In this document: positions 1 to 64,000 of the stretch, piece by piece
Layout: each line of letters begins with the position of its first letter
Numbering within the stretch: the first letter of the stretch is position 1
Source of the DNA: Anaerolineales bacterium
GTDB lineage: Bacteria > Chloroflexota > Anaerolineae > Anaerolineales > Villigracilaceae
Assembly: GCA_025056175.1 (NCBI GenBank)
Contig: JANWWK010000042.1
Span: 1 to 64,000 of the forward strand
Length of the DNA stretch: 64,000 bases
Reading direction: 5' to 3'
Notes under the pieces: generated by a model
The model's input: the letters and a program-made list of their open reading frames with translations, nothing else
Databases searched by the model: none
Told to the model about the DNA's origin: nothing
Made by a program: the position numbers and the translations under genes

Positions 1-48
1 AGCGCTGCTAGTGTGACTGTTGTTGTGACGTGTGCACTTGCGATCTAT

Positions 49-420
49 CTTTTCCGCCGTGCGAGCCAGGCCGACCCGAAGAATGCTCCGACCCTGCAGG
101 CGTGGGCGCTGCTGGAGAAGGAGCAGGGGAACCTGGCCGAAGCGCGCGAGCTGTTCCGCCGTGCGAGAGAGGCCGACCCGAAGCATGCTCCAGAGTGGCA
201 GGCGTGGGCGCTCCTGGAGAAGGAGCAGGGGAACCTGGCCGCAGCGCGCGCTGTTCCGCCGTGCGAGCCAGGCCGACGCGAAGCATGCGCCCGCTTTGCA
301 GGCGTGGGCGCTCCTGGAGAAGGAGCAGGGGAACCTGGCCGAAGCGCGCGAGCTGTTCCGCCGTGCGAGCCAGGCCGACCCGAAGAATGCGCCCACTTTG
401 CAGGCGTGGGCGGTGATGGA
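49..420 (+). repeat. Tandem 102-bp TPR-coding repeat array
   Basis: About 3.7 direct units of 102 bp with very high nucleotide identity, anchors at 52, 154, 254 and 356. One unit is 100 bp. The identity at DNA level, not only in protein, points to recent tandem duplication or gene conversion. Confidence 0.85.
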
Positions 421-757
421 GAAGGAGGATGGGAACGTGGAGGCAGCGCAACGTCTGTTGGAGCATGGCCTGGAACGGGTCACCCACCCGCGCGGGCGCG
501 CCTTGCTCCTTTCGACGCTGGGCAGTTTGCTGGCCGAACAGCGACGCTACCAGGAAGCCGAAACGCATTTCCGCCAGGCGCTCGACCTGCACGAGAAAGA
601 CCCGCTCACCCACTATCACTTTGCCGTGCAGGTGCTCCTGCCCACCGGGCGGCGGGAGGAAGCCTGCGCTCACCTGCGCCGCGCCCTGGAATTGAACCCG
701 CGCAAGCCGCGCGACCGTGCGCGCATCGAGCAGGCGCTCCAAAAGAACGCCTGCTGA
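49..757 (+). pseudogene. TPR-repeat protein, 5'-truncated and frameshifted
   Basis: Tetratricopeptide-repeat protein whose start lies outside the window. Nearly identical 34-residue units (LFRRASQADPKNAP, then QAWALLEKEQGNLAEARE) recur with a 102-bp period: the ttccgccgt anchor falls at 52, 154, 254 and 356. The 154-254 step is 100 bp, so two bases are missing near 245-251. This moves the reading frame from frame 1 to frame 2. The distal part is intact: two more diverged TPRs ending in a KNAC tail and a stop at 755-757. The first 48 bases do not match the repeat unit, so the reading frame before base 49 is not trustworthy. It may be a broken gene, or a sequencing or assembly error in a repeat. 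Such proteins are protein-interaction scaffolds; no specific role can be inferred. Confidence 0.7.
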
Positions 758-761
758 CCCT

Positions 762-890
762 CCCCCAAATCCAAAGGATTTTGGGGAGGCCGGGTGGGGG
801 TCGAGTTCCCAAATCCAAAGGATTTGGGGCAGGCCGGGTGGGGGTCGAGTCCCCAAATCCAAAGGATTTTGGGGAGGTTGGGTGGGGAGT
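762..890. repeat. Three tandem 44-bp palindromic repeats
   Basis: Three copies with an exact 44-bp period (the cccaaatccaaagg anchor at 764, 808 and 852). Each holds an inverted repeat, CCCCAAATCC-AAA-GGATTTTGGGG in form, followed by a G-rich spacer (aggccgggtgggggtcgag). They fill the space between the TPR gene and the next CDS. Each could fold as a hairpin on either strand. They may act as a transcription terminator or mRNA-stabilising block, or be a REP-like extragenic element. Confidence 0.85.
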
Positions 891-969
891 ATGCGCACCT
901 GCCTGCCCGCAGAACCACTGCGCGGAGAGACGCCGGAAGGAACGCGATAGAATAGAAAGGAAACCCAAT

Positions 970-1926
970 ATGTGGAAACTGCTCGAAATTCTGTTTGGCC
1001 GCAAACAACGCGCTGCCGATTCGGCGCTGCCGGTAGTTCTTTCCCCGCGCGTCCTGCTCATCGTCTTCGACCCGCTCATGAACGCGGCAGGCGAAAGCCT
1101 CACCCGTCTGGCTGGCTGGACACCCGTCGAAACGCTGGTGAACGCATACATTCAGGACTTGATGGAGTGCAGCGGCGGCCTGGTGCGCTATCAGGTCGTG
1201 GAGCGCATCGAAGTCAACGAATTTCCCCCCAAAGTGGATGGTTTCCGCTATACCCCGCAGACCTACGCTGAGGTGATGCGCCGTGCAGCGCGTCCGCACC
1301 AGCCTGACCTGCTCAACTACAATGAATTTCTGGCGCGGTTTGACCTGTTGCGGCGCATCGCCGCGCGGGAAATTGACGAAGTGTGGGCGTTCGCGTTCCC
1401 CTTTGCCGGCTTTTACGAATCGGTCATGGGCGGGCCGGGCGCTTTCTTCTGTAATGCCGACCCGCTGCTCGGCACCGCGCGCGCCGGACGGCGTTTCATC
1501 ATCATGGGCTTTTCGTATGAGCGCGGCGTGGGCGAAATGCTCGAAGCCTTTGGTCACCGCGCCGAATCTATCATGGAACAGGTCTATCGGCGTACCCGCC
1601 CCTCCGAAAATTTGTGGAAGAAGTTCATCCGTTACGACCAGACCCACCCCGGGCAGGCCGAATGCGGCAACGTCCACTTTGCCCCGAATAGCGAACGCGA
1701 TTACGATTGGGGCAACCCGCGCACCGTGCTCAGCCGCTGTGACGACTGGTATCACTTTCCGCATTTTCAGGGTCTGGTCAAACCCGTCAACTGCACCGAG
1801 TGGGGCGGCGGCGACATCCGCGCCCATCACCGCTGGTGGCTGCAACACTTCCCCAAAGTCGCCGGGCGCACCAACGGCATTGCCAACAACTGGTGGCAAT
1901 ACATCGTAGACCCCAACTACGTGTAA
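970..1926 (+). CDS. Conserved-looking hypothetical protein (318 aa)
   Basis: The ATG at 970 is chosen because an AGAAAGGAAA ribosome-binding site precedes it and coding character begins here; the longer open frame upstream only reads through the repeat array. The protein appears soluble, with no signal peptide or membrane segment. It is rich in Trp, Tyr and Phe, with a pattern around residues 130-200 (VWAFAFPFAGFYESVMGGPG, then EMLEAFGHRAESIME) that looks like the core of a globular domain, possibly enzymatic. I do not recognise the family and assign no function. It stands alone: the upstream TPR gene is separated by the palindromic repeats, and the next gene has its own promoter. Confidence 0.75.
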   Translation: MWKLLEILFGRKQRAADSALPVVLSPRVLLIVFDPLMNAAGESLTRLAGWTPVETLVNAYIQDLMECSGGLVRYQVVERIEVNEFPPKVDGFRYTPQTYAEVMRRAARPHQPDLLNYNEFLARFDLLRRIAAREIDEVWAFAFPFAGFYESVMGGPGAFFCNADPLLGTARAGRRFIIMGFSYERGVGEMLEAFGHRAESIMEQVYRRTRPSENLWKKFIRYDQTHPGQAECGNVHFAPNSERDYDWGNPRTVLSRCDDWYHFPHFQGLVKPVNCTEWGGGDIRAHHRWWLQHFPKVAGRTNGIANNWWQYIVDPNYV

Positions 1927-1950
1927 CGCGCTTTTATCATGTTCTTCTCA

Positions 1951-1979
1951 TTGAAACCGGCCTCGAAACGGGTTACACT
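1951..1979 (+). promoter_or_regulatory. Sigma-70-type promoter for the PilZ gene
   Basis: TTGAAA at 1951-1956, a 17-bp spacer, TACACT at 1974-1979, then an AGGAGG ribosome-binding site at 1985-1990 and the ATG at 1997. Confidence 0.65.
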
Positions 1980-1996
1980 ACAAGCAGGAGGCCGCT

Positions 1997-2386
1997 ATGA
2001 AAGAACGCAGAACACTCGAACGTAAATATCTCATGGTCTATTCGCGCGTCTTCGACCGCATCACCGGCAAAATTCTGGGCTATCTCTCGGACCTCAGCCC
2101 CAAAGGCGCGATGATTATCAGTGATGACCCCCTGACGGAGAACAGTATCCTCTCCCTGCGCTTCGACTTGCCCGACCCTTTGCTCTTTCCGACCGACCAT
2201 CTGAACCTGCAGGCGCGTGTGGCCTGGTGCAAGCCCGATATTGACCCCTCGTTTTACAACATCGGGTTTGAATTCTTCGAGGTCAGCGAGCAGCAAAAGG
2301 CCATCATCGAAGACATGATAGTGGCCTACGAATTTCGCCGCGACCTGCCCAACTACCCCATTTCGCCCGCCTCGCTCGAAACGTAA
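1997..2386 (+). CDS. PilZ-domain protein, probable c-di-GMP receptor
   Basis: Single-domain PilZ protein of 129 residues. The two elements of the c-di-GMP-binding signature are visible: RxxxR at residues 5-9 (RTLER) and DxSxxG as DLSPKG near residue 33. The rest fits the PilZ beta-barrel, with a typical AWCKP strand and an NIGFEFFE motif near the end. PilZ domains bind cyclic di-GMP and change conformation to control partners in motility, exopolysaccharide or secretion; the partner cannot be inferred here. The start is supported by an AGGAGG site seven bases upstream and by a good promoter. The next gene, a phosphatase, starts 29 bases downstream and may be cotranscribed. Confidence 0.88.
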   Translation: MKERRTLERKYLMVYSRVFDRITGKILGYLSDLSPKGAMIISDDPLTENSILSLRFDLPDPLLFPTDHLNLQARVAWCKPDIDPSFYNIGFEFFEVSEQQKAIIEDMIVAYEFRRDLPNYPISPASLET

Positions 2387-2415
2387 TCTCCCCGCTGCTG
2401 CCCTGCTCCTGTCCG

Positions 2416-2976
2416 ATGCACCCTGAACCCTCCTTTTTACCTCGTCCCATTCCCGAAACGTACTGGGTGGCACCAGGCCGTTTTCTGGCCGGAGAGTACC
2501 CCGGTGTTCCCTGGATGCCCGAACGCACCCGTCAGCGGCTGGATGCCTTTCTCTCCGCCGGGTTCGATACCTTCTTTGACCTGACCGTTTCTGGTGAAAC
2601 CGAACCTTACGAAGCCCTTCTGCGCGAGCAGGCCGGCTACTATGCCGTTTCTGTGCGCTATGTCCGCTTTCCCATCGGTGATTTTGGCCTGCCGCAGCCA
2701 GCACAAATGACCGCTATCCTGGATTCCATCCACGCGGCGCTTGCCGAGGGACGCAAACTTTACCTGCACTGTTACGGCGGCATTGGACGCACCGGCACGG
2801 TGGTCGGTTGTTACCTGGTTCGGCAGGGGCTCACCGGTCAGCAGGCGCTGGAACAGCTTGCCGCCTGGTGGCGGGGCGTCCCCAAATCTCACCGCTACCC
2901 GCACTCGCCCGAAACGCTTCAACAGGAAGAGTTCGTGCGCGCGTGGGAACGGCAGAAACTTCTGGCGCATCCATGA
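2416..2976 (+). CDS. Dual-specificity / tyrosine phosphatase-like protein
   Basis: Cysteine-dependent phosphatase of 186 residues. The active-site loop CX5R is intact: HCYGGIGRT, with C119 as nucleophile and R125 binding phosphate. Upstream, RFPIGDFGLP carries an Asp that could be the general acid. Size and motif fit the compact dual-specificity/PTP fold acting on phosphotyrosine or another phosphomonoester; the substrate is not predictable. The stop codon overlaps the start of the following methyltransferase (ATGA at 2973-2976), so the two are translationally coupled. Confidence 0.85.
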   Translation: MHPEPSFLPRPIPETYWVAPGRFLAGEYPGVPWMPERTRQRLDAFLSAGFDTFFDLTVSGETEPYEALLREQAGYYAVSVRYVRFPIGDFGLPQPAQMTAILDSIHAALAEGRKLYLHCYGGIGRTGTVVGCYLVRQGLTGQQALEQLAAWWRGVPKSHRYPHSPETLQQEEFVRAWERQKLLAHP

Positions 2977-3707
2977 ACTGGCATGCGCGCTTTCGCCAGC
3001 AGGCGCGCTGGACTCATACGCTGCGCGCGCATCTGTTCAAGAAAGCGGCGCTCTCTGCCACGGCGCGGGTGCTGGAAGTCGGCTGTGGAACGGGCGCGCT
3101 GCTGGAGGAATTCCCCCCCGCGCGCCGGATGGGGTTGCACGGCGTAGATACGAACCTTGCCGCGCTGCGCGAGGCCGCGCAACATGCTCCGGGCGCCGCG
3201 CTGCTGTGTGCCGATGGGCAGGCGTTGCCGTACCCTTCCGCCTGCTTCGACCTGAGCTTTTGTCACTACCTGTTGCTGTGGGTGCCAGACCCCTTACGCG
3301 TCCTCTCGGAAATGCGCCGTGTCACCCGTGCGGGTGGGGCGGTGCTGGCGCTGGCCGAACCCGATTACGGCGGCCGCATTGATTATCCTCCTGCGCTGGA
3401 AGCGCTGGGCCACCTGCAGGCCGAGTCTTTGCGCGCGCAGGGCGCCGACCCTTGCCTCGGGCGCAAACTGGCCGGGCTGCTCGTGCAGGCCGGGTTGCGA
3501 GAGGTGGAAGCGGGCATTTTGGGCGCAGAGTGGCGCGTCACCGCATGGCAGGAGGACGCACTGGAGTGGCAGGTGTTGCAGGCCGATTTGGGCGCACACC
3601 TCTCTGCTGGGGCGCTTCAGGCGCTGAAACAAAGCGAGGCCGCTGCCCGTCAGCATGGTGAGCGCGTCTTGTTCGTCCCTACCTTTTTTGCCTGGGGCCG
3701 GGTTTAG
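2973..3707 (+). CDS. Class I SAM-dependent methyltransferase
   Basis: Rossmann-fold methyltransferase of 244 residues. Motif I, VLEVGCGTG, lies near residue 30. The acidic end of strand 2 is in HGVDTN, and the later motif FDLSFCHYLLLWVPDP matches the methyltransferase type-11 family. The ATG at 2973 overlaps the phosphatase stop by four bases. Longer upstream frames would run through the phosphatase gene and are not credible. The family methylates small molecules, quinones, lipids or proteins; the substrate cannot be told from sequence. A lepB promoter lies across its stop codon. Confidence 0.85.
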   Translation: MNWHARFRQQARWTHTLRAHLFKKAALSATARVLEVGCGTGALLEEFPPARRMGLHGVDTNLAALREAAQHAPGAALLCADGQALPYPSACFDLSFCHYLLLWVPDPLRVLSEMRRVTRAGGAVLALAEPDYGGRIDYPPALEALGHLQAESLRAQGADPCLGRKLAGLLVQAGLREVEAGILGAEWRVTAWQEDALEWQVLQADLGAHLSAGALQALKQSEAAARQHGERVLFVPTFFAWGRV

Positions 3708-3709
3708 GG

Positions 3710-3715
3710 TATAAT
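3710..3715 (+). promoter_or_regulatory. -10 box for the signal peptidase operon
   Basis: A consensus TATAAT right after the methyltransferase stop, 23 bases before the TTG start. A -35 candidate (TTTGCC at 3688-3693) is weak. Confidence 0.5.
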
Positions 3716-3738
3716 TTCCATCCTGAACCGGAGGAATT

Positions 3739-4329
3739 TTGGAAGAACTGAATACTCAACCCGCCCTTCCACAAGCGTCAGCCGGCGAATCGGCAGGGTG
3801 GGGGCGCTTTTTACTGGATGTTTTGGAGACACTGCTGCTTTCGGCGGCGTTGTTCCTGGTTATCAATGCGCTTTCGGCACGCGTGCGCGTAGATGGGTCG
3901 TCCATGCTGCCCACGCTTCACAACGGTGAGTTTGTGCTGGTCAACCGCATCGCTTACCGTTTTGAGACCCCGCAACGCGGCGACATCGTTGTCTTTCACT
4001 ATCCGCCCGACCCCTCGCAGGACTTGATTAAGCGCGTCATCGGCCTGCCGGGCGAGGAAGTGACCATTCAGGACGGGGTGGTGCGCGTCAACGGCGAGCC
4101 CCTGGTTGAACCCTACATCTCCGAGCCGCCGCTGTATGCGGGCACCTGGCTTGTGCCGGAAGGACATCTGTTTGTCCTGGGCGATAACCGTAACGACTCA
4201 TCGGATTCCCACTCGTGGGGCATGCTGCCGTACGAGAACATCGTTGGCAAAGCCGTGTTGATATACTGGCCGTTTGAGAATTTGCAACTCATAGACCATC
4301 ATGATTTTGTAAAGGCAACCCATGATTGA
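3739..4329 (+). CDS. lepB: Signal peptidase I
   Basis: Membrane-bound type I signal peptidase of 196 residues, which cleaves Sec and Tat signal peptides on the outer face of the cytoplasmic membrane. One N-terminal membrane anchor lies at about residues 25-45. The catalytic Ser is S55 in DGSSMLPTL, and the general-base Lys is K98 in [12 protein letters not shown]. The family's [14 protein letters not shown] box is present near residues 148-161. Start is TTG at 3739, preceded by GGAGG at 3730-3734 with good spacing. It overlaps the next gene, deoC, by eight bases, so the two form an operon although their roles are unrelated. Confidence 0.96.
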
Positions 4330-5074
4330 TTTGAAACCACTCCTGGCGCAAGCCGAAGCCTACGAGCGGGAACTTCCGCCCCTGCCAGCCACGCTCACAG
4401 CCCCGGCCGGGCCGGCCTTCGCCGCGTGGATTGACCATACCCTGCTCAAGCCGGAAGCCACTGCCGAACAGGTCAAAACCCTGTGTGCCGAAGCGCGCGA
4501 ACATCGCTTTGCGACTGTGTGTGTCAACCCGGCGTATGTGCCGCTGGCGGCGGGTTTGTTGCGCGGCGCGCGGGTAGGGGTGTGTTCGGTGGTGTCGTTT
4601 CCGCTGGGGGCGCATTTGCCGGCCCAAAAAGCGGAAGAAGCACGCCTGGTCATCGAATCGGGCGCGACGGAAATTGATATGGTGATGAACATCGGCGCGA
4701 TGAAAGGCGGCGCGTATGAATTGGTGTACGAAGATGTCAAGGCAGTGGCCGAAGTCTGTCACCGGCACAAGGTGCTGTTAAAAGTCATCCTGGAGATGTG
4801 CTATCTCACCCAGCGTGAGAAAATTCTGGCCTGTTTGTTGAGCAAACAGGCCGGGGCCGATTTCGTCAAGACCTCCACCGGCTTTGGGCCCGGCGGTGCC
4901 ACGGTTGAAGATGTGGCGCTCATGCGGCGCGTGGTCGGGATGGAGGTGGGCGTCAAGGCCGCCGGCGGAATCCGCACTTTTAAAGATGCGCTGGCAATGG
5001 TTGGCGCCGGCGCCAACCGCCTGGGTACCAGCGTTGGGGTTGCTATTTTACAGGAAGCGAGAACGGCTTTATGA
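4322..5074 (+). CDS. deoC: Deoxyribose-phosphate aldolase
   Basis: DeoC converts 2-deoxyribose 5-phosphate to glyceraldehyde 3-phosphate and acetaldehyde, in the cytoplasm, during deoxynucleoside catabolism. The 250-residue protein keeps the TIM-barrel hallmarks: [10 protein letters not shown] near residue 38, [10 protein letters not shown], the Schiff-base lysine K183 in [12 protein letters not shown], and the phosphate-binding VKAAGGIRT. The N-terminal 30 residues are a slight extension compared with typical 220-residue enzymes. The ATG lies inside the lepB end, and its stop overlaps the next gene by four bases. No other deo genes lie nearby. Confidence 0.95.
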
Positions 5075-5370
5075 GTGAACCCTCCTCTTCTCAACCCTCT
5101 ACTTTCCCATGTGGCGATTGTCAGGCGGGCGTGATGCGCCTGCAATTCATCACCTATTTCACCTGGCTGGGGGATGAACTGGTGATGGTGCCGGGCTTTC
5201 CAGCCTGGATTTGCGATGTGTGCGGGCGGCGTGAATATGACGAGCGGGCGGTGAGCTGGCTTTCCACTTTGCTCAGCCCGAATGCCGGCAAGACCACCCT
5301 GCGCCGGAAACCGCGCCGGAATGTTCCCTCCCCAAAACGTGAACCCAGCCGTCCATCCTCTGCGGAGTGA
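5071..5370 (+). CDS. YgiT-type zinc-finger protein
   Basis: Small protein of 99 residues with two CxxC pairs, CGDCQAG near residue 12 and [11 protein letters not shown] near residue 50, the arrangement of the YgiT/MqsA-type zinc-finger domain. The C-terminal tail is basic and Pro/Ser-rich and probably unstructured. Antitoxin members carry a helix-turn-helix after the zinc finger, which is absent here, and no partner toxin is visible, so I do not call it an antitoxin. The start overlaps the deoC stop (ATGA). Confidence 0.7.
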
Positions 5371-5373
5371 GGT

Positions 5374-5916
5374 ATGTTCTCGGAATCGTCCACCATCAGC
5401 CAACGCGCCATCCCGGCCGATTTCTACACCCCCAGTTATCGCATTGTGGGCAAAGTGCTGGTGCCGAACACCGGCCTGATGGGCCTGGTCAACGACCAGT
5501 TGACCTCGTTTATGGAAATTGTGGATGCCCGCCTGGCGCGGGTTCACATGCCTTCCAAACTGGTGGACCATTACGAGTTGGTTCGTATCGTCAAATCGCA
5601 GATTTTTGCAATTGCGTTGACCCGCCGCGAAGATATTGGCCCGCAATCGCTGGCGCGCGGCGGCTACGTGCGCCTGAATCAATACCCTGTGCGGATTGCC
5701 ACGCCGGTTTACGAACTGAAAGGAACGCTGGAATGGGCCGGGCGTTTCGATTTTTCGGCGGTGATGATTGAAGGCACGCGCGATTTTGTGCCGATTTACG
5801 AGGCTAATCTGACGGCGGTTCTCATCCCGGCGCTCAAGGTGGAAACGCCCGCGCTGCTCTTCAACCGCCGTCAGGTAGATTTGCTGGCTCTGGATAGTCA
5901 ACGTATTGAAGATTGA
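5374..5916 (+). CDS. Hypothetical protein (180 aa)
   Basis: Begins four bases after the YgiT-like gene, with a GTGAGGT ribosome-binding site, so it closes the lepB-deoC operon. Soluble, no signal peptide or membrane segment. Predicted to be mainly beta-strand, with repeated hydrophobic stretches such as IVGKVLVPNTGLMGLVN and LTAVLIPALKVETPALL. The central part (RGGYVRLNQYPVRIATPVYELKGTL) looks like a beta-barrel or sandwich. I do not recognise the family. The zinc-finger neighbour may be its partner because of the tight spacing. Confidence 0.65.
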   Translation: MFSESSTISQRAIPADFYTPSYRIVGKVLVPNTGLMGLVNDQLTSFMEIVDARLARVHMPSKLVDHYELVRIVKSQIFAIALTRREDIGPQSLARGGYVRLNQYPVRIATPVYELKGTLEWAGRFDFSAVMIEGTRDFVPIYEANLTAVLIPALKVETPALLFNRRQVDLLALDSQRIED

Positions 5917-5930
5917 GTTGCAGAAATTGC

Positions 5931-5959
5931 TTGACCATTCGGGCAGGGAGTGATAAAAT
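5931..5959 (+). promoter_or_regulatory. Promoter of the tRNA-Glu gene
   Basis: TTGACC at 5931-5936, a 17-bp spacer, TAAAAT at 5954-5959; the mature tRNA begins 20 bases downstream. Confidence 0.7.
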
Positions 5960-5978
5960 CCAGCCCGCTTCAAAACCA

Positions 5979-6051
5979 GCCCCCATCGTCTAGTGGACCA
6001 GGACGCAGCCCTTTCAAGGCTAAAACCGGGGTTCGAATCCCCGTGGGGGCA
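5979..6051 (+). tRNA. tRNA-Glu (anticodon TTC)
   Basis: Cloverleaf of 73 bases. The acceptor arms GCCCCCA and TGGGGGC pair fully. The D arm starts GTCTAGTGG. The anticodon loop CTTTCAA has TTC at 6013-6015, and the T arm is CGGGG-TTCGAAT-CCCCG. The outermost anticodon-stem pair is a C-A mismatch. Discriminator A is followed by CC then T, so the CCA end is not fully encoded and must be added by nucleotidyltransferase. Confidence 0.95.
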
Positions 6052-6058
6052 CCTGCAG

Positions 6059-6089
6059 AAAACCACCCGTAGCGGTGGTTTTCTGTTTT
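6059..6089 (+). terminator. Terminator after tRNA-Glu
   Basis: Nine-base stem AAAACCACC/GGTGGTTTT (6059-6067 and 6074-6082) around a six-base loop, followed by a T-rich tail. On the other strand it also ends the convergent exporter gene. Confidence 0.8.
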
Positions 6090-6093
6090 CTCG

Positions 6094-6855
6094 CTAGCCG
6101 AGAAACGCATCCATGCCGGCTTTGAGCGCAGCCGCCAGCAAAATGACAGCGAACCAGCGTCGGAAGGCGCGCGGGGAGAGCGCTCGCTCCGTCAGCGTGG
6201 CGCCGGCCAGGCCTCCCAGCAGGGCCGCGGCGGCCAGCGGCAGGGTAAAGGTTGCTTCCAGGTTTCCCCGCAGGCCGTGTGCGGTCAGCCCTACGGCTGA
6301 AAGCGACAGGACGATGGCCGAATTGAGCGCAGCAGTCTCGCGCGGACCGGCCCAGCCCAGCAGGAGAATCAGCGGCCCTAAAAAGACCCCGCCCCCAATG
6401 CCCAGAAAGCCAGAAAGAAAGCCGATGGCAAGTCCAGCGGGTATCGCCGTCAGAAGCAGGCGCGTTGGGGAGGGACAGGTGGCAGACAGGCTATTTGAGG
6501 GCGTGTGGAACAGCATGGAGCCGGCCGCTCCCGTCAGCGTCAGGGCCAGGATGGTTAGAAAAATACGCCGGTCGGCGGAAATCCACGCTCCTGCGAAGGC
6601 AGCAGGCAGGGCTGGTAACAGGAAGGGCAAGAGCAGCCGCCAGCGCAGTCGTCCGGCGATGCCAAAGCGCACGAGTGCTGTGCCGGTCACTACCAGGTTG
6701 AGCAAGAGCGCGGTGGGGGTCATTTTGAGTGCGGGAAGTCCTGCCAGGGTCATCACGGCCAGGTAGCCGCTGCCACCACCCAGCCCTACGGCAGCATAAG
6801 CCGCGGCTACGAGAAAGACCAATGGCACGAGCAGCCACAGGATTGCGTCGTTCAT
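6094..6855 (-). CDS. TauE/SafE-family membrane exporter
   Basis: Polytopic membrane protein of 253 residues with about eight hydrophobic helices. Two Gly-rich repeats, AYAAVGLGGGSGYLAV near residue 20 and GFLSGFLGIGGGVFLGP near residue 145, mark the two halves of the TauE/SafE fold. Members export sulfite, sulfoacetate or related organic anions. The ATG at 6855 overlaps the modB stop, so this is the last gene of the molybdate-type ABC operon. The longer open frame to 7134 only reads across modB. Its position suggests export of an anion linked to the substrate of the neighbouring transporters, but this is inference. Confidence 0.85.
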   Translation of the reverse strand: MNDAILWLLVPLVFLVAAAYAAVGLGGGSGYLAVMTLAGLPALKMTPTALLLNLVVTGTALVRFGIAGRLRWRLLLPFLLPALPAAFAGAWISADRRIFLTILALTLTGAAGSMLFHTPSNSLSATCPSPTRLLLTAIPAGLAIGFLSGFLGIGGGVFLGPLILLLGWAGPRETAALNSAIVLSLSAVGLTAHGLRGNLEATFTLPLAAAALLGGLAGATLTERALSPRAFRRWFAVILLAAALKAGMDAFLG

Positions 6856-7514
6856 TCGGCTGCTCCGGCTTTCTGGCGCAGGCGCAGCACGAAAAAGAGC
6901 AGCCCGAACCCAATAGAGGTGAGCAAGAAGGCCAGTTCGTTGGCGCGGGTTATATCGTTTGCTTGCACGGCGTCGTAAATTGCCATCGAAAGGGTTTGGG
7001 TACGTCCTGGAATGTTGCCTGCCACCATCAGAGTCGCGCCGAAATCGCTCAGGGCGCGCAGGAAGCCCAGCACGCCTCCGGCCAGCAATCCGCGCCAGAT
7101 GAGTGGCAGGTGAATCAGGCGGAATAAATCCCACTCGTTACAGCCATCCAGCCGTCCGGCTTCTTCCACCTCGCGTGAGAGCGCGGCAATGCTCACCTGC
7201 ACGGTCTGAATGACGAGCGGCAGGGCGGCAACGGTGGCAGCGATGACCGCGCCCCAGGGGGAGAAGACAATCCGAATGCCGAGCGTTTGCTCGATCCAGG
7301 GGCCCAGTCCGCGCTGACCGAGCAAAGTCAGCAGGTAATACCCCAGCAGGGTGGGGGGCAAAACGAGGGGGGCCATCACCAGGCCCTCGGCCAGCCACTT
7401 GCCGCGAAACGGAATTTTGACCAATGCCCAGGCCGCCGGTGTGCCGAGCAACAAAGCCAGCAGGCTGGCCCACGAGGCGACCCATAACGAAAGAGGAAGC
7501 GGCGGCCAGTTCAT
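6852..7514 (-). CDS. modB: Molybdate-type ABC transporter permease
   Basis: ModB-like permease of 220 residues with five to six membrane helices. The permease loop that contacts the ATPase is clear: [21 protein letters not shown], about residues 137-157. The [17 protein letters not shown] and [18 protein letters not shown] stretches are typical of ModB. It would form the channel for molybdate or tungstate supplied by ModA. It overlaps modA upstream and the exporter downstream (ATGA-type junctions), so all three are cotranslated. No dedicated ModC ATPase follows. Confidence 0.9.
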
Positions 7515-8302
7515 TCCGGGCGAGGGGAGAGGTCTGCTTCAACGGGCAGAATGAAACCGTATTTTTGCATGATGGGGCGTCCGACTGGCCCCTGGACGAA
7601 ATCAATGAATTTCTGTGCCAGTTCTCTGTGTGGCGTGGTGGTTACCACTGCCAGCGCCTGGTTGAGTGGATTGTGAAGGCGCTCGTCAATCAGCGTCCAG
7701 GTAATTTCCGGCACGTTCGCCACCGAGAGGGCAACGATGCCGGCTTCGGCATCGCCGGTTTGAATGAATTGCAAGGCCTGGCGCACGTTATCGCCATACA
7801 CCAGTTTGGGCTGAAGCGCTTCCCACAGCCCGGCGGATTGTAAGGCTTCCATTGCTGCTATTCCGTAAGGTGCGTGTTCGGGGTTGGCGATGGCAACGTG
7901 CTGGATGCGCGCGGAGAGCAAATCTTCCAGCCGCGTGACCTGAATACCCGTCTGCTGGTTGACGGCCAGCACAATCCGTCCGCGGGCATAGAGTTGCACC
8001 GATTCGGGCAAGACCAGGTTTTTTTGGACCAAACGCTCGATGAAGGCCAGGTTGGCGGCGGCGAACAGGTCGTACGGCGCGCCGTTTTCGATTTGCTGCG
8101 CCAGTTGTCCGGTTGAGCCGAACACGAAGGTTACGGGGTGACCGGTTTCCTGTTCAAACAGCGCGCCGAGTTCGGTGAAGGCAAATTGCAGGTCGGAGGC
8201 CGCCGCTACGGTCAGTGCAATGGATGAAGCCGAAGCCGCAGGCGTGGCGCAGGCGGTGAGCAGCAGGCTGAGCAGAACGAGAACCGATAAGATTCTATTC
8301 AT
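7511..8302 (-). CDS. modA: Molybdate-binding lipoprotein
   Basis: Periplasm-facing solute-binding protein of 263 residues. The lipoprotein signal ends in LLTAC, with lipidated C18. The mature part has ModA features: [20 protein letters not shown] at the start, [20 protein letters not shown] (the Ser/Thr-rich oxyanion site) and [17 protein letters not shown]. Known ModA proteins bind molybdate and tungstate with nanomolar affinity. It begins 47 bases after the NitT/TauT-type ATPase on the same strand and overlaps modB. Confidence 0.9.
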
Positions 8303-8349
8303 GGAGTTTCTGCGTTGAAAGACCAGGCAAGCAGGCGCAGGGCGGCGGC

Positions 8350-9666
8350 TCAGACGGCTTTTTCGGTGAGCGTTTCGAGGGTAATTTCTTCTGAGCTGTC
8401 ATCATAGGCCAGAATTTCCGCGTAGCGGCCCCAGTTAATGAGCGTATCCAGTTGTTTTTCGGCTTCTTCGGGCGGAAATTCGAGTTCGAGCGCCAGTTTG
8501 ACCACGTCCCACTTGAGCGTGTGCTTGTCGGCGCGCTGCAACATGCCCATCAGCCAGCGCACCAGCGGCAGGCGGCGGATTCGAGCGGCAAAAATCTCTT
8601 TGCGCGCCAGAATGGAGGCTTCAGCAAAGGTCTCGCCGAGCGGGGTCAGGCGAATATCGCCTTTGGCGACGGTGGCAAAGCCCAGCAGCTCGGCGGTTTC
8701 CGTCAGGCTGAGGACGCGGTCAGAATCAATTTTCAGTTCTTCGGTCAGGCGGTAGATGTCGTCCTGGTCGTCGGGCTTTTCGGAGACATATTCCAGCAAC
8801 CCGGCCAGGTCGCTGATGTGGACGTGTGGCAGGGCGCGGGTGCGGCCTGGCTGGCCCGGTTCCGAGCCGAGTTCGGCTGCTTCGGGTTCGGTTTGCCCGG
8901 CCAGAAGGGCATAGACGTTATCCACCACAGCGCGAAATGCGTCGGAGTGACGCTGGCGTGGGTGCGGCAGTTCGACTTTGATTTCCGCCACGATGCGCCC
9001 GGGTTCTTTGTCCATCACCACAATCCGGTCAGCCATCAGGACGGCTTCTTCGATGTTGTGGCTGACCATCAGAATGGCTTTGGTAGGGATTTTGCCGCTT
9101 GTCCACAGTTCCATCAGTTCGTTGCGCAGCGATTCGGCGGAAAGTACATCCAGCGCGGAAAACGGCTCATCCAGGCAGAGCAATTCCGGTTCCACGGCCA
9201 TTGCCCGCGCAAAGCCGACCTTTTGGCGCATGCCGCCGGAGAGTTCACGTGGGTAGGCGTTCTCGAACCCGTCCAGACCTACGCGGTCGAGCAGGTCGAG
9301 GGCGCGTGGGATGCGCAGAGAAGCGGCTACGCCGCGCGCTTTGAGTGCCAGTTCGACGTTTTCCAGCACGGTGAGCCAGGGGAAGAGCGCAAACGTCTGA
9401 AAGACAATGGTGGCATAAGGGTTCACGCCTTTGAGCCGTTGCCCGCGATAGATGATTTGCCCTTCGGAAGGTGTTTGCAGGCCGGTGAGAATGCGCAGGA
9501 GTGTGCTTTTGCCGCAACCCGAAGGCCCCAACAGGGCGACGAATTCGCCTTCGTGCAGTTTCAGGTTGACATCCTGCACGGCGGTAAAGGTGCGCGTGCC
9601 GCTGGTGTAGTTTTGCTGGATGTGCTTGAGTTCGAGCAGGGTGTTGGGGGTAGCGGGAATTGCCAT
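8350..9666 (-). CDS. NitT/TauT-type ABC ATPase with AAA-associated C-terminal domain
   Basis: ABC ATPase of 438 residues. The nucleotide-binding domain fills about 1-250: Walker [10 protein letters not shown] near 50, signature LSGGMRQK near 147, Walker [13 protein letters not shown]. This class energises nitrate, sulfonate, taurine or bicarbonate uptake. Residues about 300-430 form a separate domain that matches my memory of the AAA-associated C-terminal domain found on a subset of these ATPases; it probably regulates transport. It lies five bases after the fused permease. Because no ModC is present, it may also serve ModB; that would need testing. Confidence 0.85.
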
Positions 9667-9671
9667 ACACG

Positions 9672-11390
9672 TTACTCCATTCGATATTTATCTTCGGCAA
9701 TCTTATACAACGGGCGCCAGAACAGGCGGTTGATGAGGACGACCGTCAGCACCATGCTGAGGGTGGCAGCCAGCAGGAGGGGGTAATCTCCCCTGGCGGT
9801 GGCCTGCGCGATGAGCGAGCCGATTCCGGTGGTGAAGAGCGTCTGTCCGCCGAATTCGACGTATTCGGCGACGATGCTGGCGTTCCAGGCGCCGCCGCTG
9901 GCGGTGATTCCGCCGGTGACGATGTAGGGGAACAGGGCAGGCAGAATGAGGGTGCGCCAGCGCGCCCAGCCGTTCAATCCCATCAGGGCTGCAGTGTATT
10001 TCAAGTCCTGGGGGATGGCTGTTGCCCCTGCAATTACGTTGAAGAGCAGATACCACTGTGTTCCCATCAGCATCAGAAAAACAGCGGCCAGGTTCAATCC
10101 GCCGACCAGGTTAACGACCAGCAGCAGAAAAACCGGAAAAATGGCGGTGGCCGGGATGGAGGCCGTGACCTGCACGACCGGTTGCAGGATGGCTGCTGCA
10201 CGGCGATTGGTGCCAATCAACACACCGACGGGAATGGTCCAGGCCAAGGCGATGCTCAGGGAGAGCATCACTCGCAAGAGCGTGGCGACTACGCCGAGGG
10301 CAATTTGTCCCCATTGCGCTGGCGGCACGCTCCACAGCATCAACCCGGCGCGCAGGCCGCCATATAGCAGGGTTGTGCCGAGCGCGAACCCAAATAACAG
10401 GGTAAGCCAATTGCGTCCGGTGGTGGTTTCGCTTGCATCTCGCATAGGAGCGCGGCGAATCAGCCAGGTATCCAGCCCTTCGAGCAGGGGCGCCAGCCAG
10501 CCGCGCAAAGCATTCACCAGTGACGAGTTGTGCATGACGTTGTAGAACCAGGAAGTCGGCGGCTGGTCGCTTTCCACCATTTCCAGTTTGAAGCGGTCTG
10601 ACCAGGCCAGAAGTGGACGCCAGACCAGTTGGTCGAGGGTGATGATGGTCAGAACAAGTGCGGCCAGTCCCCACAGGATAGCACGGGTATCCCCCTGGTT
10701 GGCGGCTTCGTGCAGATAGGCGCCCAGCCCTGGCAGGCGAAAGTCACGCGCGCCAACCGTAAAGATTTCAGCGGCCATCAGGAAGAACCAACCGCCTGCC
10801 CACGACATCATGCTGTTCCAGATGAGGCCAATCATGCCGAAGGGCAGTTCCAGTTTTTTGAACCTGAGCCAGGCGTTCAGGCGGAAGATGCTGCTGGCCT
10901 CGCGCAGTTCTTTGGGGATGGTGGTGAGTGATTGGTACCAGCCGAAAGTCAGATTCCAGGCCTGGCTGGTGAAAATCAGGACGATAGAGGCAAGTTCGAC
11001 GGCGATTCCCTGGGGGAGGATGGCGCTCAGGCTGAGCAGGACGACCGGCAGGAAGGAGAGAATGGGGACGCTTTGCAGAACGTCGAGTAAGGGCATGAGA
11101 ATCCGCTCAGCGCTGCGGTTGTAGGCGGCAGCGCGTCCATAGAAGAGCGTAAACAGGAGTGAAAGTGTGTAAGCCGCTGTCATGCGTCCTACCGAGAGCA
11201 GAGCGTACCAGGGCAGGGCAGTCGGTTCCAGGCGAATTTCGGGGCCCTGTACTTCAGCGGGGGCATCGAAGGCCAGCCGAATGCCACCGTAGAGCAGGAC
11301 AGCCAGGAGCAATAACACAACCGCATCTCCCCAGGTGAAGCGGCGCATCATGCGTTCTTTGGGCGGCAAAATGTTCTCGAAAACTCCCAT
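9672..11390 (-). CDS. ABC permease with two fused transmembrane units
   Basis: A 572-residue protein made of two homologous NitT/TauT-type permease units, about residues 10-290 and 330-572. Each has an ATPase-coupling loop (PKELREASSIFRLNAWLRFK and PQDLKYTAALMGLNGWARWR). A single polypeptide can therefore supply both halves of the channel. The start is the ATG at 11390, with AGGAGA four bases upstream; the open frame continues to 11492 but has no ribosome-binding site there. No substrate-binding protein of the NitT class is nearby, which is odd for an importer. The operon leader carries a conditional-terminator-like structure. Confidence 0.85.
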   Translation of the reverse strand: MGVFENILPPKERMMRRFTWGDAVVLLLLAVLLYGGIRLAFDAPAEVQGPEIRLEPTALPWYALLSVGRMTAAYTLSLLFTLFYGRAAAYNRSAERILMPLLDVLQSVPILSFLPVVLLSLSAILPQGIAVELASIVLIFTSQAWNLTFGWYQSLTTIPKELREASSIFRLNAWLRFKKLELPFGMIGLIWNSMMSWAGGWFFLMAAEIFTVGARDFRLPGLGAYLHEAANQGDTRAILWGLAALVLTIITLDQLVWRPLLAWSDRFKLEMVESDQPPTSWFYNVMHNSSLVNALRGWLAPLLEGLDTWLIRRAPMRDASETTTGRNWLTLLFGFALGTTLLYGGLRAGLMLWSVPPAQWGQIALGVVATLLRVMLSLSIALAWTIPVGVLIGTNRRAAAILQPVVQVTASIPATAIFPVFLLLVVNLVGGLNLAAVFLMLMGTQWYLLFNVIAGATAIPQDLKYTAALMGLNGWARWRTLILPALFPYIVTGGITASGGAWNASIVAEYVEFGGQTLFTTGIGSLIAQATARGDYPLLLAATLSMVLTVVLINRLFWRPLYKIAEDKYRME

Positions 11391-11433
11391 GCCATCTCCT
11401 TGTCGCACAAAATGAATTTTGCGATAGGTTACA

Positions 11434-11463
11434 CAAAAACCCTGCGCCGGTTCGAGCGCAGGG
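11434..11463 (-). terminator. Intrinsic terminator in the ABC operon leader
   Basis: On the minus strand an eight-base stem CCCTGCGC/GCGCAGGG (11463-11456 with 11447-11440) is followed by TTTTTGT. It lies downstream of the ABC operon promoter and about 43 bases before the permease start, so it must be bypassed for expression. It can also end transcripts from the CBS gene. Confidence 0.75.
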
Positions 11464-11520
11464 CAGGAGAAGGCCGGTAACGAACAGGGCAAAACAGCCT
11501 GTTCAGGCGCAGCGAACCGG
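11447..11520 (-). promoter_or_regulatory. Riboswitch-like leader with competing stems
   Basis: In the minus-strand leader, the segment 11520-11507 (starts CCGGTTCG) can pair with 11459-11447 (ends CGAACCGG) over about 8-12 bases and would break the terminator. The same segment can instead form P1 (11520-11516 with 11478-11474), enclosing P2 (GAACAGG/CCTGTTC, 11504-11498 with 11488-11482). These mutually exclusive folds are the layout of a riboswitch or attenuator. No class I know is matched. Confidence 0.55.
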
Positions 11521-11581
11521 AGAGGGAGAAAGACGAAGCAGGGTGGTACTGTGAGGGTTCATACCTTCAAGCAACGGGGTG

Positions 11582-11611
11582 AATATACTCCTGCCGTGTT
11601 AGAACTGTCAA
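11582..11611 (-). promoter_or_regulatory. Promoter of the ABC/mod operon
   Basis: Minus-strand TTGACA (11611-11606), an 18-bp spacer and TATATT (11587-11582). The -35 box lies seven bases beyond the CBS stop codon. Predicted start of transcription is near 11575, giving a leader of about 185 bases. Confidence 0.7.
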
Positions 11612-11617
11612 GGTGGT

Positions 11618-12868
11618 TTACCCCAGGGTCAGGGCGCGCAGCAGGATGTGACGGTCTACCAGGCCAAGCGGGTAGTCGTTTTCATCTACTACCACCAGCC
11701 ATTTGCGCTTGGGGTTCATCATCATGCGGGCAGCGGTCAGCAGGGGTGTTTCGGGCCGGGCGGTGAGAACGCCCGGTGACATCAGTTCGGCAGCTGTGGC
11801 TGCGCTCGGCGGGGTGGATGCGCTTCCAAACAGGGCGGCCAGCACACCTTTTCGCTCGGTGGGTTGAATGCGCGCCACGACGTCGGAGTCGCTAATCAGA
11901 CCGATGGCTTTGCCTGCAGAATCCAGCACGATGACGCGGTGCGCGCCGCTTTCAAGCAGTTTTTCCACAATTTCGGGCAGTTCGTCATCGTGCCGCACAG
12001 CGGGGATGACACGGCTCATCACATCGCGCACGGTTTGTGCTGCACCGGGTGGGGCGGCCCATTTGGCGGCGGGTTTTTCGGTCAGCAGGCGCAAAATATC
12101 CACCCGTGAGAGAACGCCTGTCAGTTTCCCCTGTTCATCAAGAACGGGCATGCGCTTGATGCCTGCACGCGCCATCCGCACTGCTGCTGTGCCGAGCGGT
12201 TCATGCGCGCTGGCGGTGATGGGGGGGCGCGACATGACATCTGCAACCTGGAGTGCGGATTGTTGTAAACGTGCGAGTTCTTCGCTCAGAAAGTCATCTT
12301 CGAGTCGTTCTGCCACCGAAAGGCGTTGCTGCACCCCGGCGCGCTCCAGCAGGTCTTCATCGGTGAGCATTCCCAACACCTGTCCATTTTCGTCCACAAC
12401 CGGCATGGCTTTGATGAGCGTTTCCAGCATTTTTTGCCAGGCTTCGGCTACGCTCATGTGTGGTGAAAGCGTTACGACTTCACGGGTCATCACTTCTTGC
12501 ACCAGGCGGTCGGCAGGCAGGGGGTTCAGGTAGCGGTGCGTGTAACGAATAACACGCACATCTTCCAGCGTCATCAGTCCCTCCCGCACCATCGGACTGA
12601 CCAGTTCGATGGCGCGTTCGATTTTTTCGGCTGTGTCTATGACATGGATGACCAGAGGCAGGTCTTCGGAAAGGCGCAGGATGGCGGCGGTGTGAATGCG
12701 CGAGTGCGCGCCAAAGCCGGCCACGCCGCGCACCACCGTCGCCCCGGCCAGCCCTTCGGTTTTGAGCGTTTCCAGGATGGCGGCATAAAGCGGTTTGCCG
12801 CGCCAGCGGTCGCTCTCGCCAATGTAAATCGCCAAACGCTGTGCGTTTTCGTTGAGTTTGGGGGTCAT
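11618..12868 (-). CDS. DUF190 protein with multiple CBS domains
   Basis: A 416-residue protein. Residues about 8-110 match DUF190, a small ferredoxin-like domain usually encoded beside crcB. Then come about four CBS motifs, recognised by repeated blocks such as VMTREVVTLSPHMSVAEAW, VMSRPPITASAHEPL and VMSRVIPAVRHDDELPE, each followed by a V/I-P-V-x-D-x-x-G strand. CBS pairs bind adenine nucleotides and act as energy or ion-strength sensors. The start at 12868 has GGAG upstream. It lies 47 bases after crcB, so a role in regulating fluoride efflux or ion homeostasis is the natural inference. Confidence 0.85.
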   Translation of the reverse strand: MTPKLNENAQRLAIYIGESDRWRGKPLYAAILETLKTEGLAGATVVRGVAGFGAHSRIHTAAILRLSEDLPLVIHVIDTAEKIERAIELVSPMVREGLMTLEDVRVIRYTHRYLNPLPADRLVQEVMTREVVTLSPHMSVAEAWQKMLETLIKAMPVVDENGQVLGMLTDEDLLERAGVQQRLSVAERLEDDFLSEELARLQQSALQVADVMSRPPITASAHEPLGTAAVRMARAGIKRMPVLDEQGKLTGVLSRVDILRLLTEKPAAKWAAPPGAAQTVRDVMSRVIPAVRHDDELPEIVEKLLESGAHRVIVLDSAGKAIGLISDSDVVARIQPTERKGVLAALFGSASTPPSAATAAELMSPGVLTARPETPLLTAARMMMNPKRKWLVVVDENDYPLGLVDRHILLRALTLG

Positions 12869-12915
12869 ACGGGGGCTCCGTTGAGAATTTAGAGAAAGGG
12901 GCAGCCGTTCAGGTT

Positions 12916-13290
12916 TCAAAGCGTGCGTGCCAGTAAGATGCCCGCAGCAGCCGCAATTGCGCCCAGCAGGCTGCTGCCGAACAGGTTAAGCAGGCCCAGC
13001 CAGGGCTGACCCGTCAACATCAGATTGACGCTTTCATAAGTATACGTGGAAAAGGTGGTGTATGAACCCAGAAACCCAATAGCAATCAGCAATCGCCAGT
13101 GGGGGTCCACCAGGAAGCGGTCGGTAATCAGCGTGACGAAAATTCCCAATATGAAACTGCCGCTCAGGTTGATAATGAGCGTGCCGTAAGGGAAGGCTGC
13201 GCCGAATTTCTCTGCGGCCCAGCCTCCCAGCCAGTAGCGAGCGTTGGCGCCCAACACCGCGCCGAGGGAGATAATCAAGAATTTTTCCAT
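12916..13290 (-). CDS. crcB: Fluoride channel CrcB/FluC
   Basis: Small dual-topology membrane protein of 124 residues with four helices. The family's signature GANARYWLGGW is at residues 15-25, NLSGSFILG at about 45, and GFLGSYTTFSTYTYE (the phenylalanine-box and Na+ site region) at about 73. It forms a dimeric fluoride-specific export channel that protects enolase and pyrophosphatase. One crcB copy is seen here, so a homodimer is expected. I looked for a fluoride riboswitch upstream and found none; a short terminator separates it from the MutS-like gene. Confidence 0.93.
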   Translation of the reverse strand: MEKFLIISLGAVLGANARYWLGGWAAEKFGAAFPYGTLIINLSGSFILGIFVTLITDRFLVDPHWRLLIAIGFLGSYTTFSTYTYESVNLMLTGQPWLGLLNLFGSSLLGAIAAAAGILLARTL

Positions 13291-13306
13291 TCGATGAGGT
13301 TTATCG

Positions 13307-13339
13307 TTAAAAAATGTGGCGCAAATCTGTGCTTTGCGC
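13307..13339 (-). terminator. Terminator after the MutS-like pair
   Basis: On the minus strand the stem GCGCAAA/TTTGCGC (13339-13333 with 13325-13319) is followed by CACATTTTTTAA. It lies between the MutS-like gene end and crcB. Confidence 0.65.
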
Positions 13340-13342
13340 GGG

Positions 13343-14845
13343 CTATGCCAGGCTATCTCTGAAAATTTTCTGATATACGTCTACCCCAAAACTGGTGGGG
13401 AGGGGGGCAGCCGGAAACAGTTTGAAGGTGCGGCTTCCATCCGGTCGGCGTTCGGCGCGCAGGAACAGGTGACGCGGGTTGTGACGCTCATAGTAACCGC
13501 GTGCCAGTTCGTATTGATGGGTGACGAAGAAGACTTTGATGCCGCACTCTAGCAGCGCATCGATTACCTGGCGGGCGATTTCAGCGCCTTCACGCTCATT
13601 GGTGGCGGCAAACGACTCGTTGAACAAAACCAGCGCGTCAGGCCGCAGGTGGTTGACAATCGCGCTCATGCGCCCCAGTTCTTCGTCAAATTTACCGCTT
13701 TTCATGCTGGCATCTTCTTCACGCCGATAATGGGTGAACACGCCCTGTACTGCGTTGGCAGAGAAGCTCCCGGCTGGCACAAATAGCCCGCACTGTGCCA
13801 TCAGCTGCGCCTGACCAATGCTGCGGAGGAGGGTGGATTTGCCACCCTGGTTGGCGCCGGTGATAAATACCAGGTCGCGTTCATCGGCTTCGAGTTCGTT
13901 GCCCACCACCCGGTGCTGTGTTGCCAGGGCCAGAGCAACATCGTACAGACCGTCGAACGTGTGTTTGCGTGTGTGTGCCGAAAGCACGTTCGGAAAACAG
14001 AAGGGCATCTCCAGCGCGCCCAAGGATTCGGCCAGGTGCAGTGCGCCGATGTAAAATGCCAGCTCCTGCCGCAGAACGTTCAAGAAATTGTCTATATGGT
14101 CTGCCGATTGTGCGGCGGCATTGGCAACCAGGTTCAGGCCGCGGTCGCGCAGGTCGCCCAGGGCGCGCGCACCATGGTCATCGCGCGGATGCAGAGTAAA
14201 CGAATACACCGGCGCTTTGCGCGAGAAAATCTTCTTTGCCCAGTGGCCTTGTGACGGGCGCGGTTTGCACAGGAAATAATCTATACCTTCGTTACCGCGT
14301 CCGAGCCGGGCGCTGACCAGCACGCCTTCGCGGAAACGTAACTGGCGCAGATGTTTTTCGACTTCCAGGAAGTAGGCTTCGTCCAGTTCCCGCCGAATCA
14401 TCTCAAAGAAGCGCCGCCACCCTGCGGATTGGAAAGCATCGCCTTCTTCGCGGGCAATCTGTTCCAGCCGGCGCAACAGTTCCACGAACATTTCCAGCAT
14501 TTGCACGGCGCTGCTCAAAATTCCACCTGGTGTGCGGCTGAAAATGCCCATCCAGTGCTTTTGTTTGCGGTAGAGAGCCTCCAGCGGAATGGCGTACAGG
14601 CGGCGGACGGTTTCCGGGTGCGCCAGACAATCGCGTAGAATGTCCTGCCGGTAGCGGATTTCGGCAGGGTCGGTCAGACTGGAAAGCAGCACCTGGCGAA
14701 TGGTCTGATATAGAAATTTGTCGCTGCGCGCCATTGCCTGGAAGACGGTTTCGAGTTCCAGGTCTTGAATCAGGGCCTCGCTTTGCGGCGGCAGAGGCGC
14801 TTTGGGGTCAAAATCGCGGTCGGGGAAGAGCAGGAAGACGTTCAT
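13343..14845 (-). CDS. MutS-like ATPase (second of a pair)
   Basis: A 500-residue protein with a C-terminal MutS ATPase domain: Walker A GANQGGKST near residue 330, Walker B-like DALVLFNESFAATN, and the trans-acting His-containing FFVTHQYELA. The N-terminal 290 residues are helical, like the MutS core/clamp, but the mismatch-recognition domain I with its Phe-X-Glu motif is absent. It is therefore not a canonical MutS. It overlaps the upstream paralogue (ATGA at 14842-14845). Relatives act outside mismatch repair or are uncharacterised; function here is unknown. Confidence 0.8.
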   Translation of the reverse strand: MNVFLLFPDRDFDPKAPLPPQSEALIQDLELETVFQAMARSDKFLYQTIRQVLLSSLTDPAEIRYRQDILRDCLAHPETVRRLYAIPLEALYRKQKHWMGIFSRTPGGILSSAVQMLEMFVELLRRLEQIAREEGDAFQSAGWRRFFEMIRRELDEAYFLEVEKHLRQLRFREGVLVSARLGRGNEGIDYFLCKPRPSQGHWAKKIFSRKAPVYSFTLHPRDDHGARALGDLRDRGLNLVANAAAQSADHIDNFLNVLRQELAFYIGALHLAESLGALEMPFCFPNVLSAHTRKHTFDGLYDVALALATQHRVVGNELEADERDLVFITGANQGGKSTLLRSIGQAQLMAQCGLFVPAGSFSANAVQGVFTHYRREEDASMKSGKFDEELGRMSAIVNHLRPDALVLFNESFAATNEREGAEIARQVIDALLECGIKVFFVTHQYELARGYYERHNPRHLFLRAERRPDGSRTFKLFPAAPLPTSFGVDVYQKIFRDSLA

Positions 14846-16377
14846 GCCGCTCCTTCCTGTATCCGCGCCCGGATGTGTTCATACGTCAGGCGGTGCTTTT
14901 CGGCCAGCGAGAGTGCATACGCCAGGCCATCAGCCGGTTTGCGCAGGATGCGGAACGTGCGTTCGGCGGGGTTTTCGGGCGCAACGGTGCTGACCATGCT
15001 GACGGTTTTTTCGCTGAAGGAGGCCAGTTCGTCCAGGAAGGTGACCCAAACGCCCGGCGCATCCAGATTTAACACCCGGGTCATGATTTCCCGGCTCAAA
15101 AAGAGCGCGTCTGCGAGCGTGGTTGAGGAGAAAATCTCGTTCAGAATCAGCAGGCTGCGGGAGGTGGCCTGTTCTAAAATTGCATGGATGCGCGAGAGGT
15201 CATCCTGCAGTTTTCCGCTCAGGTTCCGCAGGTCTTCTTCGCGCTCAAAGTGTGTAAAGATTTGGTCGAACAGGAACAGTCGTGCTTCCCGTCCGGGTAC
15301 GAGCAGGCCGAGACGTGCCAGGTAATGTATCTGCCCAACGGTGCGTGCAAAGGTGGTCTTGCCACCCTGGTTCGGCCCGGTGACGACCAGGACACGCTCC
15401 GTGCCGTGCAGTTCAAAGTCGTTGCATACGACTGGCGTGCTGCTCAAGGCCAGACTGCCGGCCAATGCCAGGTCAAACGTTTCGCGGGCGAAAATTTCGC
15501 GGCTCTCGCTCACTTCGGGGAAACAGAAAGGCAAATGTTTGTGTTCGAGTGTCTTCAGATAGTCCAGATACGCGATATAGAACTGCACTTCGCGGTCGAA
15601 ACGCAACAGGGTTTGTTCGGCGAAGCGGGCGTGTTGCTGGCAGAACTGCTCCAGGGCTGCAAACGGTTCCGGGAAAAGGCGCGCAACAAATTCCAGAATT
15701 TTGGCTTGAATGTGATTCATCCCCGCAGCCTCGTAGCCGGTTGCGCGGTAGTCTTTGACCGCCCCTTGTCGGAATTTCTCGAAGGTGCGCTCCACCTCTA
15801 CGCTGTAATCGCTTTCTCCCTCGTACCGGCGCACGCTGAAGCGTCCTGCCTGAATCTGAATGACGTAGCGCACGTCGGCAAGTGCGCGTTCCACAGCGTG
15901 CGCCTGGCTGCACAGCGATTGGAAGGCCGGTGACTGTGTATATGCGTGCACGTATTCGCGTAATTCCTGAAAGCCGCGTGAGCGCAGGTTGGCTGCGCAC
16001 AGGGCCTCGTCCAGGTCGCGGATGGCCTGGCAGTAAGTCAGGGCAGCCTGGAGTAGCCAGCCCTGTCGGTGCAGCTCAAAATCCAGTTTTTCGACCATCG
16101 TCAGGTAGCGGCGCGCTTGCGCCATTTGCCCGGCAAAGGTTTTGACCTGCGTGAGCCAGGTTTCATCCAGCAAATCGCGCAAAACGTCTTGCCGGTAGCA
16201 CAGCGTGTCGAGCGTAGCCGGTGGGACGTAGAAAAATGGTTTGAGACGGTATTCCTCTTTTCGCGCCGTCACCCAATCTACCAGCTGGTCCAGGTTCAGG
16301 TCGGCAAAACAAGCCGGCGGGGAGATGTTCTCCGGCGGGGGTGGTTCGTGGTCGAACAGGATACTCGTAAAGGACAT
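14842..16377 (-). CDS. MutS-like ATPase (first of a pair)
   Basis: A 511-residue paralogue of the following gene, with the same plan: a helical N-terminal region and a C-terminal MutS-type ATPase, Walker A GPNQGGKTT near 350, Walker B SLLILNEIFSSTTLADA, and the conserved DLSRIHAILEQA linker. The mismatch-binding domain is absent. I place the start at 16377 (MSFTSILFDHE), which has a purine-rich site upstream; the frame extends to 16437 but that start has no ribosome-binding site and crosses a hairpin. Being translated in tandem, the two proteins may form a heterodimer, as MutS-family proteins do. No nuclease is adjacent. Confidence 0.8.
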   Translation of the reverse strand: MSFTSILFDHEPPPPENISPPACFADLNLDQLVDWVTARKEEYRLKPFFYVPPATLDTLCYRQDVLRDLLDETWLTQVKTFAGQMAQARRYLTMVEKLDFELHRQGWLLQAALTYCQAIRDLDEALCAANLRSRGFQELREYVHAYTQSPAFQSLCSQAHAVERALADVRYVIQIQAGRFSVRRYEGESDYSVEVERTFEKFRQGAVKDYRATGYEAAGMNHIQAKILEFVARLFPEPFAALEQFCQQHARFAEQTLLRFDREVQFYIAYLDYLKTLEHKHLPFCFPEVSESREIFARETFDLALAGSLALSSTPVVCNDFELHGTERVLVVTGPNQGGKTTFARTVGQIHYLARLGLLVPGREARLFLFDQIFTHFEREEDLRNLSGKLQDDLSRIHAILEQATSRSLLILNEIFSSTTLADALFLSREIMTRVLNLDAPGVWVTFLDELASFSEKTVSMVSTVAPENPAERTFRILRKPADGLAYALSLAEKHRLTYEHIRARIQEGAA

Positions 16378-16400
16378 AGCTCTCTCTGACAATAAAAGAA

Positions 16401-16433
16401 CCTCTACTGGAAGCGTTTGCTCATCAGTAGAGG
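16401..16433 (-). promoter_or_regulatory. Hairpin in the MutS-like operon leader
   Basis: Nine-base inverted repeat CCTCTACTG/CAGTAGAGG (16401-16409 and 16425-16433). On the minus strand it is followed by TTCTTTTATTG just before the start codon, so it resembles a weak attenuator. The space from 16438 to 16612 shows only a G-run (near 16558) and no gene. Confidence 0.4.
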
Positions 16434-16612
16434 CCATCAGTCCGGTGGACGGTTATGGCGAGCCTCATCGCCGCGTTGATTGTACCACGTCTTGCCAAGG
16501 CAGGGAGATACGGGTGGATGGAGGCGATTTCTTTCCTCTCGCAATGGGAGAGCGGCGGGGGGGGGACGCACCGTAGGGCGGAGTGAGGGCGGCCAGATAA
16601 TTACGATTCTCG

Positions 16613-17581
16613 TTACTTCAGCTGTCCAGCAAGCCATTCTGCTGCTGCCCAGCCAGAAAGCGCTGCCCCCTCCACGCGCGCGCCTCCGAACGCATCGCCG
16701 GCCAGCAGCAGCGGCGGGTCTTCGCGCAGGATGATGCAGGGTTGTGTTGCTTCTTTAAGCGGACGGGCGTATCGCCAGCCATGTACCTGAAATTCTGTCA
16801 CAGCAGCGCCCAGCCAGGGGGCGGCTTCTTCAAGTAGCTGCTTGCCAGTTTCCTGACGGTCGGCTTCCCAATGAGTGCGGCTGAAGAGGGGGGTGGCGTG
16901 AAGGGTGATTGCTGGAACAGGTGAAATCCCTTTGATGTGGTTATCGGCCAGCCAGGCGATATTTCCGTGCTGGGGACGCAAAAAGCCCGGCACAGGCAGA
17001 CGTGATGCACGGTCGAGCAGCGCCATGACCGCCAGGCAGGGTTCATACTCGATGGCTTCCAGCTGCGCGTGAAGTGATGGTTCAATATGCACTTGCCCTG
17101 CGTGCAGAATTGCCAGCGATTGCGGTACGGGTGCAGTGAGTAAGACGGCACGGGCGAACACGGGTTCGCCTTGCTCGAAAACTGCTCGCCAGCCAGTGGT
17201 TGCTTCCTGTAAGCAGGTTAGTTTTGTTTCCAGGCGAACGTTGAGTCTCTGTGCCAGTTGTTTTGGGATAGCGGTCATGGTGGGCAGGCCTCGCCAGCGT
17301 GGATGTTCATCTTCGTCGCCGCGATACCACACGGTCGCTATGCCCTGTGCCTGCCAGCAGCTCAGTAAAGCCTGCCAGCGCGGGGTTCGAGCGGTGATGA
17401 ACTGCGCCCCGTGGTCGAAAAATGCTGCTCCTATGCGCCGGGTGGCGAGGCGTCCGCCTACGCCGCGCGATTTCTCCACCAGAAGAGCGTTCCCCCCTTT
17501 TTCTTGCAGGTCGGCGGCGGCCAGCAAACCGGCCATACCTGCGCCAACAATCAGCAGGTCAGTGGTAAAGGCTTCAGACAA
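16613..17581 (-). CDS. FAD-dependent amine oxidase / renalase-like oxidoreductase
   Basis: Flavoprotein of about 322 residues. The N-terminal dinucleotide motif is [18 protein letters not shown], and [14 protein letters not shown] with [11 protein letters not shown] follows, typical of renalase-like NAD(P)/FAD-dependent oxidoreductases. The C-terminal FAD contact is [20 protein letters not shown]. These enzymes oxidise small amines or isomeric dinucleotides; the substrate here is unknown. I choose TTG at 17581 because AAGGAG lies just upstream; the frame is open to 17752 but that stretch overlaps the ABC permease end and has poor coding character. It lies directly downstream of the ABC genes. 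Confidence 0.8.
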
Positions 17582-17741
17582 GAGACGCTCCTTTTCTGGG
17601 CGCAGTGCGCCGGCAGCGTTCAGAACAATAGCGCACATTAGGCCAGTGATTGCGCCATTTTTTGCGCCAGGTGAAGGGACGTCCGCATACCGGGCAAACT
17701 TTGGTTGGCAAGTGGGTTTTCTTCTGCATATGTGGTATGGC

Positions 17742-20300
17742 TCATTCTGCACGTAAGGCTTCGGCGGGTTGTATCTGGCTCATTCGCAGGGCCGGATACA
17801 CTCCTGCCAGCAACGAGGCAACGATTGCCAGCAAAAAGGCCTGGAGAAAGGGCAAGGGGTCGGCTTGCATTTGCAGAGTCCAGCCAAATGAACGTTGATT
17901 GATGATGTAAATGAGAATCCAGGCCAGGATGTAACCGGTGGGCAGGGCCAGCAATCCGGCAGAAGCGCCGAGCAGGCTGGTTTCCAACAAGGTCAGACGG
18001 CGCATTTCGCCGACCGTCAGCCCCAGGGCGCGTAAGATGCCTGTTTCGCGCGCTTTTTCCAGTTGCAGGGCAAGCAAAGAGCTCAGCACACCGATGAATG
18101 CCACCAGGGTCGTTACCAGTTGCATGGCGGCTGTAATCGCAAACGTGCGGTCAAAGAGTGCCAACGCTTCGGCGCGCAATGCTCCGCTGGGGTTGACCTG
18201 TACGCGCGGAAACTGTGATAACCTGCCCCGCAAATCAGCGGTGACCGTATCTACATCTGCACCGGGTTGCAGGGTCAGTGCAACACCGTTGAGTCTTGAG
18301 TCACCCCACAGGCTCTGGTACGTTTCCAACGCCATGCGAATTGTGCCACGCGTTGAAGCATAGTCCGCATAAATTCCGGCCAGACGAAAGGAAACCCATC
18401 CGCGCGGTGTCAGGATGCGAAAAGGTTCTGCAAGCGAGGAAATGCCCAGCCGTGCTGCCAGTGGCTCCGAAAGCAGGATGGCGCCGTCTTTCAATTCTTG
18501 CACAAAGGTTTGTGGGTTGCCTTGCAAAAGAATGCGTGTGTCTTGCCAGGGGTCGGGGGTCGCAGCGACCAGGTCTACCGGGCCGAAATCGGTTTCCACA
18601 CTGACGACGCGCACATACGCGGCAGAGGCCACTTGTGGGTGGTTCTGCGCCTGTTCGATGGCGCGTGCATCCAGGGGGGTATCCAGACGGGCGGCGCTCA
18701 ATCCTTCGGCGGCGATATAAATATCCCCTTGCAGCGTTTGTTCCAGCCAGAGTGTGACCGTAACACGGAAACTGGCAATCATCACCTGTACACCAATCGT
18801 TACTGCGACAGCAACCATCAACGCAGCAACGGCTACTGCTGTGCGGCTTTGTGCGCGAATGACATTGCGAGGTGCCATTTGTCCCAGCAAACCGAAGAAC
18901 CATCCCATGAATGGGGTGAACAGCCGCATCAGCATAACTGTGACGAAAGGCGTAATTGCTGCCAGCCCCAGGACGACCGCAAACGTCCCGGCGAAACTGA
19001 CTACCAGGCTGCGGGTCGGCACAGACAGAATCCCTGCGCCCAACAGGGCAGTGAGCACCCCCAGCAGAGCCGCCCAATGCACGGCCGAACCTGCTTTGCG
19101 CTCCAATCCTTCGCGCGAGAGCGCCAGACGCGGCGGCGTGGCGGCGGCTTCCCAGGCAGGCGGCGCGGAGGCCAGCAGGCTGGCAAACAATCCGGCCAGC
19201 GCCCCTTTGAGCAAACTCCCGGGCGGAAGTGTTGTCTCGCGCACATTGATTACAAAAAACAGGTCATTGATGGTCTGTGTGACCATCTGCACCGCGACTT
19301 GCCCCAGCAAAATGCCCAGCCCCAGGCCCAGCCCTGCGCCCAGCGCACCCACCAGCGCGGCCTCGCCCATCACCATCCCGAAAACCTGTTCGCGCGTGTA
19401 GCCCAGACTGCGCAAGATGCCAAAAAGAGGGCGCCGTTGCACAACCGAAAACGTCATGGTGTTGTAAATCAGGAACATCCCCACCACCAGCGCCAGCAGG
19501 CTCAGCGCCAGCAGGTTGAGACGAAACGCAGCCGTCAAAAGATTAACTTGCTCGTTGCGCGTTGCGGAAGTCGTCAACAGAACGCCGGGCGGTAAGGCAG
19601 CCTGTAACGCAGGCAAGTCGCCAGATTCGGGCAGAATCAAGTCAATTTGCGTCAATTTACCGCGTAACCCCGTAAGCGTTTGTGCGGTCGCCAGGTCGGT
19701 CAACACGAGCGTTTCCAGCGCACGGCGCGCGAAATCATCGGCAGGCTCCAGAACGCCGACCAGATACACGATGTGTGTTTGCCCCTCGACGGTAAGCGTG
19801 AGTTGGCAGGCAGCGGTGATTTCACCGGGACAGGGGAGCAGCCCATAGCGTGCGGCAGTTGGCGCGGAGAGCAGAATGGCACCCGGACGGGTGAGCAAAG
19901 GCGCCAGGGTGCGGAAATTGAACTGACCTTCACGGCCCAGATAACTACGAAAGGGCGCTTCGGCAAACGGGTCTATTCCCAGAAGGGTGAAGGGAATCGC
20001 GCCCAGTTGAGGGCTGACCACAACTGTCCGAATGACCGGTGCGCTTTCTACCTTGTGGCGCAAATCCGGGTCGGTACGCAGTCGGACGTAGAACGTCTCC
20101 TCTACGCCTGCGCTTCCGCCAACAATGACGTGTGTGGCACGCCCGGTCACAGCGCTGGCGCTCAGGTCAAAGGCGCGTTCTGCGGCAGCGTTCGACAGGT
20201 CAATGCCCACCATCACGGCCACCCCCAGTGCAATGCCGAGCATCATCAACGCAAACTGAAGCGGATGCCGGAGCAGAGAACGCAGTGAGAACATGTTCAT
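17742..20300 (-). CDS. FtsX/MacB-type ABC transporter permease
   Basis: An 852-residue membrane protein with the eight- to ten-helix FtsX layout. There is an N-terminal helix (LLRHPLQFALMMLGIALGVAVMVGID), a large extracytoplasmic domain, a three-helix block, a second helix-domain unit (NVIRAQSRTAVAVAALMVAVAVTIG at about 520) and a final three-helix block ending in GVYPALRMSQIQPAEALRAE. Such permeases extract or transport lipids and lipoproteins with a LolD-type ATPase. ATG at 20300 overlaps the ATPase stop (TGATG), so the two are coupled. Together with the divergent AttH-like lipoprotein, it resembles an AttEFGH system. Confidence 0.9.
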   Translation of the reverse strand: MNMFSLRSLLRHPLQFALMMLGIALGVAVMVGIDLSNAAAERAFDLSASAVTGRATHVIVGGSAGVEETFYVRLRTDPDLRHKVESAPVIRTVVVSPQLGAIPFTLLGIDPFAEAPFRSYLGREGQFNFRTLAPLLTRPGAILLSAPTAARYGLLPCPGEITAACQLTLTVEGQTHIVYLVGVLEPADDFARRALETLVLTDLATAQTLTGLRGKLTQIDLILPESGDLPALQAALPPGVLLTTSATRNEQVNLLTAAFRLNLLALSLLALVVGMFLIYNTMTFSVVQRRPLFGILRSLGYTREQVFGMVMGEAALVGALGAGLGLGLGILLGQVAVQMVTQTINDLFFVINVRETTLPPGSLLKGALAGLFASLLASAPPAWEAAATPPRLALSREGLERKAGSAVHWAALLGVLTALLGAGILSVPTRSLVVSFAGTFAVVLGLAAITPFVTVMLMRLFTPFMGWFFGLLGQMAPRNVIRAQSRTAVAVAALMVAVAVTIGVQVMIASFRVTVTLWLEQTLQGDIYIAAEGLSAARLDTPLDARAIEQAQNHPQVASAAYVRVVSVETDFGPVDLVAATPDPWQDTRILLQGNPQTFVQELKDGAILLSEPLAARLGISSLAEPFRILTPRGWVSFRLAGIYADYASTRGTIRMALETYQSLWGDSRLNGVALTLQPGADVDTVTADLRGRLSQFPRVQVNPSGALRAEALALFDRTFAITAAMQLVTTLVAFIGVLSSLLALQLEKARETGILRALGLTVGEMRRLTLLETSLLGASAGLLALPTGYILAWILIYIINQRSFGWTLQMQADPLPFLQAFLLAIVASLLAGVYPALRMSQIQPAEALRAE

Positions 20301-20977
20301 CACTCCGGCACGAGTTGTCCGTGCGTCAGATGAAGAACCCGGTCGGCGTGTGCGGCTGCTTCTGCGCTATGTGTCACCAGCACGAGTGTTCGGTTTTCCT
20401 CGCGGGTCAGACGTCTCAACAGAGTAAGCACCTGCGCGCCGGTTTCCTCATCCAGGTTTCCGGTTGGCTCATCGGCCAAAATCAGCAGGGGGTCATGCAC
20501 CAGGGCGCGTGCAAGTGCCACGCGCTGTTGTTCGCCACCGGAGAGTTTTTCGGGAAAGGTCTGCCACCGGTCGGCCAATCCAACTGCCGCCAGCAGCGTT
20601 TCAGCCCGTTGACGGGCCTGAGCGCGCGGCACGCGATTGAGCTCTAAAGGCAGGCAGATGTTTTCTCCAACGGTGAGCGTGGGAATCAAATTGAAAAATT
20701 GAAAAACGAAACCAATGCGCGTGCGGCGGAAGAGTGTGCGTTCCCGTTCGGAGAACTTTGTTAAATCGTGTCCTTCCACCCAAATTTGCCCTTCATCGGG
20801 TGCATCTATGCCGCTGATGAGATTGAGCAGCGTGCTTTTGCCGCTGCCGCTCTTGCCAAAAATCGCGGTGATCTCTCCGCGCTGAAATTCGGCATGGGCA
20901 TTTTGCAAAACGATACGGCGCGTGCGGCCCTCGGTGTACGATTTGGTTAAATTTTCGAATCGGAGAAAAGCAGTCAT
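20300..20977 (-). CDS. LolD/MacB-type ABC ATPase
   Basis: ABC ATPase of 225 residues of the lipoprotein/peptide-export class: Walker [10 protein letters not shown] near 40, the class-typical [20 protein letters not shown], signature [19 protein letters not shown], and Walker [17 protein letters not shown]. It powers the adjacent FtsX-type permease. Start at 20977 has no visible ribosome-binding site, but a TAGAAT -10 box ends six bases upstream, so the mRNA may be leaderless. Confidence 0.93.
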
Positions 20978-20983
20978 GATGCG

Positions 20984-20989
20984 ATTCTA
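20984..20989 (-). promoter_or_regulatory. -10 box six bases before the ABC ATPase start
   Basis: Minus-strand TAGAAT followed by CGCATC and then ATG. A TTGATA lies upstream but at a 20-bp spacing, so the -35 element is uncertain. Confidence 0.45.
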
Positions 20990-21054
20990 GCCGCCTTGCG
21001 TTAGAAGAATATCAATTCGAGGAGTAAAAAAGCGCTTCCGGCAAAAGAGAACTT

Positions 21055-21060
21055 TATAAT
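21055..21060 (+). promoter_or_regulatory. -10 box of the AttH-like gene
   Basis: Consensus TATAAT in the divergent intergenic region. No convincing -35 element. Confidence 0.5.
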
Positions 21061-21116
21061 CCTGTCTGTTTGTGTCGTTTGTTTTTTTATCCGTCATCTG
21101 TTCCCGGCCAGCAACT

Positions 21117-22301
21117 GTGTCTTATCCACTTCGTCTGCGTCTTATCCGCTTTCTGCGTTTTGTATTGGTTTCTTCTCTGCTTGGGTGGTCGAGCCTGTGG
21201 CTGACGGCCTGCGCTGTGCCTGATGTGCCTGCGGCGCAAATCGCTCCACAAACCTATGCCGTTCCGCCGCTGCAGGGTTTTACCGTTGCGGATGGCTCGC
21301 GCCCGCTTGTCTTCCCTGCCGATTTTGGCGCTCATCCTGATTTCCGCACGGAATGGTGGTACTACACCGGCAATCTGGCGACCCCCGAAGGCCGCCGCTT
21401 TGGCTTTCAGTTGACTGTTTTTCGCGTTGGACTGATTCCACCGGCGGTCATTCTGCCAAACGACTCGTCCTGGTATAACCACAGCCTGTATTTTGCTCAC
21501 TTTGCCGTCAGTGATATTGCCGCCGATACTTTCTATGCCTACGAGCGTTATTCCCGACCTGGGCCGGGTCTGGCTGGCGCACAGGCCAGCCCGTATCGCG
21601 TCTGGCTGGAAGACTGGCAAATTGCTGAAACCGCACCACGCACCTATCGTTTGCAGGCCGCACAAGGGGAACTCCGTCTGGATTTGACTTTGACCGATGA
21701 GATGGGCGTCATCTTGCACGGAGAAGCCGGATATAGCCGCAAAGGACGCGAGCCAGGCAACGCTTCCTACTACTACAGCCAGCCGCGCCTGCGCGCTGAA
21801 GGCGCACTCACCGTTCAGGGACGAACGTACCCGGTCAGCGGCCTGGCCTGGAAAGACCACGAATTCAGCACCGGTGTTTTGGACGAAGGGCAAATCGGTT
21901 GGGATTGGTTCTCTTTGCAATTCGAGGATGGCCGGGCGCTGATGCTCTTCCAATTGCGCCAGCGTGATGGTGGTATTTCCCCATCTTCGAGTGCAACGTT
22001 TATCCGTGCGGATGGTTCGGCCACTTCGCTCTCGAAAGCCGATTTCGACCTGAGCGTCACCCGCTACTGGCGCAGTCCACGCACAGGCGGCGAATACCCT
22101 GCCGGTTGGCAGATTCGATTGAGTGCGCCCGATTGCGTCCTCGATATTCAACCCTGGATGAACGACCAGGAAGTTCATTTCCCCGCCGTCACGTATTGGG
22201 AAGGCGCAGTGCGCTTTACAGGCCAGTGCGAAGGCGCTCCCGTTGGCGGCAATGGTTACATCGAACTCACCGGCTATGCCGGCAATTTGCCCTTACCGTA
22301 A
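21117..22301 (+). CDS. AttH/CrtC-like lipocalin-fold lipoprotein
   Basis: A lipoprotein of about 394 residues whose body resembles the AttH / carotenoid 1,2-hydratase family: FRTEWWYYTGNL near residue 75, FAHFAVSD, and later SGLAWKDHEFST and GWDWFSLQFEDGRALMLF, all conserved in that two-lipocalin fold. The signal peptide ends in LWLTAC. I choose GTG at 21117 (VSYPLRLR), which leaves a 32-residue signal; a GTG at 21072 is also possible. In other bacteria AttH is encoded with an FtsX-type ABC transporter, as here (divergently). It probably binds a hydrophobic ligand at the cell surface; a real carotenoid-hydratase role is less likely because no carotenoid genes are near. Confidence 0.82.
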   Translation: MSYPLRLRLIRFLRFVLVSSLLGWSSLWLTACAVPDVPAAQIAPQTYAVPPLQGFTVADGSRPLVFPADFGAHPDFRTEWWYYTGNLATPEGRRFGFQLTVFRVGLIPPAVILPNDSSWYNHSLYFAHFAVSDIAADTFYAYERYSRPGPGLAGAQASPYRVWLEDWQIAETAPRTYRLQAAQGELRLDLTLTDEMGVILHGEAGYSRKGREPGNASYYYSQPRLRAEGALTVQGRTYPVSGLAWKDHEFSTGVLDEGQIGWDWFSLQFEDGRALMLFQLRQRDGGISPSSSATFIRADGSATSLSKADFDLSVTRYWRSPRTGGEYPAGWQIRLSAPDCVLDIQPWMNDQEVHFPAVTYWEGAVRFTGQCEGAPVGGNGYIELTGYAGNLPLP

Positions 22302-22364
22302 TCTCATTCTTTTGTGATATATTCTCCCTATCTGTTCGACCCATCCCCACAGGAGGCCGACCCG

Positions 22365-24878
22365 ATGGGCAATCCATTCTATCTTGGACGCTACTTCCAC
22401 CTGGAAACCGGCCAGACCGGTGACCAGCCGCTTTATTATGACCCTGCCGACCTGACCACACATGCGATTGTCACCGGCATGACCGGCTCCGGCAAAACCG
22501 GCCTGTGCATTGCATTGATGGAAGAAGCCGCCCTGCAAGGCATCCCCGCTCTTCTGATTGACCCCAAGGGCGACCTGACCAACCTGCTCCTGCACTTTCC
22601 CGACCTGTCGCCACAGGACTTTGCCCCCTGGCTCGATACCGATACCCTCCGGCGGCAGGGCAAATCGCTGGACCAGGCCGCCCAGGAAACAGCCGAGCGC
22701 TGGAAAAACGGCCTGGACGAGTGGGGTATTGCCCCAGAACGCATTCGTGCTTTGAAAAATGCCGTCCGCTTTGGGGTGTTTACCCCCGGCTCCGATTCTG
22801 GTCTCCAAATCAGCGTGCTTTCCAGCCTGCAAGCCCCGGGTCTGACGTGGGAAGGCAACCGCGAAATTCTGCGGGAGAAGATTTCCAGCACCGTCACCGC
22901 GCTCCTGGGACTGGTGGGCTATGCCGAAGTTGACCCCCTGCGGTCGCGTGAACACATCTTGCTCGCCAACATCTTCGAGAACGCCTGGAGCCGCAACCAA
23001 TCCCTCGACCTGACCGAACTCATTCTGCAAGTGCAAAACCCGCCATTCGAGAAATTGGGCGCTTTCCCGGTCGAGAGTTTCTTCCCCGCCAAAGAGCGCG
23101 CTGAACTGGCGCTTACACTCAACAATATCCTGGCTTCCCCCGCGTTTCAGAGCTGGCGCGAAGGCCAACCTCTGCACATCCCCGATTTGCTCTACACCCC
23201 GGAGGGCAAACCCCGTCACAGCGTGTTTTACATTGCTCACCTGAGCGAAGGCGAGCGCATGTTCTTCGTCACCCTGCTGCTGGCGGCCTTCGAGACCTGG
23301 ATGCGTACCCAGCCGGGGGCTACCTCCCTGCGTGCCTTGCTGTACTTCGATGAACTCTTTGGATATTTGCCGCCTCAGCGCACCCCGCCCAGCAAAACCC
23401 CGCTCTTGCGAATGCTCAAACAGGCACGCGCGTTTGGGGTGGGGCTGGTTCTCGCCACCCAGAACCCGGCAGATATTGATTACAAAGGCATCTCAAACGC
23501 CGGCACCTGGTTTGTGGGCAAACTGCAAACCGAATGGGACAAACAACGCCTGCTCGATGGCTTACAGGGCGCTTCTCCCGACCTGGACCGCGCCGCGTAC
23601 AACAAAATCATCTCCGCGTTGGGCAAACGTGTTTTTCTCCTGCACAACGTTCACCAGAAAGAACCGGTTCTCTTTCAAACCCGCTGGGTGATGAACTTCC
23701 TGGCCGGGCCGCTCACCCGTCCGCAGATACCGGCGCTTAACCGTTTGGCGGGACAGGGGCAAGATTTGCCCACTCGCGCTCCAGATTCTCCCCCCGATTT
23801 TGCCCGTCTCCAACCGGTTTCCACCCAGTCAGCCGAATCCGCCTCTCCGGTGCTCTCGACTGCCTCTCCTGCTTCCGATTTACCGGGCAGCCTCACCCGG
23901 CCGGCCATCCCCTCCGCCATTGCCGAATACTTCCTGCCCGTTGCGCTGGCGATGACCGAAGCCCTGCGCGCTGCCGACCAGCCCCTGCCGCGCGATGTAC
24001 AACCACTGGGCCTGCTCTACCGCCCCGCCTTGCTGGCCGATGCCCACGCACGCGTCGTGGACCGTAAACTGGGTGTAGATACCGATTTGCACCGCATCGT
24101 GTTGATACCGGACCTCGACCGCCGCACCCCTCCCCGTTGGGAAGAACTTCTGCGCCCCAACCTGCCGCTGGACCGTATGCAACCCCAACCGGAGCCAGGC
24201 GCGCGTTTTGAAATGCTCCCTGCCGTGCTGGGCGATGCCAGGCTGCTGGCTGCTTTACAAAAAGACTTCGTAGATTGGGTCTATCGCACCGCATCAGTGA
24301 CCGCCCGCGCAAACGAGGCGCTCAAAGTCTATGCTGGCCCGGATGTCGGCCCGGCTGAGTTTCGCGCTGCCTGTGCAGAAGCCGCCCGCCAGGCGCGAGA
24401 CCGAGAAATCACCCGGCTCACCGCTTCCCTCGACCGGCAAATGGCGACCCTGCGCGACCGCCTGGCCCGCGAAGAGCGCGAACTGATGCGCGACCAGGTC
24501 GAATACGAACAACGCAAACGAGAAGAAACCAGCAGCCTGCTGGAGATGGGCGCCAGCGTGTTCGGTTTGGCACGCAAACGCAGCCTGACCACACAAATTG
24601 CCAAAAACCGCCTCACCCAACAGGCCAAAGCCGAAGTGGATGAATCCATCGAGGCCATTCAACAGTTCAAAGCACAAATTGCCGAACTGGAGCGCCAGCG
24701 CGCCCAAATCGAACAGGAAGTCAACGACCGCTGGGCCTCGCTCGTCAACCAGATTACCGAAATCCCCGTCCGTCCCCGCAAGAGTGACATCTTCCTGGAG
24801 CGCTTCGGCGTTGCCTGGATGCCGTTCTATCTCTTTTATGCCCAAGGGCAACTCCACCTTCTTCCGGCCTTTCTGTGA
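22365..24878 (+). CDS. HerA/VirB4-like ATPase (DUF853-type)
   Basis: An 837-residue ATPase. Walker A HAIVTGMTGSGKTGLC is near residue 40 and IDPKGDLTNLLL follows. Walker B is LRALLYFDELFGYLPP at about 350, and sensor region LVLATQNPADIDYKGISNAG is typical of HerA-type hexameric translocases. A Pro/Ser-rich linker (about 470-520) leads to a charged coiled-coil stretch (about 690-800). ATG at 22365 has AGGAGG at 22351; the frame starting at GTG 22314 has none. HerA normally works with a NurA nuclease or a partner, but none is adjacent. Role could be DNA processing or other hexameric motor work. Confidence 0.85.
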   Translation: MGNPFYLGRYFHLETGQTGDQPLYYDPADLTTHAIVTGMTGSGKTGLCIALMEEAALQGIPALLIDPKGDLTNLLLHFPDLSPQDFAPWLDTDTLRRQGKSLDQAAQETAERWKNGLDEWGIAPERIRALKNAVRFGVFTPGSDSGLQISVLSSLQAPGLTWEGNREILREKISSTVTALLGLVGYAEVDPLRSREHILLANIFENAWSRNQSLDLTELILQVQNPPFEKLGAFPVESFFPAKERAELALTLNNILASPAFQSWREGQPLHIPDLLYTPEGKPRHSVFYIAHLSEGERMFFVTLLLAAFETWMRTQPGATSLRALLYFDELFGYLPPQRTPPSKTPLLRMLKQARAFGVGLVLATQNPADIDYKGISNAGTWFVGKLQTEWDKQRLLDGLQGASPDLDRAAYNKIISALGKRVFLLHNVHQKEPVLFQTRWVMNFLAGPLTRPQIPALNRLAGQGQDLPTRAPDSPPDFARLQPVSTQSAESASPVLSTASPASDLPGSLTRPAIPSAIAEYFLPVALAMTEALRAADQPLPRDVQPLGLLYRPALLADAHARVVDRKLGVDTDLHRIVLIPDLDRRTPPRWEELLRPNLPLDRMQPQPEPGARFEMLPAVLGDARLLAALQKDFVDWVYRTASVTARANEALKVYAGPDVGPAEFRAACAEAARQARDREITRLTASLDRQMATLRDRLAREERELMRDQVEYEQRKREETSSLLEMGASVFGLARKRSLTTQIAKNRLTQQAKAEVDESIEAIQQFKAQIAELERQRAQIEQEVNDRWASLVNQITEIPVRPRKSDIFLERFGVAWMPFYLFYAQGQLHLLPAFL

Positions 24879-24926
24879 AGTCTAATCGCTCTCTGCTGAC
24901 TGTTGCCTGTCCTGCCACAGGCTTTA

Positions 24927-25538
24927 ATGCTCATGAATCAACCGATAATTGAAATGGGAACTCTCTACCTTATTGTTGCGTCCATTCTTTGGGGTGTCGT
25001 CCACTCCCTGTTGGCCTCGCATACTGCCAAACAGGCTGCGCGGCGCGCTTTTGGCCCGGCAGCAGACCGCCTGTATCGCTTTTCGTACAACCTGTTTTCT
25101 CTTGCCAGTTTTGTCCCAATTCTGGGGATGCTTCTTCTGTTTCCCGACCAGAACCTCTACGTCATCCCTGAACCCTGGGTGTATCTCTCGGTTCTGTTGC
25201 AGGGCGCGGCCTTCTTTGCACTGGTAGCGGGAGTCATGCAGACCGGGCCCTTCGAGTTCGCCGGACTGACCCAACTGGCCGGGCTGGATGCTCCCAAAAA
25301 ACTCGTCACCGATGGCCTGTATGCGTATGTGCGTCATCCTCTCTACACCGCCGGGCTGGTTTTTCTCTGGGCGTGGCCTGAGATGACCGTGAACCGGCTG
25401 GCAGTGTGGGTGGTGTTCAGTCTTTACCTGGTTATCGGTGCCTGGTTCGAGGAGCGCAAACTGCTGCAAGAGTTTGGCGAAGAATATGCTGCTTATCGCG
25501 CCCGTACCCCTATGCTCATCCCACGCTTGCGGCGCTAA
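24927..25538 (+). CDS. Isoprenylcysteine/phospholipid methyltransferase-like membrane protein
   Basis: Membrane protein of about 203 residues with five or six helices. The C-terminal half carries the ICMT/PEMT signature: LVTDGLYAYVRHPLYTAGLV (SAM-binding region with the RHP motif) and EERKLLQEFGEEYAAYRART. Family members methylate isoprenylcysteine, phospholipids or other membrane-bound acceptors; NnrU-like proteins are related. Start is uncertain: ATG at 24927 and 24933 are both in frame, with only a weak ACAGG site. Natural substrate unknown. Confidence 0.78.
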   Translation: MLMNQPIIEMGTLYLIVASILWGVVHSLLASHTAKQAARRAFGPAADRLYRFSYNLFSLASFVPILGMLLLFPDQNLYVIPEPWVYLSVLLQGAAFFALVAGVMQTGPFEFAGLTQLAGLDAPKKLVTDGLYAYVRHPLYTAGLVFLWAWPEMTVNRLAVWVVFSLYLVIGAWFEERKLLQEFGEEYAAYRARTPMLIPRLRR

Positions 25539-25601
25539 TTTCCTCACCATCCTATTCAACATTTACACTCATCCTTCATCGTTTATCCTTCTGCATTCTG
25601 T

Positions 25602-27524
25602 ATGTATTCACCTCCCCTCGAAAACCCCTCTCCCGTCCGCTTCGTCCGTCCACGCCGTGACCGCCGCCAGTTCGAGACGCTCGTTTTGCAACTCTTGCTG
25701 GCAGTTTTGGGCGGTGTAGCCGCTTTCTTTATCGTTATGTTTCTGATTACGATTGGCTACCGCGTGATGTATGCCGGGCGCATTTTCCCCGGTATATCGG
25801 TGGCAGGGGTAGAACTTTCGGGGTTGAAACCGGAAGAAGCTGCCGTCAAGTTGCAGACTTTGCTCACCTACCCGGTAAACGGGCGAATCGTCCTGCGCGA
25901 TGGCGACCAGGTGTGGATTGAATCCCCGGCCCGTCTCGGCATGGTGTTTGACCCGCTTGCCAGCGCGCAGGCAGCCTTTGATACCGGGCGCAAAGGCGGC
26001 CTGTTTGGTGCGCTCGAAGCCCAGTGGAATGCCTCTCAAACCGGTATCAACGTTCCGCCTGTCATTGTTCTCGACCAGCGCCTGGCGCATTCTTACCTCC
26101 AAAACCTGGCTACCCAAATTGACCGCCCCGTGCGCGAGGCCAGCCTGGTCATCAACGGTCTCGAAGTGACAGTGACCCCCGGTCAGATTGGACGCCGCCT
26201 GAACGTAGATGCCACCCTTGTCTATCTCACCGTGCAAATGCAATCCTTCCGTGATGGCGAAGTGCGGCTGGTGATTGAAGAACAGGCACCTGCCGTTCTC
26301 GATGCATCTCCACAGGCCGAAGTCGCCCGCCGCTTGCTTTCTGCTCCCTTCACGCTCTCTATCCCCAACGTGCGCGCTGGAGACCCTGGCCCCTGGCAAA
26401 TTCAACCCCTGGAACTGGCGCCGATGCTGCGGGTCGGGCGGGTCTCCGATGCCGCTGGCAACACACAATACGTCATCCAGGCCGACCGCAGCATGTTGAA
26501 ACCCTACCTGGAGAACATCGCTCGTCAGACCGACCGGCCTGAACAAAACGCCCGTTTCATCTTTGATGAAACCACTGCTCAATTGCAACTGATTCGTCCG
26601 GCCACTATCGGCTACAAACTCGATTTTCTCGGCACGCTTGAAGAAATCGAAAACGCAGTGGCTGCCGGGCAGAACGCCGCCTATTTGCGTCTGATTATCA
26701 CCGAGCCGCAAGTCAAAGATGATGCCACCGCCGCCGAATTGGGCATTACCCAACTGGTCAGTTCGCAAACCACCTACTTTTATGGCTCCAGCGCCCCCCG
26801 CCTGCAAAACATTCAGGCTGCTGCCGCCAATTTTCATGGGGTTTTGGTGGCACCCGGAGAAACCTTCTCAATGGGCAAATATCTGGGCGACATCAGCCTG
26901 GATAATGGTTATGCCGAGGCGCTCATCATCTACGGCGGACGTACCATCAAAGGGGTAGGAGGTGGTGTGTGCCAGGTCAGTACCACGCTGTTCCGTACCG
27001 CGTTCTTTGGCGGCTATCCCATCAACGAACGCTTTGCGCATGCCTATCGCGTCAGTTACTACGAACAACGCGCCAACGGCAGTCTCGACCCACGTCTGGC
27101 AGGGTTCGATGCCACCGTCTATTTTCCGCTGGTAGATTTCAAATTCACCAACGATACGCCTTACTGGCTCCTGATGGAGGTGTACTTCAACGGCCCGGCG
27201 CGCACGCTTACCTGGAAGTTCTACTCCACCTCCGATGGCCGCACTGTCACATACGATACCACTGGCCCTATCAACGTCGTCCCCGCTCCTCCGCCCGTCA
27301 TTCAAGTCAATGAGGAACTCAACCCCGGTGAAGTTCGTCAGGTAGATTGGGCTGCGGAGGGCGCCGATGTCATCATCAACCGCGTGGTCATGCGCGATGG
27401 CAAAATCTACTTCGTAGATAAATTCCAAACGCATTATGAACCCTGGCGTGCCGTCTGTGAATACGGCCCCGGCACCGAAGACCCGGAAAAGATTCTCAGA
27501 AACCGTAACCTTTGCCAGCCCTGA
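25602..27524 (+). CDS. VanW-family protein with peptidoglycan-binding-like domains
   Basis: A 640-residue envelope protein. One N-terminal membrane anchor (about residues 27-55) follows a basic tail. Next come two copies of the PG-binding_4-like domain (about 65-215 and 245-385). The VanW domain, about 390-545, has the hallmark GETFSMGKYLGDI, GGRTIKGVGGGVCQVSTTLF and YPINERFAHAYRVSYYE. VanW proteins are wall-associated and occur with YoaR-like proteins; the enzymatic activity is not established. It sits next to an LCP protein three genes downstream, in keeping with a cell-wall role. Confidence 0.9.
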   Translation: MYSPPLENPSPVRFVRPRRDRRQFETLVLQLLLAVLGGVAAFFIVMFLITIGYRVMYAGRIFPGISVAGVELSGLKPEEAAVKLQTLLTYPVNGRIVLRDGDQVWIESPARLGMVFDPLASAQAAFDTGRKGGLFGALEAQWNASQTGINVPPVIVLDQRLAHSYLQNLATQIDRPVREASLVINGLEVTVTPGQIGRRLNVDATLVYLTVQMQSFRDGEVRLVIEEQAPAVLDASPQAEVARRLLSAPFTLSIPNVRAGDPGPWQIQPLELAPMLRVGRVSDAAGNTQYVIQADRSMLKPYLENIARQTDRPEQNARFIFDETTAQLQLIRPATIGYKLDFLGTLEEIENAVAAGQNAAYLRLIITEPQVKDDATAAELGITQLVSSQTTYFYGSSAPRLQNIQAAAANFHGVLVAPGETFSMGKYLGDISLDNGYAEALIIYGGRTIKGVGGGVCQVSTTLFRTAFFGGYPINERFAHAYRVSYYEQRANGSLDPRLAGFDATVYFPLVDFKFTNDTPYWLLMEVYFNGPARTLTWKFYSTSDGRTVTYDTTGPINVVPAPPPVIQVNEELNPGEVRQVDWAAEGADVIINRVVMRDGKIYFVDKFQTHYEPWRAVCEYGPGTEDPEKILRNRNLCQP

Positions 27525-27567
27525 GCCTGTGGTACAATCCTTGCCCGTATCAAAACGAGGAGAAAAA

Positions 27568-27786
27568 ATGGTCTCTCAAGAACTGCTTGAAATTTTGCGT
27601 TGCCCGGCCTGCGTGCGTGAAAAAGACGGCTTGCTAACCCTCACGCGCGAAACCTGGCTGGTTTGCCAGGATTGCGGACGCAAATACCCGATTGTGGATG
27701 ACATCCCCGTCATGTTGATTGATGAAGGGGATAAATGGATTGCGACCGCTCCCGATTCCCTGCCCGTTCCGCCGCCCTCCCGTTAG
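27568..27786 (+). CDS. Trm112-like zinc-ribbon protein
   Basis: A 72-residue protein with LEILRCPACV near residue 7 and VCQDCGRKYPIVDDIPVML near residue 40: two Cys pairs in the Trm112/YcaR arrangement. Trm112-type proteins stabilise and activate methyltransferases; bacterial ones are poorly known. ATG at 27568 has AGGAGA at a proper distance. It is directly followed by the HEAT-repeat gene with no gap (TAG-ATG). Confidence 0.85.
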   Translation: MVSQELLEILRCPACVREKDGLLTLTRETWLVCQDCGRKYPIVDDIPVMLIDEGDKWIATAPDSLPVPPPSR

Positions 27787-28359
27787 ATGGATAACCTCCC
27801 GCGCTTGCTGGCCGACCTGACGAGTGGGGATGACGTCCGCGCCGAAGCCGCCACCGCTCGTTTGTCGGCCTTTCCTGTTTCTGCGCTCGACCCGTTGCTC
27901 CGCTCGGAGAATGTGGATGTCCGCTGGTGGGCGTTACGCGCACTGGCAGGCTTTCCTTCGGGGGATGAAATTGTCTCCCGTCTGGTAGCCGCCCTCTCCG
28001 ATGAATCGGACGAAATTCGACAATGCGCTGCATTGGGACTGAGTCATCATCCTCATCCGCAGGCCATCGTTCCATTGATTGGCGCGCTCGCTTCTGCCGA
28101 TTCGATGACCGCCCACCTGGCCCGTACTGCGCTGATTGCGATTGGCGCGGAAGCCGTCCCTGCGCTGATAGAAACTTTGCAAAATGGAGAGCTCTCCGCC
28201 CGATTAGAGGCCGCCCGGGCGTTGGCCGAAATTGGTGACCCGCGCGCCATTCCGGCCTTGATGGCGGCCATGCAAACCGACTCCGCTCTTTCCACCTATT
28301 GGGCCAAACACGGCCTGGAAAAAATGGGTTTGGGGATGGTGTATCTCAAACCCGGATGA
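27787..28359 (+). CDS. HEAT-repeat protein (190 aa)
   Basis: About five HEAT-type helical repeats, for example DVRWWALRALAGFPSGDEIV, DEIRQCAALGLSHHPHPQAI and ARLEAARALAEIGDPRAIPA, each with a conserved Ala-Leu-x-x-Asp/Gly pattern. PBS-lyase HEAT repeats of this kind are interaction scaffolds. No enzyme motif. It starts at the base after the Trm112-like stop, so the two may act together, but nothing in the sequence identifies a partner. Confidence 0.8.
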   Translation: MDNLPRLLADLTSGDDVRAEAATARLSAFPVSALDPLLRSENVDVRWWALRALAGFPSGDEIVSRLVAALSDESDEIRQCAALGLSHHPHPQAIVPLIGALASADSMTAHLARTALIAIGAEAVPALIETLQNGELSARLEAARALAEIGDPRAIPALMAAMQTDSALSTYWAKHGLEKMGLGMVYLKPG

Positions 28360-28366
28360 CTTTAAG

Positions 28367-29818
28367 ATGAATATGACTTCTATTACCCGACGTTTTCCCC
28401 TCCGATGGTTTCTTCTTGCTTTGGTCAGCCTGGTGCTGTTTGCAGGAACAATGATTCTTGTCCGTAACATCGTCACCAGCTGGTGTCTTTCGCCGTTGCC
28501 TGGCATCGCCCTGACCGGCTGCAGCGGTGGCGTTTCCAACCCCATTTTCAGCCAGACCAACAACCCTACCCCTGAGCCTGGCCTGCCAACACCGGATTTG
28601 CCCACCCCTGCGCCTGTTGCGCCTGCGGCCGAGCTGCCTCCCGCCTGGGATGGCGCCAGCCGTGTCAACGTTTTGTTGCTTGGCCTGGATAGTTACGACG
28701 GTTCGGCAGACCGTTCCGGCCCGGCGCGTTCCGACACGATGATTTTGCTGACGCTTGACCCCAAATCCAACACGGCGGGCATTCTCTCCATCCCCCGCGA
28801 TTTGTGGGTGAACATCCCCGGCTTCGGTTATGGCCGCATCAACACGGCTTACATGCTGGGAGATGCCAATAAACTGCCTGGCGGTGGCCCGGCGCTTGCG
28901 ATGAAAACGGTTGAGCAGGTGATTGGCGTGCCGGTGCAGTATTATGCTCAGATTGAGTTTGCCGCGTTCGTCAAACTGATTGATTTGCTTGGCAAGATTC
29001 CCGTTGAAGTCGAAAAAAACATGTATATTGACCCGATGGGTCCCGGCGCTGATGAAATTTTCCTCTCGCGTGGTTGGCACATGCTGGGGGGCGTCGAGGC
29101 GCTGGCCTATGCCCGTTTACGAAAGACCGAAGGCGGGGATGTGGACCGCGCCAATCGCCAGCAGAAAGTGATTATGGGCATTCGTCAGCGTGTGCTGGAA
29201 CCTGGTAATTTCCCCGTCCTGATTGCCAGCGCACCCGAAATTTACGCCACCATTCAAGATGGCATCAATACTAACCTGACGTTCGACCAGATAATGCGTT
29301 TGGGCATGCTGGCCGCCAATGTGCCGGAACAGAACATCAAACGCGGTATCATCAATTACGAGATGATGCTCCCCTACAACGTCGTCGTCAACGGCACGAA
29401 TCAGTCGGTGTACAAACCCATTCCCGACAAAATTCGCGAATTGCGTGATGAGATTTTTACTGCCCAGGGCGCCATCAGCCCTCTGGCGCAAGGCGCCGAT
29501 GCCCTCGACCTGGCCCGTCAGGAAGGGGCAAAGATTGCCATCTATAATGGCACCTACACCGCCGGCCTGGCGCAAAAGACCGCCGATTATCTTCGCTCGC
29601 TGGGCTTCGAGGTGGTGATTGTGGATAGCGCCTCCAATTTTCCCGGCGCCACCATTGTCGTAGACCGGCGTGGCCGCCCCTATGCGTTGCGCTACTTCAA
29701 AGAACTCTTCCGCCTGGATGCGGCCATTCAGATACAGAGCGATTACAACCCTGATGCGCCTGCCGACATCGAAATCATCCTGGGCCCCGATTGGGCTGCC
29801 AGCAACCCCATGCCCTGA
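28367..29818 (+). CDS. LytR-CpsA-Psr family protein
   Basis: A 483-residue envelope enzyme. One membrane helix (about 13-35), then a Pro/Thr-rich linker, then the LCP domain (about 98-270): RVNVLLLGLDS, ARSDTMILLTLDP, SIPRDLWVNIPGFGYGRINT and EALAYARLRKTEGGDVDRANR, with the Arg and Asp residues that bind polyprenyl pyrophosphate. A LytR_C domain (about 375-470) follows: AKIAIYNGTYTAGLAQKTADYL. LCP proteins attach wall polymers such as teichoic acids or capsule to peptidoglycan. A strong hairpin follows it. Confidence 0.92.
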   Translation: MNMTSITRRFPLRWFLLALVSLVLFAGTMILVRNIVTSWCLSPLPGIALTGCSGGVSNPIFSQTNNPTPEPGLPTPDLPTPAPVAPAAELPPAWDGASRVNVLLLGLDSYDGSADRSGPARSDTMILLTLDPKSNTAGILSIPRDLWVNIPGFGYGRINTAYMLGDANKLPGGGPALAMKTVEQVIGVPVQYYAQIEFAAFVKLIDLLGKIPVEVEKNMYIDPMGPGADEIFLSRGWHMLGGVEALAYARLRKTEGGDVDRANRQQKVIMGIRQRVLEPGNFPVLIASAPEIYATIQDGINTNLTFDQIMRLGMLAANVPEQNIKRGIINYEMMLPYNVVVNGTNQSVYKPIPDKIRELRDEIFTAQGAISPLAQGADALDLARQEGAKIAIYNGTYTAGLAQKTADYLRSLGFEVVIVDSASNFPGATIVVDRRGRPYALRYFKELFRLDAAIQIQSDYNPDAPADIEIILGPDWAASNPMP

Positions 29819-29860
29819 CCTGCTTTCAGGACTTGACGCTACAGGCTGTGAAAACAATGA

Positions 29861-29884
29861 GCGACCGCCAGAGATGGCGGTCGC
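29861..29884. terminator. Hairpin between convergent genes
   Basis: Ten-base perfect stem with a GAGA tetraloop (29861-29870 with 29875-29884), between the LCP gene and the DtxR-type gene. Lacks a clear T-tract. A second weaker inverted repeat, GGTGTGA/TCACACC, lies just downstream (about 29898-29930). Confidence 0.55.
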
Positions 29885-29963
29885 TGCGTTGAATTGGGGT
29901 GTGATGGCGATATTTCATCTCCTCACACCGGTTGACGTGGTGTGCAGGAGCGTGCATCTCCTG

Positions 29964-30656
29964 CTATGGTTGCGGTTCCACAAAAATATACCTGGCGGCA
30001 GCATTCCCTAGCGTAACGGGGCGCTCTGCTACTTCCAGCGTAATCGTCTGGTTGAACGGTAACACTTCGCTTACCAGAGCGGTGGAGCCGGGCATTAACT
30101 GGTGTTTTTCCAAAAACTCCAACAGGGCCGCGTTTTCTTCGGCCAGTTCGTGAATCCGTCGGATAGTGACCTGTTGGCCAGGCTTCATTTCTGTTAGCGG
30201 CTTCCAGGCGGCAACGGCCTGCTCGCATCCTGGCAGGGGGTTGCCGTGTGGACAGGTTTGCGGGTGGCCGAGTTGTTCCATCAGTGCCGATTCGGTCATT
30301 GCTGAAATGGCATGTTCCAGATGGTGCGCTTCGTCGTGAAGTTTTGACCAGGGCAAAGTCCGAATCATCATCCATTCCATGAGCATATGGCGGGTCATGA
30401 TGGTGCGTGCCGCATACCAGCCTTGACTGGTCAGATGTGTTCCATCCTGGTTCATGGTAATCAGCCCATCGCGGGTCATGCGTTTCAGCGTGTTGGTGAC
30501 GGTTGGCGGCGTAACTCCCAGCAGTTCGGCCAGGCGTGAACCGATGACCGGCTCTCCATCTCGTTCCATCACATAAATCAACAACAGGTAGTCTTGCACT
30601 GTTGCACTAATCGTTGAGACATCGAATTTTTCAGGAGAAACAGTGAGATTCGTCAT
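29964..30656 (-). CDS. DtxR-family metal-dependent regulator
   Basis: A 230-residue repressor with the three-part DtxR/IdeR plan: winged helix (about 18-80: SRLAELLGVTPPTVTNTLKRM is the recognition unit), metal-binding dimerisation domain (about 81-150: WSKLHDEAHHLEHAISAM, with Cys/His/Glu ligands), and a FeoA-like C-terminal domain (about 158-228). These bind Fe2+ or Mn2+ and repress uptake genes. Its gene is divergent from feoA across a palindrome that fits an operator. AAGGAAGG precedes the ATG. Confidence 0.92.
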   Translation of the reverse strand: MTNLTVSPEKFDVSTISATVQDYLLLIYVMERDGEPVIGSRLAELLGVTPPTVTNTLKRMTRDGLITMNQDGTHLTSQGWYAARTIMTRHMLMEWMMIRTLPWSKLHDEAHHLEHAISAMTESALMEQLGHPQTCPHGNPLPGCEQAVAAWKPLTEMKPGQQVTIRRIHELAEENAALLEFLEKHQLMPGSTALVSEVLPFNQTITLEVAERPVTLGNAAARYIFVEPQP

Positions 30657-30680
30657 GCGCGAAACCCTTCCTTTCGGACT

Positions 30681-30703
30681 ATGCTAACATGTCAGGTTAG
30701 CAT
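30681..30703. promoter_or_regulatory. Operator-like palindrome between dtxR-type gene and feoA
   Basis: Inverted repeat ATGCTAAC-7 nt-GTTAGCAT at 30681-30688 and 30696-30703. The half-site resembles DtxR/IdeR boxes (TTAGGTTAGSCTAACCTAA type), and its position between the two divergent genes fits autoregulation. Confidence 0.7.
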
Positions 30704-30749
30704 ATACTAATAACGAAAATCATTATATCATTCATTCGATGGAGCAACG

Positions 30750-31004
30750 ATGTCTCCCGAACCAGTTTCGATGTCCAATCTCTCTGCTGGAGAACAGGCG
30801 GTTGTGTTGACGTTTGGTGGCGGACGGGCGGTGCAGAACCGTCTGGCTTCGCTTGGGTTCACACCAGGAGTTGGTGTGAATATGACCCAGAATTATGGCT
30901 TTGGCCCGTTGATTGTGACTGTACGCGGCACACGCGTGGCGTTGGGACGCGGCGAGGCCGCCCAAATTTTGGTGCAGCGCTGTGTAACGCCCACCGCTGC
31001 CTGA
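30750..31004 (+). CDS. feoA: FeoA-domain protein
   Basis: Small SH3-like beta-barrel protein of 84 residues: MSNLSAGEQAVVLTFGGG, NRLASLGFTPGVGV and VTVRGTRVALGRGEAAQILV match FeoA. FeoA supports ferrous-iron uptake by FeoB. No FeoB gene follows, the next gene being a sensor kinase, so this FeoA is isolated here. It is probably controlled by the divergent DtxR-type regulator. Ribosome-binding site GGAG five bases before the ATG. Confidence 0.85.
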   Translation: MSPEPVSMSNLSAGEQAVVLTFGGGRAVQNRLASLGFTPGVGVNMTQNYGFGPLIVTVRGTRVALGRGEAAQILVQRCVTPTAA

Positions 31005-31060
31005 GAAACAGGCCTCCTGGTCGGTTGTTTCCCCATCGTTTCATCATCGTTTTAGAAAAA

Positions 31061-31098
31061 TGTTGGAGGTTGTCACCCTCCAACAAGATGGTTATACT
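31061..31098 (+). promoter_or_regulatory. Kinase promoter overlapping a palindrome
   Basis: A nine-base perfect inverted repeat (TGTTGGAGG at 31061-31069, CCTCCAACA at 31077-31085) encloses a TTGTCA -35 box (31070-31075). TATACT lies at 31093-31098 with a 17-bp spacer. The palindrome is placed like an operator. Predicted transcription start coincides with the ATG at 31104 or 31107. Confidence 0.6.
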
Positions 31099-31103
31099 AT
31101 GCG

Positions 31104-32336
31104 ATGATGAACGAAACACTTGCTTTTGATAAAATCTCTCTCTTACGCCTGGCTTTCAAGGGGTTGAAAGACGAAGAACTGCGCGAAGTGGCTGACCTGA
31201 CGGAGATTCACACCTATCCGTCCGGGCATGTTCTGTGTCAGGAAGGCGCCTACGAGGACATTTTTTACATTATTGCTGATGGAAATGTCATTATCACCAA
31301 AAAAATTGCCGATGGCGAAGGCGAACATGTTCTGAGAGTTGGCGGCAAAGGTGACCTGGTGGGAGAGATGGCGCTCATCCAAAACGCGCCGCGTGCCGCA
31401 ACCGTGCGAACCACCACCGAATGCACCGTTTTGGAAATGGAAAAGCGCGACTTTCAGACCATTTTGAGTCGCAGCCCTGCGATGGCGATAGACATCATCC
31501 GCATCACGCTCGACCGCCTGCGCTCAAACGATTTGCTGGCAATCAACGAATTGAAGCGCGCCAACCAGGTGCTGCGGTTGATGGACCGCAACAAATTGGA
31601 GTTTATTCAGGTTGCAGCGCATGAATTACGCACTCCCCTGACCGTCATCAAGGGGTATGGCAATCTGTTGCGTTCATTTCCAGAAGTCCAGGCCAATCCC
31701 TCGCTGGAAGAAATGCTGGATGGCATTCTCAAAGGCGCCGAACGAATGCACGAAATCGTTAACATGATGCTGGATGTCAGCCGGATTGACGTCGAAACAC
31801 TGACGGTCGCCTCTGTGCCGGTGCTGCTCAAGCGCGTTTTGCAAGGCGTCATCCACACCTTGGGAAACGCTGCCGCTGAACGCAATATCGAAATGCGGCT
31901 GGAATATGCCGAAGACACCCCGATTATTCACGCCGACCCCGTGTTGGTGGAAAAGGCGATTTATCAATTGGCCGTCAATGCTATCAAATACACACCGGAT
32001 GGTGGCGCGGTGACTTTGCGCACCCGTCCGGTGACGCTCGAGGGAGACCTTCCGGGTGTGGAGGTGGCGGTACAAGATACGGGGATTGGTCTGGACCCGG
32101 AACATCACGAATTAATTTTCGAGAAGTTTTATCAGGTCGGCAACGTAGCCTTGCATTCCAGCGGTAAAACCAGTTTTAAGGGGGGAGGCGCCGGTTTGGG
32201 GCTGGCGCTGGTGCGGGGAGTGGCGCGCGCCCATGGCGGCAAAGTGTGGGTGGAAAGTAGCGGGCATGATGAAGTCAACTATCCTGGTTGCACGTTCTAT
32301 TTGCAGTTGCCGCTTCAGCCCCCAGAGAAGAAGTGA
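31104..32336 (+). CDS. Cyclic-nucleotide-binding sensor histidine kinase
   Basis: A 410-residue soluble kinase. Residues about 14-130 form a cNMP-binding domain with a PKA-like phosphate-binding cassette, GEMALIQNAPRAATV (E88, R97), so cyclic nucleotide binding is expected. A coiled linker (about 130-165) joins it to a HisKA/HATPase_c module: phospho-acceptor H173 in AAHELRTPLTV, N-box LAVNAIKYT, G1 DTGIGLD, G2 GAGLGLALV. No response regulator is adjacent. No membrane segment. The gene has a paralogue at 38883. Start is ATG 31104, or 31107. Confidence 0.9.
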   Translation: MMNETLAFDKISLLRLAFKGLKDEELREVADLTEIHTYPSGHVLCQEGAYEDIFYIIADGNVIITKKIADGEGEHVLRVGGKGDLVGEMALIQNAPRAATVRTTTECTVLEMEKRDFQTILSRSPAMAIDIIRITLDRLRSNDLLAINELKRANQVLRLMDRNKLEFIQVAAHELRTPLTVIKGYGNLLRSFPEVQANPSLEEMLDGILKGAERMHEIVNMMLDVSRIDVETLTVASVPVLLKRVLQGVIHTLGNAAAERNIEMRLEYAEDTPIIHADPVLVEKAIYQLAVNAIKYTPDGGAVTLRTRPVTLEGDLPGVEVAVQDTGIGLDPEHHELIFEKFYQVGNVALHSSGKTSFKGGGAGLGLALVRGVARAHGGKVWVESSGHDEVNYPGCTFYLQLPLQPPEKK

Positions 32337-32348
32337 CCTTTCCTCAGG

Positions 32349-33092
32349 TCAGGGCATGGTGGGCGTCAAATCCCTGCCATTTAGCCAGGCGGTCAGGTAA
32401 GGAAACGGGTCAATTTCACCGCGCCGCGTCACCCAATCGGCGGCATAAGTGGGGCGTGAAATCCCAAAATGCACGTGCGCGCCGGTGTTGCGGGCGTTTC
32501 CGCTTTCTCCCACGTAGCCAAGCAACTGCCCGGTCTGCACGCTAACACCGGGTGCAATTCCCTCTGCAATGCCTGAAAGGTGCGAACCGTAATATCGCCA
32601 GCCATCTTCCCCTATGATGGCAACGGCCAGCCCGCTGCGTAAAGCAGGGTGGTCATTCTCTGGCTGCCAGCGGTCTTCGTAACTGACGAATTCCACCGTG
32701 CCATTCGTCACCGCCACGAATTTCGTGCCAGGCGGCGCAAAAATATCTACTGCCGGGTAGCCGTGGCTTTCAACCCCAGGAGAAAACTTTGCCAGGCTGG
32801 CCGGTTGCACAGGAAAGACATATCTGCGCGGCCAGGGTGTTACCGAAGGGAAAACAGCAGGCGTGAAGGTAACGATTGGCGTGCTGCGCGGCGGCGCAGT
32901 GGGTGTAACAGGGCGAAATGGCGTGAATGTGGCCGATGGCAACAGCGCGAGCGTTGGTGCAGGCGAGGGCGAGAGTGTGGGGAATGTCATCGTAGCAGGT
33001 GCGCACGCCGTCAGCAAAAGCGTTACAATCGTCCTCGTCAGAGGCGCCAGCGCAGCCTTGCGCCGATACTTTTGGGTTTGCGAAGGAGACAA
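32349..33092 (-). CDS. M23-type endopeptidase lipoprotein
   Basis: A lipoprotein with a C-terminal M23 (LytM) domain. The signal ends in LLLTAC, after which a Thr/Pro-rich tether of about 60 residues leads to the domain. Zinc-site motifs SHGYPAVDIFAPPGT and HVHFGIS are present, so the domain may cut peptidoglycan cross-links. The start is uncertain: TTG at 33092 gives a 30-residue signal with a KYRRK n-region, but the frame is open to 33308 and no ribosome-binding site is evident. It lies divergent from the small monooxygenase gene, whose -10 box may lie in its 5' end. Confidence 0.75.
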   Translation of the reverse strand: MSPSQTQKYRRKAALAPLTRTIVTLLLTACAPATMTFPTLSPSPAPTLALLPSATFTPFRPVTPTAPPRSTPIVTFTPAVFPSVTPWPRRYVFPVQPASLAKFSPGVESHGYPAVDIFAPPGTKFVAVTNGTVEFVSYEDRWQPENDHPALRSGLAVAIIGEDGWRYYGSHLSGIAEGIAPGVSVQTGQLLGYVGESGNARNTGAHVHFGISRPTYAADWVTRRGEIDPFPYLTAWLNGRDLTPTMP

Positions 33093-33098
33093 AAAAAG

Positions 33099-33386
33099 AT
33101 GTACGTCCAAGTTGTTTATCTCGAAGTGCAACCTGAACTGCTTGACACTTTTCTGACCGAAGTGACCGCCAATGTGCTGGAAAGCCGCAAAGAACCCGGC
33201 GTGGAGCGTTTCGACCTGCTTCAACAGGCCGATACTCCTCATCGCTTCATGCTGTATGAAGTTTACCGCACCGAATCTGACCTGGAATCTCACCGTCAGA
33301 CCGCGCACTTCCGGCGTTGGTTGGAAAATGGCGTGCCGACGTTGACCGGCGAGCGGGTTCGGGTGCTTTACAGGAGGGTGCTCTGA
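33099..33386 (+). CDS. Antibiotic biosynthesis monooxygenase (ABM)-type small protein
   Basis: A 95-residue single-domain dimeric alpha+beta barrel protein: VQVVYLEVQPELLDTFL, then ESRKEPGVERFDLLQQ and FMLYEVYRTESDLESHRQT match the ABM/LsrG family. Members act on quinols, autoinducer-2 or other small molecules; the substrate is unknown. ATG at 33099 has AAGGAG ten bases upstream. Only its own promoter region separates it from the divergent M23 gene. Confidence 0.85.
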   Translation: MYVQVVYLEVQPELLDTFLTEVTANVLESRKEPGVERFDLLQQADTPHRFMLYEVYRTESDLESHRQTAHFRRWLENGVPTLTGERVRVLYRRVL

Positions 33387-33392
33387 GATTGT

Positions 33393-34268
33393 TTAGCCGC
33401 CTGTTGCCCAGCGGATAAGCGCTTCGGGAACCCAGAAATTGCCCAGTCCAGACAAACCCAAGCCTACCGAAACGACCAGGATGAGAACGCCGAGCGCGAT
33501 GAGAACGTAGTCACGCCGCTGGTAATGCAACTCCTCCAGCCAGGTGCGCGGCGCAACGCCAAAGGCGCGCAAATCCATCGCATCAATGATGTCTTCTGAC
33601 CCGATGATGGCGTGGATGGTGACGGGAACAATCAGCGGGCCGAGTTTACGCACCTGCTCGATGAGACCGCCGCTGATTTTCTCCAGTTCATAGCCGCGCG
33701 CCCGTTGGGCATCCATCGTCAGCTGAAAATCACGCGCAAAGGTGGGGATGAAGCGCATGGTCAAATCCATTGCGTAGGCGATTTTATCCGGCAAGCCCAG
33801 TCCTTTGAATGTGACGCCGTACAGGGCTGGATTGAGCGAATACGGAATCAAAATCGTCATGACCGCAATACTGAACACCCGCACAAACTGGCTCACCGCA
33901 AAGAAAGCCCGTTCGACCGTCACTTCCAATACCGGGCGCCAACCCAAGAGGGTGAATGGCGCTTCGAACCGGCGAATCAGGTGTTCGGTTTCATACACTT
34001 CCATTCCACCGCGCCCGGTCAGAAAGGTCAGAAACGCAAAAAAGAATACGAATGCCCCGATGAACAGAAAAGGGCGCCGCACTTCGCGCCAGGTCAGGCC
34101 CGAAGTAAACAGCCAGAGCAGGGCAATTGCCAAAAATGGCAACAGAAAGCGCAGGTCCCAGAACGCGAGGGTTGAAAACAGAAAACATACATAGAAAATT
34201 ACCCACGCGCGCGGGTCAAACCACTGCACGAGTGATTTACGGGGGCGGTAACGCCATGCGACAAGCAT
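33393..34268 (-). CDS. ecfT: ECF transporter transmembrane component EcfT
   Basis: A 291-residue membrane protein with five or six helices and the EcfT coupling motifs: DAQRARGYELEKI near residue 185 (Ala-Arg-Gly) and AMDLRAFGVAPRTW near residue 240. These touch the two ATPase domains. It is last in a four-gene ECF cluster, after ecfS (separated by the heptamer repeat at 34278). It would form, with the fused ATPase and the S component, an uptake system for a vitamin or similar micronutrient. Confidence 0.9.
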   Translation of the reverse strand: MLVAWRYRPRKSLVQWFDPRAWVIFYVCFLFSTLAFWDLRFLLPFLAIALLWLFTSGLTWREVRRPFLFIGAFVFFFAFLTFLTGRGGMEVYETEHLIRRFEAPFTLLGWRPVLEVTVERAFFAVSQFVRVFSIAVMTILIPYSLNPALYGVTFKGLGLPDKIAYAMDLTMRFIPTFARDFQLTMDAQRARGYELEKISGGLIEQVRKLGPLIVPVTIHAIIGSEDIIDAMDLRAFGVAPRTWLEELHYQRRDYVLIALGVLILVVSVGLGLSGLGNFWVPEALIRWATGG

Positions 34269-34277
34269 AGTGTTTAG

Positions 34278-34361
34278 TAATCAGTGGACAGTGAACAGTG
34301 AACAGTGAACAGTTATCAGTTATCAGTGAACACTGATAACTGATAACTGATGACTGATAAC
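34278..34361. repeat. Heptanucleotide repeat tract with 40-bp palindrome
   Basis: Twelve 7-bp units of the type TGAACAG / TTATCAG / TGATAAC. Within it lies a near-perfect palindrome: 19 bases at 34310-34328 pair with 34331-34349. It sits in the 97-bp gap between ecfS and ecfT. Related heptamer tracts occur at 48149 and 50589. Confidence 0.85.
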
Positions 34362-34365
34362 TGCC

Positions 34366-35313
34366 CTACCGTCCTGTTTGCCGTTGCACCGAAGAATAGG
34401 CTACCACCAGCAGAGGGACGAGGATAGCCGCGAAAATCAGATTGGGACCAGCGGCGGGCAGGAATTCGCCCACGATGGCAGCTGCCGGGCTGTAGCCGTT
34501 AATCCAGATATCCGAAATTGCGGCAAAACCAATCCCCAGAATGTTGCCCAACATGCCCCACGTGACCGCAGCCGCAATATCCACATTGGAGCCAAAGGCA
34601 AAACGTACCACAGCAACCAGGATGAAGCCAATCAGAATCGAGAGACCGGCAAACCAGGAAATCTGCTGGTCGCCAAAAATGTTGTTTTCCACATCATAAT
34701 AGAGCATGTTCGCCTGGCTGCGGTTCAATAGGAACACCACCACCGCCAGCACGGCCAGCGCCCCGCTCACGTACAGGACGGTATCCATGCTTTTCTTCTT
34801 GTCACTGAACAGGGCAACCAACCCGGCAATGAAGCCGACCAGTCCGTTGCCGATGCTCCACTGCGGCGAAAGACCAAAGCCGGTCAACGCATCGCCGAAC
34901 ATGTTGCCTACAGCGCCGGTGAAGAACCCCACCACCGGGCCAAAGGCATACCCGAAGAACATCGGAATTGCAATGGCCGGGCGCAGAGAAACCTGGCTGA
35001 CTGAAGGCACCACAAAGACCGTGCCGTTGAACAGGTACGAAAAAACCGCGTACAGCGCCGCGCCAATTGCCATATAAACGACGTGCCGCGTGCCGACCTC
35101 CCAAACGGGGTGGTCTTTAGTCAGAAAATAGACTACAAACGCAATTGCCACGCCCACCACTACAAAAGCGAAGCGCAAAGGCAGAGTGGCCTGGTCCACA
35201 CTGAAGTTGAACGGACCGAGCGATTCGACCGTTCCGAACCCGAACAGGATGATGGCAAAAATTGCCAGCAGAACGGCCAGCGCACCAAGAACAGAAACAA
35301 GTCGTTTATCCAT
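34366..35313 (-). CDS. ECF transporter S component
   Basis: A 315-residue integral membrane protein, substrate-binding subunit of an ECF transporter. It has about eight or nine helices, longer than the usual six-helix S component, with an extra N-terminal hydrophobic region (about 5-60). The core contains SLRPAIAIPMFFGYAFGPVV and GFFTGAVGNMFGDALTG, as in many S components. The substrate cannot be told from sequence; the SAM hydrolase at the head of the cluster may hint at methionine- or nucleoside-related cargo, but this is guesswork. AGGAGG precedes the start. Confidence 0.85.
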   Translation of the reverse strand: MDKRLVSVLGALAVLLAIFAIILFGFGTVESLGPFNFSVDQATLPLRFAFVVVGVAIAFVVYFLTKDHPVWEVGTRHVVYMAIGAALYAVFSYLFNGTVFVVPSVSQVSLRPAIAIPMFFGYAFGPVVGFFTGAVGNMFGDALTGFGLSPQWSIGNGLVGFIAGLVALFSDKKKSMDTVLYVSGALAVLAVVVFLLNRSQANMLYYDVENNIFGDQQISWFAGLSILIGFILVAVVRFAFGSNVDIAAAVTWGMLGNILGIGFAAISDIWINGYSPAAAIVGEFLPAAGPNLIFAAILVPLLVVAYSSVQRQTGR

Positions 35314-35406
35314 CTCATCCTCCTTCTTTTGTAGAAAAGATAATCATGGGGCAGATTTATTCCCTGCCCGCTTAACAACGCCTTTTTCTGGTTTCAGCCC
35401 AGTCTG

Positions 35407-35530
35407 CCTCACACCCGGCCCCTCGCCTTGGGCGCGCTTCGCAGTCCCATACAGACAGGGGAGAAATTGCCCGGAGTTTCGCCGCCTGGCGGCTGTTTGC
35501 TTCTCCTAAGGGGAGAGGGTTAGGGTGAGG
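35407..35530. repeat. Palindromic MITE-like intergenic element, copy 1
   Basis: A roughly 124-bp block with imperfect terminal inverted repeats: CCTCACACCCGGCCCCTC on the left, and the reverse complement of the right end, CCTCACCCTAACCCTCTC. Its core, 35421-35448, matches 50727-50754 with two differences in 28. The 240-base gap 35314-35553 holds only this and the GGGCAG/CTGCCC hairpin near 35351-35371. Confidence 0.7.
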
Positions 35531-35553
35531 GTAGATAGTCACCTTTTGCTTTC

Positions 35554-37167
35554 CTATAACACCGTTCCCAGCGCTTCGGCACGCAAGAACTGGCCGGTTT
35601 TGGGCAAAAGTTCCAGGTTCAGGTCTAGCAATGAAGTCGGCACAACGCGACAGGCGTGCAACAACTCGTAATCTCGTAAAACATCCTGCGGCCGGCCATC
35701 GGCGCGCACCGTACCGTCGGAGACCAAAATTACGCGGTTGGCATAAATCACTGCTAAATCTACGTCGTGCGTGATGAACAAAACCGCTTCGAAGCCCGGC
35801 ATTTGCAAAATGGCATCCATGAAATTCATGTAATTGCGATAATCTTGCCCGGCGGTTGGCTCGTCCATCACCAGGATTTTTGAACGCATTGCCAGAATCG
35901 CTGCAATCGAAACCCGCTTTTGCTGTCCAAAGGAGAGCGAGAGCGGTGGGTCGTTTTCGCGTTCGCGCAGGTTGACAATTTCCAACGCACGCTTCACATC
36001 TTGTTCGATTTGGGCGGGCGGGTGCTTCAGGTTTTTGGGTCCAAAAGCCAGCTCCTCGCGCACGGTGGGGGCGAACAACATGTGACTGGGGCTTTGGAAG
36101 ACATATCCCAGTGTGCCGGCGATTTCGGCCACGCTCGCCTGGCGTGTATCTTTGCCGTTCACCAGCACGCGCCCGGCCTTTGGTTTGAGCAGGCCGATGG
36201 CGTGCTTGACGAAGGTGGTTTTGCCAGCTCCGTTTGGTCCCAGCACAGCAATCACATCCCCTTTGTTGATTTCAAGGTTGATGCCATGCAGGACTTCGCG
36301 CTCAGATTCGTATCCGAAGGAGACGTTCTCAAACCGCACCAGCGGCATCCCGGCGGAATCTTGCATGCCGGGCAGCAGGGTGATTCTCTCTGGAGCAGGC
36401 TCGTGCGCTGCACGCCGGGCAATCTGTCGCGCCGGAAGTTTTACCTCGCGGAAATCTACTGCGTCTGCCAGGCCTTGCGCATCTCCCGAATAGCGAATTT
36501 CGCCCTCGCTCATGTACATTATCCGGTTCGGATGAATTCTTAAGACATCCTCGACGCGGTGTTCGACCATCAAAATGGTCAACCCTTCATCGGCCAGGCG
36601 GCGAATCATCTCCAGCGCCTCCTGTGCTGAGGCCGGGTCCAGGCTGGCGAGCGGTTCATCCAACAGCAAAATCGAGGGCTTCATCGCCAGTACACCCGCC
36701 AGCGCCACCTTCTGCTTCTCGCCGCCCGAAAGGTGAAAAGTTTCCCGGTCACGCAGGTGCAGAATTTTCAGATAGGCCAGCGCTTCTTCAGCACGGCGGA
36801 TGATTTCAGTGCGCGGCAACCCCATGTTTTCCAGTCCAAAGGCCACTTCGTTGATAACCTTCGTGCCGAGAATCTGCCGTTCTGGGTCTTGCAGCACCGT
36901 CCCTACCATCTGAGAAATACGCGCCAGCGGCAACCCGGTTGTCTCTTGCCCGTGTACCAGGATTTTTCCACTCAGTTCGCCTTTGTACGAGCGCGGAATC
37001 AGACCGTTAATGGCACGAATTAACGTCGTTTTGCCACACCCGCTTGCTCCAGCCAGCAGCAACAGCTCGCCTGGCTCCGCTGAGAATGTGATGTTGTGAA
37101 TGGCCGCCCCCTGCCGGTCGCGGTAACGAAAAGAGACGTTTTCCAGCACCAGCGGCTTGATGCTCAT
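35554..37167 (-). CDS. Fused ECF ATPase with two ABC domains
   Basis: A 537-residue protein carrying both EcfA and EcfA' domains in one chain. The first has Walker A GASGCGKTT, signature LSGGEKQKVALAG and Walker B SILLLDEPLASLD. The second has Walker A GPNGAGKTT, an unusual signature LSFGQQKRVSIAA (Phe for the second Gly), and Walker B ILVMDEPTAGQD. This gives an obligate ATPase pair to drive the ECF transporter. It overlaps the SAM hydrolase gene upstream by four bases. Confidence 0.93.
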   Translation of the reverse strand: MSIKPLVLENVSFRYRDRQGAAIHNITFSAEPGELLLLAGASGCGKTTLIRAINGLIPRSYKGELSGKILVHGQETTGLPLARISQMVGTVLQDPERQILGTKVINEVAFGLENMGLPRTEIIRRAEEALAYLKILHLRDRETFHLSGGEKQKVALAGVLAMKPSILLLDEPLASLDPASAQEALEMIRRLADEGLTILMVEHRVEDVLRIHPNRIMYMSEGEIRYSGDAQGLADAVDFREVKLPARQIARRAAHEPAPERITLLPGMQDSAGMPLVRFENVSFGYESEREVLHGINLEINKGDVIAVLGPNGAGKTTFVKHAIGLLKPKAGRVLVNGKDTRQASVAEIAGTLGYVFQSPSHMLFAPTVREELAFGPKNLKHPPAQIEQDVKRALEIVNLRERENDPPLSLSFGQQKRVSIAAILAMRSKILVMDEPTAGQDYRNYMNFMDAILQMPGFEAVLFITHDVDLAVIYANRVILVSDGTVRADGRPQDVLRDYELLHACRVVPTSLLDLNLELLPKTGQFLRAEALGTVL

Positions 37168-37964
37168 GCGTACACCGCCTCGAAGACATCGCCGACCTGT
37201 ACACCCAACCGTGCCTGGGCGTTGCCGTTGACGACGCAGGCCAGCAGGTTGCCCGTGCTGCCCATCAGCGCCACCAACTCGCCAGGAGCGCGCTCACCAA
37301 ATGTGTTGACCAGGCCGTGAATTTCCGTCCCTGCTATCCGCACAGTGATACGCTCTTTTTGCCGCAGCATCTCGCCAAGATGCTCGCTTCGGATGTTGGA
37401 GGCCACGTTGCCGAAGTGGTCAATATGAATGACCTGTCCACGCCAGCCGGAGGGCGTGCGTTCTGGCCTGGGCAAAGCCAGGCGCACCGGGTCCTCGAAA
37501 GGCGTCCCCAGCGCTTCGAGCGGCGTTCCTGCTGCCAGCCTGCCGGCCACCGGGGCGAAAATATCGCGCCCATGAAAGACATAAGAGACATCGGGAAGCC
37601 AGTATTCGGGCTTGTTCAGGTGAATGAAACGGGTTTCCTGCCCCTGCTGCTCGGCGCGTTCAAGCAGCAGAGTAATGGCGCCGTTATCTGGCCCAACGTA
37701 ATACTGGTTGCCGATAAGTGCTGCCATCGGGCGGCGCGCCGTTCCCACGCCGGGGTCCACTATCACAACGTGAATTGAAAATTCGGGAAAGTAGGGCGCG
37801 GAGCGATACAGAATGAGCGCCGCTTCGGCGATATTTTGCGGCGCTATCAGGTGGCTCAAATCTGAAATCTGCGCCTGGGGCGCAAATTTCCAGATAACAC
37901 CTTTCATCACTCCTACATTCCCATCTTTCAAACCAAAATCGGTCATCAGTGAAACAACGGGCAT
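37164..37964 (-). CDS. SAM hydroxide adenosyltransferase (SAM hydrolase, DUF62)
   Basis: A 266-residue member of the SAM-dependent halogenase-related family. Motifs: SLMTDFGLKDGNVGVMKG at the start, VVIVDPGVGTARRP, GPDNGAITLLLE, YVFHGRDIFAPVAGRLA and VIHIDHFGNVASNI. These enzymes split SAM with hydroxide to adenosine and methionine. It is first in the ECF operon, starts from the ATG at 37964 with AGGAG upstream, and has its own strong promoter. Adenosine made here could be handled by the adenosine kinase encoded at 48187. Halogenase activity is unlikely but not excluded. Confidence 0.92.
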   Translation of the reverse strand: MPVVSLMTDFGLKDGNVGVMKGVIWKFAPQAQISDLSHLIAPQNIAEAALILYRSAPYFPEFSIHVVIVDPGVGTARRPMAALIGNQYYVGPDNGAITLLLERAEQQGQETRFIHLNKPEYWLPDVSYVFHGRDIFAPVAGRLAAGTPLEALGTPFEDPVRLALPRPERTPSGWRGQVIHIDHFGNVASNIRSEHLGEMLRQKERITVRIAGTEIHGLVNTFGERAPGELVALMGSTGNLLACVVNGNAQARLGVQVGDVFEAVYA

Positions 37965-37995
37965 GCACGGCTCCTGTGGGGAAAAATGTTCCTAA

Positions 37996-38025
37996 ATTAT
38001 GCGCTGAACAAAAGGAAAATGTCAA
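37996..38025 (-). promoter_or_regulatory. Promoter of the SAM hydrolase-ECF operon
   Basis: Minus-strand TTGACA (38025-38020), an 18-bp spacer, CATAAT (38001-37996); transcription start near 37989, about 25 bases before the ATG, with an AGGAG site. Confidence 0.7.
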
Positions 38026-38319
38026 GCAGATAAAAGACCTTACAAAAATGTCAGGTTTGTCTATATTCTGTCTATGGTCTTGCGGTAACATAAAGACAAC
38101 AAATCGAAAACGTGGTTTGGGGCCCACGTTTCGGACACCGGCAAGCAGGAAGGGGGACTTCCGCCGCCGGTGTCTGGCTTTAATGGCCTGAGTGATGTAA
38201 TTTTCAACTTGCAAAAATGATATTAATTACAAAAAAGAAAGGTGTGCTGCGGGCATCTATCCAAAAATTCGTGCAGTATATCGGTAGAAGGATCTCACAA
38301 CCCGAAATCCCATTTGGGG
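38026..38319. other. Gene-free divergent intergenic region with structured element
   Basis: Within the 367-base gap between the SAM hydrolase and the NUDIX gene, 38109-38174 holds two hairpins: AACGTGG/CCACGTT (38109-38115 with 38124-38130) and GACACCGGC/GCCGGTGTC (38134-38142 with 38166-38174) with a nested GGAAG/CTTCC stem. It lies upstream of both divergent promoters, so it is not a leader of either gene. Could be a small RNA or a bidirectional barrier. A repeated TAGACA pair (reverse strand, about 38057-38076) is also present. No ORF is credible. Confidence 0.45.
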
Positions 38320-38325
38320 TAAAAT
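38320..38325 (+). promoter_or_regulatory. -10 box of the NUDIX gene
   Basis: TAAAAT, nine bases before the ATG at 38335 (six before an in-frame TTG at 38332). No ribosome-binding site is visible. Confidence 0.45.
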
Positions 38326-38334
38326 CAGACTTTG

Positions 38335-38841
38335 ATGCCCGACGAACAAAATCTCGACCGTTCCCGCTATCAGGTAATCCCCCGCGTGCTGGTGTTCGTC
38401 ACGCGTGGAGAGGAAATTCTGCTGCTCCAAATTGCGCCGCGTAAAGGCAAAATCACCCGTTGGACGGGACGTTACAACGGACTGGGCGGTCACATCGAAC
38501 GCGGAGAAGACCCTCTTACAGCCGCGCGGCGTGAATTGCTGGAAGAAGCCGGCGTGACGGCGGATTTGCGCTTACGTGGGATTTTACTGGTGGATACAGG
38601 GGAAGCGGTGGGCATCGCGTTGCACATTTTTCATGGGGAGTATCGTTCGGGCGAACTGCGTGCAACCCCCGAAGGTACGCCAGCCTGGATTCCGCGCCAC
38701 AGACTTTCTGAAATTCCTCTTGTCGAAGACGCTCCCGTGTTGATTGAAACCGTGCTTGCCATGCGCTCTGATTCGCCTCCGTTTTGCGGCAGGTCGTTTT
38801 ATGAAGAGGACGCTCTGCGTGTGGTGATAAACCAGGCCTGA
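38335..38841 (+). CDS. NUDIX hydrolase
   Basis: A 168-residue enzyme with a complete Nudix box, G-x5-E-x7-REUxEExGU, at about residues 52-74 (GHIERGED, then RRELLEEAGV). It hydrolyses a nucleoside diphosphate linked to another group, such as oxidised nucleotides or nucleotide sugars. The WTGRYNGLGG motif just before the box is typical of MutT/8-oxo-dGTPase-like members. The divergent SAM hydrolase is not obviously linked. A -10 box very close to the start suggests a leaderless mRNA. Confidence 0.9.
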   Translation: MPDEQNLDRSRYQVIPRVLVFVTRGEEILLLQIAPRKGKITRWTGRYNGLGGHIERGEDPLTAARRELLEEAGVTADLRLRGILLVDTGEAVGIALHIFHGEYRSGELRATPEGTPAWIPRHRLSEIPLVEDAPVLIETVLAMRSDSPPFCGRSFYEEDALRVVINQA

Positions 38842-38882
38842 AGCGGAGTTCTTTCGGCTGCCTTTTTCTCCCAATATCTCCC

Positions 38883-40079
38883 TTAAAACACCACCTTAAT
38901 CGCTTTCAGGTGAATGCTGAACGTACTGCCTTTGCCCGGTTCGCTCTCTACGGTGAGCTGTCCATTGTGCTGTTTGATGACCTGCTGGGTAATGGCAAGC
39001 CCTAACCCCAGTCCACTAAACAGGTGTTCGCCGCTTTGTTCAAGATGGTAGAAGCGGTCGAAAATATGGGGCAACCGTTCCTTTTCGATGCCGATGCCAT
39101 GGTCGCTGACAGAGATGATGACGGTGTTCGGGTCTTTTTGCACGCGAATCGTCACCGGGCCGCCGTTAGGGCTAAATTTGATGGCGTTATCCACCAGCGC
39201 CGAGAGTGCGCGTTCCAGCGTCTTGGGGTCGCCCGAAACAGCGGGCAGGTCGGGTTCGCTTTCGACTTGCAGCGTCACCAGATGCGCAGCGGCTTTTTCC
39301 TGAAAGGCTTCGACAACGTTTTGAACGATTTCCTGTATTCGCACCGGCTGAAATTTTGGCAGAATCAAATCCATTTCTTGCAGGAACAAAATATCGTTGA
39401 CCAGCGCGGTAATTTGTGCAATGTTGCGTGCAACTGCTTGCAGCGTGCCTGGCAGTTTATCGGGCGTTATCAGACCGTTTTGGATCAGTTGCAAGAAGCC
39501 TCCGGCTGCCATCAGTGGGGTGCGTAACTGGTGGGCGATATTGCTCAAAAATTCGCGCCGTGCCAGTTCCTGTTCGGCCAGTTTCTGGTAGGCCTGGGCT
39601 AATTCGCTGGTGCGAATGCGGAGGTCTTCGATAGCCATCTCGTCGTTCTCGCGCAGACGGGTCGAAATCTCACGCACCATTGCAATTGCTACGCTGGAAG
39701 AATGCCGTAAGACGCGCTCGAAATCCTCGCGGTCAATCTCCATCACCGTTACGGGTTCGACGGCTGTCACCGTTGCAGCGCGCGGCGCGTTGTGGATGAG
39801 CGCCATCTCACCAAAGAAGTCGCCTGCTTCCAATTCTTTAAGATGTCTTTGTTCGATGTTGTTGATGGTTTTGGTAACGTTTACCCGTCCCTCGAGCAGG
39901 ATGTAAAATTTTGATTCGACTTTGCCCTCGTGTGTCAGGACAGTGCCGGCAGGATACGTCTGCACCTGACCGCTCTGCAGGAGTTCCTGAATTTCCCACT
40001 GATTGATGCCCGGAAAGGCGCGCACGAGAATTTCTTTGGGGGAAGGCAGGGATTTGCGGGGAAAATCCAGTGTGTTCAC
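38883..40079 (-). CDS. Cyclic-nucleotide-binding sensor histidine kinase (paralogue)
   Basis: A 398-residue kinase with the same architecture as the one at 31104. The cNMP-binding domain (about 15-135) has the cassette GEMALIHNAPRAATV (E91, R100). A coiled linker leads to HisKA (H183 in IAHQLRTPLMAAG) and HATPase_c (LVDNAIKFS, DHGIGIE, GLGLGLAI). Start is taken as GTG 40079 because GAGG lies five bases upstream; a TTG at 40100 is also open. Soluble, no response regulator adjacent. It lies 29 bases after the alpha/beta hydrolase gene on the same strand, so both may be cotranscribed. Confidence 0.9.
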   Translation of the reverse strand: MNTLDFPRKSLPSPKEILVRAFPGINQWEIQELLQSGQVQTYPAGTVLTHEGKVESKFYILLEGRVNVTKTINNIEQRHLKELEAGDFFGEMALIHNAPRAATVTAVEPVTVMEIDREDFERVLRHSSSVAIAMVREISTRLRENDEMAIEDLRIRTSELAQAYQKLAEQELARREFLSNIAHQLRTPLMAAGGFLQLIQNGLITPDKLPGTLQAVARNIAQITALVNDILFLQEMDLILPKFQPVRIQEIVQNVVEAFQEKAAAHLVTLQVESEPDLPAVSGDPKTLERALSALVDNAIKFSPNGGPVTIRVQKDPNTVIISVSDHGIGIEKERLPHIFDRFYHLEQSGEHLFSGLGLGLAITQQVIKQHNGQLTVESEPGKGSTFSIHLKAIKVVF

Positions 40080-40108
40080 AGGTACCTCACTTGCGCTCAA
40101 ACATATTT

Positions 40109-41080
40109 TTAGCGTTGGATGGCCGCCAGTAAAAAGTCGAGCAGGATTTGTCCGAAGCCGGCTTCCATCTTACGCGGCACGAGGAAATCCTGTCCGTGTT
40201 TCTTGCCTTCATAGCCTGCGATACGATAATAGGCCGTCACCGGCAGGCTGGTGCAGGTTGCGGCGGTGTTCCCGTCGTTGAAGGAATAGATACACCGCAC
40301 GGGTTTGGCGGTATTTGAGACTCGTCGGGCGTTTTCAGCCCAGTCCAGGCCAAGATGACTGCCCGGTGAAATGGCGAAGACGCCGACGCAACCTTTTCCG
40401 CACGCGTTCAAGACCGCATCGGCGCCAATGCTTGTACCAATCCCGAGGATTCGCTGGGGGTCGGCATGGGGCAGCGTGGCTGCACGGGCATAGGCAGCAC
40501 GCGCATCCAGCAGATAGCCGCGCCGCGCCTCATCTGTCAGGTAAGCAAAGACGGGCCCGGGACTTTCGCCGTGTCCGCGAAAATCGAACGTCAGCACGTT
40601 GAAGTGAACCCCCTCCGGCAGGAGCGGCAGTTTTCCCTGTGCGCTCAACGTGGCAGTGGGGGCGTTTTGCCCTTTGACCGGCATGTTTTGCAGCCACGGA
40701 ATCAGCTCGGTAATTGGCCAGGCCTGCGCCTGGTTGCTGCCGAATTGATGCATTAACACCACGACCGGTGAGTTTGGCTGTGGGGCGATGTAATAGTAGC
40801 CGACCAGTTCCAGTCCGTCTTCGGTGGGGATGGTGATTCGTTCGCCGAGCGGGCTCCAAAAAGGAGTCACAGTGATGTTGATGGGCGTTTGGCTCGGTTC
40901 GGGCGTGAGTGTGGCGCGTCGGGTGGGCGCAGGCAAGGGCGTAGGGGCTGCTGGTGGCGTGTATGTGGCGCTCTGTGGCAGAGTGAGCGGTGCAGGGGCA
41001 GGGAAATTTGCTTCTGGCTGGCATGCGGTCAGCCACAAAAAAACAAAAGGCGCAAGCCGTTCGGCCATCTTCCACAGCAT
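40109..41080 (-). CDS. Alpha/beta-hydrolase lipoprotein
   Basis: A 323-residue surface-anchored hydrolase. The lipoprotein signal ends in FLWLTAC (C20), then a Pro/Thr tether (about 25-70). The hydrolase core has VVVLMHQFGSNQAQAW, FDFRGHGESPGP, the nucleophile elbow GIGTSIGAD (Ser), and a distal AGYEGKKHGQDFL that would bring the His. Substrate may be an ester or lipid; unknown. A TATAAT box ends six bases before the ATG at 41080. Confidence 0.82.
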   Translation of the reverse strand: MLWKMAERLAPFVFLWLTACQPEANFPAPAPLTLPQSATYTPPAAPTPLPAPTRRATLTPEPSQTPINITVTPFWSPLGERITIPTEDGLELVGYYYIAPQPNSPVVVLMHQFGSNQAQAWPITELIPWLQNMPVKGQNAPTATLSAQGKLPLLPEGVHFNVLTFDFRGHGESPGPVFAYLTDEARRGYLLDARAAYARAATLPHADPQRILGIGTSIGADAVLNACGKGCVGVFAISPGSHLGLDWAENARRVSNTAKPVRCIYSFNDGNTAATCTSLPVTAYYRIAGYEGKKHGQDFLVPRKMEAGFGQILLDFLLAAIQR

Positions 41081-41086
41081 GGGTCT

Positions 41087-41092
41087 ATTATA
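41087..41092 (-). promoter_or_regulatory. -10 box of the alpha/beta hydrolase
   Basis: Minus-strand TATAAT with only AGACCC between it and the ATG, so the predicted transcript starts at the start codon. No good -35 element. Confidence 0.55.
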
Positions 41093-41107
41093 CGCTATCC
41101 GCTTTGC

Positions 41108-42532
41108 TCAAATGACCTGTCCCTGGCTGCGTTTCAAGAATTGACCGCCGCCGCGTGTGCCGAGCCAGTGCTCTCCGTCCACAATTAACTTTCCGCGCAG
41201 GAAGACTTTTTCCGGGTAGCCGGTCAGTTCCCAGCCTTCATAAAGGTTGTAATCGGTACGCTGGTGTGACCAGGCCACGCCGTATTTCACGGTTTTTTCC
41301 GGGTCCCAAATTACCAGGTCGGCATCGGAACCGGGCAGGAGCGCGCCTTTGCGGGGATACAGACCGAAGATTTTGGCAGGGTTGGTGGAGGTCAGCGCTA
41401 CGAACTGGTTGGGTGTAATTTTGCCCGCCCGCACGCCATACGTCCACAAAACCGGCAATCTATCCTGCACACCCGGCAGGCCATTCGGGATTTTGGTGAA
41501 ATCGTCTTTGCCCAGTTCTTTGCCGGGGATAGCCACTTCCTGTCCTTCGTATACGATAGGTTTCGTGCCATCGAAGAAGAAGGGACAGTGGTCGGTGCCG
41601 ATAGTTTGAATTTCATCGTTTTTAAGCGCCTGCCATAGACGGGCGTTGTCTTCGGCAGAACGCATGGGAGGGGAACAAATCCACTTGGCGCCATCAGGGC
41701 GTTGCAGGTGTTCCAGAGTGAAAAACAGGTACTGTGGACAGGTCTCGCCCATGACCGGTGCGCCGTGTTGCCGGGCGTAGGTGAGCATATCGGCTTCGCC
41801 GCCCGCGTTCATGTGGACGATATAGACCGGCGCATCGGCCTGTTTGGACATCGCCGCCAGGCGCAGAGTGGCTTCGATCGCTCCCCATGCCGGTCGGGTA
41901 TGAGCGTGCCATTCGGGCGCGGTGCGCCTGGCATTTTGTGCTTCGGCCACCAGTGTTTCGATGACATCGCCATTTTCGCAATGTGCCATAACGAGCATGC
42001 CGTTTTCTCTGGCAATCTGCAACGCCTGAAAGATACTGCCGTCATCCAGGCGCAGGCGGCCATTGTACGCGGTGAACACTTTCAGGGTAGTGATTCCCAT
42101 CTCGGGCAGAAGTGGAATTTCGGCGGCAACCTGCTCATCGAAGCGCGTCAGGTTCATGTGAAAGGAGTAGTCTATGGCAGCTTTTTCGGCTTTTTCCAGC
42201 CAGCGTTCGACCGAATAGCGGAATCCCTTCGGCTCATGGACGACGAAATCCATCACGGTTGTGGTTCCGCCAAAGGCGGCGGCTTTATGACCGGTGTAGT
42301 GGTCATCTGAAGAGACGGTTCCGAACATCGGCAGGTCGAAGTGGCAGTGCGGGTCAATGCCGCCGGGGGTGATGAACTTTCCGGCGGCGTTGACGATGTC
42401 GAGATGTTCTGTGTGTGAAAAGTCTGAACCAGGCGCAAGAACGGCGCGGATAGTTTCGCCCTCGATAAGAATATCGGCCTGAATGGTTTCTGAAGCCGTG
42501 ATAAGTGTGCCATTTTGGATGAGTGTTGCCAT
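41108..42532 (-). CDS. Dihydropyrimidinase / D-hydantoinase
   Basis: A 474-residue cyclic amidohydrolase. The binuclear metal site is intact: H62 and H64 in DPHCHFD, carboxylated lysine K151 in TTLKVFTAYNG, later His in MAHCENGD and YIVHMNAGG, and the Asp in GTDHCPF. It opens dihydropyrimidine or hydantoin rings in reductive pyrimidine catabolism. ATG at 42532 has AAGGAG upstream; the frame is open to 42589. No dihydropyrimidine dehydrogenase or beta-ureidopropionase is nearby, so the true substrate may be another cyclic amide. Confidence 0.9.
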   Translation of the reverse strand: MATLIQNGTLITASETIQADILIEGETIRAVLAPGSDFSHTEHLDIVNAAGKFITPGGIDPHCHFDLPMFGTVSSDDHYTGHKAAAFGGTTTVMDFVVHEPKGFRYSVERWLEKAEKAAIDYSFHMNLTRFDEQVAAEIPLLPEMGITTLKVFTAYNGRLRLDDGSIFQALQIARENGMLVMAHCENGDVIETLVAEAQNARRTAPEWHAHTRPAWGAIEATLRLAAMSKQADAPVYIVHMNAGGEADMLTYARQHGAPVMGETCPQYLFFTLEHLQRPDGAKWICSPPMRSAEDNARLWQALKNDEIQTIGTDHCPFFFDGTKPIVYEGQEVAIPGKELGKDDFTKIPNGLPGVQDRLPVLWTYGVRAGKITPNQFVALTSTNPAKIFGLYPRKGALLPGSDADLVIWDPEKTVKYGVAWSHQRTDYNLYEGWELTGYPEKVFLRGKLIVDGEHWLGTRGGGQFLKRSQGQVI

Positions 42533-42630
42533 AGCCGTTCTCCTTGGCGTGCAAAAACTGCTGAAAATTGCCTGTATGCGTCCGGTCATTGAAATTATAA
42601 TAGCGCATTATCTTTTTGTAGGAGAAGTCC

Positions 42631-43734
42631 ATGAAAAACGTCGAGGCTCTGGCGCACGCATACATCTTCAACCCTCCTGCGAATTGGAAACGGATTCTGG
42701 CGCAAAATCCGCGTGTTGCGCCCCGTTACTGGCCGCGCCTGGCGCGCATGCAGTTGACTGGCTGGCTGGTCGAACCGCTGCGACAGCGGGAAGCACGCGA
42801 ATATCACGATGTCGTTGCCCGCACGCCTGTTCACCCGCAGCCAATTTTTATTATGGGGTTATGGCGCAGCGGCACGACGTATCTCCACCATCTGATGGGC
42901 ATGGACCCCAATCTGGGCTATGCCACCACTCTGCAGTGTCTGATTCCGGGAACGGTTCTCAAATACGGGCCAGTCATGCAGCGCTTTTTCTCCAAGTTTT
43001 TGCCGAAAACCCGTCCTTTTGATAATGTAAGCGTTGAGCTGGATACGCCGCAGGAGGAAGAACTGGCCGTTGCTAATCTCTTCCCCTACAGTCAATATCA
43101 TTCCTGGATGTTTCCGCAACGAAGCCGTTTGATTTATGAAAAATACATGCGCTTAAATGGCCTGACGTCGGAAGAATACCGTGAGTGGCGCTCCGCCTAT
43201 TTGTGGGTTTTGCGTCAGACGAGTTATCTGCAAGGCGGCAAGCCGCTGGTGTTGAAATCGCCCACCAATCTCACGCGTGTCCGCGCTTTGCTCGAACTCT
43301 TTCCTGAAGCGCGCTTCATCGAAATTGTTCGTAATCCCTTGCGGACGTGGCTTTCCTATCAGCATTTGCAAAACTTTTTGCTGCGCATGCACCATCTGCA
43401 AGATTATCAACGCGCGCACACGCGAGAAGATGAGTTGTATATCTTCACTGAATCGATTCGACAGTGGTATGCGGACAAAGCCCTCATCCCTGTCGGACAT
43501 CTGGTTTCGGTGCGGTACGAAGACCTCGTTGCTCACCCTTTGCGCGAAATGCAGCGAATTTACGAGGCATTGGGACTTTCGTCGCACGAGGTGTTGCCGC
43601 GTTGGAAACAATATCTGGCTGGCGTGGCCGATTACAAAACCAACCGCCTTCAGGCGAGTGAGGAAGAAATCAAACTGGCCCGTCAGCATTTTGCGTTTCT
43701 CTATGAAGCCGGCGGTTACACGCCGGATTGGTAA
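42631..43734 (+). CDS. Sulfotransferase-family protein
   Basis: A 367-residue protein of the sulfotransferase fold. The PAPS 5'-phosphosulfate loop is FIMGLWRSGTTYLHHLMG near residue 75, and the 3'-phosphate motif is EARFIEIVRNPLRTWLSYQH near residue 230. It would move sulfate from PAPS to a lipid or polysaccharide. The C-terminal region (VSVRYEDLVAHPLREMQRIYEALGL) is also typical. The gene has a GGAGA site and stands alone before yggT. Confidence 0.87.
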   Translation: MKNVEALAHAYIFNPPANWKRILAQNPRVAPRYWPRLARMQLTGWLVEPLRQREAREYHDVVARTPVHPQPIFIMGLWRSGTTYLHHLMGMDPNLGYATTLQCLIPGTVLKYGPVMQRFFSKFLPKTRPFDNVSVELDTPQEEELAVANLFPYSQYHSWMFPQRSRLIYEKYMRLNGLTSEEYREWRSAYLWVLRQTSYLQGGKPLVLKSPTNLTRVRALLELFPEARFIEIVRNPLRTWLSYQHLQNFLLRMHHLQDYQRAHTREDELYIFTESIRQWYADKALIPVGHLVSVRYEDLVAHPLREMQRIYEALGLSSHEVLPRWKQYLAGVADYKTNRLQASEEEIKLARQHFAFLYEAGGYTPDW

Positions 43735-43751
43735 TCTAAAGGAGATGTTTG

Positions 43752-44009
43752 ATGAACCTCATCCTGGCTGAAGCGATTCGCTGGTTTTCGCAAGTTATCG
43801 TCATTCTGGTTCTCGCGCATATCATCCTGTCATATTTTCTCTCGCCCTATCATCCGATTCGTGCGTTTGTAGACCGGCTGGTCGAGCCGCTGCTAGCCCC
43901 CATTCGGCGGGTAGTACCTTTGGTGGGGATGCTCGATTTCAGCCCAATGATTTTGATAATTCTGGTACAATTAATAGCGCAAGTTCTCGTATCCCTGCTG
44001 TTCCTGTGA
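43752..44009 (+). CDS. YggT-family membrane protein
   Basis: An 85-residue protein with two membrane helices (about 8-28 and 62-84). LSYFLSPYHPIRAFVDRLVEPLLAPIRR is the family's conserved cytoplasmic or interfacial segment. YggT members are linked to envelope or osmotic stress and, in photosynthetic bacteria, chloroplast YlmG-like functions. It lies 11 bases before the DUF167 gene; the yggT-yggU order is conserved in many bacteria. Confidence 0.87.
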   Translation: MNLILAEAIRWFSQVIVILVLAHIILSYFLSPYHPIRAFVDRLVEPLLAPIRRVVPLVGMLDFSPMILIILVQLIAQVLVSLLFL

Positions 44010-44020
44010 CGAGGTGACGT

Positions 44021-44329
44021 ATGGAAGCCAGGAAGTTTCGCTTGCACGATGGCCGTCGGGGGGCTGCGCTGGCCGTGCGGGTGACTCCGCGCGCAAGCCG
44101 CAATGAAATAACCGAAATCCAACCCGATGGAACAGTCAAAGTTCGTCTGATGGCCGCGCCCGAAGCCGAAGCCAACGCTGCGCTTATCACTTTCCTTGCT
44201 GGTGTGTTGGGCGTGCCGGAGAACAAAATCGAAATTGTGGCCGGCGAATCGGGCCGTGATAAATTGCTTTCGGTGCTGGACATCGAAAAGGACGAAGTAC
44301 AGCAAAGACTCCTGGCGTATCTCGAATAG
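44021..44329 (+). CDS. DUF167/YggU-family protein
   Basis: A 102-residue small alpha/beta protein. Conserved core: LAVRVTPRASRNEITEI, VKVRLMAAPEAEANAALITFLA and NKIEIVAGESGRDKLLSV. This family usually follows yggT, as here. Molecular function is not established. A terminator follows at 44337. Confidence 0.9.
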   Translation: MEARKFRLHDGRRGAALAVRVTPRASRNEITEIQPDGTVKVRLMAAPEAEANAALITFLAGVLGVPENKIEIVAGESGRDKLLSVLDIEKDEVQQRLLAYLE

Positions 44330-44336
44330 ACATTCC

Positions 44337-44368
44337 AACGGCGGACTTGCACCAGTCCGCCGTTTTTT
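44337..44368 (+). terminator. Terminator after the yggT-DUF167 pair
   Basis: Eleven-base stem AACGGCGGACT/AGTCCGCCGTT (44337-44347 with 44354-44364) and a T-run to 44368. Confidence 0.9.
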
Positions 44369-44455
44369 GCAGTTGCGGCTACCCTGCGCGTGCTATTTCC
44401 CAAGTAGCAGGATGATTTACGGTGCTTTTTCCGTCCATTTTTTGTAGTAGATGAG

Positions 44456-44483
44456 ACAGCCCAGACATCGATGTCTGGGCTGT
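44456..44483. repeat. Perfect 28-bp palindrome
   Basis: Fully symmetric: 44456-44469 is the reverse complement of 44470-44483 (ACAGCCCAGACATC/GATGTCTGGGCTGT), with no loop. It lies beyond the end of the minus-strand transglycosylase. It could be a cruciform, a protein-binding site or a terminator stem lacking a T-tract. Confidence 0.6.
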
Positions 44484-44528
44484 GCGGTTTCTGACGGGTG
44501 GACGGTTCAGGACGGGACGCATCTGCGC

Positions 44529-46946
44529 TCATTCGACGGGGCTGTAGAGCGCGCGGTAGAGGGTATAGGTTTCGTAAATGCCGCGCAGATAATTGCGCGT
44601 TTCCGCGAAGCGGATGACTTCCAGGAACAGGTCGTGGTCTCCGTTGGCAAGCGCCTGCCAGGCAGCGGCGTTGCCCGGACCGCCGTTGTAGGCCGCCAGG
44701 GCGGCGCTCATATCTCCGTTGAGCAGGCGCAGGTTGGCCGCCAGGTAATACGCGCCGAACTGGATGCTGACGCTGGGCTTGTACAGGTCGTTTTCATCGT
44801 AATTGGGCGGCCAGTTGAGTTGTTTGGCAATGCTCGCGCCGGTGGGGGGGATGATTTGCATCAGCCCACGTGCGCCCGCCGAAGAGCGCACAAAGCCCTC
44901 GAACAGGCTTTCCTGCCGCATGACGCTGGTGAGAAAGAGCGGGTTCAGGCCGCTCTGAGATGAAGCCAGTTCTATCAGGTTGCGGTAGTACAACCCATAG
45001 CGCACATGCCGGAAGTACACAGGGGCGTTGTTCAGGCTGTCAGCGTGCCGTTCCAGCCCGGTCAGAGTCAGTACCTGGCGCAGGGCGAAGATGGCCGGGC
45101 GATACGCGCCCAGTTCCAGCAGATAGTTGCCCAGCCGAAACGAATCGGCGGCATTTGCGGCCACCGCCTGACGCACGGCCTCGAACTCGGCCCGCGCCAG
45201 GTCGTACATCCCCATTTGCCAGAGTTCTGTGCCGCGCCGTACACGCGGGTCGTGACCCAGTTGACCGATGCTGCTCAAATCGGTTTCGGCAGGCAGATTG
45301 AATTTGATTTTGAGCCAGGCCTCGGCCTCGCGCCGTTCGGCAGGCAGGTTTATTTCCTTCATTGCCGTTGGGGGCGGGGCAAAGGGGGGGCGGTTTTCCA
45401 GCAGGTCGCGGGCGCGGATGCTGTAATACTCGAATGTATCTATGGCCTGTGCCTGAAGCCAGGCCTGACGTGCATTTTCGGTCTCCCCCACGGCCTGGTA
45501 GGTTTTCCCTACCCACAACAGGGCGCGTGCCCGTTCGGATGGGGTGATGGCAAACTGCAGAGCATTTTGAAAGTTCTGATTGGCGCGGGCGTAATCGCCC
45601 AACCGGTAACGCAGAATGCCTGCCTGAAAGAAGGCTTCGGCGGTGCGGCTATCGGAGGGATAGCGGTTGGGAAGCGATTCCCATAAATCAGCGGAGCGTT
45701 CGAGCAGGTTGCCGCGCTCGTAGATGCGGGCAGCCTCGATAAGATAGGGCAAGGCCGAAGGCGAGGCAGAAACCTGCTGCGCAAAAGTCTCCAGGCTTTC
45801 GGCGGCGGGGGCATGTTGTTTCAGATGAACCCATTGGGTGTAGGCACGTTCGCCCCAGGCAGCTGTCCAGAACTCGTTATCGGGATACTGTTCGATGAGC
45901 TGACTCCACAGGTCGAAAGCAGCCTGGTATTCGCCCAATTCGCGCAGCGCCAGCGCCCGATAGTGCAGGACGCTGCCATCGTGGGATGGATTTTGGGCGA
46001 TGTAACGGTCGAAGGCCGCCAGCGCCAGGCTGTATTGCCGCGCAAAATAATTGACCAGTCCGCGCTGGAACTCGTTGACCGGTTGACCGGCCTCCACCAG
46101 TCCGACCAGTGCGTAATAGGAATCGATATATCGTGGGTAGTTTTGAACCGAATCTTGCCAGCGGTTGTAAGCTTCCTGCGTGCGTCCCATTTGCAGCAAT
46201 GTGCGCCCGGCCAGCAGGTTCAGACGGGCTTTCAGGTAGTCCTGGTTTGTATCGGCAAAAATCTGGTCGTACATTGTCAGGGCGATGTCATATTCGCCGG
46301 CAGCATAGGTGGTGTTGGCAATTTTGATGCGGATGTTGAGGGGGTCGGGTTGTTCGGGGGCAGCCAGCGCGGCCTGATACGCCGAGAGGGCGTTCGGGTA
46401 GTCTGCCAGGTTCAGGAAGGCGTCGCCGCGTTTTTCTTGCACATAGGCATCGAGCAGGCCGGGGCGGGCAGCGAGGTAGTTCTGGTAGGCGGCGGCAGAA
46501 TCGGCAAAGCGTGCGAGATTGAAATACGTTTCTCCCAGCAAAAAGTGCGCTTTGATGGCCTCCTCACTCGATGGGTAGGTTTCGAGGAGTTGACGCAGGG
46601 GCGTGAGCGCAGCAGCGTATTCGCCATCCAGGAACTCGGCGCGCGCCTGCCCCCACAGCGCTTCGCGGCGGACGGCTTCTTCAGGACTGGCTGCCAGCGC
46701 CAGGGCATATTCCTGTCGGGCAGTGGAGTAATTCCCCTCGAAGAGAGCCTGTTCTCCGCTTTGAATGCGCGCCGCTGGCAGCGGGGTGGGCGTGGGCAGG
46801 GGGGTAGGGGTTTGGCTGGGGGTGGGAGAGGGTGTAAATTCTGTCGTTGGTGATGGCGTGGGCGAAGGAGAGGCTGTCACTGCCATCGGCAGGTTGCACG
46901 ACAAAAGCGCAAGTGCAATGCAGGCCAGGAAAATCCACGTTCGCAT
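44529..46946 (-). CDS. Soluble-lytic-transglycosylase-like lipoprotein with TPRs
   Basis: An 805-residue surface lipoprotein. The signal ends in ALALLSC, then a Thr/Pro tether (about 25-65), about 10 TPR-like helical repeats (about 65-630), and a C-terminal SLT domain. The catalytic Glu is E679 in SVMRQESLFEGF. SAGARGLMQIIPPTG and AALAAYNGGPGNAAAW are the family's motifs. It cleaves peptidoglycan glycan strands to give anhydromuropeptides, as in Slt70 with a helical superstructure. Start is ATG 46946; a full promoter ends six bases upstream. Confidence 0.9.
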   Translation of the reverse strand: MRTWIFLACIALALLSCNLPMAVTASPSPTPSPTTEFTPSPTPSQTPTPLPTPTPLPAARIQSGEQALFEGNYSTARQEYALALAASPEEAVRREALWGQARAEFLDGEYAAALTPLRQLLETYPSSEEAIKAHFLLGETYFNLARFADSAAAYQNYLAARPGLLDAYVQEKRGDAFLNLADYPNALSAYQAALAAPEQPDPLNIRIKIANTTYAAGEYDIALTMYDQIFADTNQDYLKARLNLLAGRTLLQMGRTQEAYNRWQDSVQNYPRYIDSYYALVGLVEAGQPVNEFQRGLVNYFARQYSLALAAFDRYIAQNPSHDGSVLHYRALALRELGEYQAAFDLWSQLIEQYPDNEFWTAAWGERAYTQWVHLKQHAPAAESLETFAQQVSASPSALPYLIEAARIYERGNLLERSADLWESLPNRYPSDSRTAEAFFQAGILRYRLGDYARANQNFQNALQFAITPSERARALLWVGKTYQAVGETENARQAWLQAQAIDTFEYYSIRARDLLENRPPFAPPPTAMKEINLPAERREAEAWLKIKFNLPAETDLSSIGQLGHDPRVRRGTELWQMGMYDLARAEFEAVRQAVAANAADSFRLGNYLLELGAYRPAIFALRQVLTLTGLERHADSLNNAPVYFRHVRYGLYYRNLIELASSQSGLNPLFLTSVMRQESLFEGFVRSSAGARGLMQIIPPTGASIAKQLNWPPNYDENDLYKPSVSIQFGAYYLAANLRLLNGDMSAALAAYNGGPGNAAAWQALANGDHDLFLEVIRFAETRNYLRGIYETYTLYRALYSPVE

Positions 46947-46952
46947 TGCGCC

Positions 46953-46981
46953 CTTATACTGCCTTAACAAAGGGGTGTCAA
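46953..46981 (-). promoter_or_regulatory. Promoter of the transglycosylase gene (leaderless)
   Basis: Minus-strand TTGACA (46981-46976), 17-bp spacer, TATAAG (46958-46953), then GGCGCA and the ATG. The best leaderless candidate in the window. Its -35 box is four bases from the divergent mtnA -35 box. Confidence 0.75.
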
Positions 46982-46985
46982 TGTT

Positions 46986-47014
46986 TTGACGAAAGCCCTC
47001 TCCCGTGCTAAAAT
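46986..47014 (+). promoter_or_regulatory. Promoter of the mtnA unit
   Basis: TTGACG at 46986-46991, 17-bp spacer, TAAAAT at 47009-47014; predicted start near 47021. Confidence 0.7.
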
Positions 47015-47029
47015 AAAAGCCTCTACAAC

Positions 47030-47051
47030 AACGCCCTCGCGGGCGTTTTTT
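47030..47051 (+). terminator. Terminator-like hairpin in the mtnA leader
   Basis: Stem AACGCCC/GGGCGTT (47030-47036 with 47041-47047), TCGC loop, six Ts. It begins about nine bases after the predicted transcription start and 27 bases before the ATG, so a transcript from that promoter would meet it at once. May be an attenuator or produce a tiny RNA. Confidence 0.65.
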
Positions 47052-47077
47052 CCTGATAGGACAAAAATTGACGAGAG

Positions 47078-48130
47078 ATGAGAACAGTTTTTTGGGAAAA
47101 TGGCCAGCTGTGGATGATTGACCAGCGTCTCTTGCCAGAGACGTTTACAGTTGTTTCGTATCGGACGCATACCGAAGTTGCTCAGGCCATCCAGGAGATG
47201 GTGGTGCGCGGCGCTCCAGCCATTGGCGCGGCGGCGGCTTTTGGTCTGGCGCTGGCGGCGTTTGAATCGCGCGCGCAAACTGCCGGTGACCTGCTCTCCG
47301 ATTTGCAGGCTGCCGCTGTTACCTTGAAGGCCGCCCGCCCAACGGCGGTGAACCTGGCCTGGGCGGTGGAGCGGGTTTTGCAATCCGCTACCCGCGTTTC
47401 CCCTTCCTCGGCGGATGAACTTCGCGCCTGGGTGCTTTCGGAAGCTCAGAAACTGGCCGATGAAGACGTGGAAGTGAACAAACGCATGGCGACGCATGGC
47501 GCGGAATTGATTGCGGATGGCGATACGATTGTTCATCACTGCAACACCGGTGCGCTGGCAACGGTGGACTGGGGAACGGCGCTGGGCGTGATTCGCATGG
47601 CCTGGGAGCAGGGCAAGCGCATTCACGTTCTGGTCGATGAAACCCGCCCGCGTTTGCAGGGCGCGCGCCTGACGGCCTGGGAGCTGGAGCAGTACGGCAT
47701 TCCCTACGAAATCATCAGCGACAACATGAGCGGCTACTTCATGCGCGCCGGGAAGGTGCAAAAAGTCCTGTTCGGCGCAGATAGAATCACGGCCAACGGC
47801 GATGTTGCCAATAAAATCGGCACGTACATGCTGGCGCTGGCCGCCCACGATAACGGCATCCCGGCCTATTCGGTGGCGCCGACTTCGACCATTGACCTGT
47901 CGCTCGAACACGGTGGATTGATTCCGATTGAGGAGCGCAACCCGGCCGAAGTGCTGGAAATTCAACTGGCCGGCGAGCGCGTCACCCCGCGCAACGCCAA
48001 AGCCCGCAACCCGGCTTTCGACGTCACTCCCAACCGTTTGATTACCGCGATTGTCACTGAGAACGGTATCGCTTATCCGCCGTTCGAGGTCAGCCTGCGG
48101 AAATGCGTGAGGCGTGATTCATCGTTTTGA
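47078..48130 (+). CDS. mtnA: S-methyl-5-thioribose-1-phosphate isomerase
   Basis: A 350-residue isomerase of the methionine salvage pathway: converts 5-methylthioribose 1-phosphate to the ribulose form. Catalytic C155 lies in HHCNTGALAT and D235 in LFGADRIT. IQEMVVRGAPAIGAAAAFG near residue 38 is the family's N-terminal motif. It belongs to the eIF2B-like alpha/beta/delta superfamily, but the Cys and Asp favour MtnA. No other mtn gene is next to it. The following gene is an adenosine-kinase-like PfkB protein. Confidence 0.94.
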   Translation: MRTVFWENGQLWMIDQRLLPETFTVVSYRTHTEVAQAIQEMVVRGAPAIGAAAAFGLALAAFESRAQTAGDLLSDLQAAAVTLKAARPTAVNLAWAVERVLQSATRVSPSSADELRAWVLSEAQKLADEDVEVNKRMATHGAELIADGDTIVHHCNTGALATVDWGTALGVIRMAWEQGKRIHVLVDETRPRLQGARLTAWELEQYGIPYEIISDNMSGYFMRAGKVQKVLFGADRITANGDVANKIGTYMLALAAHDNGIPAYSVAPTSTIDLSLEHGGLIPIEERNPAEVLEIQLAGERVTPRNAKARNPAFDVTPNRLITAIVTENGIAYPPFEVSLRKCVRRDSSF

Positions 48131-48148
48131 CCACGACGACACACCGCC

Positions 48149-48183
48149 CACTGAACACTGATTACTGAACACTGGATACTGCA
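48149..48183. repeat. Heptanucleotide repeat before the PfkB gene
   Basis: Five 7-bp units (CACTGAA, CACTGAT, TACTGAA, CACTGGA, TACTGCA) run to within four bases of the ATG at 48187. Related to the tracts at 34278 and 50589. Confidence 0.75.
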
Positions 48184-48186
48184 AAA

Positions 48187-49146
48187 ATGGACATCCTGCT
48201 CTCCGGTTCCGTTGCTTACGACTACCTGATGACCTTCCCTGGTCATTTTCACGAACAAATCCTGCCTGAACGGTTGAAGAACATCAGCCTGTCATTTCTG
48301 GTGGATAGCATGACCCGTCAGCGCGGCGGGATTGCGCCGAATATTGCTTACACTCTGGCTCTGCTGGGCGAAAAACCCCGCCTGTTCGCCACAGTGGGTG
48401 AAGATTTTGGCGAGTATCGCGCCTGGCTCGAACAACACGGCATTGATACCACCTGGGCAAAGGTGATTCCGGGCAAATTCACGGCTTCCTTCTTCGCTAC
48501 GACGGATAAGGTCAATGCCCAGATTGCCTCTTTCTACCCGGGTGCGATGGCCGATGCCGCCCTCCTTTCGCTGCATGACCTCGACCGCCGCCCCGACCTG
48601 GTGGTCATTTCTCCCACCGCGCCCGATGCCATGCGAAAGCACGCCGCTGAATGCCGGGCCCTGGGCATTCCGTATCTGTTTGACCCCTCGCAGCAGGTGC
48701 TTCGACTTGAAGGCGCGGAACTGGCTGAAGATATGAACGGCGCGCGCTTCCTGTTTTGCAATGATTACGAGTTCGGGTTGATTTCCAAGAAAACCGGCCT
48801 GGCTTTGCAGGATATGCTCAAAATGGTGGAAGTGATTGTCATCACCAAAGGCGCGGAGGGCGCGGTCATCTATGCCGATGGTCAGGAGGTAGTCGTGCCG
48901 GTCGTTCCCGAAGAGCGGATTGTGGACCCAACCGGCGTGGGCGATGCCTTCCGGGGCGGTTTCCTGGCGGCCTACGCACGCGGTTGGGATTGGAGGCTGT
49001 GTGGGCAGGTTGGCTCTCTGGCGGCGGTCTATGTCCTGGAGCAAAACGGCACGCAAAATCATTATTACACACGTCAGCAGTTTGTCGAACGTTTCCGCCG
49101 GAATTACGATGATGGCGGAAAGCTGGACGAATTATTGCGTGATTGA
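48187..49146 (+). CDS. PfkB-family kinase, probable adenosine kinase
   Basis: A 319-residue ribokinase-fold kinase. PfkB signature 2 is VDPTGVGDAFRGGFLAAYARG near residue 246, with the catalytic Asp in GVGD. RGGIAPNIAYTLALLG near residue 47 is the family's N-terminal substrate motif. Its overall look, with SGSVAYDYLMTFPGHF at the start, matches actinobacterial-type adenosine kinases more than sugar kinases. Placed between mtnA and ahcY it would remove adenosine made by SAH hydrolysis. No ribosome-binding site is visible, because the repeat tract reaches the start. Confidence 0.82.
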   Translation: MDILLSGSVAYDYLMTFPGHFHEQILPERLKNISLSFLVDSMTRQRGGIAPNIAYTLALLGEKPRLFATVGEDFGEYRAWLEQHGIDTTWAKVIPGKFTASFFATTDKVNAQIASFYPGAMADAALLSLHDLDRRPDLVVISPTAPDAMRKHAAECRALGIPYLFDPSQQVLRLEGAELAEDMNGARFLFCNDYEFGLISKKTGLALQDMLKMVEVIVITKGAEGAVIYADGQEVVVPVVPEERIVDPTGVGDAFRGGFLAAYARGWDWRLCGQVGSLAAVYVLEQNGTQNHYYTRQQFVERFRRNYDDGGKLDELLRD

Positions 49147-49154
49147 GCAATTTG

Positions 49155-50587
<1,433 letters not shown>

Positions 50588-50588
50588 G

Positions 50589-50644
50589 CCAGTCATCAGT
50601 GAGCAGTAAACAGTAATCAGTAATCAGTGAACAGTTTTCAGAGC
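50589..50644. repeat. Heptanucleotide repeat after ahcY
   Basis: Eight 7-bp units of the type TCAGTRA/ACAGTAA, starting just two bases after the ahcY stop and running into its terminator. Confidence 0.75.
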
Positions 50645-50672
50645 CTCGCGGTGGAGACACGGCGGGGTTTTT
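50644..50672 (+). terminator. Terminator of the ahcY unit
   Basis: Ten-base stem with one mismatch (50644-50653 with 50658-50667), GAGA loop, TTTTT tail. Confidence 0.85.
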
Positions 50673-50714
50673 CTTTCTCCCTCCCAAAAAATTCCGAATT
50701 GTAACTTACCCGCC

Positions 50715-50777
50715 ATCACCCCGCCTCCTCGCCTTCGGCACGCTTCGCAGTCCCGCCGGGAGAGGAGTTGGGGTGAA
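50715..50777. repeat. Palindromic MITE-like intergenic element, copy 2
   Basis: About 63 bp with imperfect terminal inverted repeats (ATCACCCCGCCTCCTC on the left; GAGAGGAGTTGGGGTGAA on the right). The core 50727-50754 matches 35421-35448 at 26 of 28 positions. Confidence 0.7.
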
Positions 50778-50825
50778 GGAGAATTGCGCAATTGCGCGCC
50801 AGCCTGAAATAGATATAAAATATCC

Positions 50826-51064
50826 TCATCACTTTTCGGGTCTGTCTTGCTCCCATCTCCAAACTCTGAACTCTGAAACTCTGCGCTCTGAATCTCTGAT
50901 GGTTTTTTGTTCCCCGCGAAGTGGGTCGAATTTTTTGGGCAGTTTGCGGCGCAAGCCGCTTAAAACTGTAGGGGCCGTTCAAAAGCGTCCGTGTGCTGCG
51001 CGGTGACTCAGTAAGAGGATAAAAGCATCCCGCCGTCAGGGAGTCCCTCCCACGGCGGTTTTTT
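50826..51064 (+). ncRNA. Candidate small RNA of about 240 bases
   Basis: A possible promoter (TTGCGC at 50792-50797, TATAAA at 50814-50819, 16-bp spacer) and a strong terminator at 51030-51064 delimit a transcript with no plausible protein. It includes a GCGGC-GCAA-GCCGC hairpin (50947-50960). It matches no RNA family I know. Confidence 0.35.
51030..51064 (+). terminator. Strong terminator with no gene in front
   Basis: Stem CCGCCGT/ACGGCGG (51030-51036 with 51052-51058), inner GGGA/TCCC pairing, six Ts. Nearest upstream gene already has its own terminator, which supports a separate transcript. Confidence 0.8.
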
Positions 51065-51298
51065 GTTGTACCTTGCGCGCAACGTGCCATCTTTTTACCG
51101 CTTTCGCCAGGCATCAATCCCCGGCGCGGCAGGAATGGTTACTGCCTGCTCTCTCGTTTGGTGTGCAAAAACACACTCATCGGCGATGAGTTTACGCTTG
51201 AAGAGATGCCCTGCTTGTGATACCATCCGGCCCAGTTTTGGCCTTGTGCCGCGCAAACAAGATTCCATCGAAACGACGCCCGCATCCTGCGAGGAACT

Positions 51299-52369
51299 AT
51301 GCCCGAACTTCATGAGCTGGTCGTCAATTTGCACATGCACACCACCTACTCCGATGGAAGCGGTTCCCACCGCGACATTGCTCAGGCCGGCCTGAAAGCC
51401 GGTCTCGATGCCGTCATCGTCACCGACCATAACGTTCTGGTGAGCGGGATGGAAGGCTATCACAAAAACGGCAAACAGCGTCTGCTTCTGCTGGTGGGCG
51501 AAGAAATTCACGACCAGGCGCGTGTGCCGCAGAAGAACCATCTGCTGGTGTTCGATGTCAACCGTGAACTGGCAACGTTTGCCCCCGACCCGCAAAACCT
51601 GATTGATAACGTGCGCCGTGCGGGCGGGTTGTCCTTTCTGGCGCATCCTCACGACTCGGCCTGTTTGAGCATCGGCGAAACCGATATTACCTGGGAAGCG
51701 TGGAACGTGCAGGGTTACACGGGTCTGGAACTGTGGAATGGACTGAGTGAAATCAAAACCCGCAGCAAGAGTGTTTTGCACATTCTGTTCTACGTCTTCT
51801 TTCCGCACTTTTTGCCGTTGCAACCTCCGCTCCCCACCTTGCAAAAGTGGGATGAGCTGCTCAACAACGGCAAACGGGTGGTTGCCATTGGCGGCTCTGA
51901 TGCGCACGCGCTTCAGGTACGCGCCGGGCCGCTGCGGCGAGTGGTCTTTCCCTATGAGTTCCATTTTCAGACGATTAATACCCATCTGCTCACGCCCTCG
52001 TCTCTCACCGGCGAGCTAACCGCAGACAAGAAGATGATATACGAAGCCCTGTCTGCTGGTCACTGTTTCGTGGCCTGTGACCTGCACCATTCTGCGCGCG
52101 GATTCCGCTTTACGGCGCAGGGACGCGAGAAAACCGTCTCCATGGGAGATGAAATCTCTGCCGAAGGCGGCGTCACGCTCAAAATTCGCCTGCCCGAACC
52201 CGCCGATTGCCGCCTGCTCAAAGATGGACGTGTCATCCGCACCTGGAACGATACCGACATCGGTACTCACATCACCACCGAGCCGGGCATTTACCGTGTG
52301 GAGGTCTGGCGGCGGGCGCTTGGCCATTTGCGCGGCTGGATTTTCAGCAACCCGATTTACGTGCGTTGA
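51299..52369 (+). CDS. PHP-domain protein (putative phosphoesterase)
   Basis: A 356-residue protein with an N-terminal PHP metal-site fold: [13 protein letters not shown] (first HxH and Asp), TDHN, GEEIH, LAHPHDS and IGGSDAHA provide the metal ligands in family order. PHP proteins hydrolyse phosphoesters, including 3',5'-nucleotides and histidinol phosphate. Residues about 280-356 form a small beta-rich tail ([20 protein letters not shown]). The start has a CGAGGAACT-type site. No partner is obvious in the neighbourhood. Confidence 0.85.
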
Positions 52370-52425
52370 CACGCCTTCTCTCCGGCGATACAATCACCCC
52401 GACATTCTCTCTCCTGGAGGCAACC

Positions 52426-52821
52426 ATGCTCAAAGAGTTTCGTGAGTTCGTCATGCGCGGCAACGTGCTGGACCTGGCAGTCGGTGTTATCATCGGCGGC
52501 GCGTTCGGAAAAATCGTTGGTTCGCTTGTCAACGATATTCTCATGCCGCTCATCGGCCTGGTGTTGGGTGGCATTAACTTTTCCGAACAGGCGCTTCAGG
52601 TGGGCGCGGCATCGCTCAAATGGGGCGCGTTTGTGCAGGCAATTATAGACTTTGTGATTATCGCCTTCGTCATTTTCCTGATTGTCAAGGCGGCTAACAA
52701 CCTGCGGAAGAAAGAACCCGCTCCGGCACCAGCAGAACCCACCACCAAAGAGTGCCCCTTTTGCTATTCCACCGTTCACATCAAAGCCACTCGCTGCCCG
52801 AACTGCACTTCGCAGCTGTGA
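52426..52821 (+). CDS. mscL: MscL mechanosensitive channel with C-terminal zinc ribbon
   Basis: A 131-residue channel. The N-terminal amphipathic helix and first membrane helix are in [20 protein letters not shown], and the second helix is in [20 protein letters not shown]. Residues about 94-131 replace the usual C-terminal helix bundle with a Pro/Ala linker and a zinc-ribbon, CPFC and CPNC ([19 protein letters not shown]). It opens on membrane tension to release solutes. ATG at 52426 has GGAGG upstream. The zinc ribbon is unusual; see finding. Confidence 0.93.
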
Positions 52822-52848
52822 GCCTGTTTTGCGCTTCCTGACGCATCT

Positions 52849-52880
52849 ATCGGGAATCGGTTCTTCCGCTTCCCGATTTT
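52849..52880 (+). terminator. Terminator after mscL
   Basis: Eight-base stem ATCGGGAA/TTCCCGAT (52849-52856 with 52870-52877), TTTTG tail. Confidence 0.75.
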
Positions 52881-53012
52881 GTTGTAGTTATTCTTCTGTA
52901 AAAACTCTTCCTCAACACAAACGCGCAAGGCTGCAAGGAACTTTTTCATTAAACCGTTCAACTTTCGTTATGTCCCTGCGCACCGATTGTGGTGACCAGG
53001 CTTTTTTCAGCA

Positions 53013-55190
53013 ATGGACTTTCTCTCCTCCCTTAACCCCGCGCAGCGCGCTGCCGTAACCGCCGGAGATGGCCCCGTGCTGGTGTTGGCCGGACCGGGTT
53101 CCGGTAAAACGCGCGTTCTCACCCAGCGGATTGCGTATTTGATTGCCTATCAGGGGGTGCGTCCGTATCAGATGTTGGCCGTCACCTTCACCAACAAAGC
53201 CGCACGCGAAATGGAACACCGCGTGCAAAATCTGTTGGGCGAAGAGATGACGCGCGGCCTCTTGCTCGGCACGTTCCATGCTGTGTGCGCGCGCATTCTG
53301 CGCCGCGAGGCGGAAAAACTCCCCGTTTCGAGCGAATTCGTCATCTTTGATGCCGATGACCAGGAAACGCTGGTCAAGAACGCCATCCGCGACCTGAACC
53401 TCGATGACAAAACCTATCGCCCGGTCTCCGTTCACGCTGCCATCAGCCGTGCCAAAAATGAACTGCTCTCGCCCGACCAGTTCCCCGTCGTCACCTACCG
53501 GGATGAAGTCGTCAAACGCGTATATCAGCGTTACCAGCAGCTTCTGCGCGAATCGAACGCGGTAGATTTTGACGACCTGCTTTTGTTGACCGCGAACCTG
53601 CTGGCTGAGTTTCCCGATGTGCGCGAAAAATATGCCGCGCGCTTCCGCCATGTGCTGGTAGATGAATTCCAGGATACCAACATGGCGCAATACACCCTGC
53701 TCAGGCATCTCTCCTCGGTTCATAACAACATCTTCGTAGTGGGCGACCCCGACCAGAGCGTGTACCGCTGGCGCGGGGCCGATTATCGCAATGTACAGCG
53801 TTTTGAGCAGGATTTTCCGGGCGCACAGGTGATTTTGCTGGAACAAAACTACCGCTCCAAACAGAGCATTCTCGATACAGCAATGGCAGTGATTGACAAA
53901 GCCCCCCACCGCCGCAAGAAGAAACTCTTCACCGAACGCGGACAGGGCGATAAAGTTGTATTTTACGAAGCCTTTGATGACTACGGCGAGGCCAGTTTCG
54001 TGGTAGATACGATTGCCCAACTGGTTGCCAGTCGGCAGTTTGAGCCAGGCGATTGCGCGGTGATGTATCGAACCAACGCCCAAAGCCGCATTCTGGAAGA
54101 AGCCTTCTTGCAGGCACGTCTGCCCTACCGCCTGGTGGGAGCGCAGCGCTTCTATGGTCGCCGCGAAGTGAAAGACGTGATTGCCTTTCTGCGCCTGGTG
54201 CAGAACCCCAACGATGAACTCTCGCTCGATAGAGTCATCAACCTGCCTCCGCGCGGCATCGGCAACAAGACCCTGCTCACCCTGCATCTCACCGCCCGCG
54301 AAGCCGAAAGCACACCCGGACAAATTCTGCTTGACCTGGCACGCGGAGCCGCTTCTCCCTTTTGGGGCAAATTTTCCGGGCGGGCAGCCCTGCCCCTGGC
54401 CGATTTTGGCGCGCTCCTGGCTGCCTGGCGCGGTTTGCTCGGAACATACACTGTGCCGGAATTGTTCGACCGCATTCTCAAAGACATCAACTACCTGGAA
54501 TATCTCGATGACGGCACCGAAGAAGGCCAGGACCGCATCGAAAACGTGCGCGAATTGCGCCGCCTGGCCGAAGAATACCAGACCCGCACCTTGGCCGAAT
54601 TTCTGGAGAATGTGGCGCTCGTCAGCGACCAGGACACCATTCAGGACGGTAATGTGCCGACTTTGTTGACCATGCACGCCGCCAAAGGGCTGGAGTTCGG
54701 CGTTGTGTTCATTGTGGGTCTGGATGATGGTGTTTTGCCGCATAGCCGTTCGTTTGATGACCCTGAAGCGATGGAAGAAGAACGCCGTCTGTTCTATGTG
54801 GGCATCACCCGTGCCAGAGAACGGCTCTACCTGGTGCGCGCGATGCGCCGCGCCGGGCGTGGATATGCGGAAGAGATGGTTGAATCGCGCTTTTTGGACG
54901 ACATTCCTCCCGAATTACTCAACGGCAAAGCGCGGGCTCCGCGCCGTAAAGATAGCTTCGACCGCCGCGCAGGCTACGATTCCTGGAAATTGCCCTCTCC
55001 GCCGCATCCGGCACCGGTTCGAGTACAAAAATTCCAGGCCGGAATGCGTGTGCGGCATCCTCTCTGGAAGGACGGCATCGTCTTGCATAGCCGTTTGGAA
55101 GGAGAAGATGAAATCGTGGATGTCGTCTTTGAGAGCGTTGGCATCAAACGCCTGGCGGTCAGCCTGGCGAATCTGACCGTGATACAATGA
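53013..55190 (+). CDS. UvrD/PcrA-type superfamily 1 DNA helicase
   Basis: A 725-residue 3'-5' helicase for repair and replication. All SF1A motifs are clear: Q-motif LNPAQRAAV, motif I AGPGSGKTRVLTQR, Ia TFTNKAAREM, II VLVDEFQDTN, III GDPDQSVYRWRGAD, IV QNYRS, V TMHAAKGLEF, VI VGITRARERLYL. A C-terminal PcrA-like tail (GMRVRHPLWKDGIVL) binds RNA polymerase in homologues. ATG at 53013 (MDFLSSLN) is preferred to the upstream GTG 52989, which lacks a site. Family position (PcrA versus UvrD) is not resolved. Confidence 0.94.
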   Translation: MDFLSSLNPAQRAAVTAGDGPVLVLAGPGSGKTRVLTQRIAYLIAYQGVRPYQMLAVTFTNKAAREMEHRVQNLLGEEMTRGLLLGTFHAVCARILRREAEKLPVSSEFVIFDADDQETLVKNAIRDLNLDDKTYRPVSVHAAISRAKNELLSPDQFPVVTYRDEVVKRVYQRYQQLLRESNAVDFDDLLLLTANLLAEFPDVREKYAARFRHVLVDEFQDTNMAQYTLLRHLSSVHNNIFVVGDPDQSVYRWRGADYRNVQRFEQDFPGAQVILLEQNYRSKQSILDTAMAVIDKAPHRRKKKLFTERGQGDKVVFYEAFDDYGEASFVVDTIAQLVASRQFEPGDCAVMYRTNAQSRILEEAFLQARLPYRLVGAQRFYGRREVKDVIAFLRLVQNPNDELSLDRVINLPPRGIGNKTLLTLHLTAREAESTPGQILLDLARGAASPFWGKFSGRAALPLADFGALLAAWRGLLGTYTVPELFDRILKDINYLEYLDDGTEEGQDRIENVRELRRLAEEYQTRTLAEFLENVALVSDQDTIQDGNVPTLLTMHAAKGLEFGVVFIVGLDDGVLPHSRSFDDPEAMEEERRLFYVGITRARERLYLVRAMRRAGRGYAEEMVESRFLDDIPPELLNGKARAPRRKDSFDRRAGYDSWKLPSPPHPAPVRVQKFQAGMRVRHPLWKDGIVLHSRLEGEDEIVDVVFESVGIKRLAVSLANLTVIQ

Positions 55191-55259
55191 GCGGAAGTGG
55201 ATAAAACCAGGAGGATGGATGCTTCATCGTCAGTCAATTTCGCTACAGGAGTTCTCATC

Positions 55260-56270
55260 GTGACCGAGACGCTCAAAATCATTATCCCCATGGCGGGCTG
55301 GGGAACGCGCATGCGCCCGCATACCTGGAGCAAGCCTAAACCGCTGGTCAGCGTGGCCGGACGCACCTCGTTCGACCACCTGATGGATATGTTCAAGACC
55401 GTGCCAGACCCGGAAAGAACCGAATATGTTTTTATCATCGGGCCGTTTTTGGGTGAGCAAATCCCCGTCTATGTGCAGAAGCACTACCCGCACATCACGG
55501 CGCATTACGTGGTGCAGGAGGAGATGAAAGGTCAGAGCCATGCGCTCTGGCTGGCGCGACATCACCTGAAAGGGCCGACCATCATGGTCTTTTCCGATAC
55601 CCTGCTGGAGACGGATTTCTCCTTCCTGGCGCAGGAAGAGTGTGACGGCGTGGCGTGGGTAAAAGCCGTGCCAGACCCGCGCCGCTTCGGTGTGGCTGAA
55701 GTGAAAGATGGTTACATCTCACGGCTTATCGAAAAGCCCCAAACGATGGAAAACAACCTGGCACTGGTGGGCTGCTATTATTTCAAACGCGGCGAAGAGC
55801 TGGTGAACGCGATTAACGAACAAATGAAACGCGGGATTGCCCTCAAAGGTGAGTATTTCCTGGCTGATGCCATCAACATCATGCTCGATTATGGCGCGCG
55901 CATGCGAACACACAGCGTGGATGTGTGGCTGGATACCGGTACTATCGAGGCCACGCTGGAGACGAACAGGTACATGCTCGAACATGGCCGCGATAACTCG
56001 CAGGAGGCCGCGCAACGGCCCGGCATCACGGTTGTCCCGCCGGTGTTTGTTCATTCTTCGGCCAAAATCAATGCTTCGGTCATCGGGCCAAACGTTTCTA
56101 TCGGCGCAGAATGCGAGGTCTCCGGCTGTGTGTTACGCAACAGCATCCTCGATGACGGCGCTACCGTGACCGATTCGGTGCTGGATGGCTCGTTTATCGG
56201 CAGACACGCCCGCATCAAAAGCCGCCCGGCCAGCGTCAATATTGGCGATAATTCCAGCGTGCAACTTTAG
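55260..56270 (+). CDS. Sugar-nucleotide pyrophosphorylase (RmlA/GlmU-like)
   Basis: A 336-residue nucleotidyltransferase. The N-terminal motif IIIPMAGWGTRMRPHTWSKPKPL is the catalytic GxGxRxxPxT-K loop, and the C-terminal part (about 255-335) is a left-handed beta-helix hexapeptide repeat (VIGPNVSIGAEC, VTDSVLDGSFIG). It makes an NDP-sugar from a sugar 1-phosphate. A GTG start at 55260 has AGGAG nine bases upstream; the frame is open back to 55197 but has no usable site there. The sugar is not identifiable. Only 69 bases separate it from the helicase. Confidence 0.87.
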   Translation: MTETLKIIIPMAGWGTRMRPHTWSKPKPLVSVAGRTSFDHLMDMFKTVPDPERTEYVFIIGPFLGEQIPVYVQKHYPHITAHYVVQEEMKGQSHALWLARHHLKGPTIMVFSDTLLETDFSFLAQEECDGVAWVKAVPDPRRFGVAEVKDGYISRLIEKPQTMENNLALVGCYYFKRGEELVNAINEQMKRGIALKGEYFLADAINIMLDYGARMRTHSVDVWLDTGTIEATLETNRYMLEHGRDNSQEAAQRPGITVVPPVFVHSSAKINASVIGPNVSIGAECEVSGCVLRNSILDDGATVTDSVLDGSFIGRHARIKSRPASVNIGDNSSVQL

Positions 56271-56400
56271 GACGTTCGTTGACGGGGTAAGGTGACATCT
56301 TGCCCTGTATTTTTCCGGCGGAATTCGTACAATTCAGGATGACTGCGCGGAGCATGCGTGATGGCAGCGTTCCGAACTCTGTCTGTCTTCAGGAGGCACA

Positions 56401-57576
56401 ATGGCCGTTCTCGATACGCCCAAATATATCTCGAAGCGGGTATCTACGCTTAAACCTTCAGGTATTCGCAAGTTCTTCGATATTGCCGCTACGATGAAAG
56501 ACGTCATCTCTCTGGGGATTGGCGAGCCAGATTTCACCACGCCCCAACCCATCCTGGAAGCCGGTATTCGCTCTCTCCAGGCTGGAGAGACACACTACAC
56601 CTCCAACGCGGGGAAACTGGAACTGCGTCAGGCGATTGCTGCGAATCTGGAGCGGTTGTATGGTGTCAAATATGACCCCGTTCACGAAATTATCGCCACG
56701 GTTGGCGTTTCCGAAGCCCTGTATCTGGCTTTTACTGCCTTGCTCGACCCCGGCGACGAGGTAATTATCCCCACGCCGTGTTTTGTGGCTTATCAGGCCG
56801 AGGTCTTCCTGGCGGGCGGCGTGCCGGTAGAAATTCCCAGCCGCATGGAAAATAACTTTCAAGTGGACCCGGACGAAGTGCGTCGTCACATCACCCCGCG
56901 CACCAAAGCCATCTTTATCGGCTATCCCAGTAACCCTACGGGCGCGGTGGCCGAACGCGAAACACTGATGGAAATTGCCAGAATTGCGCTCGAACACGAC
57001 CTGATTGTGGTTTCCGATGAGATTTATGACCGCCTGGTGTATGGTTTCCGGCATGTGTGCTTCCCTGCACTGGGTGAGGAGATTCGCGCACGCACAGTGT
57101 TGTTGGGTGGCTTCTCGAAAAGCCATGCGATGACCGGCTGGCGCATTGGGTATGCTGCCGCTCCGGCAGAGATTCTCAAATGGATGCTGCGCGTGCATCA
57201 GTACACCATCATGTCTGCTCCCACCACCGCACAAGATGCCGCTATCGAGGCGCTCAAATCGGATACGTATGTAGATGAGATGGTGGCCGAATACGACCGC
57301 CGCCGCAAATTGATTGTCAACGGCCTGAACCGCCTGGGGTTGACCACCTTCGAGCCGCGAGGCGCGTTCTACGCCTTTCCTGACATCCGCGCTTCGGGTA
57401 TGGATGAAGAGACCTTTGCTGAAAAACTGCTGCACGAGGAGCATGTGGCTGTTGTGCCGGGCAGCGCCTTTGGCAAAGGCGGCGAGGGTTTTGTGCGCTG
57501 TTCGTATGCCACTGCTTACGAAAAAATAGAAGAAGCTCTGCGCCGTATCGAACGTTTTATGCAGAGATACGGGTAA
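56401..57576 (+). CDS. Class I/II PLP-dependent aminotransferase
   Basis: A 391-residue fold-type I aminotransferase. The Schiff-base lysine is K240 in GGFSKSHAMTGWRIGY. Also present: SLGIGEPDFTTP, HYTSNAGKLELRQAIA, YPSNPTGAV and SDEIYDRLVYG. Arg in FVRCSYATAYEKIEEAL binds the substrate carboxylate. It resembles aspartate/alanine-type aminotransferases of the AspC/AlaT class. AGGAGG precedes the ATG. Converges on surE. Confidence 0.92.
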   Translation: MAVLDTPKYISKRVSTLKPSGIRKFFDIAATMKDVISLGIGEPDFTTPQPILEAGIRSLQAGETHYTSNAGKLELRQAIAANLERLYGVKYDPVHEIIATVGVSEALYLAFTALLDPGDEVIIPTPCFVAYQAEVFLAGGVPVEIPSRMENNFQVDPDEVRRHITPRTKAIFIGYPSNPTGAVAERETLMEIARIALEHDLIVVSDEIYDRLVYGFRHVCFPALGEEIRARTVLLGGFSKSHAMTGWRIGYAAAPAEILKWMLRVHQYTIMSAPTTAQDAAIEALKSDTYVDEMVAEYDRRRKLIVNGLNRLGLTTFEPRGAFYAFPDIRASGMDEETFAEKLLHEEHVAVVPGSAFGKGGEGFVRCSYATAYEKIEEALRRIERFMQRYG

Positions 57577-57596
57577 AGACGTGCGCCCGGCAGGGG

Positions 57597-58361
57597 TTAA
57601 CCTTCTTCCCAGTCTCGCAGGCGGGGCAACAGCTCGCGCGCTGTCAGGTCGAGTTGCAGCGGCGTGACGGAGATGAACCCCATCTGTAAAGCCCAAAAAT
57701 CGGTGCCTTCCTCGTTGATTCCGGTCGGCCAGTCACCGCCAATCCAGTAGTACGGGCGCCCGCGCGGGTCGCGGCGTTCGTCCAGTGCGTCACGGTATAC
57801 GCGCAAACCCTGCCGGGTAACCCGCAAGCCGCGAATCTCCGCTTCGGGCAGGTGCGGCACGTTGACGTTGAGCAAAATCCCTTGCGGCAGGCCTTCCTTC
57901 AGCACATGTGCCGCCAGGCGCGCTGCTGCGCGGGCAGCGGGGGTGTAATCCAATTCGCTCTGGCCGGGTTTGGAATCGAGCGAGACGGCAATCCCCGGCA
58001 CGCCGGCAATCACCGCTTCCATAGCCGCTGTGACCGTCCCGGAGTACGTGACATCGTGGCCGATGTTGGCGTTGGGGTTAATGCCGGAGACCACCAAATC
58101 CACTTTTTCTTGCACTACGCCCAGCAGCGCCAGCGCCACACAGTCGCTCGGCGCACCGTCGCTGGTTAGCGCAGGCGTGCCATCGGCCAGTTTGACTGTG
58201 CGCACACGTAAGGGGCGTTCCATCGTTTTCACGTGTCCCGAAGCGCTCCAATTGCGGTCGGGCGCCAGCACAGTCACCCGTCCCAGTTTTCTCATTTCTT
58301 GCGCCAGCGCCAGCAAACCCGGCGCCTGGACCCCGTCATCGTTTGTTACCAGGATGTGCAT
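57597..58361 (-). CDS. surE: 5'/3'-nucleotidase SurE
   Basis: A 254-residue metal-dependent nucleotidase (survival protein E). The metal site is visible: NDDG at residues 7-10, SDGAPSDCVALAL, and VSGINPNANIGHDVTYSGTV. It dephosphorylates nucleoside monophosphates. Start at 58361 (MHILVTNDDG) is the usual one; a GAGGT site precedes it. The upstream extension to 58439 crosses a hairpin and is not needed. Transcribed divergently from the deaminase fusion. Confidence 0.95.
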   Translation of the reverse strand: MHILVTNDDGVQAPGLLALAQEMRKLGRVTVLAPDRNWSASGHVKTMERPLRVRTVKLADGTPALTSDGAPSDCVALALLGVVQEKVDLVVSGINPNANIGHDVTYSGTVTAAMEAVIAGVPGIAVSLDSKPGQSELDYTPAARAAARLAAHVLKEGLPQGILLNVNVPHLPEAEIRGLRVTRQGLRVYRDALDERRDPRGRPYYWIGGDWPTGINEEGTDFWALQMGFISVTPLQLDLTARELLPRLRDWEEG

Positions 58362-58386
58362 AGTACCTCGGAGGGGAGATGATTTG

Positions 58387-58411
58387 CAGGACAACCGCTC
58401 AGGTTGTCCTG
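58387..58411. repeat. Hairpin between surE and the deaminase-CYTH gene
   Basis: Ten-base perfect inverted repeat CAGGACAACC/GGTTGTCCTG with a GCTCA loop (one extra GC pair outside), in the divergent intergenic region. Could be an operator or surE leader stem. Confidence 0.5.
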
Positions 58412-58453
58412 CCTTTGCAACAAGCTGAAATGGCAACACAGATTATACCCCTG

Positions 58454-58482
58454 TTGACTTTAATGTCAGACAAGTACATAAT
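58454..58482 (+). promoter_or_regulatory. Promoter of the deaminase-CYTH gene
   Basis: TTGACT at 58454-58459, 17-bp spacer, CATAAT at 58477-58482; AAAGGAG lies before the ATG at 58517. Confidence 0.65.
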
Positions 58483-58516
58483 AGGTCAACCTGTATTCCG
58501 AAAAAAAGGAGACCCC

Positions 58517-60487
58517 ATGACCCAAACTGTAGATATTCTGCTGACTAACGCGCACATTTTGACGATGGATGAAGAGTTCCGGCAATACCGGCGCGGCGCA
58601 CTGGCCGTGCAGGGCGATTCGATTGTAGCCGTGGGACCGCAGGAGGAGGTAACTACCCAATTTACTGCCTCGCAAGTGCTGGATTGTGGCGGAAAAGTGT
58701 TGATGCCTGGCCTGGTGAACGCCCATACACACGTGCCCATGACCCTGTTGCGCGGCTTAGCCGATGATTTGCGGCTGGATGTGTGGCTGTTGGGGTATAT
58801 GTGGCCGGTGGAGCGGGAATTTGTCTCACCGGCGTTTTGTCGTTTGGGAACGCTCATCGCCTGTGCCGAATTCATCAAGAGCGGGGTCACTGCCTTTGCC
58901 GATATGTATTTCTTCGAGGACGATGTGGCACAGGCAACCGCGGAGGCTGGTCTGCGTGGCGTGTGCGGACAATCGGTGTTGAAGTTTCCCACCTCCGATT
59001 CGCCCTCTTTCGAGGATGCGCTGGCGCGAGCGCGTGAATTCATTCAAAAGTGGAAAGGCCACCCGCTGATTGTTCCCTCCGTCGCTCCGCACGCGCCTTA
59101 TTCCACCACCCCCGAAATTCTCAAGGCGTGCGCGCAGCTGGCCGCTGAGTTTGATGTTCCCCTTCAGATTCATCTTTCGGAAACCGCGCAGGAGGTGGAA
59201 ACCATGCGCGAAGAGAACGGTATGCCGGTCGTACCATACGTCAAGAAACAGGGCCTGTTCGAGGCCAAAGTGCTGGCGGCGCATTGTGTTCATGTTGACG
59301 AAGGTGAAATGCGCACGCTCCTGCACGCCCGCGCCGGAGTGGCGCATAACCCCTCCTCGAACCTGAAACTGGCCTCCGGCTTTGCACCCGTGAGCAAGAT
59401 GCTCGAAACCGGCCTGAACGTTGGCATTGGCACCGATGGGCCGGCCTCGAACAATGACCTGGATATGTTCGAGGAAGTGCGCCTGGCTGCCCTGCTGGCA
59501 AAAACCGTTTCGAACGACCCCACCAGCCTGCCGGCCTGGCAAGCATTGGCAATGGCAACCCGCATTGGTGCGCAGGCCATGCACATCGGGCATCTGACCG
59601 GTTCACTCGTCCCCGGAAAGCGCGCCGACCTGATTCTGGTGGATTTGAACCCTCTGCACAATTCACCGCGTTTCGAGCGCGACCCGAATGGGCCGTATGC
59701 TCAAATTGTGTATGCCGCCAAATCTACCGATGTGACCGATGTGATGGTCAACGGCAGGTGGCTGATGCGCGACCGTCAACTCTTGACCCTGAACGAAGCC
59801 GAATTGCTGGCCCAGGCCGCTGAATATGCCCGCCGCATTGACGCCTTCCTGACGGCGCGTGAGCAATCGGTGTTGAGCAAACTGATTGCATTGGGCGGCT
59901 CCAGCGAAGAAGAGTCCTACGAAGTGCAGGTCAAAGTCCGTCTGCCTGATTCGGCGCAGATTGAAACGGCCTTGCGCTCTCCCGAATTGGAAGTTCTCTA
60001 CGCGCGGCATTACCGTCAGTACGACCACTATTTCTCGTTCGACGACCCGGCACAGGGACGTCTGCGTTATCGCGAAGATGATTTGATTGATGCGAAGGGC
60101 AAAGTGACCGGAGTGCGCACGCGGCTGACACTGATTGGGCAGACACGCGAAGGCTCCTTTAGTGGCGATATTCTGCTTTCGCGCTCGCGTTACCTGGCCC
60201 CGGCTGCTCAAACCCTGCGCTTCTACCGCGAATACTTCCGCCCGGCCGAGGAGAAAGTGGTGGAAAAAGACCGCCTGCGCTGGAAAGTGAAGTATAAGGG
60301 CGAGGAGTTTTACATCAACCTGGATACCATCCAGCGGCCTGAGATGGGGCGTTTTCTGGAAATCAAAAGCCGCACCTGGAGCCGCAAAGACGCGCAGCAC
60401 AAGGCGCAACTGGCCGAAGAACTGCTGGCCCTGGTTGGTGCGGCAGAAGCCGAGCGTATTACCAGCGATTACGTGGCGCTGGCCTAA
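58517..60487 (+). CDS. MTA/SAH-deaminase-like amidohydrolase fused to a CYTH domain
   Basis: A 656-residue fusion. Residues 1 to about 455 form a MtaD/SsnA-type amidohydrolase: H70 and H72 in NAHTHVPM bind metal, and VAPHAPYSTTPE, HLSETAQEVE, AAHCVHVDE and GTDGPASNNDLDMFEE complete the site. Known relatives deaminate methylthioadenosine and SAH. Residues about 467-650 form a CYTH domain (YEVQVKVRL with one Glu replaced by Gln, QYDHYFSFDD, RLRYRED, FLEIKSRTW), the family of class IV adenylate cyclases and tri-/polyphosphatases. ATG at 58517 has AAAGGAG. The fusion is not one I recall; the joint function is unknown. Confidence 0.87.
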   Translation: MTQTVDILLTNAHILTMDEEFRQYRRGALAVQGDSIVAVGPQEEVTTQFTASQVLDCGGKVLMPGLVNAHTHVPMTLLRGLADDLRLDVWLLGYMWPVEREFVSPAFCRLGTLIACAEFIKSGVTAFADMYFFEDDVAQATAEAGLRGVCGQSVLKFPTSDSPSFEDALARAREFIQKWKGHPLIVPSVAPHAPYSTTPEILKACAQLAAEFDVPLQIHLSETAQEVETMREENGMPVVPYVKKQGLFEAKVLAAHCVHVDEGEMRTLLHARAGVAHNPSSNLKLASGFAPVSKMLETGLNVGIGTDGPASNNDLDMFEEVRLAALLAKTVSNDPTSLPAWQALAMATRIGAQAMHIGHLTGSLVPGKRADLILVDLNPLHNSPRFERDPNGPYAQIVYAAKSTDVTDVMVNGRWLMRDRQLLTLNEAELLAQAAEYARRIDAFLTAREQSVLSKLIALGGSSEEESYEVQVKVRLPDSAQIETALRSPELEVLYARHYRQYDHYFSFDDPAQGRLRYREDDLIDAKGKVTGVRTRLTLIGQTREGSFSGDILLSRSRYLAPAAQTLRFYREYFRPAEEKVVEKDRLRWKVKYKGEEFYINLDTIQRPEMGRFLEIKSRTWSRKDAQHKAQLAEELLALVGAAEAERITSDYVALA

Positions 60488-60503
60488 CCTGACCCTGCGC
60501 CGA

Positions 60504-60554
60504 AAACAAACCGTCCACGAAGCCTGTGCGTGAGACTTCGTGGACGGTTTGTTT
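60504..60554. terminator. Bidirectional terminator
   Basis: A 19-bp perfect inverted repeat (60504-60522 with 60536-60554) with A/T-rich ends, between convergent genes. Works on both strands. Confidence 0.88.
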
Positions 60555-60562
60555 GATGAGCA

Positions 60563-63500
60563 TTATGGCAGGCGGAAACGCATCACCCGCCCATTGCCGG
60601 CGTCTGTCACCCACAGGTTGCCGTTGTTATCCAGTGCCAGGCCGCTCGGCAAGCCAAAACTGGCCGGGCTGGCGCCAAACGTCCCCCACAGGCGGATGAA
60701 CTGCCCCGTGCGGTCGAATTGCAGCACGCGGTAGCCCTCGGGGTCGGTCACGAACACCCAGCCCTGCGGGGAGACGGCAATATACGGCTTGTTGTCCAGG
60801 CTCTGGCTCTTCCAGCCGCGAATCGGCCATTGCAGGGTGGGGATGTAGGTCAGGCCGTCCTCGAGCGGGCTGAAGACCTGCACACGGCGGTTCCACGTAT
60901 CGGTGATGTAGGCGTTGCCTTCTGTGTCGAGTTTCACATCTACCGGTTCGTTGAATTGTCCGGGCTGAATGCCAGCATCGCCGAACGCGCCAAGAACGGT
61001 TCCGTTTGAGTCGTAAATGACAATGCGTTTATTGCCGGTATCGGCCACAAAGACACGCCCCTGAGCATCTACGGCGATGCCGCGCGGCCCGTAGAGCGCG
61101 CCGGGTGTATCCGCCAGACCGAACACGCCCCACATAGCAATCGGCTCTCCGTTGGGCGTGAATTTCTGCACCCGATGATTCCACGTATCGGTGACGTAGA
61201 CACTGCCATCTGGTCCAACGGCTACGCCCCAGGGTTCATTGAATGTGCCTGCGGGGGCGCTTCCGGCGGTCAGGTCGCCAAACGTGCCAAAGGCACCGAG
61301 CAGGTTGCCTTGCGAATCGAAGTGTTGAATACGGTGATTGCGTGAATCGGCCACGTAGAAGGTGCCATCAGGCGCAAAGGCGATGCCGCGCGGGGCGTTG
61401 AATTGACCGGGTTCACTGCCAGATGTGCCAAAGACCAGGTCGGCTTCCAGCACGGTGATTCCAGCGGCATAGGGGTCGGGCTTCAGGTCGGCAGCTTTAA
61501 TGCCGTAATTCCACACCAAATCGGCCACATCTTTGCGGATATACAGCCTCATGCGGTCGGACGGGTCCCAGTTGGCATCGGTGAAGGTATCGCGTCCGGT
61601 CAGTTGGGCGTAGCGGGTGTAATCGCGGTTCAGCCAAATTTCGAAGATGGCGGTACGCATTTGCGGGTCGGCCAGCGCGTTGCACACACGCGAGTAATCG
61701 CGGTTACGAATCAGCCGGAAGACGCTCAACACCCCGGGACAGTAGCCATCGGGGAAAGGTTCGTCCGGATTGTAGCGTTCGCTCACCAGGTTGAAGTAAT
61801 CCTGATTCGGCCACACCATGCGCACATAGTCGAAGCGATAATAGTCTTCGCCCACGACCGGTTCGATTTTGGCGTAGTTGTTATCACCGACGATGATGGC
61901 CGGCACATCGCGCAGCGACATATCGGGTGTACTGCCGTAGAAGCGGGCGTTGGGGAAGTGAATCATGTACCATGACATCGGCCAGGAGACATCGTCATCG
62001 TAGGCAACGACAATGTCGCGTGGCGTGCCGACCGTGTGAAGGGAGAGTTTTTCCACTTCCCGCAAGACGTGTTTGACGCCAGTGTAACTATGGGCGTACA
62101 CCAGGTATTCCTGTCCGCTATCGTAGTTGACATACGCGGCGCGGAACGATGCCCGCGCAGTGAGCAGTGCCAGGAAGCCAAAAAAGACCAGCAAGGCCAG
62201 ATAGGCCGCCTGCCGCGGTTCCCAATCATCGAACAGGCGGTAGAGACCGTAGCCGCTGGCCAGCGCACCCAGCAGGCCAAACAGGAAGGTGGTGGTGGCC
62301 TGCAATTGCGCCAGTTCCGTGCCGGAGAACGGCGGGGGGTAGCCGACCAGCGATGCAGCCATCCCCAGCGTGCTGGCGATGAACACAAACACCAGTGCAA
62401 GCGTAAGCACAGGGCGGTTGTGGCGCAGGGAATCCCAATCTACTCGTTCAATAAGCGCGCCAATCGCCCATCCGCCAAACAGGACGAAGGGCAGAGCAAT
62501 GTGGATGGTGAGCCACGGCATGCGTTCACCGGCAATGCTGAAGGCGGCCAGGTTGCCCACCGACCACCACCCCAGCAGGGCGTAGGTGTTGGGCAAATTG
62601 ACCGAGACTGAGTCCGTTTTGTTTTGTGCCTGTCTGAGCCAGCGCGGTCCCACCAGGAAGGCGAACAACACCGCCAGCGCGGGTAAGAACTCATAGACCG
62701 GGATTTGCACCAGCAGGTAGTAATACAGGGGTTGGCTGCCGCGTTCAACGCCGTGTTGTTCTATCCAATAAGCCAGGGAACCGATGAGGCCGGTGAAGAA
62801 GCCCGCGCCGTTGGTGAACATGGTGGTATAGAACACGGTGAAAATTGCGTAGAACAGCAGGGCAATTTTCCACCACAAATCCCGGTTCCAAAACAGGCCG
62901 AGTGCCACCGCTAACCCCACAAAGACGGCCAGGATGAGGAACATCAGAACCAGCCCCTCGGAGGTGAAGGTCTGTAAGTCGGCGGCGTTGACAGGGATAG
63001 CGACTCGAATGCCCCAAATCCGTTCGGTGATGGGCGAGAGGTATTCCATCGGAAAGGCGGCCAGCATGGGCAGAACGAGCGTGCCAGTGACCATTGCCAG
63101 GTCGAAGGCGCGCTCTTTGCGGATATTTTCCATGCCATAGCCGCGAATGACGAAGTAGAGCGCCGCCCCCAGGGCGGCCGCGCCCAACAAACCCAGGACG
63201 AGCACCGGTTCCAGCCCGCTGGAGGGCAACGCCAGCGGAGAGGTGGCTTGGCCGGGCAGGGAAGGTGAGGCGGTTTGTGCCGGGTTGAGCGTTTCCTGAC
63301 CCTCCGACATGCGCCACAAGAGCGCTCCGCCCAGGAACAGCGCTCCAATGATCAGGCTCACCACGAAGGCGGTAAATTCTTGTCGGGCGTTTTCCCACGG
63401 TTTGCGGGTGATGCGGGCCACCAGGTAAGCAGCCAGGAACAGGAGCAGGAGCGCATCGTAGATGAAAGCGGTCTCTTTAACGGTAAAATGCATCACCTGC

Positions 63501-64000
63501 GCTCCTGCCAGGATGAACAGGTAGCGGGATTCGCCGCTTTCCAGGTAGCGCAAGACGGCGTACAGCATCACCAGGCCATACAGGACGGCAAATACATCTT
63601 CGCGCACGTAACGGCCATAGTAGAGCATGTAAGGCGAAAGCAGCATCAGCGTCCCTGCCGCCAGCACACCGGCGCGTCCCAGATAGCGTCGCCATGGCCA
63701 TAACAGCCAGACCATCGCAATACTGAACAAGACCGAGGGAATGCGGGCGGTGAAATCGTTGGCGCCGAAAATGAAGTAGGAGAGCGCGATGAAGTGATAC
63801 ATGCTCGTCCCGTGCATCATCGGGTTGTGAATGTATCCGCGCCCTTCGGCCAGTTCATTGGAGAAATAGGTGTGCAGGCTTTCATCGTGGCTCATCACGC
63901 GCGTTTCCAGGTCATAGAAGCGTGTGACGATGGTCAGCAGCACCAGGACGGCGAAGACCAGCACTTCCACCGTCAACCAGGGGAGGGAGGGGATGGGAGT
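60563..64000 (-). CDS. Agl23-like GT39 glycosyltransferase with NHL beta-propeller (5' end cut)
   Basis: Visible part 1145 residues; the frame is open to the window edge, so the start lies outside. The N-terminal half (about 1-570) has about 12 membrane helices and the GT39/PMT-like loop SHDESLHTYFS with HNPMMHGTSMYH, matching the flippase-associated Agl23-like family. A soluble middle region follows, then from about 845 a beta-propeller of NHL repeats, e.g. FNAPRGIAFAPDGTFYVADS, FNEPWGVAVGPDGSVYVTDT, LYGPRGIAVDAQGRVFVADT. The glycosyltransferase would use a polyprenyl sugar; the propeller could bind glycan or protein. Confidence 0.88.
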   Translation of the reverse strand, partial: TPIPSLPWLTVEVLVFAVLVLLTIVTRFYDLETRVMSHDESLHTYFSNELAEGRGYIHNPMMHGTSMYHFIALSYFIFGANDFTARIPSVLFSIAMVWLLWPWRRYLGRAGVLAAGTLMLLSPYMLYYGRYVREDVFAVLYGLVMLYAVLRYLESGESRYLFILAGAQVMHFTVKETAFIYDALLLLFLAAYLVARITRKPWENARQEFTAFVVSLIIGALFLGGALLWRMSEGQETLNPAQTASPSLPGQATSPLALPSSGLEPVLVLGLLGAAALGAALYFVIRGYGMENIRKERAFDLAMVTGTLVLPMLAAFPMEYLSPITERIWGIRVAIPVNAADLQTFTSEGLVLMFLILAVFVGLAVALGLFWNRDLWWKIALLFYAIFTVFYTTMFTNGAGFFTGLIGSLAYWIEQHGVERGSQPLYYYLLVQIPVYEFLPALAVLFAFLVGPRWLRQAQNKTDSVSVNLPNTYALLGWWSVGNLAAFSIAGERMPWLTIHIALPFVLFGGWAIGALIERVDWDSLRHNRPVLTLALVFVFIASTLGMAASLVGYPPPFSGTELAQLQATTTFLFGLLGALASGYGLYRLFDDWEPRQAAYLALLVFFGFLALLTARASFRAAYVNYDSGQEYLVYAHSYTGVKHVLREVEKLSLHTVGTPRDIVVAYDDDVSWPMSWYMIHFPNARFYGSTPDMSLRDVPAIIVGDNNYAKIEPVVGEDYYRFDYVRMVWPNQDYFNLVSERYNPDEPFPDGYCPGVLSVFRLIRNRDYSRVCNALADPQMRTAIFEIWLNRDYTRYAQLTGRDTFTDANWDPSDRMRLYIRKDVADLVWNYGIKAADLKPDPYAAGITVLEADLVFGTSGSEPGQFNAPRGIAFAPDGTFYVADSRNHRIQHFDSQGNLLGAFGTFGDLTAGSAPAGTFNEPWGVAVGPDGSVYVTDTWNHRVQKFTPNGEPIAMWGVFGLADTPGALYGPRGIAVDAQGRVFVADTGNKRIVIYDSNGTVLGAFGDAGIQPGQFNEPVDVKLDTEGNAYITDTWNRRVQVFSPLEDGLTYIPTLQWPIRGWKSQSLDNKPYIAVSPQGWVFVTDPEGYRVLQFDRTGQFIRLWGTFGASPASFGLPSGLALDNNGNLWVTDAGNGRVMRFRLP

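Follow-up and report, generated by a model that had tools for sequence, protein, structure and literature searches.

Organization of the locus and of the fusion gene

The window, that is, the whole stretch of 64,000 nucleotides analysed here, carries on its plus strand a gene (58517..60487) encoding a protein of 656 amino acids, delimited by its open frame (656 codons plus stop), by Pfam and by relatives of full length. The protein comprises an MtaD-type amidohydrolase domain (residues 1-440, 58517..59836; Pfam, NCBIfam and fold comparison), a helical linker (residues 441-466, 59837..59914; predicted structure and conservation) and a CYTH / triphosphate-tunnel domain (residues 467-656, 59915..60484; Pfam and predicted fold). 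An alternative in-frame ATG lies upstream, at 58379; we place the start at 58517 because the sequence AAGGAG (58506..58511, +), a probable ribosome-binding site, precedes that ATG and because close relatives align from there. A sigma-70-like promoter match, TTGACT-N17-CATAAT (58454..58482, +), which is a match to the consensus only, stands back to back with a minus-strand match directed towards surE. Third-position GC is even across the domain join (0.63-0.70), and the AlphaFold2 model of the whole protein, built on an alignment of 48 sequences, reached a pLDDT of 91.3 and a pTM of 0.83. Three linker residues, F444, E449 and K455, are invariant in 114/114 distinct sequences; taken as a whole, the linker exceeds the deaminase only a little in conservation (9/26 versus 112/380 positions conserved at 95% or more).

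At 8-11 kb upstream of the fusion gene, the window contains mtnA (47078-48130, +), a PfkB kinase gene (48187-49146, +) and ahcY (49175-50587, +). This neighborhood is not conserved: each of the three genes was found upstream of the fusion gene in 0/20 relatives, 15 of which had at least 16 kb of upstream sequence, and surE adjoins the gene in one of the 20 relatives for which the upstream side was fetched. We also surveyed the neighbors at 61 loci (the window from position 50001 on, 19 distant and 41 near loci), 59 of which contain the fusion gene; this set, whose flanks hardly reach 8-11 kb, holds a single mtnA-like gene (at L141). No conserved operon was found around the fusion gene in the survey, the neighbors within approximately 6 kb varying by lineage: genes encoding a CinA-like protein, an M14 peptidase and an unassigned protein adjoin it in part of the Anaerolineae (0/19 distant loci), and CoaE follows it in 6/19 distant loci. 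Since the neighborhood is unconserved, the genomic context points to no ligand. An Rfam search of the window at the gathering threshold gave a tRNA and a fluoride riboswitch and no SAM riboswitch.

The deaminase half

Pfam Amidohydro_1 matches residues 61-415 (E 1.5e-71), an amidohydrolase fold across the full family length, which bears out the complete MtaD-type domain claimed in the preliminary description. The metal motif His70-x-His72 (58724..58732, +), also noted there, is conserved among the fused sequences; H70, H72, H192, H219, E222, H256 and D307, which we take to be equivalent to the metal and catalytic residues of Thermotoga TM0936, are all present in 113/113 sequences covering the deaminase. 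Among the best 25 of 69 NCBIfam results, the highest score (473.3 bits, NF006549) is below its cut-off of 540, and the MTA/SAH model NF012037 scores 295.1 bits, not reaching its cut-off of 779.

Residues 1-447 superimpose on the adenosine/MTA deaminase structures 4dyk and 4gbd (Pseudomonas aeruginosa), 4dzh (Xanthomonas campestris) and 4f0r (Chromobacterium violaceum) with Z 57.2-58.9, rmsd 1.2-1.7 and 38-40% identity, and share their metal-site residues; the best solved relatives are 4dzh, 4dyk and 4f0r (Z 57.8-58.9). Unlike the fusion protein, these structures (aligned chains of 434-439 residues) have no CYTH domain. The TM0936 MTA/SAH deaminase (1p1m) has the same fold (Z 51.4, 34% identity to the window deaminase) and is likewise a single-domain protein. 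Judged by its sequence, the deaminase half is probably active on adenosine-like compounds.

The CYTH half and its fold

The preliminary description placed the start of a CYTH domain near residue 467. The Pfam match to CYTH (PF01928) spans residues 468-639 with E 0.0011, its 19.2 bits lying below the cut-off of 23.2; some fused orthologs exceed this cut-off, for example with 31.6 (G277:C46), 29.0 (G135:C9) and 28.0 bits (G018:C1), and 23 of 48 fused members match PF01928 at E 0.01 or better. As the fold search with the whole model returned amidohydrolase-type entries only, the CYTH domain was folded alone. The AlphaFold2 model of residues 462-656 (pLDDT 90.8) matches 2een with Z 18.7 (VIA) and rmsd 2.1 over 164 residues, the class IV cyclase YpCyaB (3n0z) with Z 17.3 and SaTTM (7ns9) with Z 17.1, 7ns9 also being the best Foldseek match (E 3.0e-8). 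The tunnel fold is common to the CYTH tripolyphosphatases 5a60 and 5a5y (Z 14.3 and 13.6), and Mediator entries titled Med18/20 or Med8C/18 match as well (Z 11.9-12.6). Residues 467-656 are thus predicted to adopt the CYTH/triphosphate-tunnel fold, in agreement with the boundary first proposed. Searched against PDB sequences, the profile of the fused CYTH domains found no chain at E up to 1, so the domain is distant in sequence from the solved members, and fold comparison is its sole link to them.

Distribution and origin of the fusion

With the full protein as query, a full-length fusion was found in 57/61 genomes of the same genus, family and order, including its own; in the other four, G007 and G019 hold pieces, and G004 and G008 (63% and 62% complete) give weaker paralogue-like matches only. 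When residues 460-656 were the query, matches came from 62 of 301 phylum genomes and 115 of 199 class genomes, the two samples overlapping. All matches of at least 180 of the 197 residues lie in frames of at least 650 codons, except one in G195 (347 codons) that runs off its contig, and none of the matches seen in the 301 phylum and 199 class genomes is a complete separate gene for the CYTH half. Short partial matches in the class sample (G465, G504, G368, G445, G447 and G476) were taken for contig-end pieces. The best 80 of 560 matches in a contig scan all bear Chloroflexota titles. As to the earlier question of lineage specificity, the fusion is patchy within Chloroflexota. We would guess that Chloroflexia is the second class with the fusion. 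Plasmid records gave 347 with a relative (E up to 1e-20), none covering 80% of the fusion, and 0 matches to the CYTH half.

The deaminase half, searched in 29 genomes with no CYTH match, gave some match in 25. The 26 unfused loci examined in them show at most 44% identity and stop no more than 24 residues past the match, except G355 (68%), which is interrupted at residue 319 and is placed inside the fused clade. A tree of deaminase halves, with 28 of the 48 fused representatives, 26 unfused sequences, the two paralogues from the window's own genome and the truncated L191, puts all 28 fused rows on one side of a branch with SH-aLRT 100, in a quick reconstruction with no bootstrap and with some long unfused branches. 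The distances of the two halves agree (r = 0.91; 0/1000 permutations as high), the CYTH half evolving faster than the deaminase (mean distance 0.49 versus 0.38). Given this branch and the agreeing distances, the data fit a single fusion event followed by joint inheritance and losses. In the set of loci, 110 of 111 are full length and 94 are distinct; alignments A1/A2 contain 48/49 representatives, L145, cut by a contig end, being left out although it is among the 114 distinct sequences.

Other CYTH matches of the order also lie in long frames (532-860 codons), namely G546:C74:7781-8290, G554:C203:2280-2819, G543:C150:1579-2124, G039:C97:12312-12842, G565:C155:128841-129365 and G059:C186:8420-8953. 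There may be further CYTH fusions with other partners in this order.

An altered metal site in a conserved tunnel

The 48 fused domains were compared with 29 separate CYTH genes found in the same order by means of a profile alignment (161 columns, E 4.5e-6, probability 86.6%), so residues were matched across families at moderate probability and by columns, not by superposed coordinates. From the 31 CYTH loci L161-L190 and L116, similarity to L116 brought in these 29 and missed L173 and L185, and the canonical counts therefore lean towards proteins resembling L116; two of the 29 have frames of 412-413 codons and may be multi-domain.

The alignment pairs ExQxK (E469, Q471, K473; 59921..59935, +) with the canonical ExExK, R517-x-R519 (60065..60073, +) with RxR, residue 540 with the lysine of TxK, R556-x-R558 with RxE (Arg558, 60188..60190, +, at the glutamate position), K584-x-R586 with KxR (within KxRxR, i.e., K584, R586, R588; 60266..60280, +), D603 (60323..60325, +) with the aspartate of LD, and E615-x-K617 (60359..60367, +) with ExE. 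All twelve residues E469, Q471, K473, R517, R519, R558, K584, R586, R588, D603, E615 and K617 are identical in 114/114 distinct fused sequences, although 149 of the 190 positions of the CYTH region fall below 95% conservation. In contrast, the separate CYTH proteins carry the canonical residues in 29/29, including glutamate at the three positions altered in the fused domain. The preliminary description had already noticed the glutamine replacing the second glutamate of ExExK (Gln471), and had supposed that activity might be altered or lost; to this are added Lys617 for the second glutamate of ExE and Arg558 for the glutamate of RxE. At residue 540, the TxK lysine has also been lost, the fused sequences having mostly Ile, Leu, Val or Met, which weakens any claim of an intact anion cage. 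Because the three metal-side glutamates have been exchanged uniformly whereas the bases on the phosphate side have mostly been kept, we read the tunnel changes as selection rather than decay.

The meaning of these positions can be gauged from rules set out in the parts of two papers used here. In SaTTM, the triphosphate together with E5, E7 and E137 binds two calcium ions; of the ExE glutamates, the first serves metal 1, and metal 2 is served by the second (PMC8233210). For AtTTM3, an acidic patch of Glu-2, Glu-4, Glu-90 and Glu-171 is described, Glu-2 being also a metal-2 ligand; changes of Glu-2, Glu-4 or Glu-169 strongly lower tripolyphosphatase activity, changes of Glu-90 reduce it and those of Lys-76 reduce it moderately, and two metal centers are considered necessary in TTM catalysis (PMC4641920). 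Glu-171 is named in the patch, and the text drawn on reports no mutant of Glu-171 itself (PMC4641920). Q471 and K617 stand at the positions of SaTTM E7 and E137 and of AtTTM3 Glu-4 and Glu-171, respectively, while AtTTM3 Glu-2 and Glu-169 correspond to the retained E469 and E615; the RxE glutamate (R558 here) is probably Glu-90, and the TxK lysine probably Lys-76. Of the residues of CYTH tripolyphosphatases, those binding phosphate (RxR and KxR, i.e., R517, R519, K584 and R586) are present in 114/114, whereas the metal motifs ExExK and ExE are absent, replaced in 114/114 by ExQxK and ExK. Most basic substrate-binding residues are common to the fused domain and proteins of the SaTTM type (7ns9, 5a60, 5a5y).

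Class IV cyclases, according to the same source, have HF four residues before ExExK, a small residue in place of the first arginine of RxR, which is missing, and ExA (PMC8233210). In the 48 fused sequences, residue 464, the position of the phenylalanine, is never Phe, and R517 and K617, at the sites of the small residue and of the alanine of ExA, are present in 114/114. The window protein also has no W/YxRxR motif of ThTPases, position 515 being Arg in it and in 36/48 sequences, with Trp and Tyr in three relatives each. The published rules argue against a class IV cyclase, a ThTPase and a canonical triphosphatase, the signature of an active tripolyphosphatase being incomplete here.

SAM by-product metabolism and the likely substrate

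The genome that contains the window encodes two further relatives of the deaminase at full length, which pass the NCBIfam 8-oxoguanine deaminase and SsnA models; these being of the 8-oxoguanine deaminase / SsnA type, the fusion protein is the only MtaD-like deaminase found in its own genome. An MTA phosphorylase passes TIGR01694 (305.8 versus 274.85) and lies barely above the threshold of the methylthioinosine phosphorylase model (226.3 versus 223), and MtnA and AhcY are encoded as well. The link to breakdown of SAM by-products suggested in the preliminary description is plausible from the deaminase family alone; mtnA, the PfkB gene and ahcY each occur upstream of the fusion gene in 0/20 relatives.

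The window AhcY carries HVTTE, an instance of HxTxE, the motif described as SAH-preferring, and the SAHH that partners TM0936 is described in the same portion of text as cleaving SIH in addition (PMC10978960). A route from SAH through SIH to AhcY, which we considered, is weakened by this motif in the window AhcY. Because of it, we favor MTA, 5'-deoxyadenosine or adenosine over SAH and infer that one of these, rather than mainly SAH, would be the main substrate. Another SAM-consuming enzyme, a SAM hydroxide adenosyltransferase family protein with both Pfam domains, is encoded in the window at 37164-37964 (-).

Possible functions of the fused domain

The fusion itself and the conserved substitutions are established, as is the CYTH fold at the level of prediction. 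The best explanation that we can offer for them, held tentatively and with slightly less than even confidence, is an active MTA/adenosine-type deaminase joined to a pseudo-triphosphatase tunnel whose binding of a polyphosphate-type ligand tunes the deaminase. Med18/Med20 give a precedent for loss of catalysis in this fold. The deaminase half would carry out metal-dependent deamination of adenosine-like SAM by-products. The tunnel keeps most of the basic cage for a polyphosphate-type anion, together with two glutamates, E469 and, at the metal-1 position, E615, while three acidic residues of the metal patch, including those matching SaTTM E7 and E137, have given way to Gln, Lys and Arg. As the metal-patch glutamates are replaced and the basic cage is mostly kept, we infer that a triphosphate-like ligand (an NTP, tripolyphosphate, a polyphosphate end or similar) may be bound and left unhydrolysed, Lys617 and Arg558 possibly substituting for metal 2, and its binding might be relayed allosterically through the helical linker to the deaminase. 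The retention of the metal-1 glutamate E615 and of the metal-2-type E469 has to be set beside this and, in the case of E469, counts against it, as do the lost TxK lysine, the small margin by which the linker exceeds the deaminase in conservation and the faster evolution of the CYTH half. A bolder version, possible though rather doubtful, is that of a new subclass of CYTH domains whose catalytic metal site is partly taken over by invariant Gln, Arg and Lys, and whose non-hydrolysing tunnel reads the level of triphosphate or polyphosphate and so sets how fast the deaminase clears SAM by-products. If true, this would link the phosphate or energy state directly to methyl and radical-SAM metabolism in Chloroflexota.

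Among the rivals, which we rank in the order altered catalysis, structural role, ordinary triphosphatase and cyclase, the first sees in the CYTH domain an enzyme of altered chemistry (a pyrophosphatase, a phosphotransfer or a one-metal reaction) working beside the deaminase. We regard it as unlikely, yet the charged tunnel residues are as invariant (114/114) as an active site would be, the metal-1 glutamate E615 and E469 are retained, and plant TTM1/2 are described as having no ExExK while AtTTM2 is active on pyrophosphate in vitro (PMC8233210, in part), so that the conserved Lys and Arg could, by analogy, serve another reaction. This reading has to contend with the replacement of three acidic metal-patch residues of known members, changes in two of which, Glu-4 and Glu-90, reduce the activity of AtTTM3 (PMC4641920, in part).

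Quite unlikely, in our judgment, is a solely structural domain that stabilizes or oligomerizes the deaminase and has no specific ligand. It would suit the finding that CYTH matches of at least 180 residues all stand in a fused frame but one, at a contig end, and it has a parallel in Med18/Med20, members of the TTM fold that seem to have lost catalysis (PMC4641920, in part), although these are eukaryotic scaffold subunits, unlike the bacterial fusion, and are likened to it by fold, not by residue sets. What it leaves unexplained is the invariance of the charged tunnel residues in a region of which most positions (149/190) are free to vary.

SAM synthetase generates tripolyphosphate. An ordinary triphosphatase or ThTPase clearing it next to SAM metabolism would have this supply at hand and the CYTH fold of such enzymes and their relatives (Z 13-19); it is nonetheless very unlikely, as Q471 and K617 occupy the sites of metal-binding glutamates in 114/114 and, for a ThTPase, Trp or Tyr is missing from the motif position in 42/48 sequences, including the window protein.

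The preliminary description had also connected the fusion with cyclic nucleotides through two cNMP-binding kinases of the window. Both are there, as histidine kinases with an N-terminal cNMP_binding domain besides HisKA and HATPase_c (31104-32336, +, and 38883-40100, -), approximately 26 and 18 kb from the fusion gene, and the fold matches YpCyaB (Z 17.3). A class IV adenylyl cyclase feeding these kinases is, however, highly improbable, and cAMP signaling was rejected as the main reading: the HF motif is missing (464 never Phe in 48), Arg517, the arginine missing in class IV cyclases, is kept in 114/114, and 13 stretches of the own genome match class III cyclase domains, so the kinases need no cyclase from the fusion protein. 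An assembly or frame error joining two genes near 59890, a concern raised at the outset that the union of two different domain families in one frame might prompt, has negligible probability and was rejected, given the full-length fusion in 57/61 genomes, its presence in Chloroflexota-titled contigs and the even third-position GC.

Both folds are already known; new are their pairing and the ExQxK/ExK tunnel, by which the fused domain differs from the canonical separate CYTH genes (ExQxK for ExExK, ExK for ExE, Arg for the RxE glutamate, and the TxK lysine gone). Known CYTH fusions, such as CYTH-CHAD (YgiF), plant TTM1/2 and those with HD, exopolyphosphatase or nucleotidyl kinase, resemble the present one in having a second domain. 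The partners named in the part of one account used here are HD, exopolyphosphatase, nucleotidyl kinase, CHAD and phosphoribulokinase, with no amidohydrolase (PMC8233210). In the open PMC literature, which excludes subscription papers and database-only annotation, we found no description of a CYTH-amidohydrolase fusion, the only co-mention of both words being an unrelated GWAS. The fold alone often leads to CYTH domains being named as enzymes, and this large, old family offers a natural test of the tunnel as a sensor. For the recycling of SAM by-products in Chloroflexota it is a candidate control point, and it cautions against annotating the fusion protein as a cyclase or triphosphatase.

Other features of the window

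The fluoride riboswitch (16421-16481, -; 43.4 bits versus a cut-off of 34) overlaps the beginning of a frame on the minus strand (14842-16437) that encodes MutS domain V; another protein with MutS domain V (13343-14845) comes next. A protein encoded at 11618-12919 (-) combines a DUF190 domain with four CBS matches. At 55197-56270 (+) lies a nucleotidyltransferase (NTP_transferase) with a weak, below-cut-off LbH_EIF2B match at its end, directly preceded by a UvrD-like helicase frame (52989-55190), the helicase being named from its sequence. Beyond the fusion gene, 60563-63976 (-) encodes a protein of 1137 amino acids with a PMT_2-type mannosyltransferase domain and C-terminal NHL repeats.
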